Assembly (NCBI RefSeq): GCF_015351245.1
Contig: NZ_JADKSO010000004.1
Coordinates: forward strand, 186,001 to 250,000
DNA from: Rathayibacter sp. VKM Ac-2879
GTDB taxonomy: Bacteria; Actinomycetota; Actinomycetes; Actinomycetales; Microbacteriaceae
Direction: 5' to 3'
Length of the DNA: 64,000 nucleotides
The notes beneath the pieces are model-generated. The model saw only the letters and a list, made by a program, of their open reading frames with translations, did not search any database and was not told the DNA's origin. Both the position numbers and the translations under genes were made by a program. Shown here one piece after another: positions 1 to 64,000 of the stretch (positions are counted from its first letter, which is position 1; each line of letters begins with the position of its first letter).

Positions 1-1350
1 CCGTCGTGATCGGCGGTCGCGGCTCCGGGCGGCGGCGAAGTCGCGGGAGCTGCGGCTCGAGAGGGCGAGGAGCACGAGGATGTCGAAGGCGACGCTGCCT
101 AGGTTGGTTTGCAGGCTGATCGCCGCACCTCCCTGGAGGACCGCGGTGAATGCCGCGAGGGTGCTGAGCACGCTCGAGGAGAGGGCGAGGAGTCGTGCCG
201 TCGCGGATCCGCGGAGGACGAGCGCCCCGAGGACCAGCCAGACGAGCATTGCCGCACCGAGGACGGCGGCGGCGACGATGCGTGTCGTGTCGGCGTCGGT
301 CGGTGTGCCGTCGCTGGATCCGCCGTCGAGCACTGTCAGGTCGTCGAGGGAGGCGACGCCGGTGAGCAGCAGGGCGGTCTGTAGGGCGTAGGCCAGAGCG
401 CGGGCGACGAGCATGAGCGCTCCGACGCGGGTGGTGGCGGGGCGACGGGGACGGGTGGAGCGGGTGCCTGGTCCGGCGAGCTCGGTCGAGGCCGCTGGTT
501 CGATGGTGGCGGTGGCGGTGGCGATGGGGACCGCGCGGAGGTCGACGACTGGGAGGTCGCCGTCGGTGACGATGGAGTCGCCGCCTCCGTTGCGGGCGTG
601 GTAGCCGGTGGAGAAGTCGCGGATGACGTCGATGACGGCCTCGGGATGCCGGGCGACGAGCGTGGCGACGATATGGTCGCGTTCCCGATCGGTGTCGGGT
701 GAGATCTTGTGGGTCACCTGCAGCGTGAACAGCGAGAGCCCGACGCTGCGGTCGAAGGTGCCCGCCGCGACCCATTCGGCGGGGAACCCGCCGGGCAGTA
801 GCCAGCCGTCTGGACATCGCCAGAAGCGGACGTGGTGGCGCTTGGCCGGATTGCCGGCGACTTCCTGCTGGAATGCGACGTCTTGCTGTCTTCCGAACAC
901 GAACAGCGGCGAGACGGGTGCCTCGTGATAGCTGCGGCGGGTCAGCGTCGAGACGACGATGCGCCAGCTGCTGCGGAGCGTCACCTCGTCGGCTCTCGTC
1001 CATCCGGCGCTCGTCATGGCGTGCACGAGCTGGGCGTCGCTGCCGTGCAGGGCGAGGTTGACGGGGTCTCCGAGCAGACCGTCGCTCGTCCGTGCTCGTC
1101 CGATGAAGTAGTCGGGTACGTAGAGGCGGGTGAGGATGCGGTGCAGTCGGGGGAGTGCGAGGTAGGCGACGAGCACCCAGACGGCGACGTAGAAGCCGAT
1201 CTGTGCCCAACCGGATCGGAGGCCGTCGTCGACGAGGACGACCGCGAGAAGGACGGCGGCGACGCCTCCGAGGATGAAGAACGCCTGGTCGAGCAGTACG
1301 GGTATCGAGAAGCCTCGCCGCTCGACGGCGCCTCCTTCGCTGCTGGTCAC
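1..1350 (-). CDS. LssY_C-domain membrane protein (3' end outside window)
   Basis: The reading frame is open from a GTG at 1350 to the window edge, about 450 codons, so the C terminus is missing. Near the N terminus are two hydrophobic segments (around residues 15-35 and 45-65). They are followed by a soluble stretch with motifs such as GDPVNLALHGS, AMTSAGW and FGRQQDVAFQQEV, which I recognise as the LssY C-terminal (LssY_C) domain. Two or three more hydrophobic stretches lie near the edge. The family is membrane-associated and its biochemical role is not well defined. The start is chosen because a -10-like TAGGCT (1357-1362, minus strand) ends six bases before the GTG, implying a leaderless mRNA. 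The family call rests on recalled motifs, not on a search. Confidence 0.75.
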   Translation of the reverse strand, partial: MTSSEGGAVERRGFSIPVLLDQAFFILGGVAAVLLAVVLVDDGLRSGWAQIGFYVAVWVLVAYLALPRLHRILTRLYVPDYFIGRARTSDGLLGDPVNLALHGSDAQLVHAMTSAGWTRADEVTLRSSWRIVVSTLTRRSYHEAPVSPLFVFGRQQDVAFQQEVAGNPAKRHHVRFWRCPDGWLLPGGFPAEWVAAGTFDRSVGLSLFTLQVTHKISPDTDRERDHIVATLVARHPEAVIDVIRDFSTGYHARNGGGDSIVTDGDLPVVDLRAVPIATATATIEPAASTELAGPGTRSTRPRRPATTRVGALMLVARALAYALQTALLLTGVASLDDLTVLDGGSSDGTPTDADTTRIVAAAVLGAAMLVWLVLGALVLRGSATARLLALSSSVLSTLAAFTAVLQGGAAISLQTNLGSVAFDILVLLALSSRSSRDFAAARSRDRRSRR

Positions 1351-1397
1351 GGCGCCAGCCTAGGTGCGTGCATGGTCGACTCGTGGGTGCGTCGGCG

Positions 1398-2753
1398 TCA
1401 GCCGGCGGGGATCCGCTCGGGAACCGGAACCAGCGCGTGGGTGATCGCGCTCGCCAGTGTGAATGCGCTGGAATCGAGGTGGGAGGCGTGGCCGAGTCGC
1501 GTTGCTTCTCCGGCTCGTTGTTTGGCGCCCGAGGCGGGACGGATGTCTCCCGAGAGACTGATCTCGCCGAAAGCGGCGATGCCGGGGCGCAGCGGCGTGT
1601 AGGCGTGGGCGGAGGCGATGGCGACCGCGATGGCGAGGTCGGCGGCGGGCTCGAAGAGCTTGACGCCTCCGACCGTCGAGACGTAGACGTCGCAGCGGCG
1701 TAGGGGGATGCCTGCTTGTCGTTCGAGTACGGCCAGGATCATGGCCACCCGAGAGGGGTCGACACCGTTCGTGACGCGGCGGGGATGCTCGCCGTCGTTG
1801 GCGATGACTAGCGCCTGGATCTCGACGGGCAGCGCGCGGCGCCCCTCCATCGCGACCGTGACACAGATGCCCGGGGTGGGGAAGCGCGTGCGACTGAGGA
1901 ACAGACCGCTCGGATCGGGGATCTCGGCGATGCCCTCGGCGGTCATCTCGAAGCAGCCGACCTCGTCGGTGGGGCCGAAGCGGTTCTTGAGCGAGCGCAC
2001 GAAGCGCAGAGCCGTCTGGCGGTCTCCTTCGAAGTGGCAGACCACGTCGACGAGGTGCTCGAGCAGTCGCGGACCGGCGATCGAGCCGTCCTTCGTCACG
2101 TGCCCGACGAGCACGAGCGGCAGTGCCCGCTCTTTGCAGACTCGGATCAGGGTGGCGGCGACTTCGCGGACCTGACTGGGACCGCCCGGCAGGCCGTCGA
2201 CCGTGTCGCTCGCTACGGTCTGTACGGAGTCGACGATCAACAGATCGGGGCGGACTTCGTCGATCTGGCCGAGCACCGTGGCCAGATCGGTCTCTGCCGC
2301 GAGATAGAGGCTGTCGTGCATCGCCCCCGTGCGTTCGGCGCGCATCCGCACCTGGGCGGCCGACTCTTCGGCACTGACGTAGAGCACGCGCTGACCTTCG
2401 GCGGCAGCACGAGAGGCGACCTCGAGCAGGAGGGTCGACTTGCCCACTCCGGGCTCGCCCGAGAGCAGGACGACCGCGCCCGCGACGATGCCCCCTCCGA
2501 GCACCCGGTCGAGCTCGCCGACTCCTGTCGGGCGGTGCGCGGCGGACGTCGTCTGGATCTGCGTGATCGGTCGGGCGACCCGGCCTGCCGACGGCACGAC
2601 AGGTGTCATGGCACGCATGAGGCCAGTGCGCTCGGTGTTCTCGACGACGCTTCCCCACTGCTGGCACTCGCCGCACCTCCCGACCCATTTGGCGGTCGTC
2701 CAGCCGCACTCGGAGCAGCGGTAGGCGGCGATGCGCGTCTTCGATGCGGCCAT
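1398..2753 (-). CDS. radA: DNA repair protein RadA
   Basis: RadA is a RecA-like ATPase that promotes branch migration during homologous recombination and repair in the cytoplasm. The 451-residue product has the full family layout: an N-terminal zinc finger (Cys13, Cys16, Cys27, Cys30), a Walker A motif GEPGVGKST near residue 100, the RadA-specific KNRFG motif in LKNRFGPTDEVGCFEM, and a C-terminal Lon-protease-like domain with SLSGDIRPASG. The frame stays open about 185 codons further upstream. The ATG at 2753 is chosen because the conserved zinc finger starts 12 residues later and GAGAGGAC lies just ahead as a ribosome binding site. The length is normal for RadA. It lies 47 bp upstream of the LssY_C gene on the same strand. 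Confidence 0.95.
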   Translation of the reverse strand: MAASKTRIAAYRCSECGWTTAKWVGRCGECQQWGSVVENTERTGLMRAMTPVVPSAGRVARPITQIQTTSAAHRPTGVGELDRVLGGGIVAGAVVLLSGEPGVGKSTLLLEVASRAAAEGQRVLYVSAEESAAQVRMRAERTGAMHDSLYLAAETDLATVLGQIDEVRPDLLIVDSVQTVASDTVDGLPGGPSQVREVAATLIRVCKERALPLVLVGHVTKDGSIAGPRLLEHLVDVVCHFEGDRQTALRFVRSLKNRFGPTDEVGCFEMTAEGIAEIPDPSGLFLSRTRFPTPGICVTVAMEGRRALPVEIQALVIANDGEHPRRVTNGVDPSRVAMILAVLERQAGIPLRRCDVYVSTVGGVKLFEPAADLAIAVAIASAHAYTPLRPGIAAFGEISLSGDIRPASGAKQRAGEATRLGHASHLDSSAFTLASAITHALVPVPERIPAG

Positions 2754-2952
2754 GGTGTCCTCTCGGTCGGGCGAATCCTGCGCTCTGCGGGTGCAGCATT
2801 CGAACGTGTCTTCGACAGTACTGCCGACCTCCGACATTCGAGGTGCGTGTCGTCGGTCTGTGGAGAGATCACGAGAGACCGCCCCTGTGGAGATCTCCCG
2901 TCGCGCCGAGCGGCGACCGTCCGATGTCGGTGCTCTGCGGAACACTGGGCAT

Positions 2953-3846
2953 ATGGCGTCGACAGTGCACCTTCTCAAGTCCGGCCGCTCCCTCGGCGTG
3001 AGCTGGTCGGGTCCGGAGCGCGCGGAGCGCGTCGTCGTGCTCTGCCACCCCGCTCCGGGCTCCGCCGATCTCGATCCCGACCCCGCGGCCACGGCACGGC
3101 ACGGGGTACGCATTCTCTCGTTCGATCGCCCGGGATACGGTGCATCGTCACTCCTCACCGGCGTCGACCCGGCGGGAGCCGGGGCTGGCGCGAATCCCGA
3201 GCAGGCGGCGGCCGACATCGCCGAGTACCTCGCAACCGCGGGGGTTGCTTCCGTCGGGGCCGCGGGCTGGTCGGCGGGAGGCCGTGTCGCCCTCGCCCTC
3301 TCGGCCAACTACCCCGGCCTTGTCGACCGCGTCGCCGTGATCGCGACGCCCGCTCCCGACGAGGAGGTGCCGTGGGTCGGAGAGGACAACAGGGCGATGC
3401 TCGAGCGCCTCCGCGCCGAGCCGCTCGATGCCGCCGTGCGGTCGCTCTCCCTGATCCTCGAGGGTGCGTTCGGTCCGGCTCCTGACGCGGCCACGATGCT
3501 CGGGATGCTCGGCGCTTCCGAAGTGGATGCGCCCGTCCTCGACGCCCCTGGAGTCCGCGAGCGCCTCGAGCGCATGCTGCAGCGCGCGGCGGCGCAGGGC
3601 ACCGTCGGCATGGCGGCCGACATCGTCGGCTACATGCTGCAGGGATGGGGGTTCGCCGTGGAGGGTGTCGCCTCGCCGACTCTCCTTCTTTACGGCGCCG
3701 AGGACGCGGTCGTGGGTTGCGTCCACGGCGAGTGGTATGCGGCGCGGCTCCCCGATTCGCGCCTCGAGGTCGTGCCCGGCCGCGGGCACTTGCTCGCCGT
3801 GTCCGAGTGGGACCGCGTGCTCTCGTTCCTCCTCTCTGCGAGCTGA
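2953..3846 (+). CDS. alpha/beta hydrolase
   Basis: A 297-residue cytoplasmic protein with the alpha/beta-hydrolase pattern: an N-terminal strand with the oxyanion region (LCHPAPGS), a nucleophile elbow GWSAGG, an Asp in LLYGAEDAVV and a catalytic His in GRGHLLAV near the C terminus. This is the order expected for a serine esterase or lipase-like enzyme. The substrate cannot be deduced. The frame is open upstream, but ATG 2953 starts the recognisable fold and leaves room for a promoter between it and the divergent radA at 2753. It is followed by tRNA-Ser. Confidence 0.8.
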   Translation: MASTVHLLKSGRSLGVSWSGPERAERVVVLCHPAPGSADLDPDPAATARHGVRILSFDRPGYGASSLLTGVDPAGAGAGANPEQAAADIAEYLATAGVASVGAAGWSAGGRVALALSANYPGLVDRVAVIATPAPDEEVPWVGEDNRAMLERLRAEPLDAAVRSLSLILEGAFGPAPDAATMLGMLGASEVDAPVLDAPGVRERLERMLQRAAAQGTVGMAADIVGYMLQGWGFAVEGVASPTLLLYGAEDAVVGCVHGEWYAARLPDSRLEVVPGRGHLLAVSEWDRVLSFLLSAS

Positions 3847-3864
3847 CGGGGTGGCCTCCGCCGA

Positions 3865-3894
3865 TTGGCGCGACCTCGGACGGTCGTCTACACT
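3865..3894 (+). promoter_or_regulatory. promoter of tRNA-Ser
   Basis: TTGGCG at 3865-3870 and TACACT at 3889-3894 are separated by 18 bases and end seven bases before the tRNA 5' end. This is a good fit to a housekeeping sigma promoter. Confidence 0.6.
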
Positions 3895-3901
3895 CGACCC
3901 C

Positions 3902-3991
3902 GGTACCGTGTCCGAGCGGCCGAAGGAGCATGTCTCGAAAACATGTGTGGGCTTGCGTCCACCGTGGGTTCAAATCCCACCGGTACCGCCA
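3902..3991 (+). tRNA. tRNA-Ser (anticodon CGA)
   Basis: The acceptor arms GGTACCG (3902-3908) and CGGTACC (3981-3987) pair perfectly. The anticodon stem CATGT/ACATG encloses the loop CTCGAAA, giving anticodon CGA, which reads the UCG serine codon. The long variable arm between the anticodon and T arms is the class II feature expected of tRNA-Ser, and the T loop GGTTCAAATCC is standard. The terminal CCA is encoded (3989-3991). Confidence 0.95.
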
Positions 3992-3997
3992 CCGTGA

Positions 3998-4030
3998 GGC
4001 CCTCTACTTCCCCGGAAGTAGAGGGCCTTT
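3998..4030 (+). terminator. intrinsic terminator after tRNA-Ser
   Basis: A 13-bp perfect stem (3998-4010 with 4015-4027) with a four-base loop CCCG, followed by TTT. It lies seven bases beyond the encoded CCA, so it most likely ends the tRNA transcript. Confidence 0.85.
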
Positions 4031-4119
4031 CGTCGCTCCCGGCACACGGTCGTCCTGGCGCATCGGCCACCGCGACGGCGATCAGACCGTCCCGCCCATC
4101 GCTGGCCCGTCGGCAGCGG

Positions 4120-5232
4120 TCATCGCCGCCGTGCTGTGTCGCCGTCGGCCGTCGCCCCGAATCGCGTGCCGTGACGTCCTGGGAGGCGAGGCGCCGCCGC
4201 CGCGACGTGCGCCGTCAGCGTTGCGACGACTCCGACAGCCACGCCGATTGCGGTCTCGAGACCGCGATCTCGCAGCAGCACAAGCGCGTTCGTCCGGTGC
4301 GCCAGCTCGACCATGAGGATCGCCAGCGGAGTCACGAACACCAGCGTGATTCCGTAGTTGCGCCCGACCGTCAGTTCGGCGGCCATCTGCAAGAGCACCA
4401 CGACGGCGATCGTGGCGAGCGGCGCGAGCGGCAGGCTCAAGAGGACGGCCGCGATCGCGACGCCGGCGACGGTGCCGAGAATCCGGTGGCCGGCGCGGAC
4501 GAGACGAGCGGCCGCGTCGCCTCCCGAGACCGCCGCAACCGCCGACACCATGGCCCAGGAGGGATGGCCGAGGCCTGTCGCTGTCGGGATCGCGCCCGCG
4601 ACCACCACGACGACGGCGAAACGAACCATGGCCGCGCGTGTGGCCGGACGAGCGGCTGACGCTCCGAACGAGGCTCGCCACGGCGTCGGCGGGAGGCGGC
4701 GAGCACCCGGCGCCGCGAGACCACTCACTCCGATCAACAGTGCGAACCCGGCGGAGGCTGCGGCGACGGCGAACGCCACCGGCACGCGCCCGAGGTCGGC
4801 GGGCACCGACGCACATGCCGTCACGGCGAACACGGCGAACAGTGGCCCCGGCGGATGCCAGTGCAGCGCGTCGCTGAGGAACGTCGCGCCGGCGCCGACG
4901 AGCGCGACGACCGGGATGACGAGCCAGTCGCGCTGAGGCGAGAGGGCAACCGTCGTCCCGAGGGTGACCGTCGCGACGAGGCAAGCGGCTGCCGAGAACT
5001 GGAGGCGCAGTCGCGGGCGGTGGGTGTGCTGCCGACCGTAGAGGGAGGTGAAGGCGCCGAAGGCGGCGTAGAGCGCGGGGTCGGTGCGGCCGAGCGCCCA
5101 GAGCACCACCAGAGGCACGGCAATAGACACTCCCGCCCGGACGGCGACGCGATGGGCGCCGGCGTGCGGGCCGACGGCGAAGAGCTCATCGAGGTGCGGC
5201 AGCGCGGAGCGGAGAGTGGGAGAGGCGGGCAT
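4120..5232 (-). CDS. FUSC-family membrane protein
   Basis: A 370-residue protein with two clusters of hydrophobic helices (about residues 28-150 and 195-320) joined by a loop, the arrangement of FUSC/aromatic-acid-exporter-like proteins. The segment LYAAFGAFTSLYGRQHTHRPRLR resembles the FUSC core, where a repeated helical hairpin precedes a basic loop. It is probably an inner-membrane efflux component for small organic acids or amphiphiles; no substrate is evident. GAGGACTCC precedes the ATG at 5232. It is divergent from a MarR-type regulator at 5307, so regulation by that protein is likely. Confidence 0.75.
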   Translation of the reverse strand: MPASPTLRSALPHLDELFAVGPHAGAHRVAVRAGVSIAVPLVVLWALGRTDPALYAAFGAFTSLYGRQHTHRPRLRLQFSAAACLVATVTLGTTVALSPQRDWLVIPVVALVGAGATFLSDALHWHPPGPLFAVFAVTACASVPADLGRVPVAFAVAAASAGFALLIGVSGLAAPGARRLPPTPWRASFGASAARPATRAAMVRFAVVVVVAGAIPTATGLGHPSWAMVSAVAAVSGGDAAARLVRAGHRILGTVAGVAIAAVLLSLPLAPLATIAVVVLLQMAAELTVGRNYGITLVFVTPLAILMVELAHRTNALVLLRDRGLETAIGVAVGVVATLTAHVAAAAPRLPGRHGTRFGATADGDTARRR

Positions 5233-5284
5233 GGAGTCCTCGGGTCGGCTTCCGAGCAGCGCCGGCCGGAGAAGTATTTCACGG

Positions 5285-5306
5285 GTAAACTACTTATAGT
5301 GTATAC
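5285..5306. promoter_or_regulatory. MarR leaderless promoter and candidate operator
   Basis: TATAGT at 5295-5300 ends six bases before the MarR ATG (5307), so the mRNA should begin at or next to the start codon. The same stretch is an imperfect inverted repeat (GTAAACTAC at 5285-5293 against GTGTATAC at 5299-5306), as expected if the regulator represses itself and the divergent FUSC gene. It is AT-rich compared with its surroundings. The promoter is supported by spacing; the operator is inferred. Confidence 0.5.
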
Positions 5307-5813
5307 ATGAAACAGTTCGCCGGCGATGCCGTTGACGCGATCCGGGACGGCTGGTCGGCCTTGCGACCCACCCTCGACACCTCGGCCATCGACGTCGTCG
5401 GTCGGCTGATCCGCGCGTCCGCCCTTGTGGTGCGCGCGACCGAGGAGCGCCTCCTTGAGCACGGTCTCACCCGCGGCGAGTTCGACGTGCTGGCCGCGCT
5501 ACGGCGGTCGGAGGCGCCGCTCTCGCCTACAAGCCTGCGTACCGTCGCACTCGCCTCCGCACCCGCGATCACCAAGCGCCTGCACGCCCTCAGGGGACGG
5601 GGCCTGATCGTGCGCTCGGCGAATCCCTCCGACGGACGCGGTGCGCTCATCAGCCTGAGCGGTACCGGGGTCGAGCTGATAGACCGCGCCTTCCCGGAGG
5701 TCCTCTCGGTCGAGCAGGCCCTTCTTGCGGGCGCGTCGAGGCGTCAGCTCGAGGAGGCGACCCGGGCGCTGCGGATCGTGCTCGCGAGCATCGAGAGTGC
5801 GGCCGAACGGTGA
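5307..5813 (+). CDS. MarR-family transcriptional regulator
   Basis: A 168-residue protein with the MarR winged-helix layout: a helical N terminus (dimerisation), GLTRGEFDVLAALRRSE (helix leading into the HTH), a recognition region LRTVALASAPAITKRLHALRGRGLIVRS, and the wing motif NPSDGRGALISLSGTG. The DGR-containing wing is the best family signature. Such proteins usually sense phenolic or toxic ligands and derepress efflux genes. Here FUSC-family transporter genes lie on both sides, one divergent and one 29 bp downstream on the same strand. Confidence 0.9.
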   Translation: MKQFAGDAVDAIRDGWSALRPTLDTSAIDVVGRLIRASALVVRATEERLLEHGLTRGEFDVLAALRRSEAPLSPTSLRTVALASAPAITKRLHALRGRGLIVRSANPSDGRGALISLSGTGVELIDRAFPEVLSVEQALLAGASRRQLEEATRALRIVLASIESAAER

Positions 5814-5842
5814 CGCGTTCCGCTGCTCGCTAGCGTGGACCC

Positions 5843-6883
5843 ATGCGTCTGACCTCGAGCTTCACCGTGGCGACGAGGCCGCCGCTGCTGCAGCTCGTGA
5901 AGACGGCTGTCGCTACGGTGACGACCTGGATCATCGCCGCGCTGGTGTTCCCCGGGACGCTGCCGGTCTTCGGGGCGATCGCGGCGCTGCTCGTGGTCGC
6001 GCCGAGCGTGAACCAGTCTTTCTCGAAGGCCTTGGAGCGCAGCGTCGGAGTGATCATCGGTGTGGTCGTCGGCTCGATCATCGGCACCCTCTTCGGTAGC
6101 GAGAGCGCGATCGTCCTCCTCGCGATCGTGGCCGCGATCGTGGTGGGCTGGGCGGTGCGGCTCACGCCCGCCTCCGCCGTGCAGATCCCGATCAGCGCGA
6201 TGTTCGTGCTCTCCGTGGGCTCGGTGACGCCCAACTATGCGGCCGATCGGATCCTCGAGACACTGGTGGGCGCGCTCATCGGCGTGATCGTGAACGGCCT
6301 CATCGTGCCTCCCGTGGCTCTTGCGCCCGCGGAGCGCGCGGTAGGCGACCTCACTGCGCAGCTCGCCGGGGCCCTCGATGACCTGGCCGACGCCCTGCAG
6401 GAGCCGGTGCCCAGCCGTCGCCTGGACGAGCTGTTGATCAATGCGCGTCTGTTGCAGACCATGCAACGCAAGGCCGAGGAGGCGATCGGTACCGGCGCGG
6501 AGTCGCTGCGGCTGAACCCGCGCCGTTCCGCGCACCGGGATCGTCTCGGCGCCCTGGACTCCGTGATGCCCCGGCTGGGGCGGATCGTCACCCGTGTGCG
6601 CGGGATGACGCGGACGGTCCACGATCTCTACGACGCCGAGCTCATCGACGAGCCGACGATCGCCGACATCGCGGTGCAGTTGCATCGCGCGGCGCACGAT
6701 CTCAGGCTGCTGGTGCAATCGGCGGTGGCGATCCCTGAGCCGGAGGCGATCACCGACGAGATGCCGGCGCTCACGGCGCCCCTCGTGATCGTGACGCCGC
6801 ATCCGCAGCACTGGATCCTGCTCGGGGCCCTCGCCGAGGATCTGCGGCGGATCCGCGAAGAGATCGTCGGCGAGGAGTCCTGA
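5843..6883 (+). CDS. FUSC-family membrane protein
   Basis: A 346-residue protein. An N-terminal membrane half has hydrophobic helices at about 18-45, 60-85, 95-115 and 125-155, followed by a helical cytoplasmic half rich in Arg and Leu. The pattern PVFGAIAALLVVAPSVNQSFSKALERSVGVIIG is typical of FUSC proteins. TAGCGT (5831-5836) ends six bases before the ATG, so it has its own leaderless start despite following the MarR gene. It is convergent with the hydrolase at 6890 with only six bases between the stops. It differs in sequence from the FUSC protein at 4120, so it is not a recent duplicate. Confidence 0.75.
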   Translation: MRLTSSFTVATRPPLLQLVKTAVATVTTWIIAALVFPGTLPVFGAIAALLVVAPSVNQSFSKALERSVGVIIGVVVGSIIGTLFGSESAIVLLAIVAAIVVGWAVRLTPASAVQIPISAMFVLSVGSVTPNYAADRILETLVGALIGVIVNGLIVPPVALAPAERAVGDLTAQLAGALDDLADALQEPVPSRRLDELLINARLLQTMQRKAEEAIGTGAESLRLNPRRSAHRDRLGALDSVMPRLGRIVTRVRGMTRTVHDLYDAELIDEPTIADIAVQLHRAAHDLRLLVQSAVAIPEPEAITDEMPALTAPLVIVTPHPQHWILLGALAEDLRRIREEIVGEES

Positions 6884-6889
6884 ACGGCG

Positions 6890-7981
6890 CTAGGACGAGT
6901 CGTCGTGGAGGAGGGAGGGTTGCTCGCGTAGTGCCACCGGGTCGCTCGCCTCCGCATGCTGGGTCTTGCCCTCGGCGATGAGCGAGTCGTCATCGACGAG
7001 GATTCCGGTGAGCTCGGTGAGGCGGCCTCGAAGGGCGCCGATCGGATCGGGACTGGAGGCGTCGTCCTCGTCCGGACGGTCGACCTCGGCGTCGGGATAC
7101 CGCCGGACGGCCGCCTCGTCAGGGTCAGGTCGGGGGGCGCGTGCGTGCTCGACGCAGAGGCGCGCGACCTCCTCCGCGTGGGCGTGCATCACGGAGTGGG
7201 AGGCGCCGGGGACCTCCCACGCCCGCGCATGCGGGATCGCGTCGGCGATCTCCTCCGTCCATTCCCGCGGCACGAGACGGTCGAACTCGCCGCGGATCAC
7301 GAGCGTCGAGGCGCGAATCAGCGGCACTGTCTGCTCGATCGGGTAGTGCATCATCGCGGGGAGGACGCGGGAGAACCAGCGTGGGCCGCAGAGCACGTAG
7401 GCCGCGGCGGCGAGCACGGCGACCTTGGGAGGCTCGCGAAGGCTCGACTGTGCGAACCGCAGCGCCGCGACCGGGACGCTCCGCTCGCGCCGATTCATGA
7501 CGGGACCGAGTAGGACGATGGTCGTCAGGTCGGGCCTCCGCGCAGCGAGTTCGGCGACGACTTGGGTGCCCATGGAGTGGCCGAGGACGACCGGATCGTC
7601 GAGGCCGAGCTCATCGATGACCGCCCCCACCAGCTCGGCGTACTCGCCGATCCCCATCTTCTGCGTCCCGACAGGGTGCGGGACGCCGCCGAATCCCGGC
7701 AGGTCGAGGGCGTGCACTGGACCGAATTCGTTGAGCGCGGGAGCGAGCCGCTCGAAGTAGGTGGCCGCGACTCCGATGCCCGGCACCAACACGAAGGTCC
7801 GCTCACCGTCGCGCCCGACGGTGCTGACCCGCGCCCAGACACCGTTGTGGTGCACGCGTTGGACCGAGACGTCCGTAGCGCGGTATCGACGTCGTGGGTC
7901 GCGTCGGCGGGAACGCGCAGTCGACACGATGTCTCGGAGTCCGCGGCGCAGCGTCGGCAGGATGTCGCTCGGACGGAGCAT
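6890..7981 (-). CDS. alpha/beta fold hydrolase
   Basis: A 363-residue protein with VLVPGIGVAATYFERLAPAL (oxyanion strand), the nucleophile elbow LGHSMGTQ, an Asp in IRGEFDRLVPREW, and a His in PGASHSVMHAHAEEVA, so the Ser-Asp-His triad is complete. An acidic 80-residue C-terminal tail beyond the fold (from about residue 280) is unusual and likely disordered. The ribosome binding site AAGGAGG precedes ATG 7981. Substrate unknown. Confidence 0.82.
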   Translation of the reverse strand: MLRPSDILPTLRRGLRDIVSTARSRRRDPRRRYRATDVSVQRVHHNGVWARVSTVGRDGERTFVLVPGIGVAATYFERLAPALNEFGPVHALDLPGFGGVPHPVGTQKMGIGEYAELVGAVIDELGLDDPVVLGHSMGTQVVAELAARRPDLTTIVLLGPVMNRRERSVPVAALRFAQSSLREPPKVAVLAAAAYVLCGPRWFSRVLPAMMHYPIEQTVPLIRASTLVIRGEFDRLVPREWTEEIADAIPHARAWEVPGASHSVMHAHAEEVARLCVEHARAPRPDPDEAAVRRYPDAEVDRPDEDDASSPDPIGALRGRLTELTGILVDDDSLIAEGKTQHAEASDPVALREQPSLLHDDSS

Positions 7982-8064
7982 GCGGCCTCCTTCAAGCGTG
8001 GACGTGGGACTCGCCGGGGGTGGCGGGCATCGATGGGTGCCAGCCTAGGTACTCGCGGATCGGC

Positions 8065-8592
8065 TCAGATCAGCATGTCGTCCGATCTGTGGAGAATCAG
8101 GCGGGCCGGCCCGATGTGGAGGACGCCTGTGGTCAGCGGAGCGCAGCGCACCCCTCCGCGTCGGCGCAGGGCCCGGAACGCACCCGGTGCGAGGGCGACG
8201 TCCATCCATGCGCAAGGGTTCGCCGGACGGCCGCCCTGGAACTCGATCCGCTCGCCGTCTTGTTCGAGCGCGAAGGTGCGGCCCGCGAGGGCATCGATGT
8301 CGGCTCCGCGCGCCACGATGTTGCGGCGCACGTCTGCCGGATCGAAGGGACCACGACCCAGTTCATGTGCCGCATGGTCGAGCGACTCGAGCGCGAAGAG
8401 CGTGACCGCAGCTGTCCGGTGTGCGCGCTGCGCGAAATAGCGGTCGCCAACGATCCCGAGCCCCGCCCGGATCTCGATCCGCTCGGGTTGCTCATTGCCC
8501 TCGAACGGGATCGGACCGTCGGCCGGGCGCCCTTCGAAGCGGTGCAGGGGCGAGACGACGAAGCGCACGAGCTCGATCGCAGCAGCCTCCAT
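8065..8592 (-). CDS. MOSC domain-containing protein
   Basis: A 175-residue protein. Recognisable MOSC features are an early beta-barrel strand, GIVGDRYFAQRAH (the conserved G-D-R-H region), FDPADVRRNIVARG (the R-R-N motif), and a late NPCAWMDV...GVRCAPLTTGVLHIG with the conserved Cys. MOSC proteins carry sulfur for, or bind, molybdenum cofactor; standalone copies often act in detoxification. TAGCGT (8599-8604, minus strand) ends six bases before the ATG, so the mRNA is probably leaderless. Confidence 0.88.
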   Translation of the reverse strand: MEAAAIELVRFVVSPLHRFEGRPADGPIPFEGNEQPERIEIRAGLGIVGDRYFAQRAHRTAAVTLFALESLDHAAHELGRGPFDPADVRRNIVARGADIDALAGRTFALEQDGERIEFQGGRPANPCAWMDVALAPGAFRALRRRGGVRCAPLTTGVLHIGPARLILHRSDDMLI

Positions 8593-8656
8593 GCCCCCAC
8601 GCTACGGGGAGGCTGCTCGCCCGTCCCGTAGCGCCCTCCAGGAGGGTCGCAGCCGA

Positions 8657-8686
8657 TTCGCGGAGGCGACTCGCGGCATGTATAGT
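8657..8686 (+). promoter_or_regulatory. probable promoter of tRNA-Arg
   Basis: TATAGT at 8681-8686 is a strong -10 box. A weak TTCGCG sits 18 bases upstream. It is 40 bases ahead of the mature tRNA, so a short 5' leader is expected. Confidence 0.45.
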
Positions 8687-8726
8687 CGTACCTCGTTGCG
8701 TGCGCCTCCCGGCCACGCGATGCACT

Positions 8727-8799
8727 GCGCCCGTAGCTCAATGGATAGAGCATCTGACTACGGATCAGAAGGTTGGGGGTTCGAATCCCTCCGGGCGCA
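8727..8799 (+). tRNA. tRNA-Arg (anticodon ACG)
   Basis: The acceptor arms GCGCCCG (8727-8733) and CGGGCGC (8792-8798) pair perfectly. The anticodon stem CTGA/TCAG encloses a loop with anticodon ACG, which reads CGU and (as ICG) CGC/CGA. The D arm GCTCAATGGATAGAGC and the T arm GGGTTCGAATCC are standard. CCA is not encoded. The downstream DNA is low in GC and degraded, as often seen next to tRNA integration sites, but I found no second copy of the tRNA 3' end. Confidence 0.95.
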
Positions 8800-8818
8800 C
8801 TCTGGTTGAGACAGAGCA

Positions 8819-8850
8819 GAACGGCCCGCTTCGGCGGGCCGTTCTCGTTT
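8819..8850 (+). terminator. intrinsic terminator after tRNA-Arg
   Basis: An 11-bp perfect stem (8819-8829 with 8834-8844) closed by a UUCG loop and followed by TCGTTT. It lies 19 bases past the tRNA. Confidence 0.85.
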
Positions 8851-9309
8851 GTCCGGATCGCTCTCTGAGGTTTCTCACTCATGGTCGGTGCGATCTCCTT
8901 CCGCAAAGTTCGCGAGTCGATCGAAAAGGGCGAGACCAGAGGCCGTTCTTCGACTGCGGGTCGTGAGCCCGTGCACAATGGTGATGGCCGCGCTGTTCTC
9001 GCTGGCGGTCGGCAACCTGGCGGCGGTGTCACACGCCGGTTCAACGTCCGACGTGCCTCGGCGGCGCGCTCCGAGATTCGCAATGCTGTGCACCCAAGTG
9101 GTCGTCGGAGGCGTTGGTGTGCCCTTGTGTGCTTACCCAGGATGACGGGGTGAGGCATCTGGTCAAGGCAATGAGGTGTCGCGGGCGCGCGCCTGGTAAT
9201 TCTTGGTTTCAAGTATCGGTTCAGTAGCATTCGTCGTTCAAGTGAAAACCACCGAGGACGACCCCGCGCATCCAATATCTTTCTGCGTCGACAAGAGGAG
9301 TAGATTCTT
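8851..9309. other. gene-free stretch, falling GC content
   Basis: No reading frame here has the composition of its neighbours. GC content falls markedly from about 9180 onward. This looks like decayed or recently acquired DNA between tRNA-Arg and the broken gene at 9310. Confidence 0.5.
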
Positions 9310-9663
9310 TTGAGCAATTTGTCACCATATGCAAAATGGTCGACAGGTCACACGGAGTATGGAAGAGGAGACATCTCACTTCCCCACCTTATTGACATAT
9401 GGGCAGTGCGGTGTCTGGTGTTTCGGGAGCAAGCAACTGAAGCGGATTCCTCTTCGAATCCGTGGGGAATTTAGAATATTGTCGGAACGTATCACGTTCG
9501 AAATGCCGTACAGGAGGCGTTGCGAGTAGTCACTGGACAAAATGCGAGCCCAGCTGGTAAATCCGGCGTCGCCACACTAGACGCTGTAGATTTGCTTTGG
9601 ACCGAGTTCTGCCAGACGGGTGCACGGCAGATTTTGGACGCATACGCGCCAGATTCGTTCTAG
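9310..9663 (+). pseudogene. small gene of unknown function with an in-frame amber codon
   Basis: Reading from a TTG at 9310, with AAGAGGAG nine bases ahead, gives 54 sensible residues (SNLSPYAKWSTGHTEYGRGD...), then TAG at 9472-9474, then 62 more sensible residues in the same frame (NIVGTYHVRNAVQEALRVV...LDAYAPDSF) to TAG at 9661. Both halves have protein-like composition, while the other two frames are poor. I therefore read it as one 117-codon gene broken by a nonsense mutation rather than two genes. I do not recognise the family. Its GC content is well below the window average, which suggests transfer. It is convergent with a broken barstar-like gene. Confidence 0.55.
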
Positions 9664-9769
9664 GAGGGTATCAGTCAAGTTTCTCCTCTTCGATGCGACG
9701 GCAACGGGCTGGGAATAGTGTCGCGCTGGTCGACGCACGTGACGGGCGTGGCTCGGCTGCTGACGGCCG

Positions 9770-10172
9770 TCAGGGGATCAGAGCATTGTCGCGCGCACCG
9801 AAAAGGAACACCGAGTCGAATCGGAATGCCTTCACCGGGCTGTTCTCCCAGCTCTGCCCGGTGACGGCTCAGCAGCCGGCGGAAAGTAGCGCGTTCCGCC
9901 GGTTCGCCGGCGAGTACGAAAGTGGCGTGCTCGATCACCGTGAGGTATGAGAACGCCTGAAACCATGCCAGGTCTCGGATGTACTCGTGGAAGGCCGGCC
10001 GGTTCTCGCCCGGGGTCGGAAAGGAGAAATGGTGGCCGTAATGCTCCCAGAGGTCGTCCGCTGTACGCATCGCGCGTCCATCGAGTCGAACGAGCCCACC
10101 GTCTTCCACGGCGGACTCGATCGCTGCCTCCAGGTCGGCGAAGCGATGCGCCAGTTCATCCCGCGGAGGCAT
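9770..10172 (-). pseudogene. barstar-like protein, frameshifted near the C terminus
   Basis: From ATG 10172 the first ~115 residues match the barstar pattern: GGLVRLDGRAMRTADDLWEH, then FSFPTPGENRPAFHEYIRDLAW, then SYLTVIEHATFVLAGEPAE. Barstar-family proteins inhibit barnase-type RNases. After about residue 115 the open frame turns into unlikely sequence for 50 residues. The +1 frame instead gives SWENSPVKAFRFDSVFLFG and a stop at 9770, which is the hydrophobic final strand expected of the fold. I infer a one-base insertion (or two-base deletion) near 9850. It starts three bases after the TetR stop, so both would be co-transcribed. No barnase-like gene is seen nearby. Confidence 0.65.
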
Positions 10173-10175
10173 CCA

Positions 10176-10757
10176 CTATGGGACAGTCGCGATGCCGCGG
10201 ATGACGATGCTCTCGAGCGCCCGGACGGCGCTGCCGGTAGGAATGCTCCCCCGTTCGAACACTGTCATCGCCATCATCCCTATGCGGATGTCTTCGGTCG
10301 TGATGTCCGCTCGTAGGGCACCGCTGGCCCGCGACGCGATGACGAGGCGATCGAGGGCAGCGGCGTGCTCGCGGCGGGCCCGGGCGGAGGGTCCGTCGCT
10401 GCCCGACAGGTCCATCACGACGCGGAGCAAGCCCGGGTGGTCGATCTGTCGCCCCGCGAACCAGTGGATGACCGAAACGAGACCAACCCACGGGTCAGGC
10501 TCGTTCACGGCGGCGCGGACAGCGGACGCGCACCGCACGACCTCGTCGGCGACCACTGCTTCGAGAAGGTCGGTCTTCGTCGGGAAGTGTCGGTAGGCGG
10601 TCGCGATGCCCACGTTCGCCTCGCGTGCGATGGCGCGCATCGACACGTTCAAGCCGTCTCGCTGGAGCGCACGGGTCGCAGCGTCCGTCAGCCGGATGCG
10701 GTTCCGTTCCTTGTCGGCACGCGGCGTATGAGTCATCTGGGTCAGAGACCGTTCCAC
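10176..10757 (-). CDS. TetR/AcrR-family transcriptional regulator
   Basis: 193 residues. The N-terminal HTH is clear: RIRLTDAATRALQRDG, then VSMRAIAREANVGIATAYRHFPTKTDLLEAVV (helix-turn-helix with the AYRHFPTK signature). The C terminus is an all-helical ligand-binding domain. The start is either GTG 10757 or ATG 10736; the shorter form loses only seven residues ahead of the HTH. It is divergent from an oxidoreductase gene at 10834, which is its likely target. Confidence 0.9.
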   Translation of the reverse strand: MERSLTQMTHTPRADKERNRIRLTDAATRALQRDGLNVSMRAIAREANVGIATAYRHFPTKTDLLEAVVADEVVRCASAVRAAVNEPDPWVGLVSVIHWFAGRQIDHPGLLRVVMDLSGSDGPSARARREHAAALDRLVIASRASGALRADITTEDIRIGMMAMTVFERGSIPTGSAVRALESIVIRGIATVP

Positions 10758-10782
10758 TTCCGCTCGATCCGGAGTCGATGTT

Positions 10783-10799
10783 CCTAGGTGCTCCTACGG
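10783..10799. promoter_or_regulatory. candidate TetR operator
   Basis: CCTAGG (10783-10788) and CCTACGG (10793-10799) sit in the 76-bp gap between the TetR gene and the divergent oxidoreductase. Both are near-palindromic half sites four bases apart. Placement supports an operator; the sequence alone is weak evidence. Confidence 0.3.
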
Positions 10800-10833
10800 T
10801 AACTGCATCAACCACCAAGGGAAGGCAGCTCGC

Positions 10834-11772
10834 ATGATCGCCGTTCAGTTCGACCGGCCCGGACCATCCAGCGTGCTCCACCTCGGAGAGCGGCCGATGC
10901 CCACAGTGTCGGACGGCGACATCCTCGTGCAGGTGCGAGCGGCGGGGGTCTCACCCATTGACCTGTCCCTGCGTGCCGGCACGTCAGCGCTCACCGCATC
11001 GTTGCCTGTGCCGCACGTCACCGGCATCGACGCCGCCGGTGTGGTCGTCGAGAGAGGACGAGGTGTCTCCGGCGTGGAACTCGGGGACGAGGTCTTCGGG
11101 ACGGTGACCCTCTCGCGCTTCGGCGGTGCGGCGGCGGAGTTCGCCGTCCTGGCACACTGGGGCCAGAAGCCTTCGGCCTGGTCGTGGGAGGAAGCGTGCG
11201 CCGCGGGATCGGCAGTTGAGACCGCCACTCGCGCTCTTGACCTGCTCGATGTCTTCCCCGGCGCGAACGTCGTCGTGGAGGGCGCGGCGGGCGGCATCGG
11301 CTCGATCGCCGCGCAACTCGCTGTCGCACGTGGCGCGCGCGTGTTCGGCGCCGCACGAGAAGAGTCCTTGCACGTCGTCGCGGCGTTGCCGGGCGTGACG
11401 GCCGTCCGTAGCGGCGAGGACTGGCATGGTGTCCTGCGAAGAGCGGGAGTCGATCGTGTCGATGCTGCCCTCGATGCGCGCGGCGGCGGCGCGCTACCCG
11501 CCCTGATCGCCGCGGCCGGCAGTGCGGACCGTGTGGTCACGATCGCGGATGGGGACGCCGCGAAGTATGGCGTCCGGTTCACTCGCGGCGCCCTCGCCGG
11601 AGAGCCTTCCGGGTATCACGGGTTGCAGATCCTCGCCGAGCTCACCCGGAGTGCGCCGATCACCGTGCCGGTGCGTGCCTCGTATCCGTTCTCGCAAGCC
11701 GCAGAAGCACACGATGCGGCCGAGCGTCGCCCCCGGTGGGGGAAGGTCGCGATGGTCAACGACCAGTCGTGA
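10834..11772 (+). CDS. NAD(P)H-dependent quinone oxidoreductase-like (MDR family)
   Basis: 312 residues. It has a GroES-like N-terminal domain (ILVQVRAAGVSPIDLSLRAG, then GIDAAGVVVERGRGVSGVELGDEVFG) and a Rossmann domain with VVVEGAAGGIGSIAAQLA. The zinc ligands of alcohol dehydrogenases are absent, as in the zeta-crystallin/quinone oxidoreductase branch. It is probably a cytoplasmic NADPH-dependent reductase of quinones or reactive carbonyls. GGGAAGG lies ahead of ATG 10834. Regulation by the divergent TetR is likely. Confidence 0.87.
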   Translation: MIAVQFDRPGPSSVLHLGERPMPTVSDGDILVQVRAAGVSPIDLSLRAGTSALTASLPVPHVTGIDAAGVVVERGRGVSGVELGDEVFGTVTLSRFGGAAAEFAVLAHWGQKPSAWSWEEACAAGSAVETATRALDLLDVFPGANVVVEGAAGGIGSIAAQLAVARGARVFGAAREESLHVVAALPGVTAVRSGEDWHGVLRRAGVDRVDAALDARGGGALPALIAAAGSADRVVTIADGDAAKYGVRFTRGALAGEPSGYHGLQILAELTRSAPITVPVRASYPFSQAAEAHDAAERRPRWGKVAMVNDQS

Positions 11773-11822
11773 ACCGCGCCTGACGAACACAGCGAGGCTC
11801 CCGGACGGGGCCTGGTCGTCGG

Positions 11823-12821
11823 CTACGTGCCCGAAGGCGGGGTGCTCGTGCTCGTTGTCGCGTAGCGCGCGGCGAGCGTTGCGAAGGCGGAGGCGAGCTC
11901 GGGTGGACCGATGACCTGCATCTCGACCTCGAACCTGCCGAACGAGGCAGCGAGCGCTCCCCAGGACCAGGAACCTGATTCAAGGGTGCAGGTGTGCTCG
12001 TCGATGCTGGTGACCGTCCCGTCGCCGGCGAAGGGGAGAACATCGCGTGCCGGGAGATGCAGGAGGACGATGCCGCGGCAGGGCCACGCGTTGGTCGTAG
12101 CGCCTTTGAAGCGGGCGGAGACGAATTCGTCGACGTTGCCGCCCGGCACGGAGCGCGGGATGAATCGCGGCCCGTGAGGCGTGCGGGGGTGGACGCGGCC
12201 GACGCCGTAGAGGCGCCAGTCGTCGCGGTCGAGATCCCAGGCGACGAGATACCACCGCCCGTGGGACGTGACGAGGTGATGCGGCTCCGCGCGGCGGGAC
12301 GGAAGGAATTGCTGGTCATCGGCCCCTGCGGCGTCACGGGAGCGGTAGTCGAAGCGCAGGGTTTCGTGATCGCGGATGGCGTGTGCGAGTGTGACGAGAA
12401 CGTCGAGTGAGACGTCGTCCGGTGGGGCGTCTCCCGGGCGGCGGACCGCGGTCACCTCGAGCGCGTCGAGACGATGCCGGAGTCGGGATGGCATCACTTG
12501 GCGGATCGTACCGAGGGCGCGGACAGCAGCGTCCTCGACTCCAGCGCCGAAGGCGGGCGCTGCCTGGAGGGCGATGGCCACCGCGACGGTCTGGTCATCG
12601 TCGAACAGGAGCGGTGGGAGTTCGCTGCCGGCGTCGAGACGGTAGCCGCCGACCGGACCCCTGGTGGCCTGGATGCTGTAGCCCATCTCCCGTAGCCGGT
12701 CGATGTCACGACGAACCGTGCGGGCGCTGATGTCCAACCGGGACGCCAGGAGCGACCCCGGCCAGTCTCGGCGGGTTTGCAGGAGCGACAACAGGTTCAG
12801 CAGCCGGGATGTCGTCGTCAT
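11823..12821 (-). CDS. HTH/WYL-domain transcriptional regulator (YafY type)
   Basis: 332 residues. It has an N-terminal HTH_11 domain (RLLNLLSLLQTRRDWPGSLLASRLDISARTVRRDIDRLREMGY), a linker GPVGGYRLD typical of this group, a central WYL domain (LRFDYRSR...RRAEPHHLVTSHGRWYLVAWDLDRDDWRLY) and a C-terminal WCX-like extension. WYL domains bind nucleic-acid or small ligands. TACCGT (12828-12833, minus strand) ends six bases before the ATG, suggesting a leaderless mRNA. It is divergent from the VOC gene at 12921, a common pairing. Confidence 0.9.
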   Translation of the reverse strand: MTTTSRLLNLLSLLQTRRDWPGSLLASRLDISARTVRRDIDRLREMGYSIQATRGPVGGYRLDAGSELPPLLFDDDQTVAVAIALQAAPAFGAGVEDAAVRALGTIRQVMPSRLRHRLDALEVTAVRRPGDAPPDDVSLDVLVTLAHAIRDHETLRFDYRSRDAAGADDQQFLPSRRAEPHHLVTSHGRWYLVAWDLDRDDWRLYGVGRVHPRTPHGPRFIPRSVPGGNVDEFVSARFKGATTNAWPCRGIVLLHLPARDVLPFAGDGTVTSIDEHTCTLESGSWSWGALAASFGRFEVEMQVIGPPELASAFATLAARYATTSTSTPPSGT

Positions 12822-12920
12822 GTCTTCACGGTAGATCCGATTGAGGACAGAAACTGACCTCTATGGGAGGCAGGGTCGTCTCATCGAGCCGATCGGCCGA
12901 GACACCCTCAAGGAGCAGCG

Positions 12921-13376
12921 ATGACCATTCAGACGACCACCCACCTCAACTTCCGTGGCGACGCGCGCCGAGCGCTCGAGTTCTACCAGTCGGTATTCGG
13001 TGGCCACATCGTGATCACCACCTCCGCGGACTTCGGCATGCCGGCGGACATGCCCGGCGCCGACAAGGTCGTGTTCGGTCTCGTCGCTGCGGAGAACGGC
13101 TTCCGCGTGATGGGGTATGACATCCCCGGGCGCACCGAAGGCTCCATCGTCGGCGGCGGCTCGACCCGTCGAGAGAACAACACCACGATCACCGATCAGG
13201 CCCTGTTCCTCTCGATCGGCTCCGACACCCTCGACGAGCTCCAGGGGTACTGGGATGCGCTTGCGATCGGCGCCACGATCGTCGAGCCGCTGACCGCATC
13301 GGCCTGGAGCGCCGGCTTCGGCATGCTCACCGACCGATTCGGTGTCACCTGGAGCGTCAGCGTCACCGCGGCGTAA
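12921..13376 (+). CDS. VOC-family (PhnB-like) protein
   Basis: 151 residues with the PhnB-like glyoxalase fold: TTTHLNFRGDARRALEFYQSVFGG at the N terminus, then FGLVAAENGFRVMGYDIPG, QALFLSIGSDTLDELQGYW and the closing GFGMLTDRFGVTWSVSV. The usual metal-ligand positions are only partly kept, as in many PhnB-like proteins that are not glyoxalases. AAGGAGCAGCG precedes the ATG. Probably controlled by the divergent WYL regulator; substrate unknown. Confidence 0.85.
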   Translation: MTIQTTTHLNFRGDARRALEFYQSVFGGHIVITTSADFGMPADMPGADKVVFGLVAAENGFRVMGYDIPGRTEGSIVGGGSTRRENNTTITDQALFLSIGSDTLDELQGYWDALAIGATIVEPLTASAWSAGFGMLTDRFGVTWSVSVTAA

Positions 13377-13387
13377 CCGCGGTCCTG

Positions 13388-13418
13388 CCGCGGCGCGGCG
13401 TCACAGACCGCGCCGCGG
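13388..13418. terminator. GC-rich hairpin after the VOC gene
   Basis: An 11-bp perfect stem (13388-13398 with 13408-13418) and a nine-base loop, 12 bases past the VOC stop. There is no T run, so termination is likely but not certain. Confidence 0.5.
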
Positions 13419-13582
13419 CTCTCGTCCAGCTGCCGTCCGACCGAGGAGCATCCACCACGCATGAGCGCACGGCAAGGACTTCACGGCCTGGCGTCTTCAC
13501 TCCTGTGCCAGAGAGCGAGAGGTTGTGCAACACTCGCCGTTGACCACGGCGTCCCCGCGTACTTCGTGCGTCGTCGATGGTC

Positions 13583-13640
13583 CGGCACCCGCCGCTGGCT
13601 TCTCCCCAGATACCTCGGCGGCGGGTGCCGTCTTCTTCTC
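13583..13640. terminator. hairpin between convergent VOC and ABC genes
   Basis: A 12-bp perfect stem (13583-13594 with 13619-13630) with a 24-base loop, followed on the plus strand by TCTTCTTCTC. The 305 bases between the VOC stop and the ABC stop at 13682 hold this and the hairpin at 13388; I see no gene there. Confidence 0.5.
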
Positions 13641-13681
13641 CCGCACCGGTGCGGTGGGTGAGAAGCGTGTGCCGTCTCCGG

Positions 13682-15616
13682 TCAGTTCTTGATCGCGTTC
13701 GCGGGTTCTTGGCGGCCAGCAGCCCAAGCAGGAACGATGGCGCTGACAATTCCGGTCAGCGCGCCGAGGGCGATGCTCACAGGCGTGAGGCTCGGGGGTA
13801 GCAGGGCCGTCCAGCCCTGCGCGTAGGCGGCGACGACGGTGGTGACGGTGCCGAGGACGGCGCCGGTGATGCCTCCGATCACGCCGATGATCAGGCCTTC
13901 GCAGAGGAAGAGACGTGCGACGTCGTTGCGGCTCGCTCCGATCGCACGGCGCAGCGCGATCTCCGCTGCGCGGGCGTGGACAGAGAGATACATCGTCGTG
14001 GAGGCGCTGATTGTGGCGAGGGTGAGGAGGACGGCTGAGATGAGTCCGATGAGAGAGCCGAGATCGGTGGAGACGCCGTAGCGCAACGCCCGGAGGTCGG
14101 CGACGGTCTCGACGGTGAAGCGTCCGGGATTACCGGGATCCATAGCCAGAGGCAGCGCTTCCGCGAGAGGGGCTGGATATCCGGGTTCTGTGCGCACCAA
14201 GAGGGACACGGACACGCTTGGCGAGCTCGCGAGGACGTCGGGGGACACGACGATCGTGTTGTCGATTCCCGGAGCTCGTGCCCCTGCCGTGAGCGTTCCG
14301 ACGACGGAGACGCGGCGATCGTTGATCCACATCGCAGCGCCCGGACCTGGAGAGGACGTGTCGAGAGCACGCGCTGCGGCGGTGCCGAGCAAGGCGATGC
14401 CAGTGACAGGAGAGGTGGCGAGCAGCCCGCGAGTGTCAGGGCCGTCAGGCACCGCGCCGACGAGCCGGAGGTAGGTGGGGTCGGCGCTGATCAGTTGGAG
14501 CGACGCCGTGGGTTCCTCCTCGGTAGTGCTCAGATGCCGGATGTGCGCGGCTTCGACGCCAGCTTGCGCGAGGTAGCCGACATCGACGACGTGGGGGAGG
14601 GCACGAGCGGAGGCGATCCAGTCCTCGAGCTGTGTCGTACCGCCGGTGAGGAGGTCCGCCCCGCCCGGGACGGTGATCCGCACCTCGTCGAGCGCCGCTG
14701 CAGTGAGACGCTGCGACACCTGAGCGGAGGCGCTCTCGCTGACGCCGAGAGCAGCGATGAGGCCACCGACTCCTAGCGTGAATGCGACAGTGAGCAACCC
14801 TGTCCGCACATAGCGCGCAGAGAGGGAGGTCACGGCCTCGCCGAGGTCGTCCGCGAGGCTCTCGTCGAGCCGCCGCCGCGCCATGACCCGACGGGTGGGT
14901 GCGGCTGGTTCTGTCGGTCGTGAGGGACGCGAACCGGTGTCAGAGACGACGCGGCCGTCCGTGATGCGGATCTGACGGTGCGCCCGAGCGGCCAGATCGG
15001 CATCGTGGGTGATCAGGATGACCGTGGTTCCCGTGGCATGGAGGATGAGTAGGCGCTGAAGGACGTTCTCTCCGGTGACGGAGTCGAGATTGCCGGTGGG
15101 CTCGTCGGCGAAGATCACCTCTGGACGGGTTGCGACCGCCCGCGCGATGGCGAGTCGTTGGCGCTCTCCGCCGGAGAGCAGTCTCGCATCCGTGGCGGCG
15201 CGATGGTCGATGCCGACCAACTGAAGTGCACGCCTCGCCTCCGTGCCGCGATCGCGGAGGGGGACGCCTTGGATGCGCAGCCCCAGCGCGGCGTTGTCGA
15301 TCACGCTGTCGTGCCCGAGGACGAAGGAGGACTGAAAGACGAACCCGAACCGATGTGACCGCAGACGGTTCCGGCGCCGCTCTGGCAAGCCGGCCGTGTC
15401 GATGCCATCGATGAAGAAAGCGCCAGCGGTGGGGCGGTCGAGCAGCCCGAGGATGTTGAGCAGAGTGCTCTTCCCGGCCCCGGAGGTGCCGACGATGGCG
15501 ACGAACTCGCCCGGGTAGATATCGAAGGAGATGTCACGGATGCCGCCGGTGGAGGTGGAACCGAACGTTCTCGTGATGTTCCGCAGCGACAACAGCGGCG
15601 GGGTACTGGTGGTCAT
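13682..15616 (-). CDS. ABC transporter, ATPase fused to FtsX-type permease (MacB-like)
   Basis: 644 residues. The N-terminal ATPase has Walker A GTSGAGKST (about 42-50), signature LSGGERQR, Walker B VIFADEPTGNLDS and the H-loop ILITHDAD, matching the MacB/LolD group. After a linker comes a first TM helix (VAFTLGVGGLIAALGV, near 285), a large extracytoplasmic MacB_PCD-like region, and three C-terminal TM helices (LIGLISAVLLTLATIS; IGVIGGITGAVLGTV; IALGALTGIVSAIVPAW). Such proteins drive export of peptides or reshape envelope complexes. It overlaps the adaptor gene by four bases and ends the operon 17949-13682. Confidence 0.9.
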   Translation of the reverse strand: MTTSTPPLLSLRNITRTFGSTSTGGIRDISFDIYPGEFVAIVGTSGAGKSTLLNILGLLDRPTAGAFFIDGIDTAGLPERRRNRLRSHRFGFVFQSSFVLGHDSVIDNAALGLRIQGVPLRDRGTEARRALQLVGIDHRAATDARLLSGGERQRLAIARAVATRPEVIFADEPTGNLDSVTGENVLQRLLILHATGTTVILITHDADLAARAHRQIRITDGRVVSDTGSRPSRPTEPAAPTRRVMARRRLDESLADDLGEAVTSLSARYVRTGLLTVAFTLGVGGLIAALGVSESASAQVSQRLTAAALDEVRITVPGGADLLTGGTTQLEDWIASARALPHVVDVGYLAQAGVEAAHIRHLSTTEEEPTASLQLISADPTYLRLVGAVPDGPDTRGLLATSPVTGIALLGTAAARALDTSSPGPGAAMWINDRRVSVVGTLTAGARAPGIDNTIVVSPDVLASSPSVSVSLLVRTEPGYPAPLAEALPLAMDPGNPGRFTVETVADLRALRYGVSTDLGSLIGLISAVLLTLATISASTTMYLSVHARAAEIALRRAIGASRNDVARLFLCEGLIIGVIGGITGAVLGTVTTVVAAYAQGWTALLPPSLTPVSIALGALTGIVSAIVPAWAAGRQEPANAIKN

Positions 15617-16728
15617 GAGAGCATCACCACGTCTCCCTCAGCGAGGGCTCCTTCCTCGATCGCCGCCCATCCGCCTCCGCTGCGATCGACCGTGACCGCG
15701 ACCCGCTCGGAGGAGGTCTTCCCGTCGGTGACGACTCGTCGGCTGACGTAGTCGCCCTCGTTGTCCTGCCGGATCGCGGTGAGGGGAACCGCGAGGGCTT
15801 CCTCGTCGGCGCCGGCGGAGAGCACAGTGACCGATGCGCCTGGGGGAAGCGCGAGGAAGGCGGGATCGGTGGAGCTCAGGAGGACGTCGCGTCCGGGGAG
15901 CTGTCCGTTGGATCCCGCGGTGAACTCCCCGATCGACGTGACTGTGACAGGGAACGTCGCGGTTCCCGCCTGCGCGGTGAGTGTGATGTCGGGAGTGAGC
16001 TGCGCGGAGGCGACCGCGTCGGCGCGGAACGTGACCGAGTTCGGGGCCGTCCTGACGGTGATCAAGGGCGTGTCGCTCGCGAGTGTGGTGCCGACCTCGG
16101 CGGCAGAGACGAGAGCGCCGCTCGCAGTGGCGGTCCCCAACAGTTGTACCGCGGGGATGGTCGTCGTCTTCTTCCCGTCGGGTGCGACCTCCTCCGGCAG
16201 TGCGAAGCCGGCGTCCTCAAAGAGGGTCTCGAGAGCATTCGTCGTCGACCAGTCGATCCAGCCGCTCACGTCGATGTCGGCGCCTGCCGTGTTCAGCGCG
16301 TGTTGCAGCGCCTCGACGTCGTCACCTCGATCACCTGCGCGCAGATCGCGGTACAGCGGAAGAGGTCCCGTGAACACGAAGTAGGGCGCTCCAGCGATCA
16401 CCGCGACCAGGTCGCCCGAGGCCAGGGTCTCCCCAGCTGTCAGCTCTTGTCGGGTGACGACGGGCACGTCCGGCAGCGCTCGCGCCGTGACGGAGATGAG
16501 AGGGCTCTCCTTCACTTCTCCCGCGTAAGAGGACCGGGAGTCGACCACGCGGCGCTGGACTGTCGTCGTGGCCGCCACGTCCTCCTGAGCGGCCGCAAGG
16601 GCAGCACGCTCCGGAGGATGGATGAACCGGCCCGCGAGGAAGGAGCCGGCCGTCGCAATCAGGAGGACGGCGCCAAAGACCGCCACGCGCCAGGGGTGAC
16701 GGAGTCTGCGCAGATTCCCCTCAACCAT
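15613..16728 (-). CDS. peptidoglycan-binding HlyD-like adaptor
   Basis: 371 residues. An N-terminal membrane anchor (VAVFGAVLLIATAGSFLAGRFI) is followed by an extracytoplasmic part containing a PG_binding_1 domain (LRAGDRGDDVEALQHALNTAGADIDVSGWIDWSTTNALETLF, about residues 135-175) and HlyD/RND-adaptor-like beta-barrel strands toward the C terminus (VTVLSAGADEEALAVPLTAIRQ). This is the actinobacterial form of a periplasmic adaptor that links a MacB-type ABC protein to the cell wall. It overlaps the lipoprotein gene upstream by eight bases and the ABC gene downstream by four, so translation is coupled. Confidence 0.85.
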   Translation of the reverse strand: MVEGNLRRLRHPWRVAVFGAVLLIATAGSFLAGRFIHPPERAALAAAQEDVAATTTVQRRVVDSRSSYAGEVKESPLISVTARALPDVPVVTRQELTAGETLASGDLVAVIAGAPYFVFTGPLPLYRDLRAGDRGDDVEALQHALNTAGADIDVSGWIDWSTTNALETLFEDAGFALPEEVAPDGKKTTTIPAVQLLGTATASGALVSAAEVGTTLASDTPLITVRTAPNSVTFRADAVASAQLTPDITLTAQAGTATFPVTVTSIGEFTAGSNGQLPGRDVLLSSTDPAFLALPPGASVTVLSAGADEEALAVPLTAIRQDNEGDYVSRRVVTDGKTSSERVAVTVDRSGGGWAAIEEGALAEGDVVMLS

Positions 16729-17575
16729 GAGACGCGATGTAGTCGCGCAGCGCGGCGAGGCGCTCCTGGTTCTTCGTCTTCAGGTCGTTCAGCGCTGCCT
16801 GGTTGGCGGCGACGAGCGGCGCCTGATACGAGGCCTCGAGATCTCCCAGCGTCTGAGTCAGACCGGTCTCGTTGTTGCAGCGAGCCTCGGTGTAGGCGAC
16901 GCGGATCTCCTCCTCCTTATTCGTGGACGCACTGTCCGTCGCGGCAGCGAGGTCGTTGCCCTGACGCGAGCTCCATTCGTTCGCCCCTGTGCGTGGTTCA
17001 AGACCGGCATCGCGCAGGCACTGCCACCACGACTCACGAGCGTCCTGCCAGGCGGGATCGGCGGAGGCCGCGTTGTATGCCTCCGTCTGGAGGCGGGGCA
17101 CGAGAGAGTCGGTGAGCTCGTCGTTACCAGGTGTCAGCGACTCGACTTCCGGATCTGATTGCGACGTGCAGGTGAGAGAGGCGGCGTCCCACGGGGCGCC
17201 GCCTGCCTTTTTATCGGCGTCGATGGCCGCATCGATCGCGGAAGGCGCTGCTCCGTATCCGTAGAGGCGTGCCTGATCTTCATCCCAGATCCCGTAGGTG
17301 CGATCTCCGACCTTCGAGACGCTGGTGTCCTCGACAGATGCCGCGGAATAGACGAATCCCGCTTTTTTCATGCACTGCGCCACAGAGATATCAGCGGCAT
17401 GGTTCGCCAAGCCGATAGCCGAAGAGGAATCGAAGAAGCTGTACTCACTCAGCGGAAGAACGATCTCTCCTGAGCTCCGATCCAGCAGAGCGTGTGCGGA
17501 AGGATCGCGAGTGAGGGGTGCACTGCCGGCACTCTGAGAGCACCCCGCCAGCGCCAGCGGAACGACCGCGAGCAA
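16721..17575 (-). CDS. secreted lipoprotein of unknown function
   Basis: About 285 codons. A lipobox LALAGC follows a hydrophobic run, and the encoded sequence just upstream is Arg-rich (RPRRR), a normal signal n-region. However, there is no ATG, GTG or TTG in that frame between the crystallin-like gene and the TTG at 17575, which would drop the arginines. The start is therefore unresolved. The mature part has several Cys (VAQCMKKAGF, LTCTSQS, WWQCLRDAGLEPR, EARCNNE) that could pair outside the cell. I do not recognise the family. Its place between crystallin and adaptor genes points to a role in the same export system. Confidence 0.7.
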   Translation of the reverse strand: MLAVVPLALAGCSQSAGSAPLTRDPSAHALLDRSSGEIVLPLSEYSFFDSSSAIGLANHAADISVAQCMKKAGFVYSAASVEDTSVSKVGDRTYGIWDEDQARLYGYGAAPSAIDAAIDADKKAGGAPWDAASLTCTSQSDPEVESLTPGNDELTDSLVPRLQTEAYNAASADPAWQDARESWWQCLRDAGLEPRTGANEWSSRQGNDLAAATDSASTNKEEEIRVAYTEARCNNETGLTQTLGDLEASYQAPLVAANQAALNDLKTKNQERLAALRDYIASHG

Positions 17576-17622
17576 CGCGACGAGGACCCGGCGCCGTGGG
17601 CGGCCGGGTCCCCGTGCGGCTG

Positions 17623-17949
17623 CTAGTTGAAGCTGCTGATGCGGTCGTTCCAGGTCTCCCCGAAGTGCAAATTGGAGGAGATCGACTGCAGCGAGTTGTA
17701 GTTGCCGCTCAGCACCACCTTGCGCCCGAGGTAGCCCGAGTCCTCGAAATAGGTGCGCGTTCCGGCGTTCTGCAGCGATGACGCCTTGTCGTTCAGCGAG
17801 CCGACGTTCGCCGCGGTGGTCGCGCTGAACGCGCTCCCCGCGTAGTTCTGGTTGTCGTAGAGAGTCGCGGCATTCGCTGCCTGCGCTCCGACGAGTGCCA
17901 GTCCGATCGCAGCGGCCCCCGCGGTGACGTTGATAAAGATCTTCTTCAT
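17623..17949 (-). CDS. secreted beta/gamma-crystallin-like protein (peptidase inhibitor I36-like)
   Basis: 108 residues. A Sec signal peptide (MKKIFINVTAGAAAIGLALVGAQAANA, cleavage after ANA near 27) is followed by one beta/gamma-crystallin-type domain: LYDNQNYAGSAF is the first Greek-key motif and YFEDSGYLGRKVVLSG a second, each with the Y/F-x-x-x-x-Y/F-x-G pattern. Small secreted actinobacterial proteins of this kind are annotated as I36 inhibitors or crystallin-like. GGGGAAAG stands nine bases ahead of ATG 17949. It is the first gene of the four-gene export operon and the most plausible exported product or sensor. Confidence 0.8.
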   Translation of the reverse strand: MKKIFINVTAGAAAIGLALVGAQAANAATLYDNQNYAGSAFSATTAANVGSLNDKASSLQNAGTRTYFEDSGYLGRKVVLSGNYNSLQSISSNLHFGETWNDRISSFN

Positions 17950-18061
17950 GATGTTCTGCTTTCCCCAGGAATGCAGCGTGGAAGGAGCCCCCCAAGCTGA
18001 CGAGGCGGTCCAGGCTTCTCCCCAGAATCTCGCGACCGCTCGCATGGGTCATCGTAGTGGA

Positions 18062-18123
18062 ACTCGTCGCCGAACCGCCACAACATTTCTCTTCCTCTCT
18101 GTGTGTGGCGGTCGCCGACGAGT
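18062..18123. promoter_or_regulatory. large inverted repeat in a 386-bp divergent intergenic region
   Basis: Arms 18062-18082 and 18104-18123 pair over about 20 bases with one mismatch and one bulge around a 21-base CT-rich loop. The gap 17950-18335 separates the crystallin/ABC operon from the two-component operon and holds no gene that I can support. The repeat could be a response-regulator binding region or a leader hairpin on the operon mRNA. Confidence 0.4.
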
Positions 18124-18335
18124 CAGAGGAGCACGTGTGCCTCATAGTGGTCACCTTTCCTAGTTCGGGGAGAAGAGGGGAAGTGGTCATGAATGTCTTT
18201 TTGTTGCGATCCGTCATCAGTCAAGGCGCGTCATCGCTTGGACGCTTCATCCGAACAGCCACGCTCTCTCGTCCGTTTGGACGAAAGCCGCTCCGTCGGC
18301 CGTCGATCCGGGCTCGTTCCGGTTAGCGTCAGGGC

Positions 18336-19487
18336 ATGCCCACGTTTCCCCGTCGCTCCGGACTGTCGCTGGTCGACGTCCTCGTCGCAGCGGCATTCGG
18401 CGGGTTCTGGTTCTCAGCCGAGGCCGGTCGGATCGGCGGTGACGGGGGCCTGCTCAGAGGTGCCGTCATCCTCGTGGTCGTCCTCGTCATAGCCACCAGT
18501 GCTCAGACGCCGTGGATTGCCGTCGGAGCCACCGCCGCTCTGACCACGGTGGCATTGCTCCTGGCCGACGCCGACCCCACTGGCTCGTGGCCTCTCGTCA
18601 GCGGGCTCGTCTATGCCGCCCTCCGCGTCGGAACGCGTCCTCCAGCGCTCGTCGGTGCCGTGCTGTCTGTGCTGCTCACCAGCAGTGCGATTGCCCTCTC
18701 GATGGCAGAAGGTCCCATCGTGGCCGGATCGCTTGGCGGTGTCGTCGTCCTTGGGCTGGCCGTCGGCCACCTCTACCGCTTGAAGAGAGGAAGAACGCAG
18801 CTGCTTCGCGAACGTCGTGCTCTTGAGCGGAACCTCGATGAGGCCGGACGCGAGCTGTCGCTCATCTCCGAACGCAGCCGCATCGCCCGCGACGTGCACG
18901 ACATCATGGCGCAATCTCTCTCGATCGTCCTCGCTCAAGCCGACGGCGCGGCCAAGCTCGTTCAGGTGGATCCCGGTCGCGCGGAGATCTCGCTCGGAGT
19001 GATTTCCGATGTCGCCCGCTCGTCTCTTGTGGAGGTACGGATGCTCATCGAGTCCATCGGCCCCAGTGCCGTCCGCCTCGACCAACCGACGATGGAGAAT
19101 CTTCCTCAGCTTCTCGAGCGTTTCGGTACCGCCGGCCTCACCGTCGGTTTCGTCGAAGAGGGCGAACGGCTCGCGCTCACCGCCGGCCAGCAGCTCGCGG
19201 TCTACCGCATCACGCAGGAAGCGCTCACGAACGCACTCAGACACAGTGGTGACCGGCCCAATGCCTTCGTCCGCCTGCTCTGGGACACGAAGGCGCTCTT
19301 GCTCGAGATCGCCTCCCGGGGCCACCCCGGCAGCGACCTGTCCATCGGATCGGGCATGGGCATCTCGGGAATGAAGGAACGCGCGGAGCTCGCCGGTGGG
19401 TGGCTCACCGCCGAGGAATCCCAGGACGGCACGGCCTTCGTCGTCACCGCCTCTGTGCCTGCGCAGGTCACCGAGGTCACCGCATGA
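18336..19487 (+). CDS. sensor histidine kinase (NarL/HisKA_3 type)
   Basis: 383 residues. The N-terminal half has about five hydrophobic segments (residues 10-155). A HisKA_3 dimerisation domain follows, with the phospho-acceptor His in SRIARDVHDIMAQSLS, then a HATPase domain with the N box TQEALTNALRHS and the G box GSGMGISGMKERAELAGG. It is a membrane sensor for the response regulator whose ATG overlaps its stop. TAGCGT (18324-18329) ends six bases before the ATG, so it is probably leaderless. It is divergent from the ABC export operon, which it likely controls. Confidence 0.92.
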   Translation: MPTFPRRSGLSLVDVLVAAAFGGFWFSAEAGRIGGDGGLLRGAVILVVVLVIATSAQTPWIAVGATAALTTVALLLADADPTGSWPLVSGLVYAALRVGTRPPALVGAVLSVLLTSSAIALSMAEGPIVAGSLGGVVVLGLAVGHLYRLKRGRTQLLRERRALERNLDEAGRELSLISERSRIARDVHDIMAQSLSIVLAQADGAAKLVQVDPGRAEISLGVISDVARSSLVEVRMLIESIGPSAVRLDQPTMENLPQLLERFGTAGLTVGFVEEGERLALTAGQQLAVYRITQEALTNALRHSGDRPNAFVRLLWDTKALLLEIASRGHPGSDLSIGSGMGISGMKERAELAGGWLTAEESQDGTAFVVTASVPAQVTEVTA

Positions 19488-20125
19488 TCCGCGTGGCAGT
19501 CGCGGACGACCATCTCCTGTTCTGCTCCGGCCTGCAGATGCTCATCGACGCGGAGCCCGACCTCGACTTCGCCGGCGCTGCCTACCAAGGGTCGGCGGCG
19601 GTTGCGCTCGCGCTCCGCGAGCGGCCGGACGTGCTCCTCCTCGACGTGCGGATGCCTGTCCTCGACGGGATATCCGCCACACGACACCTCACCCAGAACC
19701 CGACCAACACCACCCGCGTCGTCATCCTCACCACCCACCAGCACGACAGTGCAGTCGCCGAAGCACTCGCCGCCGGAGCCGCCGGCTTCCTGATGAAAGA
19801 CGCCTCCACCGAACTGCTCCTGGGAACGATCCGGGCCGTCGCCGCCGGCCGCACCATCATCGCGGGCGCAGGCAACCGCTCCCCCGTGCGCGACTACATC
19901 TCCACCAGCGCTACGTCCACACCTGAAGTGCTCGCGGTGCTTTCGGCGAAGGAACGGGAGATCTTCGCCGCAGCCGCACAAGGCAGAAGCATCGCGGAGC
20001 TCGCCGCGCAGGCCCACCTCAGTGAATCCACCATCAAGAGCCACATCTCGAGCATCCTCAGCAAGCTCGGCCTCGCTTCCCGCCTCCAACTCGTCGCCTT
20101 CGCCCATCAACACGGCCTTGCCTGA
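19484..20125 (+). CDS. LuxR/NarL-family response regulator
   Basis: 213 residues. The receiver domain has the acidic pair ADDH, the phospho-acceptor Asp in VLLLDVRMP (about residue 54), a Thr/Ser in ILTTHQ and a Lys in FLMKDAS. The C-terminal GerE-type HTH reads VLAVLSAKEREIFAAAAQGRSIAELAAQAHLSESTIKSHISSILSKLG. The ATGA overlap with the kinase gene implies coupled translation. The target is probably the divergent crystallin/lipoprotein/ABC operon. Confidence 0.93.
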   Translation: MIRVAVADDHLLFCSGLQMLIDAEPDLDFAGAAYQGSAAVALALRERPDVLLLDVRMPVLDGISATRHLTQNPTNTTRVVILTTHQHDSAVAEALAAGAAGFLMKDASTELLLGTIRAVAAGRTIIAGAGNRSPVRDYISTSATSTPEVLAVLSAKEREIFAAAAQGRSIAELAAQAHLSESTIKSHISSILSKLGLASRLQLVAFAHQHGLA

Positions 20126-20194
20126 CGAGCTGCCGACCCCGTCCACGGCAGACCGTCACTCCAGGACCGTGAGGCACACCCAGGACAGCCGTGC

Positions 20195-20860
20195 TCAGCC
20201 GACCGTCACCGCCGCGCTCGACGGGCGGCGCCCCTCCCGCCGCCAGACGAAGAAGCCGGCGAGGGTGAAGGCTCCGTAGAACACATACATCAGACCGGAG
20301 GCGTAGTAGCCGGCCGAGAACAACAGCGGCACGCCGACCAGGTCGACAGCGACCCAGATCAGCCAGAACTCGACCCAGCCCTTCGCCATGCCATACGTCG
20401 CGAGCACCGAGCCGACGAAGATCCAGGCATCGCTCCAGACCGGCTCGTATGAGCCGAGCGCCCGGAACACCGGCGTGAGGATCGCCGTCCCGCCGACCAT
20501 GCCGAGCGCCAACAGGCCACGCGTACGCCAGGAGGCCCACCGCGGCTCGATCATGGTGGTCGCCTCGTCGGGGCGGTGCGTCCAGCGATACCAGCCGTAG
20601 ACGCTGACGACGATGAACATCACCTGCCGCCCCGCTTGACCGAGGAGGTTCACCGGATTCGGGGTGTCGAAGAGGGCGCCCATGAACACGGTGAAGAGCA
20701 GCACATTGCCGACGAGGCCGACGGGCCAGGCCCAGACTTTGCGCCGCATCCCACCCAGGGCGCTCGCGAGCCCGAACGCGTTGCCGATGACCTCGCGCCA
20801 GAGCACCGTCTGATTGCCGATGACGATCTGCGCGTCGAACAGCCAGCGCACGATGTCCAC
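20195..20860 (-). CDS. pnuC: nicotinamide mononucleotide/riboside transporter PnuC
   Basis: 221 residues, rich in membrane helices, with the PnuC pattern VLWREVIGNAFGLASALGGMRRKVWAWPVGLVGNVLLF near the N terminus and WVEFWLIWVAVDLVGVPLLFSAGYYASGLMYVFYGAFTLAGFFVWRR near the C terminus (the conserved W..D.....Y..G....Y..F). PnuC takes up nicotinamide riboside for NAD salvage. The frame is open further upstream, but GTG 20860 is chosen because GGAGGAGG lies five bases ahead and the length then matches the family. The 88-bp gap to the divergent UbiA gene is too short for a typical riboswitch. Confidence 0.9.
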   Translation of the reverse strand: MDIVRWLFDAQIVIGNQTVLWREVIGNAFGLASALGGMRRKVWAWPVGLVGNVLLFTVFMGALFDTPNPVNLLGQAGRQVMFIVVSVYGWYRWTHRPDEATTMIEPRWASWRTRGLLALGMVGGTAILTPVFRALGSYEPVWSDAWIFVGSVLATYGMAKGWVEFWLIWVAVDLVGVPLLFSAGYYASGLMYVFYGAFTLAGFFVWRREGRRPSSAAVTVG

Positions 20861-20948
20861 GCGATCCTCCTCCGACAGCGCCCTCGCGACGCCACACCCT
20901 GCAACCATGCAGCACGGACGCCCATTCCTCGGACCGTAGGCTTGCCCG

Positions 20949-21800
20949 ATGACGTCACGGGTGCGCCTCCTGCTCGCCTCCTCGCACCCTGGCCCGACGG
21001 CGACGGTGACTGTGCTGGCGACGGTCATGGCCACCGCTGCGAGCAAGCCGCTCTGGGCGATCGTCCTGGTCGCGCTCGCGGTCCTGGCGGGGCAGCTGTC
21101 CATCGGGCTCGCGAACGATTGGATCGACGCGGACCGCGATCGTGCCGTGGGCCGCTCCGACAAACCGGTGGCGCTCGGGCTGATCGGTGCGCGTGAGGTG
21201 CGCAACGCAGCGGTCGCCACGGCTGCCCTCGCCGTCGTCCTCTCTCTCCTGCTCGGGCCGGTGTCGGCCGTGGCTCACCTCGTCCTCGTGGCGGCCGGCT
21301 GGGCCTATGACGCGGGGCTCAAGCGCACCGCATGGTCGGTGGCACCGTTCGTCGTCGCGTTCGGTCTCCTTCCCGTCGTCGCTGTCTCGGCGGGCGGAGG
21401 CGCGACTCCCGCATCCTGGGCGATCGCGACCGGTGCGGTGTTCGGCGTCGCCATCCACTTCAGCAATGTCCTCCCCGACCTCGTCGACGACGCGGCCACG
21501 GGCGTACGAGGGCTGCCCCATCGGCTCGGGCCGAGGGTGTCGGGAGTCGTGGCCTTCGGCTTTCTGGTCGCCGCGGCGGCGCTCGTGCTGTTCGGGCAGG
21601 TGAGCGGCGACGATCCCGTGCGGGGTGCCGGGGTGGTCCTCGCGGTCGCGGGCACGGCGATCGTCGTGCTGCTCGCGGCGGTGGGGGGCGGTCTCGTGCT
21701 GACCGCACCTCCGACGCGGATGTTGTTCCGGCTCGTCATCGTCTCGTCGCTCGTGCTGGTGGTCGAGCTGGGGCTGGCTGGCGCTCGACTGATCGCGTAA
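20949..21800 (+). CDS. UbiA-family prenyltransferase
   Basis: 283 residues with about eight hydrophobic helices. The first Asp-rich motif is LANDWIDADRDRAVGRSDKP (the family NDxxDxxxD, which binds prenyl diphosphate through Mg2+) and the second is NVLPDLVDDAATGVRGLP. It transfers a prenyl chain to an aromatic or polar acceptor in the membrane. TAGGCT (20937-20942) ends six bases before ATG 20949, giving a leaderless mRNA. It is convergent with an FAD monooxygenase, a partner often seen in small quinone- or resorcinol-tailoring clusters; no polyketide synthase is visible here. Confidence 0.9.
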   Translation: MTSRVRLLLASSHPGPTATVTVLATVMATAASKPLWAIVLVALAVLAGQLSIGLANDWIDADRDRAVGRSDKPVALGLIGAREVRNAAVATAALAVVLSLLLGPVSAVAHLVLVAAGWAYDAGLKRTAWSVAPFVVAFGLLPVVAVSAGGGATPASWAIATGAVFGVAIHFSNVLPDLVDDAATGVRGLPHRLGPRVSGVVAFGFLVAAAALVLFGQVSGDDPVRGAGVVLAVAGTAIVVLLAAVGGGLVLTAPPTRMLFRLVIVSSLVLVVELGLAGARLIA

Positions 21801-21823
21801 GCCGAGCACGTCACGAGGATCGG

Positions 21824-23017
21824 TCAGGACCAGCGCATCGAATAGGCGCGCGCGAGAAGGCCGGAGGTGGGGAGTGCGAGCGCCGTGCACAGCGCTGCCT
21901 CCCGAGCGCGCTGGCCGAGACTACCGAGGGGACGGCCGAGTGCCATGTTCGCCTCCGCCTGGAGCGCGGCCCGTCGGGCGACGAGAACGCGCCGACGGGC
22001 GAAGGTGCGCCAGGGGACGGAGGCGCCTGTCCGCACGGCATCCACGAGCAGTGGTGCGAGTTCGGCGGCATCGAGCCAGCCGAGGTTCATCCCCTGGCCG
22101 CCGATCGGGCTGACCTCGTGTGCGGCGTCGCCGATGAGCGCCACGCGGCCGACTCCGCTACGGGCTGCCACGCGACGTCGGGCGCCGAAACCGCTCAGCA
22201 TGGTGCAGCTCGCGGGATCGACGCGGGCGCCCGTGCGCTCGCGGATGACGGCGGCGAGCGCGGAGGCGGCGTCGCGGTCGATCGCGGCGTCCGGCCGCCA
22301 TCCCGGCGCCCTGAGCGCTCCCTCGCGACCGCTGATGGCGACGTAGCGCCGACGGCCACCGGGAAGGGGGAACGCTTCGACGACGCCGGCCGGTCCCACG
22401 TCGACGAGGGCACTCGCGCGGAGGCTGGAGTGCTCGGGATCGGCGAAGTCGCCCATCGCGTAGCGGTCGGGGTAGTCGCGGCCGGTGCTGGCGATGCCCA
22501 GGAGGGAGCGCACGGTGCTGTGGGGGCCGTCCGCTCCGATGACGAAGGAGGCGCGGAGCTGCGTCGGCGCGCCTCCGGGTCGCGTACCCGTCACCTCGAC
22601 GACGTCATCGCGCGGCTGCAGCCCTATCAGCGAGGTCCCCGAGTGCAGGGCGCAGGGGTCTGCGGCGGCCAGGCGCTCACGGAGGATCGCCTCGGTGCGG
22701 TGCTGGTCGAGGGTCGCCACATAGGGATGGGTGGCGGAGGCGGCGGCGAACGAGAGCGATCCGAGCCTGCGGCCACGGCTGAGTGCTACTCCCTCGCGCA
22801 CGAGGGCGGCCTGGGCGAGGACCGGCTCCGCCGCTCCGATGATGGCGAGGGCGTCGAGGGACGGCGGGTGGATTCCGATGGCACGGGAGCCGGCGGGGCT
22901 GTCTGTGCGTCGCTCCCAGACCTGGACGGCGAGGCTCTGAGCCGCGAGTACGGCGCCGAGAAACGTGCCGACGGGCCCCGCCCCGACGACGAGTACGTTG
23001 ATCTGCTGCGTCGTCAC
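21824..23017 (-). CDS. FAD-dependent aromatic-ring monooxygenase
   Basis: 397 residues with all three class A flavin monooxygenase motifs: the dinucleotide motif VLVVGAGPVGTFLGAVLA at the N terminus, ADGPHSTVRS (DG motif) and ALIGDAAHEVSPIGGQGMNLGWLDA (GD motif). Such enzymes hydroxylate aromatic substrates with NAD(P)H and O2. TAGGCT (23024-23029, minus strand) lies six bases ahead of GTG 23017, suggesting a leaderless mRNA. The gene converges on the UbiA gene with a 23-bp gap; a shared pathway is possible but not shown. Confidence 0.9.
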   Translation of the reverse strand: MTTQQINVLVVGAGPVGTFLGAVLAAQSLAVQVWERRTDSPAGSRAIGIHPPSLDALAIIGAAEPVLAQAALVREGVALSRGRRLGSLSFAAASATHPYVATLDQHRTEAILRERLAAADPCALHSGTSLIGLQPRDDVVEVTGTRPGGAPTQLRASFVIGADGPHSTVRSLLGIASTGRDYPDRYAMGDFADPEHSSLRASALVDVGPAGVVEAFPLPGGRRRYVAISGREGALRAPGWRPDAAIDRDAASALAAVIRERTGARVDPASCTMLSGFGARRRVAARSGVGRVALIGDAAHEVSPIGGQGMNLGWLDAAELAPLLVDAVRTGASVPWRTFARRRVLVARRAALQAEANMALGRPLGSLGQRAREAALCTALALPTSGLLARAYSMRWS

Positions 23018-23206
23018 GGATCGAGCCTACGGAACGTCGGGATCGTCCCGTAGAGCTCCCTCCACAGCCGTCGATTCGTCGCGTTCTCCACCGGAGCGGC
23101 GCCTCGCGCACCCTCAGAAGGAGGTGAGCAATACTCTCGTCCTGTGGGGGCTGATGAGAACCGTCGCCGGCGCAGAGAGCCCGAGCGGCTGACGAGAGGA
23201 CATCGG

Positions 23207-26041
23207 ATGAGTGGAACGCAACGGTCGGGGGCGAGGCGTCGAGCGCACGCACTGCTGGGCTGTGGCCTGGTGGGCGGGGTGCTGGCAGGCGGCATGGCGG
23301 CCGTGCCCGTCGCGGCGGCGCAGGAACCCGTGCACACGACCATCGAGAACACGCTGCTCCACGGCGGGACGACCAACGGGGGAGTGACGACGATCTCGGC
23401 GTATGTCCGTGCGGGAGAGACGCTGAACGTCGACCTCCACCCGCTCCGAGCGGGCACGGGTCTCGGCGAGGGCGAGAGCGGAGGCGGGACCGCCGCGATC
23501 ACCGGTCCCGACGGCGCCGTCCTCGATAGCCAGGTGTTCCCGCGAGGAGCTCCGCCGAGCGTCACGGCGGGAGGCGCATTCATCGCGCGTGAGACGGGCG
23601 TCCATCGGATCACGGTGACCGACGACGACGTGATGGCACCCGTCAATCTGGTCTGGGACGTCGGAGTGGCCGATGCGCGGGGTGCGGCGCTCTCCGGAAG
23701 GGTGTGGTCGACGTCCTATGGCATCCAGTCGGGTGCCCGGGAGTCGTATGCCTCGTCGGAGGAGCGCCAGTCCTCCTTCACTCTGCACGCGATCACCGAG
23801 ACAGGCGCCCGCTATGACCTCGCGCTTCGTGACTACGACGGTGTCGCGTCGACTCTGCAGGCGACGAACAAGGGCAACGTGAGAGTGGGGTCGTCGGACC
23901 CCTCCTATCTTTCGGCGCCGATGCCTTCCTCGAGCGAGAGCGGCGGCGTGGGCGCAACGTTCCTGCAGCCGTCGGGGCGCTCGGATATCGAGGGGCTGCA
24001 GACCTACAAGCTCTTCCTCGATCCGCCCGCCGCAGACCTCCCCCCGACGATTGCGCCCGAGTACCGCGCGCCGACGATCGAGGGAGTGGCCTACCGGCGT
24101 GCCGCCACCGGCTCCGACGCGGGGACGCTCACGGGGACCCTCGGCACCCAACCGGGGACAGTCTTGGTCGATGTCGACGTCGAGGGAGACGGCTCCTACG
24201 ACGGGGCTCGCGACGTGCATCTCTCGACGATCGTTGCCGAGGCGGGGCCCTTCTCGGTCGACTGGGACGGGCGTGACGCGAGCGGCCAAGCAGTCGACAT
24301 CGCCGAAGGGTCCGTGGCGTTCCGCGCCACGCTGGGTCGGACCAACGAGTTCCATGTGACGCGCGTCGACGCCGAGGTCTCAGCGGGTGGCATCGCCCTC
24401 ACGGATGCTCTGGCAGGCGGCACGGCGACCGCGATCCACTGGGACGACTCCCTCTTCGCCGATTCGAGTGCCGAGCGTTACTCCGGCACCCCGGAGGCGG
24501 CCTCGGGAGCGGACGGTGCCGACTCCGCGGCGGGTGTCCACGGCTGGGAGGGCGACGATTCCGGGCAGGGGAGGAGCCCGAACACGAACGACTCGGTCCA
24601 CGGCTCCTACGGGGATCTGCGGGCGATCGACGACTGGATCTTCGGTTCGGACGAGGCTGTCGCCTTCGCCCGCCTCGATGCGCTGACGCCGCACGTGACC
24701 CTCGCGAAGACGTCGAGCGTCGACTCCGACACGCCACTCCTGCCCGGTACGCGAGTGCCGTATCGCATCACCCTCACCTCAGACGGCTCCGGAGACGACA
24801 CTGACGTGTCGGTGGTCGACTACCTCGACGAGGGCGTGCTCGACGACGCCGACCTCGACGCCGAGTCGATCCGAACGACCCACGGGTCCGCGTCCGTCGA
24901 GCCGTCAACGGGGCGCGTGCGCTGGCAGGCAGGAACCCTGCCCGTCGGCACGGTAGCTGCACTGACCTTCGACGTGCTCGTACACGGCAAGGGCGACCGC
25001 GCCCTGGTCAACACCGCCTGCCTCGCCGAGGCGCCCTTCGTCCCCGCGGCCTCGACGGCAGGGACCGACTCGAACCCGTGCGCCACCGTTCCCCACACCA
25101 TCGGCGAGGGGCGGCTCTGGTTGAAGAAGACCGCGTCGCAGTCCAGCGCAGTCCACGGAGGCACCGCCGGCTTCGACATCGTCGTCGGCAATTCCGGGAC
25201 GGTCGACGCCGAGGACGTGGTGGTCACGGACATCCCGAGCCTCGAGCACCTCAGCGACGCCGTGATCGATGACGGTGCAGGGGGCGTCCAGCCAGCGGAC
25301 AAGCCCGTCACCAGGCTGCGCATCGCGGCGGGGGAGCAGCTGGCTCTCCATGTGAGCGGTCGGGTCGCCGAGGGTTATGACGCGCTCACGATCCCCAACC
25401 GTGCGCTGATCTCCGATCAGCCCGACGGCTTCGATCCGCCGACGATCGAGAACGCGTGCGTCGACGATGCCTCCTCCTCGTGTGCCGAGATCCCCGTTCC
25501 ACCGATCGAGGGACGCCTGTCCATCGAAAAGACGGCGCTCTCGGCATCGATCGCGCACGGAGGCACCGCCGGCTTCTCGATCGTGGTCGCGAACATCGGC
25601 GAGCGCCCCGCCGAGGGCGTCACTCTCACCGATCTGCCCGCGCTCGAGCACCTGTCGGGAGTGACGATCTCGCGCGACGGCGGTCCAGCATCGGGCGATC
25701 TCTCGGTGGAGGCACTCGCGCTCGAGCCTGGTGAGTCGACGACGTTCACCGTCACCGGCAAGGTCGCGGACGGAGTGGACGCCTGGGCGATCCCGAACCG
25801 CGCGCGCCTCGATCACCAGCCCGACGGCTTCTCGCCGCCCGTAGTGGCCCACGCTTGCGCCGATGATGCGACGGCCAGCTGTGCCGTTGTCGAGGTCCCG
25901 CCGGTCGGAGTCGTCGCGACCGTGCTCGCTTCGACCGGAGCGGTCGTCGGTCCCCTCGCGCTCGGAGCCGGACTCCTGCTGCTCGCGGGCGGCGGTTTCC
26001 TCGCCCGCAGGCGCCTGCGTTCGCCGGCCTCGGCCGACTGA
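23207..26041 (+). CDS. cell-wall-anchored DUF11-repeat surface protein
   Basis: 944 residues. It has a Sec signal (RRAHALLGCGLVGGVLAGG...AAA) and a 400-residue N-terminal region of unknown fold. Three DUF11-like repeats follow (LAKTSSVDSDTPLLPGTRV, LKKTASQSSAVHGGTAGFD, IEKTALSASIAHGGTAGFS), each ending in an N-C pair such as NACVDDASSSCAE. The C terminus has LASTG, a hydrophobic helix and RRRLR. LAxTG is the class E sortase signal of high-GC Gram-positives. GAGAGGA precedes ATG 23207; the longer frame lacks a signal at its start. A surface scaffold or adhesin is likely. Confidence 0.85.
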   Translation: MSGTQRSGARRRAHALLGCGLVGGVLAGGMAAVPVAAAQEPVHTTIENTLLHGGTTNGGVTTISAYVRAGETLNVDLHPLRAGTGLGEGESGGGTAAITGPDGAVLDSQVFPRGAPPSVTAGGAFIARETGVHRITVTDDDVMAPVNLVWDVGVADARGAALSGRVWSTSYGIQSGARESYASSEERQSSFTLHAITETGARYDLALRDYDGVASTLQATNKGNVRVGSSDPSYLSAPMPSSSESGGVGATFLQPSGRSDIEGLQTYKLFLDPPAADLPPTIAPEYRAPTIEGVAYRRAATGSDAGTLTGTLGTQPGTVLVDVDVEGDGSYDGARDVHLSTIVAEAGPFSVDWDGRDASGQAVDIAEGSVAFRATLGRTNEFHVTRVDAEVSAGGIALTDALAGGTATAIHWDDSLFADSSAERYSGTPEAASGADGADSAAGVHGWEGDDSGQGRSPNTNDSVHGSYGDLRAIDDWIFGSDEAVAFARLDALTPHVTLAKTSSVDSDTPLLPGTRVPYRITLTSDGSGDDTDVSVVDYLDEGVLDDADLDAESIRTTHGSASVEPSTGRVRWQAGTLPVGTVAALTFDVLVHGKGDRALVNTACLAEAPFVPAASTAGTDSNPCATVPHTIGEGRLWLKKTASQSSAVHGGTAGFDIVVGNSGTVDAEDVVVTDIPSLEHLSDAVIDDGAGGVQPADKPVTRLRIAAGEQLALHVSGRVAEGYDALTIPNRALISDQPDGFDPPTIENACVDDASSSCAEIPVPPIEGRLSIEKTALSASIAHGGTAGFSIVVANIGERPAEGVTLTDLPALEHLSGVTISRDGGPASGDLSVEALALEPGESTTFTVTGKVADGVDAWAIPNRARLDHQPDGFSPPVVAHACADDATASCAVVEVPPVGVVATVLASTGAVVGPLALGAGLLLLAGGGFLARRRLRSPASAD

Positions 26042-26047
26042 TCCCCC

Positions 26048-26081
26048 GGACCCCGGACCATGCCGCCACGGTCCGGGGTCC
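26048..26081 (+). terminator. hairpin after the surface-protein gene
   Basis: A 12-bp perfect stem (26048-26059 with 26070-26081) and a ten-base loop, followed by TCCCTCCCC. It starts six bases past the stop codon and lies 24 bases before the next gene, so it may only partly terminate. Confidence 0.65.
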
Positions 26082-26105
26082 TCCCTCCCCAGAAAGGCAC
26101 CACCA

Positions 26106-26501
26106 ATGAGCACACCCGATGAGCGCCTGCTTCGAATCACCGAGCGGTTCCTTCTGCCCGACGGCCGGGTCGGCGTCAGCGCCTGGTCGGCAGCCGACCC
26201 CGAGCAGTTCGAGCAACAGCTCCGCACACGGCGCGGCCACGGGCACCCCGAGCGGGAGCCCGCGCGTCGGCTGCATCGCACGGGCCCCCCACTCCTGCGC
26301 ATCGAGGAGAGCTGCGGAGGTGAGCTGCGTGAGGTCGATCCTGTGACGCGCTCCCGAACGGACCCGCGGTGGCGACGGGCGCTCGCGCGTTCGCGGCGCC
26401 CCAGTTGGCTTCGTCTCCTCGTCGGGCCTCGCGAACTGTCGACCACCCCTCCGCCGGCGGCCGTCGAGCGCTGGGTCGAGTCCGGTCCGGGGCGGTCGTG
26501 A
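26106..26501 (+). CDS. small hypothetical protein
   Basis: 131 residues starting at ATG 26106, with AGAAAGG eight bases ahead. The first half (STPDERLLRITERFLLPDGRVGVSAWSAADPEQFEQQL) looks like folded protein. The second half is Arg- and Pro-rich and may be disordered. No family recognised. It follows the surface protein on the same strand beyond a hairpin. The 254 bases after it hold nothing I can support. Confidence 0.45.
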   Translation: MSTPDERLLRITERFLLPDGRVGVSAWSAADPEQFEQQLRTRRGHGHPEREPARRLHRTGPPLLRIEESCGGELREVDPVTRSRTDPRWRRALARSRRPSWLRLLVGPRELSTTPPPAAVERWVESGPGRS

Positions 26502-26755
26502 ACGGTGAAGCCAGCACCACTGCGCCTCTCGCTGAGCAGCGAGGGGAAGGGACGCGGAGGAGGATCATGACCGGGTCCGTCCTCGGTGACAGGGGCGGGG
26601 AGCGGGTGGCACCGGCGGTTCGTGGATCCTTCCCGAGCGTCTCGCACAAAGAGCCCCCACGTCCCGTGCCCGACAGAAGTGTGCCCGACGGACGCGTCAC
26701 GAAGCGCGGGGACGGCCTGGTGCCGCTCCGAGCACATCCCGCGACCCGTTCGCCG

Positions 26756-27655
26756 TCACCGACCCGGACGTGCGCGGGCTGCGGCGCCCAGCGCGCGCAC
26801 GAACTCCGGCACCACAGGGTTGCCCGTCGGTCGGACAAGCACACCGATCTCGCGGGTCGCCCTCGGATCATCGATCGGAATCTCGCGCACCCCGTCGTCG
26901 ATCGACGACGGGCTCGGCGGGAGGATCGTGACGCCGAGCCCGGCCGCCGCAAGACCGCGAGCGGCCCTGTAGTCGCCCACCTCGAAGGCGGGGACGGGAT
27001 CATGCCCGTCGACGCTGAGCAGGCGACGGGCCGACTCGTGCAGACCATAGCCGGGCGAGAGCATGATCAGATCGAGGCCGCGCAGTTCGTCGAGGCTCAC
27101 CGAGCGACGGGCCGCCAGCGGATGACGGGAATGGACAACGGCCAGCAGCGGCTCCGTGTAGAGGGCAGTCGTCGTGGTGCCCGTGAGTCCCGGCGGATCT
27201 GCGACGATCGCGAGCTCCGCCTCCCCGTCGGCCACCGCCTGCAAGCAGAGCGCACGCGAACCATGCCGCAGCCCGAAGCCGACGCGCGGCCAGCGCTGCC
27301 GAAAGCGTCGGATCACGTCGGGCACGAAGCTCTCGCCAAGCAACGTTTGGAAGGCGATCGAGATCCGGCCGTCTTCGATCGCGCCTGCTCGGCGCACCTC
27401 CGCGAGTCCCGCGGTGATGACGGCCAAACCCTCCTGCGCAGACTCGGCCAGGCGGAGACCGGCCTCCGTCAGCACCACACCGCGCCCCTCCCGCCGCACC
27501 AGTGGAGCACCCGCGAGCTCGGACAGCCTGGCGAGCGAACGGCTCGCGGTCGGCTGCGGAATGCCGAGCTCTGCCGCCGCCGCCGTCACGCCTCCGGTCT
27601 GGGCGACCGCCGCGAGGACGGGCAGCAGTTTCAACAGCGCGGACAAGTCATTCAT
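26756..27655 (-). CDS. LysR-family transcriptional regulator
   Basis: About 299 residues. The N-terminal winged HTH is clear: LPVLAAVAQTGGVTAAAAELGIPQPTASRSLARLSELAGAPLVRREGRGVVLTEAG. The two-lobed effector domain follows. ATG 27655 is preferred over a site 21 bases upstream because a -10-like TATACA (27664-27669, minus strand) ends eight bases ahead of it, giving a leaderless mRNA. It is divergent from an MFS transporter at 27726, the usual target of such a regulator. Confidence 0.92.
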   Translation of the reverse strand: MNDLSALLKLLPVLAAVAQTGGVTAAAAELGIPQPTASRSLARLSELAGAPLVRREGRGVVLTEAGLRLAESAQEGLAVITAGLAEVRRAGAIEDGRISIAFQTLLGESFVPDVIRRFRQRWPRVGFGLRHGSRALCLQAVADGEAELAIVADPPGLTGTTTTALYTEPLLAVVHSRHPLAARRSVSLDELRGLDLIMLSPGYGLHESARRLLSVDGHDPVPAFEVGDYRAARGLAAAGLGVTILPPSPSSIDDGVREIPIDDPRATREIGVLVRPTGNPVVPEFVRALGAAARARPGR

Positions 27656-27725
27656 GCAAAAAATGTATATCACCACACAGATTCGACATTAGTCATGCGA
27701 TCTCGACAGGCCTACCGTCGACATC

Positions 27726-28925
27726 ATGACCATGAGTACCCGACCGCACACGGGTGCTCCCAGCCAGCAGCGACTCACGATCGCCCTGCTGGCCGCGGGG
27801 CTAGCGACCTTCGCAGAGCTATACGCCGTCCAGAGCGTGCTGCCGCAGCTCGCCCGCGAATGGCATCTCGCGCCCTCCGACACCGCGCTCACCGTCTCGG
27901 CGGCAACCCTGGGCCTGGCACTGATGGTGCTCCCCTGGGCGTCGATCGCCGAGCGTATCGGCCGACTCGAGTCGATGCGGATCGCCGTGCTCTCCTCCGT
28001 CGTGCTCGCGCTGCTCGCCTGCGTGGCCCCCACGTTCGAGGTGCTCCTCGTCTTGCGGTTCCTCAGCGGAGCGGCCCTCGGAGCGGTGCCGGCGCTCGCG
28101 GTCGCCGCCATCCACGACCGCGTCAGCGGGGCCGCCGCGACCGCCGCCGCCGCAGCGTACGTCTCGGGGACCACGCTCGGCGGAGCCGCGGGTCGCTTGC
28201 TCGCCGGACCCCTCGCCTCCGTCGTGGGCTGGCGCGGCGCCCTGCTCGTCGTCACGATCGTGTGCGCTCTCGCGGCCCTGGCCTTCGCGCTCCTCGCCCC
28301 ACGGGGCGGCGCACGGGGCGAGGCGGAGGCGGGAGGATGGCGCGTCAAAATCGCCGGCGTCCTCCGCGACCCGGTACTGGTAGCGGTGGCCGCGCAGACC
28401 TTCCTCGCGGTCGGCGGATTCGTGGCCGTGTACAACTACCTGGCGTTCCGGCTCGAGGCCGCGCCGTTCTCGCTTCCACCGGCCCTCGTCTCCCTCCTCT
28501 TCGCCACCTACCTCGCCGGCACGGTGTCGTCGCGGCTCGCCGGACGGTGGGGCCCCGTGATCGGCCCGCGTCTGGTGATGCGCATCGGGGTCGCGGCGAT
28601 GATCGTCGGCCTCCTCGTCATGCTGGCTGCCTCGGTCGTCGTGGTCGTCGGCGGGCTGGTGGTCTTCTCCGGGGGCTTCTTCGCGGTGCATGCCACGGGA
28701 GCGGCCTGGACCGGGGCACGAGCCGCTCCGGCGCTTCGTGGCCACGCGGGCGCCGTCTACACGATCGCGTTCTACGCGGGTTCGGGCGTGGGCGGCTGGC
28801 TGCTCGGGCTCGTCGTCGAAGGAGGCGGCTGGCCGGCGCTCACCGCGGTGACCATCGCGATGCTGGTGCTCGGAGCGGGAATCGTGAGCATCCCGTCGCG
28901 GGCGAGGATCGCCTCCGCCCGCTGA
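27726..28925 (+). CDS. MFS transporter (YnfM-like)
   Basis: 399 residues with about 12 hydrophobic helices. The N-terminal LLAAGLATFAELYAVQSVLPQLAREW is the hallmark of the YnfM-like branch, and the loop 2-3 motif ASIAERIGRLESMRIA matches the MFS A-motif. It is probably an inner-membrane efflux pump; the substrate is unknown. TACCGT (27713-27718) ends seven bases before the ATG, giving a leaderless start. It is paired with the divergent LysR gene. Confidence 0.9.
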   Translation: MTMSTRPHTGAPSQQRLTIALLAAGLATFAELYAVQSVLPQLAREWHLAPSDTALTVSAATLGLALMVLPWASIAERIGRLESMRIAVLSSVVLALLACVAPTFEVLLVLRFLSGAALGAVPALAVAAIHDRVSGAAATAAAAAYVSGTTLGGAAGRLLAGPLASVVGWRGALLVVTIVCALAALAFALLAPRGGARGEAEAGGWRVKIAGVLRDPVLVAVAAQTFLAVGGFVAVYNYLAFRLEAAPFSLPPALVSLLFATYLAGTVSSRLAGRWGPVIGPRLVMRIGVAAMIVGLLVMLAASVVVVVGGLVVFSGGFFAVHATGAAWTGARAAPALRGHAGAVYTIAFYAGSGVGGWLLGLVVEGGGWPALTAVTIAMLVLGAGIVSIPSRARIASAR

Positions 28926-29036
28926 AAACCGTGGCCACGAAGACCCCAGCCCGTGGCCCGCCCTGCGCGCCGAGCAACCGCTCGGTCGCGTGCACGACGG
29001 AGGTAGTGAGCGGCCGCCGCTCCGCGAGACGGAGCC

Positions 29037-30125
29037 TCAGCGCGGCCCGAACGCCTCGCGGTACAGCTGCATGAGCTCGGGCGAGCTCTGCCCGCTCAGC
29101 CCGCAGGTCACGATCACGTCGTCATTCGCCGCAATGAGGTAATCGACGCCCGACTCGAACACGATCGGAGCGCCGTCCACGGCCGGCTGCTGCGTCTGCC
29201 GCACCGTGACGCTGTCCTCCACGTCGCCCACGAAACGGTCGAGCACCTGGAGGGTCACCGTGCCGGCATCGATGGAGCGGACCTCGGCGCGGAAGGCGAG
29301 CTGCGCCGGCGCGAGCACGGACGCGGACACGGGCGAGCACGCGGCGCCCGCGACGGCCGGCAGTTGCAGCGCCGACGACGAGCCCACCCCCACTCCCAGG
29401 GCGAAGGGCAGCAAGAGGGAGGCGGCGGCGCCGGCGCTCAGCGCGCCGACACCCGCGATCAGCCAGGGCGAGCGCCGACGAGGGAGCGTCGCGCGCTCGT
29501 GCTCGCCCGCGATCAGGGCGGCGAGCTCGTCGGCGGTGAGCGGGGGCAGCGCCGCGACCGGATCGATCGCACGGAGAAGGTCGCGCAGCTCGGCCAGGAG
29601 ACCCTCGTCCGCTCCCGAGCCGCCGAGCCCGGCCCCCGCCTCCTCGGCGAGGCTGCGCTGGCCGCGCTCGAGCCGAGTCGCCGCCGCCTCCTCGCTGATC
29701 CCGAGCACGGCGGCGATTCCGTCCGGCGCCAAGCCCTCCCACGCCCAGAGCCGCAGCGGCTCGGCCACCGGCTCGGGCGTGCGCGAGAGCGCCAGACGCA
29801 CCCGCTCGAGCCCGCGCGCCGCGTCCTCGGCGAGCGGCAGCCGAGGTGGGTCGACGACCGCGACCGGCTGGGCGAGCATGACCTGGCGGCGCTGCATCCT
29901 CCGCGCCTCCTGCAACTGCCCGCGCGCGGCGGCGAGCGAAGCGGTGATCGGTTCAGGGCCGGGGGCTCCCTGACGACGCAGCACGTCGAGGGTCGCCGCG
30001 AGCACGTCGTCGGCGATCACGGGGTCCGTGCGCCGCCACAGGTAGCGGCGGATCGGGTCGGAGACGGCGGACGCGAGCGCGGCGAACCGATCGGGGTCGG
30101 CAAGAGGTGCAGGCATGACCCTCAT
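29037..30125 (-). CDS. sigma-70-like protein fused to a membrane and extracytoplasmic domain
   Basis: 362 residues. The N-terminal half resembles a degenerate ECF sigma factor: FAALASAVSDPIRRYLWRRTDPVIADDVLAATLDVLRR matches region 2, and EPLRLWAWEGLAPDGIAAVLGISEEAAATRLERGQRSLAE matches region 4. A linker and one TM helix follow (AGAAASLLLPFALGVGVGSSS, around 240-260), then a 110-residue extracytoplasmic part with two Cys (GAACSPVS and VTCGLSG). A sigma factor tethered in this way would act at the membrane or serve as its own sensor; alternatively the sigma part may no longer bind polymerase. GGAGG precedes ATG 30125. Confidence 0.7.
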   Translation of the reverse strand: MRVMPAPLADPDRFAALASAVSDPIRRYLWRRTDPVIADDVLAATLDVLRRQGAPGPEPITASLAAARGQLQEARRMQRRQVMLAQPVAVVDPPRLPLAEDAARGLERVRLALSRTPEPVAEPLRLWAWEGLAPDGIAAVLGISEEAAATRLERGQRSLAEEAGAGLGGSGADEGLLAELRDLLRAIDPVAALPPLTADELAALIAGEHERATLPRRRSPWLIAGVGALSAGAAASLLLPFALGVGVGSSSALQLPAVAGAACSPVSASVLAPAQLAFRAEVRSIDAGTVTLQVLDRFVGDVEDSVTVRQTQQPAVDGAPIVFESGVDYLIAANDDVIVTCGLSGQSSPELMQLYREAFGPR

Positions 30126-30289
30126 GGTCCCCCCTCCGCGTCCCCCGTGCACGCCGTGACCCGGCGCGGCGAGCTGGGACTGTGCCGGACGTCCTCTCGA
30201 TGCGCCGCCCGGGATCCGCGCGCTCGCGGGCCTCTCGGCTCGCTACTGTGAACCTCGACCACAGCCTCCCTTTCCCGCCGAGGAGCCTC

Positions 30290-31615
30290 ATGCCCATCTG
30301 GACCCTGCACGGCGACGGCCGGACCGTCGAGCCCGGCGTCGTCGTCGCCCCCTCCGAGCGGCTGAGCTGGCCCGCGACCGTGGCCATCGGCATCCAGCAC
30401 GTCGTCGCGATGTTCGGCGCGACGTTCCTGGTGCCGGTGCTCACCGGTTTCCCGGTCGCGACGACCCTTCTGTTCTCGGGTGTCGGCACGCTGCTGTTCC
30501 TTCTGATCACCCGCAACAGGCTGCCCAGCTATCTCGGGTCGAGCTTCGCCTTCATCGCACCGGTCACCGCGGCGACCGCGGTAGGGGGCATGGGCTCGGC
30601 GCTCGCCGGAGTCGTCGCCGTCGGCGTGCTGCTCGCCGCGGTCGGCTTCGTGGTGCAGCTCGTGGGTCTGGGGTGGATCGACCGGCTGATGCCTCCCGTG
30701 GTCGCCGGCGCCATCGTGGCGCTGATCGGCTTCAACCTGGCTCCCACCGCCTACTTGAGCTTCCAGAAGGCGCCGATCACGGCGACGATCACGCTCGCCG
30801 CCGTCATCCTCGCGAGCGTGTTCCTGCGGGGCTTCCTCGGACGGGTCTCGATCGTCCTCGGCGTCCTCATCGGCTACGTCGTGGCGCTGCTGCGCGGCGA
30901 GATCGACTACACCGCCGTCACCCAGGCGGCCTGGGTGGGGCTGCCGCCGTTCACGTTCCCCGACTTCGCGACCGGATCGACGTGGTCCGGGATCGCGATG
31001 TTCCTGCCCGTCGTGCTCGTGCTCGTGGCCGAGAACGTCGGACACGTGCGCGGCGTCGCGACGATGACCGACGCCTCCGCGAACGCCCACACCGGTCGCG
31101 CCCTCATTGCCGACGGCGTGGCGACGACACTCTCGGGCGCGTTCGGCGGCTCGGGCACCACGACCTATGGCGAGAACATCGGGGTCATGGCCGCGACGCG
31201 CGTCTACTCCACCGCCGCCTACTGGGTCGCCGGCATCACCGCGGTGCTGCTCAGCCTCTCGCCGAAGGTCGGGGCGGTGTTCAACTCGATCCCGGCCGGG
31301 GTCCTCGGAGGCGCGACGACGGCGCTCTACGGCCTCATCGGAGTGATCGGCATCAAGATCTGGGTCGACAACCGCGTCGACTTCTCGCGCCCGGTCAACC
31401 AGTACACGGCCGCGGTGGCCCTCGTCATCGCCGTCGCGAACTTCTCCTTCGTGTCGGGAGGCTTCCAGCTCGGCGGCATCGTCCTCGGCGCCGGCGCGGC
31501 CCTCCTCATCTACCACCTCGGCAACGCGGTCGCCCGCTGGCGACGCACGGGCGCCGACGACGGGGGTCCCCTTCCCGCGATCGGCCAGCTCGGCGGTGAT
31601 CCTCAGGACCGCTGA
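30290..31615 (+). CDS. NCS2-family uracil/xanthine permease
   Basis: 441 residues with 12-14 hydrophobic segments. The start MPIWTLHGDGRTVEPGVVVAPSERLSW is typical of UraA/RutG-type permeases. FLPVVLVLVAENVGHV (TM8, catalytic Glu) and GSGTTTYGENIGVMAATRVYS (TM10 motif with the second Glu) fit the NCS2 nucleobase-site signature. It imports uracil or a related base by proton symport. AGGAG stands six bases ahead of ATG 30290. Positions 31419-31452 are the apparent template of a 34-bp filler found in the broken gene at 62292. Confidence 0.93.
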   Translation: MPIWTLHGDGRTVEPGVVVAPSERLSWPATVAIGIQHVVAMFGATFLVPVLTGFPVATTLLFSGVGTLLFLLITRNRLPSYLGSSFAFIAPVTAATAVGGMGSALAGVVAVGVLLAAVGFVVQLVGLGWIDRLMPPVVAGAIVALIGFNLAPTAYLSFQKAPITATITLAAVILASVFLRGFLGRVSIVLGVLIGYVVALLRGEIDYTAVTQAAWVGLPPFTFPDFATGSTWSGIAMFLPVVLVLVAENVGHVRGVATMTDASANAHTGRALIADGVATTLSGAFGGSGTTTYGENIGVMAATRVYSTAAYWVAGITAVLLSLSPKVGAVFNSIPAGVLGGATTALYGLIGVIGIKIWVDNRVDFSRPVNQYTAAVALVIAVANFSFVSGGFQLGGIVLGAGAALLIYHLGNAVARWRRTGADDGGPLPAIGQLGGDPQDR

Positions 31616-31828
31616 CGCGAGTCCTGGCCGAGACGCCGCCCCTCGGCGGTGTCTCGGCCGAGAGGGCAGCGTCCCGGCGGTGCGGCCACGTCTCCACCTC
31701 CGCGCGTGTACCACGTCCAGGGGAGGCCGCAACCCGCTGTGCTCCCCGGTGACGCACGCCTAGCGTCGAGCGTGACGACCGCAGAAGCGGACCGCCGCAC
31801 ACCGAGCGAGACAGCAAGGAGCACCACC

Positions 31829-32284
31829 GTGCCGCAGATCATCGAGACCGTCGACGTCACCGTCCCCGTGTCCGTCGCCTACAACCAGTGGACCCAGTTC
31901 GAGGAGTTCCCGCGCTTCCTGGACGAGGTCGAGTCGATCCAGCAGGTCACCGACACCCTCACCGTGTGGAAGGTGAAGGTCGGCCCCGTCGAGCGTGAGT
32001 TCGAAGCGAACATCACCGAGCAGCACCCCGACGAGCGCGTCGCCTGGACCAGCACGGGAGGCGAGACCGACCACGCCGGCGTCGTCACCTTCCACAAGCT
32101 CTCGGACAGCGAGACCCGCGTCACGGTCCAGCTCGACTGGGAGCCGAAAGGCTTCTTCGAGACCGTCGGCTCGCTAGTCGGAGCCGGCAGCCACGCCGTG
32201 AAGAAGGACCTCCAGAACTTCAAGGAGTACATCGAGAAGCAGGGTTCGCCCGACGGAGCCTGGCGCGGAGACGTCGAGGCCTGA
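31829..32284 (+). CDS. SRPBCC-family (polyketide cyclase-like) protein
   Basis: 151 residues from GTG 31829, with AAGGAG nine bases ahead. The sequence QIIETVDVTVPVSVAYNQWTQFEEFPRFLDEVESI is the standard start of the START-like SRPBCC group, with the helix-grip C-terminal helix AVKKDLQNFKEYIEKQ. These proteins bind hydrophobic ligands. A TAGCGT box lies about 60 bases upstream, so the 5' leader is short. Ligand unknown. Confidence 0.85.
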   Translation: MPQIIETVDVTVPVSVAYNQWTQFEEFPRFLDEVESIQQVTDTLTVWKVKVGPVEREFEANITEQHPDERVAWTSTGGETDHAGVVTFHKLSDSETRVTVQLDWEPKGFFETVGSLVGAGSHAVKKDLQNFKEYIEKQGSPDGAWRGDVEA

Positions 32285-32300
32285 TCCTTCGGGGACGGAC

Positions 32301-32355
32301 GCCCCGTGAGCAGAGGCTCCCCGTGAGCGGGCGCCCGCCCGCCTCCTCACGGGGC
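32301..32355. terminator. bidirectional hairpin between convergent genes
   Basis: A 10-bp perfect stem (32301-32310 with 32346-32355) with a 35-base GC-rich loop between the SRPBCC stop and the OYE stop. It could serve both strands. Confidence 0.45.
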
Positions 32356-32365
32356 ACCTACCCCG

Positions 32366-33439
32366 TCAGTGCCAGGCGCGCGCGTACTGCGGGGGAACGA
32401 GGTGGGCAGGAGCGCCGAGTTCGTGCGCCATCCTCACTGTCGCGTTCGGGTCGCGCAGCAGCTCGCGGGCGAGCAGCACCACGTCGGCGTCGCCCGCAGA
32501 GACGACACCCTCGGCCTGCTCGGCCGTGGTGATCAGCCCGACGGCGCCGACGAGGGCCCCTGTTGCGCGCTTGAGGTCGCGGGCGAACGGCACCTGGTAG
32601 AGCGGCGCGACCGGGATGCTCGTGCCTCCCACGAGACCGCCGGTCGAGACGTCGAAGAGGTCCACTCCCTCCGCGCGCGCCCACTCCGACACCTGGATCG
32701 TCTCCTCGAGCGTCCAGCCGCCCTTGGCCCAATCGGTCGCCGAGAAGCGCACGAGGAGGGGGAGATCGGCGATCTCGGCGCGGACGGCCCGGACGACGTC
32801 GAGGAGCAGGCGGGCGCGGTTCTCGAGCGACCCGCCGAAGTCGTCGTCGCGGTGGTTCGAGAGTGGCGAGAGGAACTGGTGCAGCAGGTAGCCGTGGGCG
32901 GCGTGGATCTCGATCACGTCGAAGCCGGCCTCGACGGCGCGGCGGGCGGAGGCGCGGAACGCTTCCACGACGCTCGGCAGCTCCTCTGCGCCCAGCGCGC
33001 GCGGGGTCGCATAGCCGTCGAAGGCGACAGCGGAGGGCGCGACAGCCTCCCAGCCGCCCGCGCTCGGCGGCACCGAACCCCGGCCGCTCCACTCTCGGTA
33101 CGTCGACGCCTTGCGCCCCGCATGAGCGAGCTGCACCCCCGCCAACGCGCCCTGGGCGTGCACGAAGTCGACGATGGGCACCCAGGCGTCGCGTTGCTCG
33201 TCCGTCCACAGTCCGGTGTCCCACGGGCTGATGCGTCCCTCGGGGACGACTGCCGTCGCCTCCGCGATGACGACCCCCACGCCTCCGCGAGCGAGCGAGC
33301 CGAGGTGCACGAGGTGCCACGTCGCCGGCACGCCGTCCTGCTGCTCGACGGAGTACTGGCACATCGGCGCGGCCCAGAGCCGATTGCGCGCGGTGCGCGA
33401 GCGGAGGGTCAGCGGCTGGAAGAGGGCGGACGTGGTCAT
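32366..33439 (-). CDS. Old Yellow Enzyme-family NADH:flavin oxidoreductase (YqjM-like)
   Basis: 357 residues, a single TIM-barrel OYE. It starts SALFQPLTLRSRTARNRLWAAPMCQYS, has the active-site HAGRKAS and FDVIEIHAAHGYLLHQFLSPLSNHRDDDFGGSLENRARL (substrate-binding His pair and phosphate-binding region), and ends with the FMN-binding GAVGLITTAEQAE. The Cys in the N-terminal PMCQYS and the short length match the thermophilic-like YqjM class. It reduces activated C=C bonds with NAD(P)H. AGGAG lies ahead of ATG 33439. It follows an aldo-keto reductase on the same strand. Confidence 0.93.
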   Translation of the reverse strand: MTTSALFQPLTLRSRTARNRLWAAPMCQYSVEQQDGVPATWHLVHLGSLARGGVGVVIAEATAVVPEGRISPWDTGLWTDEQRDAWVPIVDFVHAQGALAGVQLAHAGRKASTYREWSGRGSVPPSAGGWEAVAPSAVAFDGYATPRALGAEELPSVVEAFRASARRAVEAGFDVIEIHAAHGYLLHQFLSPLSNHRDDDFGGSLENRARLLLDVVRAVRAEIADLPLLVRFSATDWAKGGWTLEETIQVSEWARAEGVDLFDVSTGGLVGGTSIPVAPLYQVPFARDLKRATGALVGAVGLITTAEQAEGVVSAGDADVVLLARELLRDPNATVRMAHELGAPAHLVPPQYARAWH

Positions 33440-33563
33440 GTCACTCCTGTCGTTCGCCTCAGCGGGCCGCCACGCCCGCACGACACGTCGGTGCGCGCGG
33501 GGGTCGCCCGCCGAGGGGCGGTCAGCAGAGGTCAACCGGAGGCGGCGCCCGACTATGCCCGGG

Positions 33564-34535
33564 TCAGCGCGGCCAGCCTGTCCCGGGCGCGTCCTGCCAG
33601 ACGCTGCTCGGCGGCACGAGCGACTCGAGCTCCTCGACGAGCGCGTCGGGGAGCTCGAGGGCGTCGTCGGCGACGAAGGCGTCGTAGTGCTCGGCCGAGG
33701 TGGCGCCGACCACCGTGGTCGTCACGCGCGGATCGCGCGTCGAGAACTGCAGCGCCGCGGCGGCCAACGGCACTCCGGCGCGCTGGCACGCCGCTCCCAT
33801 CGCGGCCACGGCGTCGACGATCGCTGCCGCTGCCGGCGCGTAGGCGTAGGAGGTCACCGGCTCCGGCCAGCGCGCGAGGGCGCCGCCGCCATAGACGGCG
33901 GCGTTCACCACGACCATGCCGCGCGCGACGGACGCATCGATCAGCTCCTCGGAGGAGCGGTCGACCAGGGTGAATCGATTGTGGGTGATCACCGCATCGA
34001 AGAGCCCGGTGTTGACGTAGTGCCGCAGCATCGGCGCGGGGCCGCCGGAGATGCCGATCGAGAGCGCGACGCCCGCTTCCTTCATCGCCACGAGCGCGCG
34101 GACGGGGCCGTCCTCCTCGAACGCTTCGTCGTACGAGATGCGTTCAGGGTCGTGCAGGTACAGGAGCGGAAGCACGTCCATCCCGAGGCGCTCGCGGCTC
34201 TCGTCGAGGCTGCGCCGCATCCGCTCGGCCGAGTAGCTGCCCGTCGTCGGGTCTCGGTCGAGCTTGGTGACCACCGTGATCCCCTCCGGGACCCCTCCTC
34301 GTGCCCGCAGCGCATCGCCGATGAGGCGCTCGCTGGTTCCCCCGGCGTACTCGTTCGACGTGTCGATGACCGACACGGGGCGGTCGCCGGTCGTGGAGTC
34401 GAGCACCCGCTCGAGGGCGGGCACCCGGTCCAGGCCGCCCACGCGTTCTGGCCGCCAGGAGGTGCCGAGGGTCAGCCGGGTGACGGCGGCGCCCGACGGG
34501 CCGAAGGGTCGGAGCGCGGAGGTCTGGGAGGTCAT
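33564..34535 (-). CDS. aldo/keto reductase
   Basis: 323 residues with the AKR tetrad: Asp and Tyr in VIDTSNEYAGGTSE, Lys in VVTKLDRD and His in LLYLHDPERI. The C-terminal NADPH-binding region reads TTTVVGATSAEHYD. The sequence looks closest to the fucose/threo-aldose dehydrogenase-like branch. ATG 34535 is preceded by AGGGTGGGACC. It may act with the OYE 124 bp downstream on reactive carbonyls. Confidence 0.9.
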   Translation of the reverse strand: MTSQTSALRPFGPSGAAVTRLTLGTSWRPERVGGLDRVPALERVLDSTTGDRPVSVIDTSNEYAGGTSERLIGDALRARGGVPEGITVVTKLDRDPTTGSYSAERMRRSLDESRERLGMDVLPLLYLHDPERISYDEAFEEDGPVRALVAMKEAGVALSIGISGGPAPMLRHYVNTGLFDAVITHNRFTLVDRSSEELIDASVARGMVVVNAAVYGGGALARWPEPVTSYAYAPAAAAIVDAVAAMGAACQRAGVPLAAAALQFSTRDPRVTTTVVGATSAEHYDAFVADDALELPDALVEELESLVPPSSVWQDAPGTGWPR

Positions 34536-34586
34536 GGTCCCACCCTGGCAGGAGCCGTCCACGCCGCGCAGGAGGGTCGCGTGGAG

Positions 34587-35168
34587 TCAGTGCACGAGCG
34601 TGCTCAGCCAGACCACGACGAAACCGAGCAGCGTCGTCGTCAGAGTGCCCAGGAGGCGTCGCCCGATCGGGCTCCCGCGCCGCGCCGACATCAGGTAGCC
34701 GAGCACCGCGAGGATGACGACTCCCGACGCGAGAGCGAGGTAGTAGGCCGTCCACTCGTCGAGCACGTTGAGGGGCCCGAGGGCGAGGAACGCCGCTGGC
34801 ACGACCATGGCGGCGAGCATCCCGATCGAGTGACGGGCCGTGTCGCGCAGTGCCGCGAGGAACGTCTTCCCGTCGGGCTGGACCTCGGGGAGGCGCGAGA
34901 GTGTGCCCGCGTACAGGTGCGCGACCCAGAACACACTCACCGACCCCAGAAGGAACAGCAGCACGTCGAGGTCGGTGTCTTTGTCGAAGCCGACCGCGAT
35001 CAGCGTGAGCGCGAGCACCGTGCCGTAGATCGTGCCCTCGGTACGCATGACGGCGCCGACGACTCCGACGGCGGCGACGCCTCCGCTCTGGGTGACGACG
35101 ATGCGGCGGTCGGAGACGTTCGCTGCGTCGTCGAGGGGGGATGGTGCGGGGCGATCGGCGTGATCCAC
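34587..35168 (-). CDS. integral membrane protein of unknown function
   Basis: 193 residues with about five hydrophobic helices (TIYGTVLALTLIAVGF, DVLLFLLGSVSVFWVAHL, HSIGMLAAMVVPAAFLAL, YYLALASGVVILAVLGYL, LLGTLTTTLLGFVVVWL). The first 40 residues are soluble. No family recognised, and the composition is that of the backbone. It lies 51 bp upstream of the aldo-keto reductase on the same strand. Confidence 0.7.
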   Translation of the reverse strand: MDHADRPAPSPLDDAANVSDRRIVVTQSGGVAAVGVVGAVMRTEGTIYGTVLALTLIAVGFDKDTDLDVLLFLLGSVSVFWVAHLYAGTLSRLPEVQPDGKTFLAALRDTARHSIGMLAAMVVPAAFLALGPLNVLDEWTAYYLALASGVVILAVLGYLMSARRGSPIGRRLLGTLTTTLLGFVVVWLSTLVH

Positions 35169-35249
35169 GCGGGCAGCCTTCCGTTGGGCTCGGATGTCGA
35201 CCCACCCTAATCGGCGTACCCCCGCAGGGGAACGCCGCGGCGGCCGGGT

Positions 35250-36431
35250 TCAGCGTCGGGGCAGCCGTACACCGGCGAGTGCCGTCAGGGCGAGCAGAGC
35301 GAAGGCGGAGGCGAACGCGGCAGAGGGCGAGGCGGCGTCGGCGAGAGCGCCCGCGAGCAGCGGCCCGAGGACGCCGCCCAGGTCGGAGGCCGCCTGGAAC
35401 ACCGCGACCGGGGTGCCCCCGCGCCCGCCGGAGGCATCGCCCACGAGCGCGCCCGGGGCCGTCCCCATGAAGGCGGCGGCCGCACCGTACACGCACAGCA
35501 GCACCACGAGCAGCCAGAGTTCCGAGACGAACGGCATCGCCAGCATCGCGAGCGCGGCGGTCGCGAAGCCTCCGATCAGCGCCGGACGCCGCCCGACGGT
35601 GTCGACGAAGCGTCCGGCGGGCGCGAGCGCCATCGTCTGGACGACGGCGGCGATGGCGAAGGCCACTCCCGTCCACGCCGGTTGCCCGCCGAGTCCCTCG
35701 ACGACCAGCACGGGGACGAGCGTCGCACGTACGCCCATCGCCGACCAGCCGAGCGCGAAGTTGGCGAGCACCGCGCTCTGGTAGCGGCGGTCGCGCACCA
35801 CCTCGCGGAGGGTGCGCGCGTTCGCCGCGGCGCTCGCCGTGCCTCCGCGCTCGGGCTTCGCGAGGAGCATGAGCCCGACGAGGCCGGCGATCGCGAGGGT
35901 GCCCGCGTAGAAGAAGAACGGTGCGGTCAGCGAGATCGCGGTCAACACTCCGCCGACCGCAGGGCCGGCCATTCCGCCGAGCAGGAAGCCGCCCTGGTAG
36001 AAGCCGAGCGAGCGTCCTCGTCGCTCGGCCGGGGCAGTGCGCAGGAGGAGCGTCATCGCCGAGACGGTGAACATCGCTGAGCCGATGCCTCCGGTCCCGC
36101 GCAGCAGCAAGAGCTGCCCGTAGTCGCTGGCGACACCGACGAGTGCGCTCGAGACGGCGACGATGCCGATGCCGGTCGCGAGCACGACGCGCTCGCCGAG
36201 ACGGTCGACCAGGGGGCCGACGAACGGGTTCGTGACCAGCCGCATGAGCGCGAACGCCGCCACGACCGCGCCGACGGCCGTGAAGTCGACGCCGAAGCTG
36301 CGGACGTAGGTCGGCAGGACCGGGACGACCACTCCGAAGCCGAGCATCACGAAGAAGGCGACGACCCCCAGCACCACGACATCGCGAGGGAGGCGCTCAC
36401 CTCGCGTTCCGGCTCGCCTCGGGAATCGCAC
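35250..36431 (-). CDS. MFS transporter
   Basis: 393 residues with 12 hydrophobic helices. DVVVLGVVAFFVMLGFGVVVPVLPTYVRSFG is the MFS TM1 region, NPFVGPLVDRLGERVVL the A-motif in loop 2-3, and RGRSLGFYQGGFLLGGMAGPAVGG the TM5 antiporter-like motif. It is probably a drug or metabolite efflux pump. TAGCGT (36438-36443, minus strand) ends six bases before GTG 36431, so the mRNA is probably leaderless. Confidence 0.9.
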   Translation of the reverse strand: MRFPRRAGTRGERLPRDVVVLGVVAFFVMLGFGVVVPVLPTYVRSFGVDFTAVGAVVAAFALMRLVTNPFVGPLVDRLGERVVLATGIGIVAVSSALVGVASDYGQLLLLRGTGGIGSAMFTVSAMTLLLRTAPAERRGRSLGFYQGGFLLGGMAGPAVGGVLTAISLTAPFFFYAGTLAIAGLVGLMLLAKPERGGTASAAANARTLREVVRDRRYQSAVLANFALGWSAMGVRATLVPVLVVEGLGGQPAWTGVAFAIAAVVQTMALAPAGRFVDTVGRRPALIGGFATAALAMLAMPFVSELWLLVVLLCVYGAAAAFMGTAPGALVGDASGGRGGTPVAVFQAASDLGGVLGPLLAGALADAASPSAAFASAFALLALTALAGVRLPRR

Positions 36432-36486
36432 CCGACGACGCTACCCGCTCGTGCGCCTCCCGCCCAGCCCGGACGGTGTCGTGACG

Positions 36487-37782
<1,296 letters not shown>

Positions 37783-37936
37783 ACTGAACGGCCTTCCGTC
37801 GCGAGGGGAGCGCAGACGGAGAGAGACGTTCGCGATTCCCCCGTAGCGACTCGTCTCCGGTGCAGTGTGCCGACCGTACTCCTCGCCATTCGGGCAGGAA
37901 GAGGGGGTTGACCTCTCGCCGTTTCAGACCCGGTGG

Positions 37937-39157
37937 CTACCGTTTCGCCGGGCCCGCACCGATCGCCCAGACCCGCGGGGGCAGCGCCCCGGACACCGCG
38001 TGATCTCCCACGATCCGCGCCTTGAACACCCACGGGTTGTGGCTTGCCGCCGTGCGCGCGTTACGCCAGTGCCGGTCCAGGTTCTTGCGCGTGCTGACCC
38101 CGGAGGCGCCGAGCGCGTCGAAGAGATCGGAGGTCGCGCGGGTGGCGAGCTGCGTCAGGATGATTTGCGCCTGCGCGGTCTCGAGCTCCGCGAGATCGTT
38201 GAGGTGCTCCTCCTCCTCGAGATCGTCGGCGAGCGCAGCGTCGTAGGCGCGCTGGAGGGAGTGGGCCGCCCGCTCGACGATCGCGGCGCCCGCGTAGGCG
38301 GCGGCGGAGACCTGGCCGACGATCTGCAGGATCTGCGGGTCGGCGGCGAAGGAGTCGGCGTTGCCGTGCGAGAAGATGCGCGTGCGAGCGCGCACCTCGG
38401 CCGCGATCTCGCGCTCGCCCGCAGCGATCGACCCGGCGAGCACGGCGAGCAGCACCGCCTGGTAGAACGCGGTCTGGTAGCGGAAGCGCGTCTCGAAGTC
38501 GATGACGTCCTCCGCGGCGACCACCGCGTCCCTGAAGGTGCTCGTGCCCGAGCCGGTCCCGCGCTGACCGAAGCCGTCCCAGTCGTCCGAGTGCTCGACT
38601 CCGCTCTGCCGGGCATCGACGATCGCGATGACCTTCTGCCCCGTGTCGCTGCGCTGGGCGAAGGCGTCGATCCAGTCGGCGAAGATACTGCCGGTCGAGT
38701 AGTACTTGGTGCCGTTCACGTGGAAGCGCGAGGGATCGCCTTCGATGGGGGTCACCTTCGTCAACACGTCGCCGATTGCGACGGCGCCGACCTCGGTCCA
38801 GGCGTTGCCGCCGAGCTGGCCGGCGGTGAAACGCTGGAGCCAGCGCTCACGCGTGCCGTCGGTGGCGAGGAGGCGGTCCTCGACGAGCGCGAAGTGCCCC
38901 CGCAACGCCTGCGGGATGTTCGAGTCGGCCGCGGCCAACTCGGTCAGCAGCCGAAACAGCTGCGGGAGGCTCGCCCCCGCGCCGCCCGCCTCGACCGGCA
39001 CTCGCACCGCGCCGAACCCGGCGTCGGCCAGCGCTCGGATCTGTTCCGCGGGCAGCTCCCGCGCGCTCTCGCGGGCCGCGGCTCCCGCGGCGATCTCGGC
39101 GAACAGCGGCCTGAACCGCCCTGCCAGTTCCTCATAGTCGACGCTCGTTGCACTCAT
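37937..39157 (-). CDS. acyl-CoA dehydrogenase-like flavin monooxygenase (DszC/SfnB type)
   Basis: 406 residues. It has an acyl-CoA dehydrogenase fold: an N-terminal helical domain with RALADAGFGAVRVPVEAGGAG, a middle beta domain with TKYYSTGSIFADWIDAFAQ, and a C-terminal helical domain ending FDALGASGVSTRKNLDRHWRNARTAASHNPWVFKARIVGDHAVSG. The last motif is that of the DszC/SfnB group, which oxidises sulfur compounds with reduced flavin rather than dehydrogenating acyl-CoA. Substrate not resolved. TAGCGT (39165-39170, minus strand) lies seven bases ahead of ATG 39157, giving a leaderless mRNA. Confidence 0.87.
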   Translation of the reverse strand: MSATSVDYEELAGRFRPLFAEIAAGAAARESARELPAEQIRALADAGFGAVRVPVEAGGAGASLPQLFRLLTELAAADSNIPQALRGHFALVEDRLLATDGTRERWLQRFTAGQLGGNAWTEVGAVAIGDVLTKVTPIEGDPSRFHVNGTKYYSTGSIFADWIDAFAQRSDTGQKVIAIVDARQSGVEHSDDWDGFGQRGTGSGTSTFRDAVVAAEDVIDFETRFRYQTAFYQAVLLAVLAGSIAAGEREIAAEVRARTRIFSHGNADSFAADPQILQIVGQVSAAAYAGAAIVERAAHSLQRAYDAALADDLEEEEHLNDLAELETAQAQIILTQLATRATSDLFDALGASGVSTRKNLDRHWRNARTAASHNPWVFKARIVGDHAVSGALPPRVWAIGAGPAKR

Positions 39158-39297
39158 CGCCCCGACGCTAGCCCGCCTGCCCGAGGCCGCTCGTCTCGAT
39201 GACCTCGCGTTACTCCGCACTCCCGGCTTCCTCGTCTCTTTGCCCGCCCGTCGCCCGCCGGACATCGGGGCGACACCCGGCGTCTTCCCACGCTGCC

Positions 39298-39333
39298 TAG
39301 CGTCACGGCATGGCGGCGGCGGTGAGCGGATGA
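39298..39333 (+). promoter_or_regulatory. promoter and leaderless mini-ORF ahead of GH92
   Basis: TAGCGT (39298-39303) ends six bases before ATG 39310, which opens a seven-codon reading frame (MAAAVSG). Its TGA at 39331-39333 overlaps the GH92 start ATG at 39330. The layout suggests that ribosomes load on a leaderless mini-ORF and pass to GH92 by an ATGA overlap. Confidence 0.5.
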
Positions 39334-41537
39334 TCGAGCACGTCGATCCGTTCCTCGGCACGGAGGCGACCGCGCTCCCCGAGCCCACCGGGCTCGCCGC
39401 GACGTGGTGGTCGCCCAAGCCCCAGATCGGCAACACGCATCCGGGAGCGACGTACCCGCTGGGCATGGTCTCTGCGTGTTCCTACTCTGGCGCCTACCCC
39501 ACGGGCTACGGCCGCTACGATCTCGCGCTCGAGGGCGTGCCGCCGACGCTGCACGACGGGCTGGTCGCCTCCGGGTTCACCCATTTCCAGCAGTCCGGCA
39601 CCGGTGCGATCCGCAAGTACTACAACTATCTCCGAGTCACGCCGATGGTGGAGCCGCTCGACGAGCTGGGCCGGTCGTGGGCGCTTGAGGACGAGGTGGC
39701 CGAACCCGGCTACTACGCAGCCACCCTCTCCTCGGGGGTGCGTGCCGAGCTGACGGTGGGCCCGGCCTCGGCCGTGCACCGCTATACGTTCCCGGAGCAT
39801 CGCAGCGCGCGCGTCGTCGTCGATCTGTCGATGGGCGGCCTCGCAATCGCATCCGGTGCCACCGTCCCGCTCCGCGCGCAGCTGCACTCGGTCTCTCCCG
39901 GAGTGGCCGCAGGAGAGGTCGTCATGGAGGGTGCGCCGCTCGCGGTGCATCTCGAGTGCGACGCGCTGCAGTGGCGGCAGATGCTCTGGTACGACCGCCG
40001 GCTGATGCCGGGCGGCACCCGGCTCGACTTCGACCACATCCGTCCGACGACCCTCCGCCCGTTCGGGTTGATGTGGGCCGGGCCGAGCGTGGCGGGCCAG
40101 ACCGTCGAGCTGCGAATGGGCTTCTCGCTGAGGGGACCCGAGCGTGCCCGCGAGAACCTGCACCGCGACGTCCCGCCGACCGGGGGCGGCTTCGACCAGA
40201 GACGCGACCGCACCCGCAAGACCTGGCGCAAACGCCTGCGCACGATCGCCGTCGATACCCCCTCCGCTGAGCGCGAGACCGTGTTCTCCACCGCTCTCTA
40301 CCACTCGCTCATCAAGCCGTGCCTGGCTCCCTCCGAGAGCCCTTTCTGGCCCTCCGACGGCCCGTTCGTCTTCGATATCAGCACGATGTGGGACATCTAC
40401 CGGACGCAGCTGCCCCTCCTGAGCACCCTCGTACCGGAGCGCGCCGTCGAGATCGCCGCGGCCCTCCTCACCATCTGCGAGGAGGAGGGCAACTTCCCGA
40501 TCGGCTATCGAATGGCGAAGGGAAGCGATCGGTTCTCTCGTCAGGGGAGCGCCCTCGCGCACACCTTCCTCGCCGATCTCTGCCGCCTCGGTCTGCCCGG
40601 CATCGACTGGGACGCGGCGCTCGTGCACATGGCCGAGGATCTCAAGCGGATGTACGGCGAGGAGTTCCTTGCGGCAGGCGAGGCGCATCCGATCAGCCAT
40701 ACCCTCGACCTGGCGCACGGCTACTGGTGCACCGCCGTCGTCGCCCGCCATGTCGGCGACCGAGAGCTCGCCGAGCAGCTGGAGCAGCGCGCGGCCCAGT
40801 GGGTCAACGCCTTCGATCTGCGCTCGGGCCTGCTCAAGGACTCCACGTACTACGAGGGCACCCGACACAACTACTCCTTCCGCCTGCTGCACGACATGGC
40901 GGGGCGTATCGCTCTGAGCGGTGGTGAGGAGGGGTTCGTCGCTCAACTCGACACCTTCTTCGGCTACGAGGCGGAGGCGGTCACTCAGCCGGGCCTGCGC
41001 CCCGACCGTGCCGAGATGCTCGCGGGCGCCGAGCTCGGGCGCTTCGAGGGGCTGAACAACGAGCCGGACATGGAGGCGCCGTGGGCGTACCACTACGCCG
41101 GTCGCCCTGATCGCACGGCGGAGATCGTGCACGGAGTCCTGCACCAGCGCTTCGGCACGGGTCGCGGCGGTCTGCCGGGCAACGACGACTCCGGAGGCCT
41201 CAGCTCATGGTTCGTCTGGGCGAGCCTGGGCCTGTTCCCGGTCGCGGGACAGGGCGTGGTGCTCGTCAACGCTCCCGCCTTCGCGCGCGCTTCGGTCGCC
41301 GTGGGCACGGCCGACTTCGAGATCCGCACGACCGGCTTCGTGGAGCCCGTCCCCGGCGGCCCTGTGCAGTACGTGCAGGCGGCCGAGCTCGATGGTGTCC
41401 CGCTTCTCTCGAGTTCCCTCGATCTCTCCGTCCTGCATCGTGGCGGCGAGCTGACGGTCCACCTCGGCGCGGAGCCGTCCGAGTGGGCGACCCGGCCCGA
41501 GCACCGCCCGCCGTCGTTTCCAGCGCCCCGGCGCTGA
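39330..41537 (+). CDS. glycoside hydrolase family 92 (alpha-mannosidase-like)
   Basis: 735 residues. GH92 motifs are clear: an N-terminal IGNTHPGATYPLGMVSACSYSG, a central FDISTMWDIYRTQLPLLSTL and a C-terminal GGLPGNDDSGGLSSWFVW, the Ca2+/catalytic-loop signature. Family members are Ca2+-dependent exo-alpha-mannosidases. Unlike most, this one has no signal peptide, so it is probably cytoplasmic and acts on imported or intracellular mannosides. A GT4 glycosyltransferase gene follows 32 bases downstream with its own strong ribosome binding site, suggesting a two-gene glycan operon. ATG 39330 is the first start that gives the conserved MIEHVDPFLGTE opening. Confidence 0.93.
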   Translation: MIEHVDPFLGTEATALPEPTGLAATWWSPKPQIGNTHPGATYPLGMVSACSYSGAYPTGYGRYDLALEGVPPTLHDGLVASGFTHFQQSGTGAIRKYYNYLRVTPMVEPLDELGRSWALEDEVAEPGYYAATLSSGVRAELTVGPASAVHRYTFPEHRSARVVVDLSMGGLAIASGATVPLRAQLHSVSPGVAAGEVVMEGAPLAVHLECDALQWRQMLWYDRRLMPGGTRLDFDHIRPTTLRPFGLMWAGPSVAGQTVELRMGFSLRGPERARENLHRDVPPTGGGFDQRRDRTRKTWRKRLRTIAVDTPSAERETVFSTALYHSLIKPCLAPSESPFWPSDGPFVFDISTMWDIYRTQLPLLSTLVPERAVEIAAALLTICEEEGNFPIGYRMAKGSDRFSRQGSALAHTFLADLCRLGLPGIDWDAALVHMAEDLKRMYGEEFLAAGEAHPISHTLDLAHGYWCTAVVARHVGDRELAEQLEQRAAQWVNAFDLRSGLLKDSTYYEGTRHNYSFRLLHDMAGRIALSGGEEGFVAQLDTFFGYEAEAVTQPGLRPDRAEMLAGAELGRFEGLNNEPDMEAPWAYHYAGRPDRTAEIVHGVLHQRFGTGRGGLPGNDDSGGLSSWFVWASLGLFPVAGQGVVLVNAPAFARASVAVGTADFEIRTTGFVEPVPGGPVQYVQAAELDGVPLLSSSLDLSVLHRGGELTVHLGAEPSEWATRPEHRPPSFPAPRR

Positions 41538-41569
41538 CCACTACCCCTTTCGCCGATCAGGAGGAGCCC

Positions 41570-42880
41570 ATGGACCAGAGCACGCACGCCCAGACGGTGC
41601 AGAACCGACTCGTGATCGTCGTCCGCGCCGATCCGGTGATCTGCGGCCACTCGGTGGAGGCGCGCAATATCGCCGAGACCGCTCTCGAGCGCGGTTTCGA
41701 CGAGGTGCGCATCGTCACGTGGCCGATCGACCGCCTGGAGGCAGCCGGTCTCCCGCTCAAGCCGCAGGACGCGGTCCTGCCGTACAGCGACGGCATCGTG
41801 GTCGAGCGTCCCGGCCCCGTCGGCGACTACAAGGTGCCCGACGGACGCTGGACGGCCGGCATGACCGGCCGCCTCGTCGAGTTGTTCACCGACGGGGTGC
41901 CCACCGTCTGCCTCTCCCTCTATCTCAGTCCGCACACCCTCGTGGTGACGGATGCTCTGCGTGCCGCCTGGAGCACGGGCCTCCCTGTCGACGTCACGAC
42001 CATCGCCGAGGCGGTCGGCTCCGATGTCACCAATGTCGTGCGTCGGGCCGTGGAGGAGGGGCGCCTGGGTGCTGCCGCGCACATCTTCTCCTCGTACCTC
42101 GCGCAGGACCACTGCGTTGCCGTCTCCGAGTACACACGCACCCTCGTCATCGAGGAGGCGGAGCGGGTCGACGCCACGCATGGCACCCGCTTCGCGCCCC
42201 AGCTGCGCGCGAGGGTCGGCATCTCCTACCCCGCGATCGACGCCGACGCCTATCTCGATCTCGAGCCCGCCGCCGTCGATGCGATCCTCCGTGCTCGCGG
42301 GCTGCGCCCTGGCGGCTATGTGCTCTTCCTCTCCAGGCTCACGGAGGCGAAGGGAGTCGAGGACCTCATCGCCGGCTATGAGCGCAGCCGAGTCCACGAG
42401 CAGCACGATCTGATCATCGCGGGCCGGGGCCCTCAGGAGGCGGAGCTGCGCCGCGTCGCTGCCGCCTCACCGCTCGCGCACCGCATCCGTTTCCTCGTCG
42501 ACGTGGGCGACTCCGAGAAGCCCGCCCTGATGGCGGGGTGCTCGGCGTTCGTGCTGCCCAGCAAGCCCCGGCCCGAGTTCGTCGAGACCTTCGGCATCGC
42601 GCTCGCAGAGAAGATGCTCGCGGGAGGGGGACCCATCATCACGACGCTGACGGGAGGCATCGGCGAGGCGATCGGTGAGCACGCTTTCATCACGCCCGTC
42701 GAGGACCCGGACGCGATCGCCGCGCTGCTCGACCATGCGGTGCTCGAGCTCGACGAGGAGGAGCGTCGTCGGCGCTCGGAGGCTGCCCGCGCCTTCGCTC
42801 TGCAGTTCGATCGCCGCGTGGTCTTCGACCGTCTCTTCGCGCGAGTGGCCCGTCCGGTGCAACCCGAGCCGGCCCTGTGA
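41570..42880 (+). CDS. GT4-family glycosyltransferase
   Basis: 436 residues. A GT-B fold is indicated by ICGHSVEARNIAETALERGFDEVRI at the N terminus and, in the C-terminal donor domain, VLFLSRLTEAKGVEDLIAGYE, IIAGRGPQEAELRRVA, and the E-x7-E-like FVETFGIALAEKMLAGGGPIITT. It is a retaining glycosyltransferase using a nucleotide sugar in the cytoplasm. GAGGAG lies just ahead of ATG 41570. Its link to GH92 suggests turnover and synthesis of the same glycan. It shows some sucrose-synthase-like order but is much shorter. Confidence 0.87.
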   Translation: MDQSTHAQTVQNRLVIVVRADPVICGHSVEARNIAETALERGFDEVRIVTWPIDRLEAAGLPLKPQDAVLPYSDGIVVERPGPVGDYKVPDGRWTAGMTGRLVELFTDGVPTVCLSLYLSPHTLVVTDALRAAWSTGLPVDVTTIAEAVGSDVTNVVRRAVEEGRLGAAAHIFSSYLAQDHCVAVSEYTRTLVIEEAERVDATHGTRFAPQLRARVGISYPAIDADAYLDLEPAAVDAILRARGLRPGGYVLFLSRLTEAKGVEDLIAGYERSRVHEQHDLIIAGRGPQEAELRRVAAASPLAHRIRFLVDVGDSEKPALMAGCSAFVLPSKPRPEFVETFGIALAEKMLAGGGPIITTLTGGIGEAIGEHAFITPVEDPDAIAALLDHAVLELDEEERRRRSEAARAFALQFDRRVVFDRLFARVARPVQPEPAL

Positions 42881-42902
42881 GGGCTCTGGCGAGCGCTTGG
42901 CT

Positions 42903-43014
42903 GTAGTTCCTCGGGACGGTGCCGACCGGGGACGTGGGTGTGAAGACCTCCGGACCGCGCCGGACTCGGCGTCCCCCTCCTGCACGAGGCGTCCGCCATC
43001 TCCCGAGGAACTAC
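42903..43014. repeat. 112-bp element bounded by 14-bp perfect inverted repeats
   Basis: GTAGTTCCTCGGGA (42903-42916) and its exact reverse complement (43001-43014) flank 84 bases. The inner part holds GGGGACG and CGTCCCC, which pair in turn, so the whole can fold as a long branched hairpin. The right arm covers the stop codon of the next minus-strand gene. It could be a shared terminator of converging genes or a MITE-like remnant. Confidence 0.55.
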
Positions 43015-43301
43015 GCTGAGCGCTCCTCCGCCTCCCGCGCCGCGGCCAGCGCGATGCGGTGCAGGACGAAGCGGAGGGTGAAGCTGCGGCGTTCGCCTAC
43101 TCCCGAGACGCGCTGGGCCAGCACGCGGATGCCCAGAACCGCGACCACGCGCCACTCTTCGGCGGCGTCGCCGACGACGGCGGTGAAGACATCGCCGGAG
43201 GCGAGGGGTGGGACGGAGTCTGCCGTGGAGTCGAGCGGGGAGCTGGGCGGGCCTGGCGCGGGGTCGCCGGATGCCGCGGGATTCGTTGTCTCGATCGTCA
43301 T
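43011..43301 (-). CDS. small hypothetical protein
   Basis: 96 residues. AGGAG precedes ATG 43301. The first 35 residues are Pro/Ser-rich and the rest looks folded (DVFTAVVGDAAEEWRVVAV, then SFTLRFVLHRIALAAAREAEE). No family recognised. The stop lies inside the right arm of the inverted repeat ending at 43014. Confidence 0.55.
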   Translation of the reverse strand: MTIETTNPAASGDPAPGPPSSPLDSTADSVPPLASGDVFTAVVGDAAEEWRVVAVLGIRVLAQRVSGVGERRSFTLRFVLHRIALAAAREAEERSA

Positions 43302-43357
43302 GGCGCCGGCTCCTGGAGCGTGGCGGGCCTCTCGTGTCGAGATGGAGTGTCACGCGC

Positions 43358-43399
43358 CCGATCGCCGAGGCGTGGAGTTGCTCCGGCCTCGGCGATCGG
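43358..43399. terminator. strong hairpin between two small minus-strand genes
   Basis: A 14-bp perfect stem (43358-43371 with 43386-43399) and a 14-base loop lie in the 296-bp gap between the DUF7882 stop and the next minus-strand gene. No T run follows, so a terminator or a 5'-leader structure for the gene at 43301 are both possible. I see no gene in this gap. Confidence 0.45.
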
Positions 43400-43597
43400 T
43401 CATGCGTACGGCGCGAGGGTCGAGCCCGCCGAAACGACCCCCAGCCGCTCTCGAAGTGTAGGGGCGCTCACCTTACGACTCACCCGGAACTGGCGCGAAT
43501 TGTCAACCTCTTGCGGGCGAGATCTAGAGGAGTGGCTGATCGGCCGCGTGGATCGGGCCTGACGCATCCCATGACGCCCTCGACGCGACGCTCTGAG

Positions 43598-43939
43598 TCA
43601 GGCGGCGGGTTCGGCCCGGCGCAGGGGGACGGCCTGCGTTGCGGTCGGCTCCGGGACGATGCGCAGGCCGGCGCCGCTGTTGGCGCGCTCCATGAGAGCC
43701 TCCACCCACTCGGGGTTGATCGTGGGCTGGCGGCTGCCCTTGAACTCGAACTGGATCGGGATCGTGGGGTGCATCCAGACGCCGCGACGGCCGGTGCCCG
43801 CCTGCGGGCTGGCGTCCAGTGTGAGCAGGAAACGCTCGTCACGACGGAACTTGTTGACGATGACGATCTGGAGGTGGGCGAGGGCTCGATCCTCGACCTC
43901 CATGGCGGCGGGCGGCGTGCCGTACAGGATGTTTCCCAT
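43598..43939 (-). CDS. DUF7882-family small protein
   Basis: 113 residues. The pattern MGNILYGTPPAAMEVEDRALAH, then LQIVIVNKFRRDERFLLTLD, then GRRGVWMHPTIPIQFEFKG and NPEWVEALMERANSGAGLRIVPEP is one I recognise as a Microbacteriaceae family now called DUF7882, often misannotated as ligase-associated. Function unknown. GGAGACC precedes ATG 43939. The promoter region upstream holds three CTAG sites shared with the nearby MarR and kinase genes. Confidence 0.8.
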   Translation of the reverse strand: MGNILYGTPPAAMEVEDRALAHLQIVIVNKFRRDERFLLTLDASPQAGTGRRGVWMHPTIPIQFEFKGSRQPTINPEWVEALMERANSGAGLRIVPEPTATQAVPLRRAEPAA

Positions 43940-43988
43940 GGTGGTCTCCGATCGATCGAGCGTGCGCTGGTACGCCACCACTGTATCG

Positions 43989-44017
43989 CTAGTTTGACTC
44001 TCTACTAGAGAAGCTAG
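43989..44017. promoter_or_regulatory. CTAG-palindrome cluster upstream of the DUF7882 gene
   Basis: Three CTAG tetramers (43989, 44005, 44014) in 29 bases: GCTAGTTTGA, CTACTAGAG and AAGCTAGTT. The outer two form an inverted repeat around the middle one. This is AT-rich for the region and matches sites near 44693, 44718 and 44781-44803, suggesting a common operator, probably of the MarR protein at 44682. Confidence 0.45.
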
Positions 44018-44091
44018 TTACTTCGAGACATCGCTCATTCGATTGCGACCCTCGCCAAAGGACCGATCGCGCGGAGCCGTCGAGGTCTCGG

Positions 44092-44682
44092 TCAGGCGCG
44101 ACGGCGCTCGTGCGCCGTGTCCGGCCGCTCGGCGTCGAAGTCCGTGTCGCTCGCCGCGTCGGACAGGCGTGCTGGATCGCTCGACTCCGCAGGCAACTCG
44201 ACGATCTCGCGCATCGTGTCGAGGAAGCGGATCACGGTGCCTGCCTCTGAGGGGTTGAGGCGCTCGGCGGCCTCCAGCATCCGACGATGCATCTCGTCGA
44301 GAGTCGCGCGCACCTCCCGATGCGAGGCGGCAGTGGCCACGATGCGAATCGCACGCCGATCGCTCGGGTGCGGCTCGCGGACGACGTGTCCGCTCTTGAC
44401 CAAGCGATCGATGAGGACGGTCGTCGACGCGGAGGAGATGCCGAGGTAGGCGGCCAGGTCTTTCGGGCTGACGTGCTCGCCCTTCTGCTGACGGCGCATG
44501 AGGAACTGCACGGCGAGCAGATCGTTCTCGCCCATGCCCATCGAGCCGCGGGTGCGGCGACGCATCGCTGCCTCCGCCGTGCGGAAGGCGCGCATCGAGG
44601 CGAGGACTTCGACGGCTCCCGGCTCGGTCGCCTCTCCCGAGTACCAGAAGGCCCCGGAGAGCTTCTGCGTGACCTCGTCCAT
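44092..44682 (-). CDS. MarR-family transcriptional regulator
   Basis: About 196 residues from ATG 44682. The winged helix reads RGSMGMGENDLLAVQFLMRRQQKGEHVSPKDLAAYLGISSASTTVLIDRLVKSGHVVREPHPSDRRAIRIVAT, including the DRR wing signature. TAGACT (44690-44695, minus strand) ends seven bases before the ATG, so the mRNA is probably leaderless, and the box lies in the palindrome GTCTAGAC, fitting autorepression. It stands between the DUF7882 gene and a divergent protein kinase, both with similar CTAG sites. Confidence 0.9.
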   Translation of the reverse strand: MDEVTQKLSGAFWYSGEATEPGAVEVLASMRAFRTAEAAMRRRTRGSMGMGENDLLAVQFLMRRQQKGEHVSPKDLAAYLGISSASTTVLIDRLVKSGHVVREPHPSDRRAIRIVATAASHREVRATLDEMHRRMLEAAERLNPSEAGTVIRFLDTMREIVELPAESSDPARLSDAASDTDFDAERPDTAHERRRA

Positions 44683-44780
44683 GACGGACAGTCTAGACAA
44701 TCGTGTAGCAAGAAGATCTAGTGATGCCAAACCCCCTCCAGACCCTTGCCTCCGATCGCCAGACACCGCTAAGAAGACGG

Positions 44781-44803
44781 TAGCTAGTCAGATGAACTAG
44801 CTA
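44781..44803. promoter_or_regulatory. perfect inverted repeat upstream of the kinase gene
   Basis: TAGCTAGT (44781-44788) and ACTAGCTA (44796-44803) with a seven-base spacer, 35 bases ahead of the kinase start. A good candidate operator for the neighbouring MarR protein. Confidence 0.5.
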
Positions 44804-44838
44804 TCTGCCGCACAGCGGACGACGAATCGGAGGTCGCG

Positions 44839-45861
44839 GTGCTCGAGCAGCTCGAACCGCTAGCGTCTCCGGAGAACGAGAGTGGGGGCGTCGACCCCCT
44901 CCTCGGCGCCACCGTCGACGGTCGCTACCTCCTCCTCGAGCGGATAGGAGAAGGAGGCAGCTCCACCGTCTACCGTGCTCGCGACATCCGTCTTGCCCGG
45001 GCCGTCGCGGTCAAGGTCTACCGTTCACCCGCCGACACTCCGAACGAGCGTTCGCGACGAGATCGCGAAGTGCGCTTGCTCATCGACTCCCGCCACCCCT
45101 CCGTCGTCGACATCCTCGACCAGGGAGTCATCGACCGTGCCGGCGCCGAATCCTCGCCGCCTTGGGGCGAGGGTGAGCTCGCGTACCTCGCTCTGGAGTA
45201 CTTCGATCGCGCCGATCCGGCCGCCGCCTGGTTCTCCTCCGGGGACGAGAGCCTGATCGCCGAGGTCGGCGCCCAGCTCGCCGACGCCCTCGCGCACCTC
45301 CACGCCCAGAACATCCTGCACCGCGATGTCAAGCCCGAGAACGTACTCGTGCGCTCACGGCCGACACCCGCGGGCGCCTTCCTGCACGAGGCGAAGCTCA
45401 GCGACTTCGGCATCGCCCGCTCGGTCGACGACGCGCGGCTCACCCGCTCCGACCTGCTGGTCGGCACCGCCGCATACCTCAGCCCTGAGAGCCTGGGCTC
45501 GGGAGCCGTCGGGCCGGCATCGGACGTCTACTCCCTCGGTCTGGTGTTGCTCGAGGCGGTCTCCGGGCAGCGTGCCTACACGGGCACGACCCTCGAGATC
45601 TCGCTCCAACGCCTGCATCACGCGCCCGTGATCCCCTCGACGGTGCCCGAGCGGTGGCGCGAGCTGCTCGCGGCGACGACAGATCTCGACCCCGCGGCAC
45701 GACCCTCCGCAGAGGATGTCGCCCGCGGGTTGCGGGCCATTCTCGAACAGGCGCCTTCTGTGGAGCCCGCGCGCTCGGGACTGTACGGCGCGATGGCCCT
45801 CACCGCCGCTGCGGCCGTCGGAGCGGTCTGCGCGCTGTCGCTCACGGGCTGGCTGGGCTGA
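44839..45861 (+). CDS. serine/threonine protein kinase
   Basis: 340 residues. The Hanks-type kinase motifs are all present: glycine loop GEGGSSTVYRARD, VAVKVY (Lys), HRDVKPENVL (catalytic loop), SDFGIARS (DFG) and a P+1 region GTAAYLSPESLGSG. A C-terminal helix (GAMALTAAAAVGAVCALSL) near 315-335 would anchor it, but no sensor domain follows, so the outer part is nearly absent. GTG 44839 is preceded by GGAGG. It is under a palindrome likely bound by the divergent MarR. Confidence 0.93.
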   Translation: MLEQLEPLASPENESGGVDPLLGATVDGRYLLLERIGEGGSSTVYRARDIRLARAVAVKVYRSPADTPNERSRRDREVRLLIDSRHPSVVDILDQGVIDRAGAESSPPWGEGELAYLALEYFDRADPAAAWFSSGDESLIAEVGAQLADALAHLHAQNILHRDVKPENVLVRSRPTPAGAFLHEAKLSDFGIARSVDDARLTRSDLLVGTAAYLSPESLGSGAVGPASDVYSLGLVLLEAVSGQRAYTGTTLEISLQRLHHAPVIPSTVPERWRELLAATTDLDPAARPSAEDVARGLRAILEQAPSVEPARSGLYGAMALTAAAAVGAVCALSLTGWLG

Positions 45862-45996
45862 GCACGCTCCCGCCTGCCCGCTCGCCGAGGAGCGCAGTTC
45901 GGTCCCAGGCTCCCCCCACGACGCTGCCCTAGAGTCGTTCTGTCCTCGACCGACGCCGACCCTCCGCACAGCGCGGACCCGAACGGAGCCGATCCC

Positions 45997-46461
45997 GTGA
46001 GCCCCCGCCGCCTCTTCCTCCTGCTCTCGGTCGTGGAGACGGCCACATGGACCCTGCTCATCGCGGCCATGCTGCTCACGTACGTCGCCCGCGTCGGCGG
46101 CGGGCCCGTGAGCGTCGCCGGACCGATCCACGGCTTCGCGTTCCTCGCCTATGGCGCGGCAGCCCTGGTCCTGGCGGTCAACCAGCGCTGGTCGGCGGGG
46201 GCGACGGTGCTCGCGCTCGTCAGTGCCGTGCTGCCGTACGCGACGATCCCGCTCGAGCGCGGCTTCGAACGCCGGGGCCTGCTCGAGGGCGCATGGCGAC
46301 GGGAGGCGACCGCCGACCCGCGCGACGACCGTGCACTCGAGCGCCTCCTCCGCTGGGCGCTCGCGCGACCGGCACTCGCCGGGGCGCTCGTACTCGCGCT
46401 CGTGGCAGGGGTGTTCGCGGCGCTGCTCGCAGTGGGGCCGCCCGGAGGCGGACGGGCCTGA
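45997..46461 (+). CDS. DUF3817-family membrane protein
   Basis: 154 residues. The start RRLFLLLSVVETATWTLLIAAMLLTYVAR and the loop GPIHGFAFLAYGAAALVLAV carry the DUF3817 signature (E-x-x-S/T-W near TM1, H-G in TM2). Three TM helices are followed by a C-terminal extension with a fourth. Function unknown. GTG 45997 gives the family's usual N terminus. It is the last gene before the accessory island. Confidence 0.82.
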   Translation: MSPRRLFLLLSVVETATWTLLIAAMLLTYVARVGGGPVSVAGPIHGFAFLAYGAAALVLAVNQRWSAGATVLALVSAVLPYATIPLERGFERRGLLEGAWRREATADPRDDRALERLLRWALARPALAGALVLALVAGVFAALLAVGPPGGGRA

Positions 46462-46471
46462 GGCGTCCGCG

Positions 46472-46624
46472 TCACCTAGGGTGTGTCTCCTCATGGGCGA
46501 TCGGTCGGTGGCCGATTGACGCTTGGAATCGGATGAGATAGCCGTCAGGATCGGTGACGAGGAACTGCTGAACGCCGGCTTCGGTGCGTTCGTCGATGCA
46601 GTACCACTTCGTCTCAGGTTCCAT
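46472..46624 (-). pseudogene. C-terminal remnant of a VOC/glyoxalase-family protein
   Basis: Fifty codons read EPETKWYCIDERTEAGVQQF, then LVTDPDGYLIRFQASIGHRP, which is the last strand-helix-strand and metal-ligand region (GYLIRF) of a glyoxalase/bleomycin-resistance-like protein. The remaining ~70 N-terminal residues are missing; upstream DNA has nothing like them. I read it as a gene cut off by insertion or deletion at about 46625, marking the left edge of the accessory island. Confidence 0.7.
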
Positions 46625-46636
46625 GGCATCACCTCT

Positions 46637-46655
46637 ACATGCTCTGAGAGCATGT
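46637..46655. repeat. 19-bp perfect palindrome at the island edge
   Basis: ACATGCTCT (46637-46645), one base, AGAGCATGT (46647-46655). It lies 12 bases from the cut end of the VOC remnant. It could be an operator of the lost gene or an integration core; I see no second copy in the window. Confidence 0.5.
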
Positions 46656-46656
46656 G

Positions 46657-46683
46657 CGGACCGACCCGAAACGGGCCGGTCCG
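46657..46683. terminator. short hairpin next to the palindrome
   Basis: CGGACCG (46657-46663) pairs with CGGTCCG (46677-46683) and an inner CCG/CGG extends the stem. On the minus strand it follows the 46722 gene by some 40 bases, so it may end that transcript. Confidence 0.45.
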
Positions 46684-46721
46684 AACGAGGGGGAGAACCC
46701 CTTCGACCCCCCCGGAACTGC

Positions 46722-47108
46722 TCAGCCGCGGTCGTGAAGAGCGCCAGCGAGACTTCTCTCCGCGGCCGCCGGCCGTCGCGACCGCCAAACCAGCGTCGAG
46801 ACGGCGGCGAGCCCGAAAAGGCCCGCCACCCCGGCGAAGATGGTCAGAAGCCAGCCCGGGCCCACCACCACCGCTGCGCCGGACGCGTTCGTGAACGTGC
46901 ACTCAAGGCCGAGCGGGAAGGCGCTGATCCGCGCTCGGACGTCCCAATCCGCGCTGTCGTCAGGACTCGTCAACGGTTGAGCGATGTCCGACAGGCAGGA
47001 CCCTTCCATCGTCCGAGCCTCGTACAAGCCACCCGCTACTGGCAAGGCGAACAAACCCGCCAGGAGCAGGAGCCAGACCGCGAGGATGATCCGAGCGCGC
47101 GTCGTCAT
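46722..47108 (-). CDS. small two-TM membrane protein
   Basis: 128 residues from ATG 47108. It has TM helix 1 (IILAVWLLLLAGLFALPVAGGL), an outside loop with two Cys (MEGSCLSD and LGLECTFTN) that could pair, and TM helix 2 (WLLTIFAGVAGLFGLAAVSTLVW), then a basic tail. The start overlaps the stop of the upstream gene (ATGA). No family recognised. Confidence 0.7.
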   Translation of the reverse strand: MTTRARIILAVWLLLLAGLFALPVAGGLYEARTMEGSCLSDIAQPLTSPDDSADWDVRARISAFPLGLECTFTNASGAAVVVGPGWLLTIFAGVAGLFGLAAVSTLVWRSRRPAAAERSLAGALHDRG

Positions 47109-47356
47109 CCTCTCGGCCACCTTTGCCGGTACTTCTTTCCCGCCCGGATGTTGCGGTTCTCGATCACGCCGACAACGGCCAAGCTCACGGCCACGGCCAG
47201 TATCAGCGCCCACCCGACCACGTTGAACCATTCACCCATGAACGCGCCGTAGGTCTGCTCGCCCGCGATCGCGAAGAGCATCAGCGACAGCCCGAACCAC
47301 ACCACCCCGTTCGAAATCAGCGCTGCACGAGCGAGCTTGGTGCGGGGCTTGGACAT
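47105..47356 (-). CDS. small two-TM membrane protein
   Basis: 83 residues. It has two hydrophobic helices (ISNGVVWFGLSLMLFAIAG and WFNVVGWALILAVAVSLAVVGVIE) and basic ends. GGGAGGG stands seven bases before ATG 47356. It is translationally coupled to the 46722 gene by a four-base overlap, so the two probably form one complex. No family recognised. Confidence 0.7.
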   Translation of the reverse strand: MSKPRTKLARAALISNGVVWFGLSLMLFAIAGEQTYGAFMGEWFNVVGWALILAVAVSLAVVGVIENRNIRAGKKYRQRWPRG

Positions 47357-47412
47357 GACCAAACCCTCCCACCGGCACCTGTGGTTGTCCAGGAAGATGA
47401 TCCGTCGCAGCG

Positions 47413-47471
47413 ACGAACGGCGAAGTGCCGGGGCAGTCTGTGAAGACCTGCCCCGGCACTTCGCCGTTCGT
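47413..47471. terminator. 24-bp perfect hairpin
   Basis: Stem 47413-47436 with 47448-47471, an 11-base loop, then CTTTCT on the plus strand. It sits between the stop of the secreted protein (47487) and the next minus-strand gene (start 47356). The length and perfect pairing are unusual for this genome, where terminators in this window have 10-14 bp stems. Confidence 0.7.
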
Positions 47472-47486
47472 CTTTCTGAAACCGAT

Positions 47487-48662
47487 CTAGCAGGGAGTCA
47501 GCTGTGTGAAGGTGCCTGTTCCCTTCCCCTGCGACTGCCAGCACTTCGCGGGAACAGACCAGTTTCGGCTTGCACTCAGGGTCGTTCGAGTCATTGGGGT
47601 GGAAATCGGCCAGGAGCCGGCGTAGACCCCCATGCAGTCGGTCAGTGCCATTCCCGACCCGGCGATTGACGTGCAGAACGAGTCTGACACCGCCTGTACG
47701 ACGCCGGTGGCGATGCTGGTCGTCCTGGTACCTCGAGGGGCCGACAGCCAGATGATCACGCCGTAACTGCCGTTAGCGGCCTGGATATTCTGCGGGTATC
47801 GCATTCCGATCGCCATCGAGTTGCGGTTGCAGGGGTCGCTCAGGTCGTTGATGTCCGCGTACGCGCCGACCGTGCTGTGGCTGGCTGCCGAGTAGTCCGG
47901 CTTGTAAAGCGCCCAGTTCCAGTTGTAGTTCACCGCCCACATGTTCTCCTTGTATCCCGTGCCACAGTTCGGTCGGGACGCCGTGTCGGACGGGCGTGAG
48001 GAGTCCGTGAGGTCGATCTGGAACTCGGCTCCGAAGCCGCTCGGCATCTGCGCCGGCACGCTGCCGCTGTGCCACCAGTAGCTCGTCAGAATGTCTGCAC
48101 GACCGTTCTGGTTCGTGATCTGGCCCTCTGCGTCATTCGGTCTCCAGTCGCCAGCGGCGGCTCGCATCATGACGTTGTCTGCATCGGTTGGGGGAGTAGC
48201 GACGTCCTGCACCTGGGCAGACGGAGTAGCCAGGGGAGCATCGAATACGACCGCACCAGGATCAAGCGCCGCGGTACGCGCCTGAGCCCGCTGCTGCGCC
48301 TGCTCGATGGGCATTTCGATCACAACTCCTGTGACCTCGGGCTGGGTGCCGAAGCGCTCGGAGAACCCTGCGAGGTAGGTGTCAGCACTCTGATCAGGAG
48401 AAGGCGAATACTCGCCCTCGATATCCCCGTTGTCGAAGCTATACGCGACGACAGGCGTCCCCAGTCCCGACGCGAACGACACCGCGTCCTTCAGCTTCAC
48501 CGCGTGCGCGAGAGGCAATGTGACTCTTGTGGCCCGAATCTTTTGCGGGTTGCTCGACGCAGTGACATTCGGTTTCGCAGACGCGGCGTAGACCGGGCTA
48601 CCTCCCGCCACTACCGCCAACGCCAGCCCAATGGCAACAGTCGCCTTCATATGCTTCTTCAC
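47487..48662 (-). CDS. secreted protein of unknown function
   Basis: 391 residues from GTG 48662. The n-region VKKHMK and core ATVAIGLALAVVAGGSPVYAASA form a Sec signal. An N-terminal domain (THe region around LKDAVSFASGLGTPVVAYSF and ERFGTQPEVTGVVIEMPIEQAQQRA) is followed by a Tyr/Trp-rich C-terminal domain (DILTSYWWHSG, ENMWAVNYNWNWALYKPDYSA, YGVIIWLSAPRG) with six Cys likely to form disulfides. GGGGAAAG precedes the start, as in the crystallin-like gene. I do not recognise the family. It is isolated, with a strong terminator behind it. Confidence 0.75.
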   Translation of the reverse strand: MKKHMKATVAIGLALAVVAGGSPVYAASAKPNVTASSNPQKIRATRVTLPLAHAVKLKDAVSFASGLGTPVVAYSFDNGDIEGEYSPSPDQSADTYLAGFSERFGTQPEVTGVVIEMPIEQAQQRAQARTAALDPGAVVFDAPLATPSAQVQDVATPPTDADNVMMRAAAGDWRPNDAEGQITNQNGRADILTSYWWHSGSVPAQMPSGFGAEFQIDLTDSSRPSDTASRPNCGTGYKENMWAVNYNWNWALYKPDYSAASHSTVGAYADINDLSDPCNRNSMAIGMRYPQNIQAANGSYGVIIWLSAPRGTRTTSIATGVVQAVSDSFCTSIAGSGMALTDCMGVYAGSWPISTPMTRTTLSASRNWSVPAKCWQSQGKGTGTFTQLTPC

Positions 48663-48927
48663 ACGCTGCTCTTTCCCCAGTAGGGGGTCCGCGACCGGAC
48701 CCCGCCCCCATGACGCGGAGATCCCGCTCAAGCGTGAACCTACCCGCCGGTACCTAGGCGTGTCTAGGTGAAATCTAGCCGTGGCTAGGAAGGTTGAACC
48801 CCGCCGTGTGTCGAAAACCGTCGCTCTAGGATTAGCGCATCAGCCCCCGCATTCCCCGCAAGCTGCTGGCCATCCTCGTCGTCGCCGACATTCCCGGTCA
48901 GATGCTCGACTAGGAGGACCGTCGCTC

Positions 48928-49156
48928 GTGCCGCTCACCTTCGCCGTCTGCGCAGGCTGCGTGGCTCACTGCCTACGCAGGGGTCGTCATCGGCGGGCTG
49001 GCGTTCGGGGCCGGCCTGTTCGCCGTCCCCATGATTGTCGGGATGTTTGTCGTGCAGCTCGCCGCAAAGGGTCGGAGGCGTCGACCAAGCCGACCGCCCG
49101 ATAACGATCAGTTTCGAGCGATTGAGGGAACCTACAAAACCGGCACCCACAGGTAA
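48928..49156 (+). pseudogene. frameshifted small membrane protein remnant
   Basis: AGGAGG (48912-48917) precedes GTG 48928, which opens PLTFAV and then runs into unlikely sequence. One base later the neighbouring frame gives AQAAWLTAYAGVVIGGLAFGAGLFAVPMIVGMFVVQLAAKGRRRR in pieces that form one long TM segment, a basic flank and then DNDQFRAIEGTYKTGTHR to TAA at 49154. I infer a one-base shift near 48950. The last 20 codons overlap the repeat at 49099-49134. Upstream, 48663-48927 holds no gene I can support. Confidence 0.4.
49099..49134 (-). repeat. module-boundary repeat, copy E
   Basis: On the minus strand this 36-bp stretch carries CGAAACTGATCG (49104-49115). It matches copy D (57263-57298) over 36 bases with about six mismatches and an exact 20-base run. 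It lies 75 bases ahead of the metallo-hydrolase gene. Confidence 0.65.
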
Positions 49157-49208
49157 GAATGCCCGTCGCGCCGGTCACCGCGACAGACTGGCCTCATAAA
49201 CTTGCCGC

Positions 49209-49949
49209 ATGAGCGCGCCGAATCTCCGACAAATCGCACCATCGCTGTACCTCCTGCGTCTTGAAGGTCCGGCTCACCTGCTCAACGTCTACATCTGGGA
49301 CGAACCTGACGGCGTGACGCTCATCGACACTGGGTGGGCGTCCAGCGCGCGCGACATCGAAGCCGCACTCCACACCGTCGTCCGCTCACGGAGCGACGTG
49401 CGACGAATCATCCTGACCCACTTCCATAATGACCACACCGGGTCGGCATCTGAGATAGCGGCCTGGGGTGACGTTGAAGTCATCGCAGGGCGTGGTGACG
49501 TGGCTTTCATCGAGGGAACACAGCGGGGCCCGATTGCAGCCCTCACGAGCAAAGAGATCGCCCTAATAGGCGAGGTAGCCGAGCCTCCCCATGGGCCAGC
49601 CTGCAACGTCAGCCGAACCGTGAGTGATGGGGATGTTCTCGACTTCGCGGGCGGGGCACGCATCATTGCGGTGCCCGGACATACCCCAGGAAGCATTGCC
49701 GTCTATCTGCCCGAAGCATCTGCAATCCTGACCGGTGACGCCGTTGCTGAACTCAATGGCAATGTCATTGTGGGTATCTTCAACACCGATCGCGACTCGG
49801 CTGTGCGATCCCTCCGCGCACTCTCTGCAACAGGCGCAGAGGCAGCGGGTTACGGCCATGGCGAGCCGTCCCTTGCCAATGCCCACCAACACATCGCGAC
49901 TGCACTCGACTTGTTTGCAGATGACCCGACCGGCGAGGATCGCGCTTGA
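49209..49949 (+). CDS. MBL-fold metallo-hydrolase
   Basis: 246 residues. Metal-binding motifs of the metallo-beta-lactamase fold are complete: THFHNDHTG (HxHxDH), the His in PGHTPGSIAVYL, the Asp in LTGDAVAELNG and the final His in GYGHGEP. The opening IAPSLYLLRLEGPAHLLNVYIWDEPDGVTLIDTGW is the standard first strands. It is probably a cytoplasmic Zn hydrolase of the glyoxalase II-like group; substrate unknown. It stands alone between repeat copies E and A. Confidence 0.92.
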   Translation: MSAPNLRQIAPSLYLLRLEGPAHLLNVYIWDEPDGVTLIDTGWASSARDIEAALHTVVRSRSDVRRIILTHFHNDHTGSASEIAAWGDVEVIAGRGDVAFIEGTQRGPIAALTSKEIALIGEVAEPPHGPACNVSRTVSDGDVLDFAGGARIIAVPGHTPGSIAVYLPEASAILTGDAVAELNGNVIVGIFNTDRDSAVRSLRALSATGAEAAGYGHGEPSLANAHQHIATALDLFADDPTGEDRA

Positions 49950-50002
49950 AGTCGCGGACCGTGGATTCACGCGCCCCCACCGAGGGACTCGCGTCCACCG
50001 TC

Positions 50003-50055
50003 CCGAAACTCTGGCCCGAAACTGATCGTCCCGTAAACAGGTTTCGATACGGCAC
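50003..50055 (+). repeat. module-boundary repeat, copy A
   Basis: A 53-bp stretch containing CGAAACTGATCG (50017-50028) and ending GGTTTCGATACGGCAC. It matches copy C (55955-56003) in inverted orientation with about 88 percent identity and one gap. The copy has its own inner palindrome, CGAAAC...GTTTCG. Confidence 0.75.
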
Positions 50056-50204
50056 ACGTTTGCGGCGGGTCCATCGCTGTGAATCGCGGAGATAACTGTC
50101 GTGGTTGTCGCGCTGCTTCGTGTTCACGACGCGGCCGGGTTCCGCGGACATGCGAGACGCGATGCACTGAGCGCCTTGACGGATTGTGCTACCGAACGCA
50201 TAGT

Positions 50205-50235
50205 CTGGTCTTTATTGATATTCAATAAAGACCAG
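50205..50235. promoter_or_regulatory. 31-bp near-perfect palindromic operator
   Basis: CTGGTCTTTATTGA (50205-50218) and its exact complement (50222-50235) around TAT. AT-rich in a GC-rich setting, and 14 bases ahead of the GTG at 50249. It is most likely the operator/promoter bound by the XRE protein encoded second in the operon. Confidence 0.75.
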
Positions 50236-50248
50236 ATCGGATGAGTTC

Positions 50249-50875
50249 GTGAAAGTTCAACAGAGCTATGTCGTAGCCGGCCGTGTTGCCCTGGTCACGG
50301 CGATAGCCGTGACCATCATCTGCGCTGCGGTTGCCACTGTGTTCGCCGTCGGGCACCTGGTTGAGGCGATGAGCGGTCGGGCGGTGGTCACCGTGCCAGC
50401 GCTCTCCACTATCGCGCCGGGAAGCATCGGGCCTGATGTGGAGTGGGCACGCTACGCGGGTGTGACGATGTTCGTCACTGACACCGCGGATGCGAGTGCG
50501 TTCTTGACGGGTTCGGCGCTGCTGTCACTCGGGTCAATTCTGACCGGTGGTGCGGCCCTCGTTCTCCTCTGCGTCAGCCTGTTGCGGACGCGTCCGTTCG
50601 ACGTGTCAGTGATCGTCGCCTGGTTCGTGGCGGCGGTGGTCACGCTGGCGTCGGGGATCGCGGGGCCACTAATGCGCGGGCGGGCGATTGAGCGCATCGT
50701 GCAGTCGTTGCCGGCACCAGCGCCTTCCGATCTGATCGGTCGCGGCGACACGGCTCTCTACGTCGCGCACGAGCTGGCTGCGCTTCCGTTGCTCGCGGGT
50801 GGGGCTCTCGTCTTGGTCGCCGTCGCGCTCACCGTGGCTCGCAAGCTCCGTCGCGACGCCGACGGGATCGTTTAG
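50249..50875 (+). CDS. four-TM membrane protein (DUF2975-like) paired with an XRE regulator
   Basis: 208 residues from GTG 50249 with four hydrophobic helices (ALVTAIAVTIICAAVATVFAV, LLSLGSILTGGAALVLLCVSLL, VIVAWFVAAVVTLASGIAG, LAALPLLAGGALVLVAVALTV). The arrangement and the XRE gene sharing its stop codon (TAGTG) resemble the DUF2975/YozG-type membrane protein and regulator pairs. The DUF2975 label is by context and topology only. Confidence 0.7.
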   Translation: MKVQQSYVVAGRVALVTAIAVTIICAAVATVFAVGHLVEAMSGRAVVTVPALSTIAPGSIGPDVEWARYAGVTMFVTDTADASAFLTGSALLSLGSILTGGAALVLLCVSLLRTRPFDVSVIVAWFVAAVVTLASGIAGPLMRGRAIERIVQSLPAPAPSDLIGRGDTALYVAHELAALPLLAGGALVLVAVALTVARKLRRDADGIV

Positions 50876-51144
50876 TGCCATCCGCAGGAGCTCCTGACCG
50901 TCATGTGCATTGCCGGCTGACGGAACTGCTCGACGAGCGCGGAATGAGCCTCACCGAGCTCAGCGAGCGGGTTGGAGTTACTATCGCAAATCTCTCGATC
51001 CTCAAGAACGACCACGCCAAGGCGATCCGCTTCACGACGCTCACCGCCATCTGCGATGTCCTCGACTGCACGACGGGGGAGCTCTTCGTGATCGTCCCTG
51101 GACCACTCCCCGCGCGCAAGAGGCGGAAGGGCGCTCCCAAATGA
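50875..51144 (+). CDS. XRE-family regulator (YozG-like)
   Basis: Up to 89 residues. LTELLDERGMSLTELSERVGVTIANLSILKNDHAKAIRFTTLTAICDVLDCTTGELFVI is a complete Cro/CI-type HTH closely resembling YozG-like partners of DUF2975 membrane proteins. The start is GTG 50875, overlapping the upstream stop, or GTG 50905, which would begin at the usual family N terminus. It probably binds the 31-bp palindrome at 50205. Confidence 0.88.
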   Translation: MPSAGAPDRHVHCRLTELLDERGMSLTELSERVGVTIANLSILKNDHAKAIRFTTLTAICDVLDCTTGELFVIVPGPLPARKRRKGAPK

Positions 51145-51920
51145 CGCTAACCATCGCTCGAGCCTCTCTTGACGTCGACGTCGCGCGCTGTCTGACTGGT
51201 GATATGACAAGCGACGCGGTTCTCGATTCCGTCCGGCTCCTGGCGCGTGCGGCGGCGACCGAGGAGTTGCTGTCGGACGTGGACTCGCTGTCCGCGGGGA
51301 TCACTGCGGCCGGGTGGGTTCGCAATGTGAATGGGGGCCAGTGGTCGCGGGAGGGACAACCTGGCTGGTCCCTGTTCTCCAGTGATCACGCACCAGGCCT
51401 GGCCGTCTTCCTCTCTGACGATGACGTCCAGGTGGTCTACGCCTGCGGCCAGGAGCTCGCCCGACGTCTCGATCGCGAAGAAGGGTTGCGGCGCCACGGC
51501 GCGGACCCCGGCTGGCCGGACTGGGCACGGGAGGATCCGCGGTGGACCGACTGGTCCGGCCTCGAGGCCGACTGGGTGACCTGGCACGGCGGACCCGCAC
51601 GCGTCTCACTGAACGTCAGGCCCGCCTACCAGCCCGGCAGGATTGTGGAGCCACCCCACCTCCACTTCCAGATCGAACGCCTCGACACCCCGTCGGATGG
51701 GCTGCCGGAGGACGACGAGCACGATCGGCTCGTCGCCCGCACCGGATCGTCTCTCGCCCGCTGGCACCTGGCAGGAAAGATGCGACTACCCGATGACGTC
51801 GTACGAGCACTCGAAAAGGATGACGATCCCGCAATCGTCGCGGCCGTCAAAGGGTACGAGAAGTTCCGCAACGCCGACACGAAGTGGAGAGCATCACTTG
51901 TCGAGAACGAGCAAGCCTGA
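51141..51920 (+). CDS. hypothetical protein, third gene of the XRE operon
   Basis: 259 residues. ATG 51141 overlaps the XRE stop (ATGA), so translation is coupled. The protein is soluble, acidic and Trp-rich in the middle (PGWPDWAREDPRWTDWSGLEADWVTWHGG), with a helical end (DPAIVAAVKGYEKFRNADTKWRASL). No family recognised. After it, 51921-52090 holds nothing I can support. Confidence 0.65.
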   Translation: MTLTIARASLDVDVARCLTGDMTSDAVLDSVRLLARAAATEELLSDVDSLSAGITAAGWVRNVNGGQWSREGQPGWSLFSSDHAPGLAVFLSDDDVQVVYACGQELARRLDREEGLRRHGADPGWPDWAREDPRWTDWSGLEADWVTWHGGPARVSLNVRPAYQPGRIVEPPHLHFQIERLDTPSDGLPEDDEHDRLVARTGSSLARWHLAGKMRLPDDVVRALEKDDDPAIVAAVKGYEKFRNADTKWRASLVENEQA

Positions 51921-52090
51921 CTCTTCCTAGTCGGTGCCAGGTCGGAACCGCCCCCGCATGGGCCTTACTATCCTCCGCTGCAAGCGTCCCAACTGCCCCG
52001 CCCCTCGATAGTCGAGACACCGAACGGCGCGAAAAGGCCGCCACGCAGCGCCGCAGTTCACAGTCCATCGCTGACCGCTTCCAAGTAACC

Positions 52091-52110
52091 CCGTAAACGA
52101 TCGTTTCCGG
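52091..52110. repeat. module-boundary palindrome, copy B
   Basis: CCG, one base, the perfect palindrome AAACGATCGTTT (52095-52106), one base, CGG. It resembles the GAAAC-GATCG core of the longer copies, but is shorter and more symmetric. It lies one base beyond the TetR stop, between the XRE operon and the TetR block. Confidence 0.55.
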
Positions 52111-52111
52111 T

Positions 52112-52645
52112 CTACTGAGCGCGAAGGCCATCGAGGATGAGCTCGAGCATGTGCGAAGATCGATCCCCAGGTCCGGGCGCCGCCCGCCAGAGCGCACCGG
52201 TGAGTTGAAGGAAGTCACCGGGCTCCGCATCGGCGCGGATGGCTCCTGCCTCCTTCCCAGCGTCGAGCAGCATCCCAATAGCCGCCACCACAGGACCGTA
52301 AGTCTGTTCGTTGATCGCCTGATGAGCACCAGGGCTCAGAGCATTGCCGAGCCCATGCTTTCTCCGCATCGCTTCAACAAGCCCCACCGTCCACGCGCGC
52401 AGCGCGTCCCGCGGAGGTAGCTCATCCAAGAGCGTCGGCGCTGTATCGACGATCCGCGCCACCTCGTCCTGGTAGACGGCCAGGACCAGAGCCTCGCGGG
52501 TCGGATAGTTGCGGTAGAGGGTGCCCGCGCCGACGCCGGCGCGTTGAGCGACCTGGTTCATCGACGTTGCACCGTCCTCACCGAACGCCTCGCGTGCCGC
52601 GGCGAGGATGCGTGCCCGATTCTCTCGGGCGTCGGAACGAACCAT
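52112..52645 (-). CDS. TetR/AcrR-family transcriptional regulator
   Basis: 177 residues. The HTH reads RILAAAREAFGEDGATSMNQVAQRAGVGAGTLYRNYPTREALVLAVYQDEV (TLYRNYPTR signature). The C terminus resembles the SbtR-like TetR_C group (HMLELILDGLRAQ end). It is divergent from the aldo/keto reductase gene, with two palindromic sites between them. Confidence 0.92.
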   Translation of the reverse strand: MVRSDARENRARILAAAREAFGEDGATSMNQVAQRAGVGAGTLYRNYPTREALVLAVYQDEVARIVDTAPTLLDELPPRDALRAWTVGLVEAMRRKHGLGNALSPGAHQAINEQTYGPVVAAIGMLLDAGKEAGAIRADAEPGDFLQLTGALWRAAPGPGDRSSHMLELILDGLRAQ

Positions 52646-52665
52646 GGGAACCTCATCTTGCTAAC

Positions 52666-52702
52666 TGGAGACCTCTCCACTAGATTAATGGAGAACTCTC
52701 CA
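52666..52702. promoter_or_regulatory. two tandem TetR operators
   Basis: TGGAGACCTCTCCA (52666-52679) and TGGAGAACTCTCCA (52689-52702) are perfect palindromes apart from their two central bases, 23 bases centre to centre, in the 76-bp divergent gap. The spacing (about two helical turns) suggests that two TetR dimers bind on nearly the same face and control both genes. Confidence 0.8.
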
Positions 52703-52721
52703 CATCCTACAGAGGAGCACC

Positions 52722-53768
52722 ATGGAATACACCAAACTCGGCATTACCGGCCTCGACGTGTCACCGATCGCCATCGGCGCGATGACCTACGGCGAGCCCG
52801 ACCGCGGCCACCCCGTCTGGTCCAAGGACGAAGACGAGGCCCGTCCGCTGATCAAGCACGCCCTCGACGCGGGGATCAACTTCTTCGACACCGCGAACAT
52901 GTACTCCAACGGGTCGAGCGAGGAGATCCTCGGCCGGGCCCTCAAGGACTACGCGAACCGCGACGACATCGTGATCGCGACGAAGCTGCGCCACCCAATG
53001 CGCCCGGGCCCGAACGGGAAGGGCCTGTCGCGGAAAGCGATCATGACCGAGGTCGACCACTCCCTCGAGCGCCTCGGGACCGACTACATCGACCTGTACC
53101 AGGTGCACCGCAACGACCACGCCACACCGCTCGAGGAGACCCTCGAAGCGCTCAGCGACCTCGTGAAGGCCGGCAAGGTTCGCTACCTCGGGGCGTCGTC
53201 GATGTTCGCGTGGGAGTTCGCGAAGGCGCTCCACCTGCAGAAGACCAACGGGTGGGCTCGGTTCGTGTCCATGCAGGACCACTACAACCTCCTCGCCCGC
53301 GAGGAGGAGCGCGAGATGATCCCGCTCGCCCTAGACGAGGGTGTGGGCACGATCATTTGGAGTCCGCTTGCTCGCGGTCGTCTGGCCCGCGGCTGGGACA
53401 ACGCCCGCTCGACGGCCCGCTCCGACTCGGACGGCGACTACGCCGACATGCTCTACTCGCCCGCCGAGGAAGAGTCGAACCACCAGATCATCGACGCCGT
53501 CGGGCAGGTGGCCGAGCGCCACGGCGTCAGCCGCGCCTCGATCGCCCTCGCCTGGCTGCACGCTCAGCCGGTCGTCACCGCACCGCTCGTCGGGGCCGGT
53601 TCCACGGAGCAGATCGATGACGCGATCGCGTCGCTCGATGTGCAGCTCACCGACGGCGATGTCACGGCGCTAACTGCCCCGTACACGCCCCGTTACGACT
53701 GGCAGGGTGTCTCCGACGAGGCCACGATGAACGCCATTCGCGCCCGTGTCCCCGGCATGAAGCTCTAA
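52722..53768 (+). CDS. aldo/keto reductase
   Basis: 348 residues. The catalytic tetrad is Asp and Tyr in FFDTANMYSNGSSEE, Lys in VIATKLRHP and His in YQVHRND. The C-terminal NADPH motif is LVGAGSTEQID. It resembles YajO/AKR11-like enzymes that reduce small aldehydes. AGAGGAG precedes ATG 52722. First gene of a three-gene block under the two TetR operators. Confidence 0.92.
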   Translation: MEYTKLGITGLDVSPIAIGAMTYGEPDRGHPVWSKDEDEARPLIKHALDAGINFFDTANMYSNGSSEEILGRALKDYANRDDIVIATKLRHPMRPGPNGKGLSRKAIMTEVDHSLERLGTDYIDLYQVHRNDHATPLEETLEALSDLVKAGKVRYLGASSMFAWEFAKALHLQKTNGWARFVSMQDHYNLLAREEEREMIPLALDEGVGTIIWSPLARGRLARGWDNARSTARSDSDGDYADMLYSPAEEESNHQIIDAVGQVAERHGVSRASIALAWLHAQPVVTAPLVGAGSTEQIDDAIASLDVQLTDGDVTALTAPYTPRYDWQGVSDEATMNAIRARVPGMKL

Positions 53769-53916
53769 CGAGTCCCCGCATCCGTTCCGGCGCGGCCACC
53801 CCGCGCCGGAACGGCGCTCTCCCTGGCTCCGGCGTGATCGCCGCCCGCCGCCCGCACCCCAGAAAATTTTCAGCTCGCCGTTTCGGCGCACTCTTCACGA
53901 TTTCAGGAGACACAAC

Positions 53917-54939
53917 ATGGCACAGGTACTCGTCACCGGCGGGTCCGGATTCATCGCGAGCTGGTGCGTCCTCCAGCTGCTCGAGGCCGGCCACACCGTC
54001 CGCACCACCGTCCGCAACCTCGCCCGCGAACCGGCGCTCCGCAAGCAGCTCCACGACGCGACGAACTTCCCCGACGACCACCTCGAGGTCGTCGCGACCG
54101 ACCTGCAGATCGACACCGGATGGGCCGACGCGGTTGCCGGGTGCGACTTCGTTCTCCACGTCGCCTCACCGACGCTGCGGAACGCGGGTGCGACCGAGGA
54201 CGAGATGGTCGCCGCCGCCCGCGACGGCGTCCTCCGCGTGCTGCGTGCCTCGCGTGACGCAGGCGTGAAGCGTGTGGTGCTGACGAGTGCATTCGGGGCG
54301 GTGGGCTACGGCCATCCCCGCCGGGCCGCGCCGTACACGGAGGAGGACTGGACCAACGTCGACGCGAACATCGCCCCGTACCAGAAGTCCAAGACCCTCT
54401 CCGAGAGAGCCGCGTGGAAGTTCATCGAGGAAGAGGGTGGCGCGCTCGAGCTCGCAGCCGTGCACCCGGTGGCCGTCATCGGCCCGGTCCTCGGCCCCGA
54501 CGACCCGCCCTCGCTCAGGATCATTCGCAACATGCTGAATGGCGACGTGCCGGCATGCCCGCCGTTCGGGTCGAGCTGGGTTGACGTCCGCGACGTCGCT
54601 GACCTCCACCTTCGCGCCATGACCGACCCTGCCGCCGCCGGTCAGCGTTGGCTCGCCTCGGCGGGCAAGAGCCTGCGCATCATCGAGGTAGCGCGGATCC
54701 TGCACCAGCAGCTCGGCGAACGAGCCGCGAAAGCACCCACCCGCGAGCTGCCGCTCCCTGTGGCCCGAGCCCTCAGCCTGTTCAACCCGCAGATGAAGGC
54801 GCTCCGCCCGCAGCTCGGCCGCGACTTCGACGCCACCAGCGCCAAGGCGGAACGGCTCCTCGGCTGGCACGCCCGCCCCATCGAGGACACCATCCGCGAG
54901 ACTGCCGAAAGCCTCCTCGCCCACGAGCTCGTCGACTGA
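53917..54939 (+). CDS. NAD(P)-dependent epimerase/dihydroflavonol reductase-like
   Basis: 340 residues of the extended SDR type: VLVTGGSGFIASWCVLQLLEAGHTVRTTVRN (Rossmann GxxGxxA), CDFVLHVASPTL, VVLTSAFGAVGYG (Ser) and YQKSKTLSERAAW, where the usual YxxxK catalytic motif reads YQKSK. It therefore keeps Ser-Tyr-Lys and probably reduces or epimerises a carbonyl compound with NADPH. It lies 148 bp after the aldo/keto reductase on the same strand; GGAGACAC precedes the ATG. Confidence 0.9.
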   Translation: MAQVLVTGGSGFIASWCVLQLLEAGHTVRTTVRNLAREPALRKQLHDATNFPDDHLEVVATDLQIDTGWADAVAGCDFVLHVASPTLRNAGATEDEMVAAARDGVLRVLRASRDAGVKRVVLTSAFGAVGYGHPRRAAPYTEEDWTNVDANIAPYQKSKTLSERAAWKFIEEEGGALELAAVHPVAVIGPVLGPDDPPSLRIIRNMLNGDVPACPPFGSSWVDVRDVADLHLRAMTDPAAAGQRWLASAGKSLRIIEVARILHQQLGERAAKAPTRELPLPVARALSLFNPQMKALRPQLGRDFDATSAKAERLLGWHARPIEDTIRETAESLLAHELVD

Positions 54940-55032
54940 GACCCGGCCTACCGCCATTCAGCTCGACCCGCCAACGCGGGCCGAGCCCCACTTACACAAC
55001 CACTGCACACTGCCCACCAGGAGAATCGACAC

Positions 55033-55869
55033 ATGCCCACCATCGCGTCCGGAAGCTCATCGATCTTCTACCAGGAGTTCGGCGACGCAGCGGCCCCACC
55101 GCTTGTCCTGATCCACGGACTGTTCAGTGATTCGACGTCGGTGGCCTCGCTCGCCACTGCCCTGTCGGCACGGTTCCGAGTTATCGCGCCCGACATGATC
55201 GGGCACGGGCGTTCGTCCCGGACCGAGCTGTTCACCCTCGCGGATCAGGGACGCGCGGTGAACGATCTTACGGCGGCGCTCGGGTACGAGTCGTCGGCCA
55301 TCGTGGGGATCTCGATGGGGTCCTACGTCGCCGCGCAGGCCACGATCCTCGATCCGGCCCGAACCTTCCGGCTCGTCCTCGTCGTCCCAAAGGGGCACGG
55401 CAAGACCTCGTCGGTGGCCGCATACGCGGAACGGCAAGGCATCGACCTTCGTACGGTCGCGCCCGAAGACCTCCCCAGTCTCATGGCCGACGCGCTGTGG
55501 TCGCCGTCGACGTCCCAGGAACGGCGTGACGAGATCCTGTCGGCGTCGGCCGCGAATCAGATCGTTCTCACCCCCGGCGAACAAGCCGCCGTTGAGCGGT
55601 CCTTGGCCGGCTTCGATTTGCGGCCCGAGCTGCCCACCATCACGGCACCAACACTGATCATCTCCGGCCGGGCCGACGGCCTGAACCCGCCGACCGCCGG
55701 CGAGGAGATTGCGCACCTCGTCCCCGACGCCACCTTCACGATCTACGCCAACGCCGGCCACATGCTCGCCGGCGAAGAACCCAACCGCCTCGCTGCCGAC
55801 GTTACAGCCTTCATCGACTCCCCGAGCACCTTCACGGTTAGCACCTACACCGACCAAGAGTTGTCCTAA
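55033..55869 (+). CDS. alpha/beta fold hydrolase
   Basis: 278 residues. VLIHGLFSDST (oxyanion), DMIGHGRSSRTEL, the nucleophile elbow VGISMGSYVA, an Asp in IISGRADGLNPP and a His in NAGHMLAGEEP give a complete triad. AGGAGAA precedes ATG 55033. Last gene of the TetR-controlled block. With the two reductases it suggests stepwise handling of a carbonyl/ester compound, though the substrate is unknown. Confidence 0.9.
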   Translation: MPTIASGSSSIFYQEFGDAAAPPLVLIHGLFSDSTSVASLATALSARFRVIAPDMIGHGRSSRTELFTLADQGRAVNDLTAALGYESSAIVGISMGSYVAAQATILDPARTFRLVLVVPKGHGKTSSVAAYAERQGIDLRTVAPEDLPSLMADALWSPSTSQERRDEILSASAANQIVLTPGEQAAVERSLAGFDLRPELPTITAPTLIISGRADGLNPPTAGEEIAHLVPDATFTIYANAGHMLAGEEPNRLAADVTAFIDSPSTFTVSTYTDQELS

Positions 55870-55954
55870 CGCCCGCCGCACGCGCGGAAGCAACCACAAA
55901 CGATCTTTTCTGGGGCATGCCGGGGCGGTCAGAGGAAGAGCGGCCCACAAAGGG

Positions 55955-56003
55955 GTGCCGTATCGAAACCAGTTACGGGACGATCGGTTTCGGACCGGAG
56001 TTT
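55955..56003 (-). repeat. module-boundary repeat, copy C
   Basis: On the minus strand it carries CGAAACCGATCG (55981-55992) and matches copy A at about 88 percent in inverted orientation. A shorter related site, AAACGATCTTTT, lies at 55898-55909. Together they separate the TetR block from the CBU_0592/LysR block. Confidence 0.75.
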
Positions 56004-56022
56004 TGGGAGGCAGGCCGTTAGG

Positions 56023-56286
56023 TCACGCGCGAGGCTGTGACTCCGTGCGGCGTCGTCGGCTTTGGATGAGTCCTACGAGGCCGATTCCGAACCAGACCAG
56101 GTTGAGCGCGGCCGACGGCCACGCTGAGTAGTACGCGGTGTTGAGCATCAACGCCAGGCCGCCGATGAGGTTCATGGTCTGGTAAACCCAGCCTCCAACG
56201 CTGAGGCGGCGGGCGGTCAGCAGGGCGTATGCCGCCAGCAGCAGGATCGTACCCGTCCATCCAATGATCCCGATCAGCAATTCCAC
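56023..56286 (-). CDS. CBU_0592-family membrane protein
   Basis: 87 residues from GTG 56286 with ACGGAGGACAGC ahead. The pattern IGIIGWTGTILLLAAYALLTARRLSVGGWVYQTMNLIGGLALMLNTAYYSAWPSAALNLVWFGIGLVGL is that of the small three-TM CBU_0592 family, whose function is unknown. It is divergent from the LysR gene at 56373. Confidence 0.85.
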   Translation of the reverse strand: MELLIGIIGWTGTILLLAAYALLTARRLSVGGWVYQTMNLIGGLALMLNTAYYSAWPSAALNLVWFGIGLVGLIQSRRRRTESQPRA

Positions 56287-56372
56287 GCTGTCCTCCGTGT
56301 CTCTGTTTCCAGGAGAATGACATTCATCAGGACTTATCTGGTATCCGCTTCTTGTGAAGCACCGGTGAAGGG

Positions 56373-57266
56373 ATGCTTATGGACGTCGATGTGCCGCGAT
56401 TGATGGTGTTGCGTGCCGTGCGGGATGCAGGGGGCGTGCTCGCCGCAGCAGATGAGCTGCATGTCAGTTCCTCCGCGGTGTCGCAACAGCTCTCCAAACT
56501 CGAACGGGAAACCGGCCTGGCTCTCGTGGCGCGAGGCGCGAACGCACCTGTCCGCCTAACTCCTGCCGGCAGGCGACTGGCCAAACGCGCCGACGCAATT
56601 GCCGCCGAGCTCCGATCAGCTCGACGCGACATCGCGCAGCTCGCAGATCAGCAGCAGCGAACGGTCCGAGTGGGCGCTTTTCCATCCGCCCTTCAAGCAC
56701 TCGTGATACCCGCAGCAGCCGCGCTCCGTTCGTCCGGGTTCGATGTGCAGGCGATAGAGACCCGCGACGAGACGGCGACGCTCGATTCCCGGCTACGCAG
56801 CGGCGACCTCGACGTAGTTGTCATCAAGCAAGACGGCCCCCAGCCGTCGGCCGACGGCATCACGGAAACCGTGGTGCTCGATGATCCCTACCGCGTTGTG
56901 ATTCCAACGGCCTGGACGACTCCGGCCAGCTTCACCGACTTGCTCGATCGCCCTTGGACAGGCCACCCCGCGGGATCACCCGGACGGGCCGCGCTCGAAC
57001 GCCTCGAACGGCAAGAGGGAACCGCGCTACGCATCGAGCACGAGTGCACCGAGTACCCCGTCGCGATCGCCCTGGCCGCAGCCGGCCTGTCTGCGAGCAT
57101 CGTCCCTCAACTCGTTTTGACCGTGATGCCACACGAGGGCATTCGAGTGGTCGACCTTGCGGACGTCGGATCGCGTCGGATCGTCGCTCGGCAGCGGGAC
57201 ATGCCGGAATCGACAATCGCGATAGACGCTGTGCTCGACCATCTGCGACACCGGCCCATCTTGTAG
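56373..57266 (+). CDS. LysR-family transcriptional regulator
   Basis: 297 residues. The HTH reads PRLMVLRAVRDAGGVLAAADELHVSSSAVSQQLSKLERETGLALVARG. The effector domain starts near residue 90 (TVRVGAFPSALQALVIPAAAALR). Start at ATG 56373 or ATG 56379. Its likely target is the divergent CBU_0592-family gene. The stop overlaps the first bases of repeat copy D. Confidence 0.92.
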   Translation: MLMDVDVPRLMVLRAVRDAGGVLAAADELHVSSSAVSQQLSKLERETGLALVARGANAPVRLTPAGRRLAKRADAIAAELRSARRDIAQLADQQQRTVRVGAFPSALQALVIPAAAALRSSGFDVQAIETRDETATLDSRLRSGDLDVVVIKQDGPQPSADGITETVVLDDPYRVVIPTAWTTPASFTDLLDRPWTGHPAGSPGRAALERLERQEGTALRIEHECTEYPVAIALAAAGLSASIVPQLVLTVMPHEGIRVVDLADVGSRRIVARQRDMPESTIAIDAVLDHLRHRPIL

Positions 57267-57317
57267 GTTTCCGCAATCGCTCGAAACTGATCGATTCCGG
57301 CACAACTGTCGACGGCA
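57263..57317 (+). repeat. module-boundary repeat, copy D
   Basis: It contains CGAAACTGATCG (57282-57293) and ends CGACGGCAC, like copy A, while its left part (57263-57298) matches copy E in inverted orientation. Another GTGCCGAAACCCTG lies at 57338-57351. This is the copy nearest the VbhA-Fic-resolvase operon and the best candidate for a resolvase-bound site. Confidence 0.65.
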
Positions 57318-57440
57318 CCGCGGCGACGTTGACACGCCGTGCCGAAACCCTGTGCCAAAACCACCCATGGTCCAAAACCCAATTCGACCGTTTTCGGCCC
57401 ATAAATGGTAGAATCGAAGCACGTCACGAGAGGGGCAACC

Positions 57441-57638
57441 ATGGTCCGCACACTCATCGCCGCACCGCCGGCACAGGCCGCCGCTGCCGACCGTCTGGCG
57501 TTCGCGGATGCAGCGCTCGCGCTGGCTGGCCACGAGGTCACCGACCCGGCGCTACGCGCCATCGTTGAGCAGGCCGCCCGCCATGAGCTGACGGGGGATG
57601 AGGCGCGCGCTGCGATCCGTCGCCACGTCCAGGGCTGA
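57441..57638 (+). CDS. VbhA-like antitoxin
   Basis: 65 residues from ATG 57441 with AGAGGGG ahead; the frame is open 12 codons more. The sequence AFADAALALAGHEVTDPALRAIVEQAARHELTGDEARAAIRRHVQG is the VbhA pattern: an inhibitory helix with the ALAGHEVT motif, whose Glu would block the ATP site of the Fic partner, and a second helical hairpin. It overlaps the Fic start by one base (TGATG). Confidence 0.85.
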   Translation: MVRTLIAAPPAQAAAADRLAFADAALALAGHEVTDPALRAIVEQAARHELTGDEARAAIRRHVQG

Positions 57639-58477
57639 TGCCGCGCGGCACCACTTTTCGTACCTGGGATGACTACTTCATCCCAGGTACTTCTGTGTTG
57701 AGGAACAAGTTCACCGCTCCCGGCAAGCCGCACGGCGAACCCGACCCGAACAAGCTCCGCACGTTGGAGGAGGCCTTCGCGCACACGCGCATCCAGGAGC
57801 TGCGCGAGAACCCGCTACCCGGACGGTTCGACTACGACCACATGAAGGCGATCCACGGGTATGTGTTCCAGGACGTCTACGAGTGGGCCGGTCAGGAACG
57901 GGTGGCTCCGGCGGGGCAGTTCATGACGAAGGACGGGCACGCCTACTACGGCGCCGGCCCTCACCTGACGGCGGCCGCGGAGGCCGAGTACGCCAAGCTC
58001 GCCGGCAAGGACTACCTGCGCGGGCTGACGCAGGCGAAGTTTGTCGACGAGCTCGCGGAGAGCTGGGGGGAGCTGAACGTCATCCATTTCGCGAGGGAGG
58101 GCAACACGCGCACACAGTTCGTGTTCTTCTCCCAGCTCGCTGAGCAGGCCGGCTACCGGATCGACGCCGCCCAGTTTGCTCCCGGCTCGCCGTTGCGGGA
58201 CGAGTTCGTGCAGGCGCGGTTCCACTCCCAGGACACCGGTCGAAATGACCAGCTCGCCGCGGTCTTGGGGAAGGCGATCACCCCTTTAGGCCGTGACGCT
58301 TCGGCGTCTCGAATGAGCGACAACGGGGTAGCCGAGGCTCTGCGCGCCAGCTTCCCCCTGAGCGCGAAGTCGGCCGTGCGTTCGACACCCCAGCCGGGCA
58401 CACGTGCTGCGGAACGGTCCTCAACGCAGCGACCCGACAGGGGAAGAACTGATACAGGACGGGGCGGGCGTGACTAA
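57638..58477 (+). CDS. Fic-family toxin (AMP transferase)
   Basis: 279 residues. The Fic core includes GRFDYDHMKAIHGYVFQDVYEWAGQERV and the catalytic motif VIHFAREGNTRTQ. His, Glu, Gly, Asn and Arg of the HPFxEGN consensus are kept, but the Pro-Phe pair reads Phe-Ala and the Gly after Asn is Thr (the latter also occurs in VbhT-like proteins). It would AMPylate a target such as gyrase or topoisomerase IV when not held by the antitoxin. A polar tail of about 80 residues follows the fold. Confidence 0.88.
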   Translation: MPRGTTFRTWDDYFIPGTSVLRNKFTAPGKPHGEPDPNKLRTLEEAFAHTRIQELRENPLPGRFDYDHMKAIHGYVFQDVYEWAGQERVAPAGQFMTKDGHAYYGAGPHLTAAAEAEYAKLAGKDYLRGLTQAKFVDELAESWGELNVIHFAREGNTRTQFVFFSQLAEQAGYRIDAAQFAPGSPLRDEFVQARFHSQDTGRNDQLAAVLGKAITPLGRDASASRMSDNGVAEALRASFPLSAKSAVRSTPQPGTRAAERSSTQRPDRGRTDTGRGGRD

Positions 58478-58715
58478 TCCGATGACCACTCGATTCGATA
58501 TCGAGCAGCGATGGCCGGAGTTGTTTGATGGCCTGACCAAGACGCAGCGTTGGTCCATCGTGCAGTCCCTCGCGGCGGCGTGGCATGAGGGATGGGAACC
58601 GAACCGCGCCGACGCAGCCAACCTCACCGACTTTGTCGCCGGTCGGATCGACGATGCAGAGTACACCCGCCGATCGCATGCTTTGGCTGAGCGCGTGCGG
58701 GGGAGTGCTCAGTGA
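58470..58715 (+). CDS. small VbhA-family-like protein
   Basis: 81 residues from GTG 58470 (overlapping the Fic stop by eight bases) or 77 from ATG 58482. The sequence FDIEQRWPELFDGLTKTQRWSIVQSLAAAWHEGWEPNRADAANLTDFVAGRIDDAEYTRRSHALAER resembles small proteins commonly called antitoxin VbhA-family in actinobacteria. If so, the operon would hold two antitoxin-like genes around one toxin. It overlaps the resolvase start (GTGA). Confidence 0.7.
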   Translation: MTNPMTTRFDIEQRWPELFDGLTKTQRWSIVQSLAAAWHEGWEPNRADAANLTDFVAGRIDDAEYTRRSHALAERVRGSAQ

Positions 58716-59296
58716 ATGTCATCGGTTACGCCCGAGTGTCGAAGCGTGAGCAGAACCCTGCCGCTCAGGAGGCCGAGCTACGCGCAGCGGGAGCCGTGCG
58801 TGTGTTCGTCGACCACGGCGAGTCGAGCCGCATCGCAGACCGCCCTCAGTGGCTCGCCTGCCTCGACTACCTCAACGAGGGCGACACCCTCCTGGTGCGT
58901 CGCCTCGACCGGCTCGGAGGGTCGGAGCGGATCATCATCGAGACGCTGCACGACCTCGACCGCCGAGGGGTGAACATCAAGAGCCTGACGGAACCGATGA
59001 TCGACACCACTACCCCGATGGGCCGCGCCCTGTTCGGCATGGTCGCCGTGTTCGCGCAGCTCCGCGTCGACACGATCCGGGAGAACACGATGCGCGGCCT
59101 CGCACACGCGAAGTCGCAGGGGAGGGTCGGGGGCCGGCCGTCGAAGATGACGCCGGAGAAGATCACTCAGGCGCAGCGGATGCGCGCCGAGAACCGCAGT
59201 CTCGACCACATCGCCGGGGTGCTCAGCGTCGGGAAGTCGACCGTCGCCCGCGCCCTCAGCAAAGCCGATCAGGAACTCACCCAGGCTCAGCGGTAG
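58712..59296 (+). CDS. serine recombinase (resolvase/invertase)
   Basis: 194 residues from GTG 58712. The catalytic domain has the nucleophile Ser in GYARVSKREQN (residue 9 or 10), LLVRRLDRLGGSERIII and GRALFGMVAVFAQLRVDTIRENTMRGL (the E helix). The C-terminal HTH is GGRPSKMTPEKITQAQRMRAENRSLDHIAGVLSVGKSTVARALSK. This size and order match small resolvases and DNA invertases. It is the fourth gene of the VbhA-Fic operon and the likely enzyme for the repeat family at 49.1-57.3 kb. Confidence 0.93.
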   Translation: MNVIGYARVSKREQNPAAQEAELRAAGAVRVFVDHGESSRIADRPQWLACLDYLNEGDTLLVRRLDRLGGSERIIIETLHDLDRRGVNIKSLTEPMIDTTTPMGRALFGMVAVFAQLRVDTIRENTMRGLAHAKSQGRVGGRPSKMTPEKITQAQRMRAENRSLDHIAGVLSVGKSTVARALSKADQELTQAQR

Positions 59297-59378
59297 CGCT
59301 GTCCTGGTCGTCGTGCAGCAGGACACCCGGAGAACCGTCGACGTCAGGGCGCGGCCCAAGTGTCGGTATAGAGATCCC

Positions 59379-59705
59379 ATGTACGACGCTCTTCTCCCCA
59401 ACGTTTTCGTCGGTATCGCCGTCGCGCTCATCGTGGTCGGCACGGTCGTGCTGTTCAGCACGACCGACCGAATGGGAAAGACTCTCGCCGCCGCGCGACG
59501 GATCGTTTGGGGTCTCGGCATTATGGGAGTGGGAGCGGCCTTCTGGACTGCTTCGCTTTGGGTCGACGGCACCGGCTGGCTGCCTGGTCGGATCATCACG
59601 ACGGTGATTGTCGTTGCGGGCCTGGCGTACGCCAGTCTGCGGATTCCGCGGATCATGGCTGCCGCCCGGGAGCGCGACGCTGCCGCTCACCAGGCACAGT
59701 CATGA
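59379..59705 (+). CDS. small membrane protein of unknown function
   Basis: 108 residues from ATG 59379. TATAGA (59367-59372) ends six bases ahead, giving a leaderless mRNA. Three hydrophobic helices (LLPNVFVGIAVALIVVGTVVLF, IVWGLGIMGVGAAFWTASLWV, RIITTVIVVAGLAYASL). No family recognised. Confidence 0.65.
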   Translation: MYDALLPNVFVGIAVALIVVGTVVLFSTTDRMGKTLAAARRIVWGLGIMGVGAAFWTASLWVDGTGWLPGRIITTVIVVAGLAYASLRIPRIMAAARERDAAAHQAQS

Positions 59706-59820
59706 CGAACGTCGTCGCTACGCCAGGGTGTCGAAGCGGGATCAGACCCCGGCAGCGCAAGAGGCCGAGCTGCGCGCCGCGGGGGCTGTCCGAAGACAAC
59801 CCATCCGGATGCAGCAATAG
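59702..59820 (+). pseudogene. 5' fragment of a second resolvase gene
   Basis: ATG 59702 opens TNVV, and after a one-base loss the frame continues YARVSKRDQTPAAQEAELRAAGAV, matching residues 6-29 of the resolvase at 58712 almost exactly; then the similarity ends. It is a truncated, frameshifted copy, which suggests the intact resolvase block has been duplicated or has replaced an older one. Confidence 0.8.
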
Positions 59821-59852
59821 TCATCTGCCCATCCTGGCGAGGATTCTGCTGT

Positions 59853-60083
59853 TCACGGCGACGACTTCTTCGCGCGCTCGCGTTGCTTGGACTCCTTCGG
59901 CCGGGGAGCGTCTCTGCGAAGAAGCAGCTCGAGCACGCGGAGAGCTTTGTCGCTCCGCGGTCCGGTCGCGAAAATCGCCATGAGGACCGCAACGCCCACG
60001 ATCGCGAGGTAGCCGGCGCCCAGGCTGGCTGGGGCTGCGACAACAGGCTCGATGAAGGGAAGAAGGGTGGCCAGGGGTGGCAC
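59853..60083 (-). CDS. small membrane protein of unknown function
   Basis: 76 residues from GTG 60083. One long hydrophobic segment (LLPFIEPVVAAPASLGAGYLAIVGVAVLMAIFATG) is followed by an amphipathic, basic tail (KALRVLELLLRRDAPRPKESKQRERAKK). Similar small proteins occur in phage-like and integrative elements, but I cannot name the family. Confidence 0.5.
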   Translation of the reverse strand: MPPLATLLPFIEPVVAAPASLGAGYLAIVGVAVLMAIFATGPRSDKALRVLELLLRRDAPRPKESKQRERAKKSSP

Positions 60084-60147
60084 CGTGTCTCCAACAACTG
60101 GCGCGAACTCCCCACCCGCTCAGCGCCGGTCTCAGATGACAGGTCAG

Positions 60148-60627
60148 CTCTTGTTCGGCACGGACGAATCCGCATGTCCTGATCGAGTCGGTGGTCGGTT
60201 GATCCGGTCGGTGGGGATACCCGGACGAACGCCAACAGCGATGAGAACGCCGCGATGCTCGCGATGCCTCGGTGGCGAAGCCTCGACCCCGGAACTCCCG
60301 CAGGAACTCGAACGCCAGCTCCGGCTCCTCCGGGTGGCCGACACTGTTCTCGACCAGCCCGCAGTACCCGACCGGCCCCGCCGTGGCCAGCTGCTCCACG
60401 ACGAACAAGCCCGGTGCCGGTGTCTGTTCGTATCCGCGAAGCCACATCTGCATCTCAGCAACAGTGGGGTGACCGTCGGCGGTGATACGCCGCTGTGCGG
60501 GGACGCGCTCGTCGCGCTCCTCCCACAACCGGCGGTGGAATGCGGCGTCGGCAATCCGCGACGGGCGCAGTCTCAAACGCTCCGAACGCAACTCGACCGG
60601 TTCCGAACGCGCGTCCTGAATCTCCAC
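60148..60627 (-). pseudogene. decayed GNAT-family acetyltransferase
   Basis: The first 120 residues look normal for a RimJ-like GNAT: ELRSERLRLRPSRIADAAFHRRLWEERDE, then LFVVEQLATAGPVGYCGLVE and LAFEFLREFRGRGFATEAS, which is the acetyl-CoA-binding RGRGFATEA motif. After that the expected helix and strand are replaced by Arg/Ser-rich sequence, though a recognisable DSIRTCGFVR near 60150 fits the family's final N-T-A-S-x-R-V...G-F. The frame then runs on without sense. I read it as a gene with a degraded or partly deleted acetyl-CoA domain. Confidence 0.55.
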
Positions 60628-60781
60628 AGGAGCAGTCTGCCGTGCCCGATAGCTCAGCTCGATACCGTCCCGTCAGCCGATGGTCATCCGGTCAGTTCCG
60701 AGCGCTGGTGTCACCTCAGAGAATCGTGGGCCGGCAGGGCGGCCGGATTGGGAGACGCGGACCGGGTTCCCCACCAGTCGC

Positions 60782-61174
60782 CTACTTCACCCGGGCAGGT
60801 CCGCGGTGCGTGCTGGCACCGGGGACGTCCCAGGCGGAGAGGAGGCCGAGCATCGAGCGCTTGTCCTCGAGGTCGGGGTTCCGGGTCAGGAGGAGGTGCA
60901 GATCTCGGACGATGAGGTCGAAGTACTCTCCCTCGGTCCGACCTTCGGGGCGCGAAAGATGCGACGCCTCGGCGGGCCAGAGTGAGTCGGTGCCGAGCAT
61001 CAACTTCACGGGGTGCACTACGCAGCGACAGCGGGGGTCATCGCCGACGCCGCAAGAGGATTCCGGGTCGACTCGGGGGCGCGTGACCGCGCGGTAGAAC
61101 TTCGATCCTCCGTGCTGGCCCTCCCCACCCCGACTGAGGTCGCTGCGCGCATCGAAGCTCTCTGTACCTGACAT
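60782..61174 (-). CDS. hypothetical protein
   Basis: 130 residues from ATG 61174, with AGGAGCGGAAG directly ahead. The N-terminal third is polar; the rest looks folded (VHPVKLMLGTDSLWPAEAS, then EGEYFDLIVRDLHLLLTRNPDLEDKRSMLGLLSAWD). A Cys cluster SSCGVGDDPRCRC might bind a metal. No family recognised. Confidence 0.5.
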   Translation of the reverse strand: MSGTESFDARSDLSRGGEGQHGGSKFYRAVTRPRVDPESSCGVGDDPRCRCVVHPVKLMLGTDSLWPAEASHLSRPEGRTEGEYFDLIVRDLHLLLTRNPDLEDKRSMLGLLSAWDVPGASTHRGPARVK

Positions 61175-61235
61175 CTTCCGCTCCTGCGGGGGAGCGGTCG
61201 CGCGTCCCGTAGGGGGATCGCTGTGCGGGTCATCG

Positions 61236-61463
61236 CTATTCGAGGAGAGCGTCCGCGGCGAGCTCAGCAAGGCGGTGGTCGCGATCGGGCTCATCAGCGG
61301 TGATGGTGACCACGGCCTCGCGTCCTTGGTCTAAGACGATGTACTGCCCGCGGGCGCCGTCGAGTCGCCAGCAGTCTCGCGAGCGGCGTGAGCGTGGGAC
61401 ATGAGGACCTCCTGGTAGGAGTCGAAGCGGCAGCAGCTCCACTCTCAACCGGGAGATCCTCAC
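61236..61463 (-). CDS. small hypothetical protein, start uncertain
   Basis: Up to 75 residues from GTG 61463. The conserved-looking part is CWRLDGARGQYIVLDQGREAVVTITADEPDRDHRLAELAADALLE. A perfect AGGAGG followed by ATG (61401) lies inside, but in another frame that stops after 23 codons. Either the gene starts upstream, or a one-base shift has separated start and body. Confidence 0.35.
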   Translation of the reverse strand: MRISRLRVELLPLRLLPGGPHVPRSRRSRDCWRLDGARGQYIVLDQGREAVVTITADEPDRDHRLAELAADALLE

Positions 61464-61522
61464 CCCGTCTCAACGACTACAGCGAATCGTCACACCTCAA
61501 CCAACGTCCCTGGACAGAACAC

Positions 61523-62146
61523 CTAGTCCGCTGGGCGATCCGGCGTAGGGGAATGCGACCGAGCTACGCCGGCTCCTCGCGACTCGGCGTCGATGAGGAT
61601 CTCGGCGGCACGACGGGCCTGGAGCGCCGCCTCCGGACTGCCGGCGATGGCCGCAGTCGTCTGCGCGCCCTCGGCGAGGAGCGCGAGCTGCGCCGCGAGC
61701 TCGGCTCCGCCTCCGACCTGCTCGGCGAGCAGCGCGAGAAAGCGCTGGAACGACTCCTTGTGCTCGCGGGCCAGAGCCGCGACCGCCGGATTCGAGGAAC
61801 CGAGCTCGCCGAAGGCGTTGATGAAGCCGCAGCCGCGGAACGAATCCTCGGAGAACCAGTCGAAGAGGAAGTCGTAGATCGCCAGCAGCTTGCCGCGCCC
61901 CTCCGAGGCTTCGGCGACACGCGCACTCACGCCGCGGGTCCACTGCTCGTGCCGACCCTGCAGGACGGCGACGACCACAGCCTCCTTGCTCGCGAACTGC
62001 GAGTAGAGCCGCTTGAGCGACACGCCGGCCGCCGTGCGCAGCTCGTCCATGCCCACCGCTTGGATGCCCCGCTCGTAGTAGAGCCCGTCGGCCGCCTCGA
62101 GGATCGCCGTGCGCACGGCGAGGTCGTCGAGGAGGCGGGACGTCAT
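61523..62146 (-). CDS. TetR-family transcriptional regulator
   Basis: 207 residues. The HTH reads AILEAADGLYYERGIQAVGMDELRTAAGVSLKRLYSQFASKEAVVVAVLQGRHEQW. The C-terminal part includes FRGCGFINAFGELGSSNPAVAALAREHKESFQRFL, typical of the TetR group with a conserved GCGF. TAGCAT (62153-62158, minus strand) ends six bases before the ATG. It is divergent from the broken oxidoreductase gene, its likely target. Confidence 0.92.
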   Translation of the reverse strand: MTSRLLDDLAVRTAILEAADGLYYERGIQAVGMDELRTAAGVSLKRLYSQFASKEAVVVAVLQGRHEQWTRGVSARVAEASEGRGKLLAIYDFLFDWFSEDSFRGCGFINAFGELGSSNPAVAALAREHKESFQRFLALLAEQVGGGAELAAQLALLAEGAQTTAAIAGSPEAALQARRAAEILIDAESRGAGVARSHSPTPDRPAD

Positions 62147-62291
62147 CCCTCCATGCTAGGCGTTGCGGGAACGTTCGTTCTCGGGAGAGGCCCCGCCCGC
62201 CCGCGTCCTTCCGCCGGCACGCGCTGCTAGCGTCGCCGCCAGAGACCGCGGATCGAAGACGCCCGCGGGTCACGAGCCGGAGGTGGCGGGA

Positions 62292-63289
62292 ATGGCGCTG
62301 ACGATGCAGGCCGATGACTTCGGCGGTCCGGAGGCGTTGCGCGCCGTCGACGTCGACCCGGGGGCGCCCGGTCCCGGGCAGGTGCGGATCGCGGTGCGAG
62401 CCGCGGGAGTGAACCCGGCCGATGCGAAGCTCCTGCGCGGCGCCTTCGGTCGCGGACGACGTCCGGTGCGGCCGGGGAGCGAGGCCCTCGTCATCGCCGT
62501 CGCGAACTTCTCCTTCGTCGACGTCCGGTGCGGCCGGGGAGCGAGGTCTCAGGCGTCGTCACGGCGGTCGGAGACGGGGTGCGACCGGTACTCCACGTCG
62601 GTGACGAGGTGGTCGGCTTCCGCGTCGCGGGAGGGTACGCGGCCGAGATCGTGGCGCCAGCCTCCGCGGTGTTGCCCAAGCCCGAAGGCCTGAGCTGGGA
62701 GGCAGCGGCCGGGCTGCTGCTCGCCGGCACGACCGCCGAGCACCTCCTCCAGGCGACGCGGGTGACGGCGGGGGAGACCGTGCTCGTGCACGGGGCAAGC
62801 GGAGGCGTCGGCTCGCTCCTCGTCCAGCTCGCCCGGGCGCGCGGCGCACGGGTGCTCGGGACGTGCAGCACCCGAGGCGAGGGCGTCGTCCGCCGCTTCG
62901 GCGGCGAGCCGCTGCACTACGGGTCCGGGCTCGAGGAGCGTGTGCGATCCGCGGCTCCCGAGGGCGTTGCCGCGGCGCTCGACACAGCCGGCACGGCGGA
63001 GGCGCTCGACGCCTCGGTCGCGCTCGTCACGGACCGATCGCGCATCGCGACCATTGCAGGCTTCGCCTCTGCGACCCGGCTCGGCGGGATCCTGCTGCTG
63101 GGTAGCGGCGCCGGTGCCGACCCGGGAACCGCCCTGCGCGACGCCGCCCGTGCGCCGCTGCTCGACCGCGCTGGACGCGGGGAGCTCGAGGTGGCGCTCG
63201 GCGCCTCCTTCCCCCTGCGGGAGGCGGCCTCCGCGCTCGCCCTGGTCGAGTCGGGCCGCGCGGGAGGCAAAGTGGTGCTGCTCCCCTGA
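62292..63289 (+). pseudogene. zinc-independent quinone oxidoreductase-like gene broken by a 62-bp insertion
   Basis: From ATG 62292 the frame gives ALTMQADDFGGPEALRAVDVD, then the GroES-like VRIAVRAAGVNPADAKLLRGAFG, up to RPVRPGSE. The frame then goes wrong. Two bases out of phase the protein continues SEVSGVVTAVGDGVRPVLHVGDEVVGFRVAGGYAAEIV, then the Rossmann motif VLVHGASGGVGSLLVQLA, to the stop at 63289. Removing 62 bases (62457-62518 or equivalent) restores one continuous ~311-residue MDR-family reductase. The insertion is a 28-bp duplication plus a 34-bp filler, so the gene was intact until recently. Confidence 0.9.
62457..62546 (+). repeat. 28-bp direct duplication around a 34-bp foreign filler
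   Basis: Copies 62457-62484 and 62519-62546 are identical. Between them 62485-62518 is identical to 31419-31452 in the uracil permease gene; the match extends two more bases (GG) at the left junction, giving 36 identical bases. Confidence 0.95.
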
Positions 63290-63382
63290 GCGCAGACCTC
63301 GCGAACGGGCTCTTCGCCGTGGCGCCCGCACCGCGCGTACGCGGCGCTCCAGGCAGGGGTGCCGGCCGGCGCGCACGTCGTC

Positions 63383-63739
63383 CTAGGTGAGGTATTCCAC
63401 GTCGTCGTACTGCAGCGGGTCGTCCTCGAGCTCCGGATCCTCGACGGGGACGTCCTCGTGCTCGAGGATGACCGCCACGCCGGGGGAGACGAGCACGCAG
63501 ACCTCGCGTTCTCCGGCGATCATGAAGCTGACCATGTCGCCACGGTTGCGGACTGCCTCGACCAAGCGTCGCTCGAGCTCCTTCGCATCGAGCGAGACGT
63601 CGAGAAGGAACCGGCGGCCGTCGATGCTGAGTGTCGTGCGCTTCACCGTCTCCACGTCGTCCGGAGGCGTCGTGCGCCGCCCGGGGGTCACGGCCTTCAC
63701 GCGCAACGGTGACGCGGGCATCCGGATGACGGCGTTCAT
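63383..63739 (-). CDS. hypothetical protein
   Basis: 118 residues. It has a basic N terminus, a folded middle (RTTLSIDGRRFLLDVSLDAKELERRLVEAVRNRGDMVSFMIAGEREVCVLVSPGVAVILEHEDV) and a very acidic end (EDPELEDDPLQYDDVEYLT). No family recognised. Its ATG overlaps the stop of the upstream gene (ATGA), so the two are coupled. Confidence 0.7.
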   Translation of the reverse strand: MNAVIRMPASPLRVKAVTPGRRTTPPDDVETVKRTTLSIDGRRFLLDVSLDAKELERRLVEAVRNRGDMVSFMIAGEREVCVLVSPGVAVILEHEDVPVEDPELEDDPLQYDDVEYLT

Positions 63740-64000
63740 CCGGGCTCCGGTCGGGCTTCGTGGTGACGGCGACCGTGGGTGCGGCGGTCGTCCTTCATCT
63801 CGGACTCGAACACGTGTCGGCGGCCGGAGGCGAGCTCTTCGCGGGCTGCGCGTTCGTGATCGCGGAACGCGCGGTAGTAGCCGTCGTCGTACTCCTCGAC
63901 GATCTGGAAAGTCCAGCGGCCCTCGAGCGCGTTGCGTCCGACGAGATCCGTCTCGAGCCGGTCGGCGAGGGCGTCATGGCCGGCCTCGCGGAAGGCGCCG
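63736..64000 (-). CDS. hypothetical protein (5' end outside window)
   Basis: The last 88 residues are visible: AFREAGHDALADRLETDLVGRNALEGRWTFQIVEEYDDGYYRAFRDHERAAREELASGRRHVFESEMKDDRR, then a His/Arg-rich tail. The helical, charged character is clear, but no family is recognised. It overlaps the next gene by four bases. Confidence 0.65.
   Translation of the reverse strand, partial: GAFREAGHDALADRLETDLVGRNALEGRWTFQIVEEYDDGYYRAFRDHERAAREELASGRRHVFESEMKDDRRTHGRRHHEARPEPG

Follow-up and report, generated by a model that had tools for sequence, protein, structure and literature searches.

It is very probable that the palindromic repeats of the 64 kb stretch of DNA analysed here, referred to below as the window, represent site I of a small serine resolvase, and that additional copies of this site delimit exchangeable cargo modules. 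This reading comes from the comparison of sequences between loci, which identifies the sites, links them to the resolvase, places module borders at the sites and shows an exchange of half-sites around their centre. For the underlying mechanism, we infer the acting enzyme (the resolvase of the window), the topology of the individual steps and the events in the window itself. The resolvase would be encoded beside its own res, consisting of site I (D in the window) and an accessory array, the most likely role of which would be the resolution of plasmid multimers. Extra copies of site I, which lack a resolvase gene of their own, would split the cargo genes into modules. The enzyme would pair two sites, cut both at the central AT and rejoin them with the half-sites exchanged, so that modules would be added, removed or swapped by integration, excision, inversion, or formation of a cointegrate followed by resolution at another pair. 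Some modules would be compact cassettes whose two ends are conserved and unlike each other, one carrying a D-type tail and the opposite one site I together with an accessory array. The window would hold two of these, the MBL and the LysR cassettes, which would account for the alternating, inverted order of its long copies.

Repeats and proposed gene modules in the window

An exact-match scan of the 64 kb found four copies of the core CGAAACYGATCG, all at 49.1-57.3 kb, namely in E (49105-49116, minus strand), A (50017-50028, plus), C (55981-55992, minus) and D (57282-57293, plus), as opposed to about 0.015 copies expected by chance (plain arithmetic with equal base frequencies). With up to two mismatches allowed, there were 30 matches to CGAAACYGATCG, compared with 17.5 ± 3.9 in shuffled sequences (largest value 26). 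The four copies had been described in the original prediction, from which ours differ in that E begins at 49105 and not at 49104; its alternation of the long copies, with neighbours inverted to each other, is found in the order -,+,-,+ along the window. E and D form a 47-nt inverted pair with 83% identity, A and C a 45+30-nt inverted pair with 82-87% identity. Two shorter palindromes, predicted at B and at 55898-55909, were recovered at 52091-52110 (CCGTAAACGATCGTTTCCGG, 1 of 10 positions unpaired) and, in a weaker form, at 55894-55913. These six are the only places in the window obtained when the exact core was combined with a position weight matrix (threshold 14) derived from other genomes, and all of them lie between genes taken as real, in agreement with the predicted position between blocks.

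The four long copies were considered as a single family, which was rejected, as E and D are crossover sites and A and C are accessory half-site arrays. A single transposon with E/D or A/C as its inverted repeats was likewise rejected, since in other loci these ends belong to separate cassettes. E and D share a conserved 33-bp tail, and the same D/E-type tail is present in the loci L001, L002, L008-L017 and others. The GATCG centre is absent from 13 of 17 aligned A/C-type arrays, and a palindromic site I follows at an offset of 103-105 bp in 10 of the 17; element A is not among the latter, and its own site I, expected near 50105, appears to have decayed or been lost. Judged from these alignments, the crossover sites of the window would be E, B, 55903 and D, with A and C mainly serving as accessory arrays. 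By our own reading, an inverted array stands opposite 14 of the 19 distinct D-type tails; the core itself is symmetric and without polarity. By eye, the right half of a site I recurs in similar form in the accessory half-sites next to it, variants included (GCTCA type in L115 and L076). L014 and L017 contain a res-like array, and the resolvase gene is absent from these loci.

The first module is bounded at its outer end by the crossover site E (49094..49137, minus strand, centre 49107/49108) with the D-type tail TTGTAGGTTCCCTCAATCGCTCGAAACTGATCG, carries a metallo-beta-lactamase-fold hydrolase (49209..49949, plus, Pfam PF00753) as cargo, and ends on the inner side with the array of element A (50002..50066, plus, from the array alignment). 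The A-B block (50249..51920, plus) comprises an unknown protein, an XRE-type regulator (HTH_26) and another unknown protein, and is followed by the palindromic crossover site B, CCGTAAACGATCGTTTCCGG with its flanks (52087..52114, no strand). The cargo at 52112..55869 consists, according to Pfam, of a TetR regulator on the minus strand, an aldo/keto reductase, an NAD-dependent epimerase and an alpha/beta hydrolase. The palindromic crossover site 55903 (55890..55917, matrix score 17.6) belongs to element C, lying at an offset of 104 from its start; C (55943..56007, minus) is the accessory half-site array within the LysR module and is inverted relative to A. The cargo of this module (56018..57266) is a LysR regulator on the plus strand and a small minus-strand protein, originally described as CBU_0592-like and without a Pfam match. 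The accessory functions in the modules studied here include metal, transport, detoxification and drug-export-like functions.

Site D (57261..57304, plus) is the putative crossover site I of the res of the resolvase. Its left half and tail appear to belong to the LysR module, and its right half ATTCCGGCAC to the res region; in the L092/W pair, the res side of D is 88% identical and the module side 12%. The accessory array of res, read by eye, lies directly before VbhA (57331..57400, plus) and contains the half-sites GTGCCGAAACC, GTGCCAAAACC, GTCCAAAACC and the inverted ACCGTTTTCGGCCC. It is followed by a VbhA-like antitoxin (57405..57638, plus; annotated homologue in plasmid H1/L006, no Pfam match) and a Fic-domain protein (57638..58477, plus, PF02661). 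The serine resolvase placed beyond D by the original prediction, and presumed to act on the sites, is encoded past these two genes (58712..59296, plus, PF00239, E 6e-37).

The probable site I and the serine resolvase

The site consensus CYCGCCGNAAACGA-TCGTTTNCGGCRRG is an imperfect palindrome of about 28 bp with an AT centre; the consensus count was symmetrised, and single sites such as B are nonetheless palindromic. In both size and shape, a palindrome of about 28 bp corresponds to the site I of serine resolvases. Besides its PF00239 catalytic domain, with the catalytic Ser presumably in YARVS, the resolvase of the window shows weak C-terminal HTH_38/HTH_7 matches below their cut-offs, and the nearest solved structures matched by phmmer over most of the length are Gin invertase and gamma-delta resolvase.

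Resolvase loci were scanned with a matrix built from 87 sites in loci outside the resolvase set, at a score of at least 14. In 8 related loci, the 28-mer at position -136 or -135 before the resolvase gene carries a site, and in 10 more loci, D included, the site lies 1.1-1.6 kb upstream of the resolvase with a Fic homologue in between in each. Altogether, 21 of the 43 resolvase rows contain a site with a score of at least 14 and 22 of 43 contain none, 5 of the latter having less than 1.6 kb upstream and two of the 43 rows being the same plasmid. A site was also found directly upstream of the resolvase operon in 4 of 5 further plasmids from three families. Site I and an accessory half-site array adjoin the resolvase gene, which is the layout of a res. 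In the original prediction, a resolvase was inferred to bind the repeats, through which blocks of genes had joined the island like cassettes and with no need of a tyrosine integrase; at the level of sequence, this view is supported by the -136 position, the res layout and the block borders at sites described below, and has to be amended for A and C, which would be arrays rather than crossover sites.

Sites are more common in genomes that contain the resolvase (23/36 vs 59/211 genomes, p = 7.5e-5). Another enzyme or a lost plasmid must nevertheless be invoked, because 59 of 82 site-bearing genomes have no resolvase of at least 60% identity. These genomes would also fit crossover sites that are real and worked by a different serine recombinase, the VbhA-Fic resolvase merely resolving multimers. 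A candidate would be the distant recombinase of L072, which has only 36% identity and is preceded by a site centred 150 bp upstream of its start. We regard this as unlikely, as the matrix derived from module sites finds site I of precisely this resolvase family, both in the resolvase rows and in the further plasmids, and as a module in L117, shared with three other genomes, starts exactly at the res of a resolvase of this family. Resolvases usually need full res sites, and many module sites stand alone, which counts against the model.

Homology breaks and half-site exchange

The site is present in 82 and absent from 165 of 247 Microbacterium-genus genomes, and the reversed pattern, used as a control, occurs in none of the 247. 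Among the matches listed, the places in other genomes are mostly clustered, as they are confined to 49.1-57.3 kb in the window. CCGNAAACGATCGTTTNCGG had no exact match in viral contigs and the D site no match in phages, a plasmid search with a 30-base consensus gave mostly weak Rhizobium matches, and a tally of recurrent gene families near sites was swamped by antisense ORFs. Intergenic positions were obtained for 128 of 129 sites with a strict gene caller and for 126 of 157 with a looser one.

Short, repeated and mostly intergenic palindromes could be dispersed REP-like or MITE-like repeats, the modules being swapped by homologous recombination in the conserved palindromes, and the original prediction had named REP-like elements as its alternative. 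We consider this highly improbable and have rejected REP-like repeats, given the siteless genomes, the clustering of the listed sites and their position at breakpoints; copies dispersed without relation to block borders were not what was found. The fixed distance to the resolvase gene and a half-site exchange centred on the core also speak against such repeats, and the shared core is short for RecA. The intergenic position would equally suit sites that a regulator or partition protein binds and that lie between operons by coincidence, a reading to which we give hardly any credence, as it leaves the homology breaks and the half-site exchange unexplained.

As predicted, block borders in related genomes coincide with the sites. 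Among 1306 alignment ends, which are not independent (124 clusters, of which 19 are at sites), 78 have a site no more than 20 bp away in each of the two loci, compared with a mean of 0.04 (max 2) for random positions and 0.26 (max 4) for intergenic positions. With the resolvase-selected loci left out, 38 of 282 alignment ends are at sites. Six alignments, representing four distinct modules of 2.1-7.5 kb in different contexts, extend in both loci from one site to another, and a 3272-bp ABC-F/MFS block is shared, site to site and with 99.7% identity, by a Janibacter plasmid and a Microbacterium contig.

Among pairs of sites with one similar flank, 48 switch at the site and 2 are similar on both sides. 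The left half-site is identical in 33 of the 48 switching pairs and the right half different in all 48, and the 12 pairs with a 100% identical left flank all share the same 14-bp left half-site with a different right half. A likelihood split places the switch at -1..+1 in only 4 of 48 pairs; it is shifted rightward because the core is also conserved past the centre, where its letters agree in any case.

The blocks could also result from res-hunting transposition, in which elements of the Tn402/Tn5053 kind integrate close to res sites; the blocks would then be cargo or leftovers of such elements, and the palindromes mere target marks. In L001, genes for tniR-tniA adjoin an array; in L008 they are about 1.2 kb away from a D-type site, and in L006 some 3 kb separate them from res. 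Shared terminal sequences, TGTGGAGTT or TGTAGATCG, are found in or beside the arrays of L001, L017 and L011. This explanation is nonetheless improbable, since tniA homologues occur in only 3 of 73 loci searched and since the modules end inside the palindrome with half-sites exchanged, instead of at an element end with a target duplication outside. Termini of such elements do lie near some arrays; blocks that bear tni genes and end in element termini are not the pattern in the 73 loci searched.

With regard to the blocks of the window, a search of 49060-57340 against 366 genus genomes, which scored two candidate places per genome and covered the MBL module only as part of this region, gave, among the matches listed, gene homologues of 65-79% identity. 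The LysR module had a single 67% match in 359 family genomes (E <= 1e-30). Within these searches, the modules of the window were not recovered elsewhere, which counts against the model. An 81% identity between the TetR-reductase part and a Streptomyces chartreusis replicon may reflect homology at the level of genes.

Comparison with other recombination systems

Xer recombinases and integrons, both of which are tyrosine systems, are known to exchange modules at short sites, and a resolvase is usually regarded as a plasmid housekeeping enzyme. We lean towards the broader proposal that a plasmid multimer resolvase runs a general gene-capture system with site I as its portable exchange point. Cassettes that bring along a D-type tail and an accessory array of their own would be mobilised in trans between plasmids and chromosomal islands, in Microbacteriaceae as well as their neighbours, and the system would be to serine recombinases what dif modules and integron cassettes are to tyrosine recombinases. 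A resolvase acting as module shuffler would explain the spread of accessory genes among Gram-positive soil bacteria, and the motif would allow module borders to be read directly from sequence. No serine-resolvase module system was found described in the titles and abstract openings of the papers listed.

Integrons rely on a tyrosine integrase, and each cassette carries one attC. Their cassettes resemble the present modules in their small, promiscuous cargo and in a recombinase that would act in trans, but here a copy of site I is located at each module end.

Each dif (pdif) site of Acinetobacter plasmids combines an XerC arm with a different XerD arm, separated by a 6-bp spacer, and tyrosine recombinases act on it (PMC13141974). 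The dif modules share with those studied here the site-bounded cargo in changing order and context, a crossover within the site and shuffling between replicons (PMC13141974); cargo bounded by sites in different contexts corresponds to our site-to-site alignments. In contrast, the sites here are symmetric palindromes centred on 2 bp and are associated with a serine resolvase of the plasmid type and with its res, and their AT-centred consensus has neither XerC/XerD-type arms nor a 6-bp spacer. The C/D alternation rule of dif modules need not hold for symmetric sites.

In enzyme and site, there is a likeness to the res systems of small serine resolvases such as gamma-delta/Tn3 and Sin, in which the resolvase is encoded beside a res made of a site I of about 28 bp and accessory half-sites, and res is a transposon hotspot (see also PMC3276174). 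The catalytic domain, with its weak HTH matches, the site I of about 28 bp with a 2-bp centre and the half-sites beside the gene are found here, the site in 21 of the 43 resolvase rows. Unlike in those systems, many stand-alone copies of site I bound cargo modules, and arrays also occur inside cassettes. In staphylococcal plasmids, Bin, an enzyme of the resolvase family, is reported to invert or delete DNA between copies of res, the extra copies arriving with Tn552-like transposons (PMC3276174), whereas here they accompany many unrelated cargo modules.

Site family in the window and in other genomes

The original prediction had placed four exact copies of a palindromic core (E, A, C and D) and two shorter palindromes (B and the one at 55903) between gene blocks of the window, and these positions were right to within one base. 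The whole 64 kb contains no further exact core, and a matrix score above 14 is reached nowhere else; the inverted pairs are E/D and A/C. The sequence TTGTAGGTTTCCGCAATCGCTCGAAACTGATCG, referred to as D-type because of the conserved tail found in D and E, also occurs in Microbacterium and Janibacter plasmids, and a search of the GTDB genome set located its 20-base end in 11 stretches. One of them, L007 from Nocardia (L numbers denote loci from other genomes or plasmids), does not have the remainder of the tail and probably matches by chance; in the others, the tail is much alike and the rightward sequence diverges immediately past GATCG. B-like palindromes are present in the same records as the D-type sequence. 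A full D-type site was also seen on a contig labelled as a Planctomycetota MAG (L012, 3734-3753), which may be an actinobacterial contig binned in error or may reflect a distant transfer.

With at most one mismatch, the pattern CCGNAAMYGATCGWTTNCGG was found in 82 of the 247 genomes of the genus Microbacterium, in up to 16 copies per genome and with the listed places mostly clustered, and at order level in 45 of 396 genomes; the reversed pattern was found in 0/247 and 2/396, respectively. The consensus, obtained from 108 distinct sites minus those at locus ends, is an imperfect palindrome of about 28 bp with the centre GATC. With a strict gene caller (57% of bases called coding), 128 of 129 sites were intergenic, and with a looser one (78% called coding) 31 of 157 fell within predicted genes. 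In annotated plasmids, 15 sites were checked against the gene tables, which are incomplete, and all 15 were intergenic (a weak Cryobacterium plasmid match was left out).

Module borders and the point of exchange

The borders of shared sequence were evaluated in 91 loci, with L009, L074 and L093 dropped as duplicates, using 686 alignments of at least 200 bp and at least 75% identity with 1306 usable ends. At most 20 bp from a site in both loci lay 78 of these ends, compared with a mean of 0.04 (maximum 2, 500 draws) for random positions and 0.26 (maximum 4) for random intergenic positions. Grouped as distinct places, 19 of 124 clusters were located at sites, and the same applied to 38 of 282 ends when the resolvase-chosen loci were excluded and to 39 of 333 in a smaller set of 73 loci. 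Six alignments were bounded by a site at each end in both loci, delimiting modules of 3272 bp (L002/L014, 99.7% identity), 7041 bp (L052/L063), about 7540 bp (L055/L058/L060, three alignments) and 2115 bp (L061/L073), and the 7.5-kb module is also present in L117, where it starts at the res of the resolvase. Presence and absence of a module was found in one case, L075 versus L076 within one genome, where one flank is just 80% identical and begins about 50 bp from the site. None of the window's own modules was seen in other genomes among the matches listed in limited searches. The TetR-aldo/keto reductase stretch of the window (52119-53759) is 81% identical to a 1.16-Mb replicon of Streptomyces chartreusis, the match starting roughly 18 bp away from B's centre.

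The 156 sites with full flanks included 48 pairs in which a similar left flank (at least 85%) was combined with a different right flank (below 50%), and only 2 pairs were similar on both sides. Twelve of the 48 have left flanks of 100% identity; all of these share the left 14-bp half-site and differ in the right one. Across the 48 pairs, 33 share the left half, and the right half is different in every one. In the window itself, D shows this switch against L092, with 88% identity on the res side and 12% on the module side. Since the partners in L002/L014 and in L061/L073 diverge from base two on the right side of the centre, and the D-type pairs have an unusual CTGA left of it in common, the exchange is placed around the central AT. 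A simple likelihood split located the switch at -1 to +1 in only 4 of the 48 pairs, being off-centre in most because the conserved core letters match anyway.

Link to the serine resolvase

The window's serine resolvase (58712-59296) possesses the catalytic domain, and its nearest solved structures are Gin invertase and gamma-delta resolvase. A matrix trained on 87 sites from loci outside the resolvase set, one of which (L003) has a res-like flank, was used to scan up to 3 kb upstream of its relatives in 43 rows (L093 being the L006 plasmid again). A site scoring at least 14 lies upstream of the resolvase in 21 of them. Its start is at -136 or -135 relative to the gene in eight rows (L098, L099, L101, L102, L103, L109, L118, L119), and lies 1.1-1.6 kb upstream with a Fic homologue in between in ten (the window, L069, L076, L089-L092, L094, L115, L117), D starting at -1435; the remainder are L116 and the truncated L046 and L080. 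The other 22 rows have no site of this score, five of them with less than 1.6 kb of upstream sequence, and L104 and L108 among them carry a related palindrome around AAAACCGATCGGTTT.

An array of half-sites, most of them in direct orientation, separates this palindromic site (site I) from the first gene. Judged by eye, the half-sites are similar in sequence to the right half of the site I next to them, and L115 and L076 show the GCTCA type in both. This layout is common to plasmids of Microbacterium BDGP8, Microbacterium TPU 3598, Miniimonas and Xylanimonas, in which no additional site was found at a score of at least 8, and a Leifsonia plasmid has kept the array, with site I missing there (first 50 kb of 52.7 kb). 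Sites occur in 23 of 36 genomes with a resolvase (at least 60% identity, fragments counted) versus 59 of 211 without (p = 7.5e-5); many site-bearing genomes carry no close resolvase.

Resolvase genes minus their N-terminal part stand beside intact sites in L046 (about 3682-4065) and L080 (about 5039-5425) and appear to be broken copies in islands. In the window, the DNA at 59719-59793 matches the beginning of the resolvase gene (58727-58800) with 81% identity and is apparently what remains of a second copy located downstream. L072 encodes, at about 4245-4960, a more distant serine recombinase of 36% identity, and a site is centred 150 bp upstream of this gene. The recombinase may act on the same site; alternatively, the site may mark the edge of a module. 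Orphan res regions, in which a res-like accessory array lies next to a D-type site, were seen in L014 (about 3000-3240) and L017 (about 830-900), and no resolvase, Fic or VbhA homologues were found in these 8-kb loci. Transposon-like terminal sequences, TGTGGAGTT... or TGTAGATCG..., lie within or just beside accessory arrays (L001 at 3330, L017 at 218 and 892, L011 at 1738 and 4131), and tniR-tniA adjoin the one in L001. The arrays may be targeted by res-hunting transposons, and such targeting would independently suggest that they are res.

Cassettes, mechanism and known systems

A and C belong to an element class, CCCGAAACT-CCCGAAACC-CCCGTAAC-GTTTCGATACGGGAC, that resembles the res accessory array of L094 and TPU 3598. 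Of 25 loose-pattern matches, 17 were aligned (8 duplicates, res arrays and weak matches were omitted), and in 10 of these a palindromic site I, in one case with a low score of 10.4, lies 103-105 bp from the array start. For C it is the palindrome at 55903; A has none left. By our own reading, 14 of the 19 distinct tails of D type have an inverted A/C-class array facing them at a distance of 0.5-2.6 kb. The array in L094 is that of res itself, the array-like match in L002/L014 is weak and wrongly placed, and none faces the tail in L008, L076 and L078. Judged by this arrangement, the MBL module (E to A) and the LysR module (55903/C to D) are two such cassettes in opposite orientation, which explains the alternation of the long copies in the original prediction. 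The cargo of cassettes and modules elsewhere includes GNAT, MFS, glyoxalase, SDR, methyltransferase, a heavy-metal ATPase with DUF305 and a metal-sensitive repressor, an ABC transporter with MFS, HIT and AFG1. On the Microbacterium plasmid pSGAir0570_2 (L139, seven sites), multiubiquitin, E2 and ThiF-like genes lie close together at 5353-7433 and form a ubiquitin-like operon.

Sequence comparison establishes the site, its place in res, the borders at sites and the exchange of halves. We propose that the resolvase pairs copies of site I and cuts at AT, which would lead to integration, excision, inversion or swapping of modules, with both orientations allowed by the palindromic AT centre. A plasmid would supply the resolvase in trans; where a chromosomal island has no resolvase, its modules would be stranded. 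At many module sites there is no accessory array, and classical resolvases are not expected to use such lone sites efficiently.

No serine-resolvase module system was found among the literature matches listed, in which subscription journals are largely lacking. The dif modules of Acinetobacter (PMC13141974) work in the same way, but their defining site structure was not found here. By protein and site anatomy, the present system belongs to the resolvase/res systems, relative to which the dispersed modules are a new feature. The nearest serine-enzyme precedent is staphylococcal Bin, for which PMC3276174 describes rearrangements at res copies.
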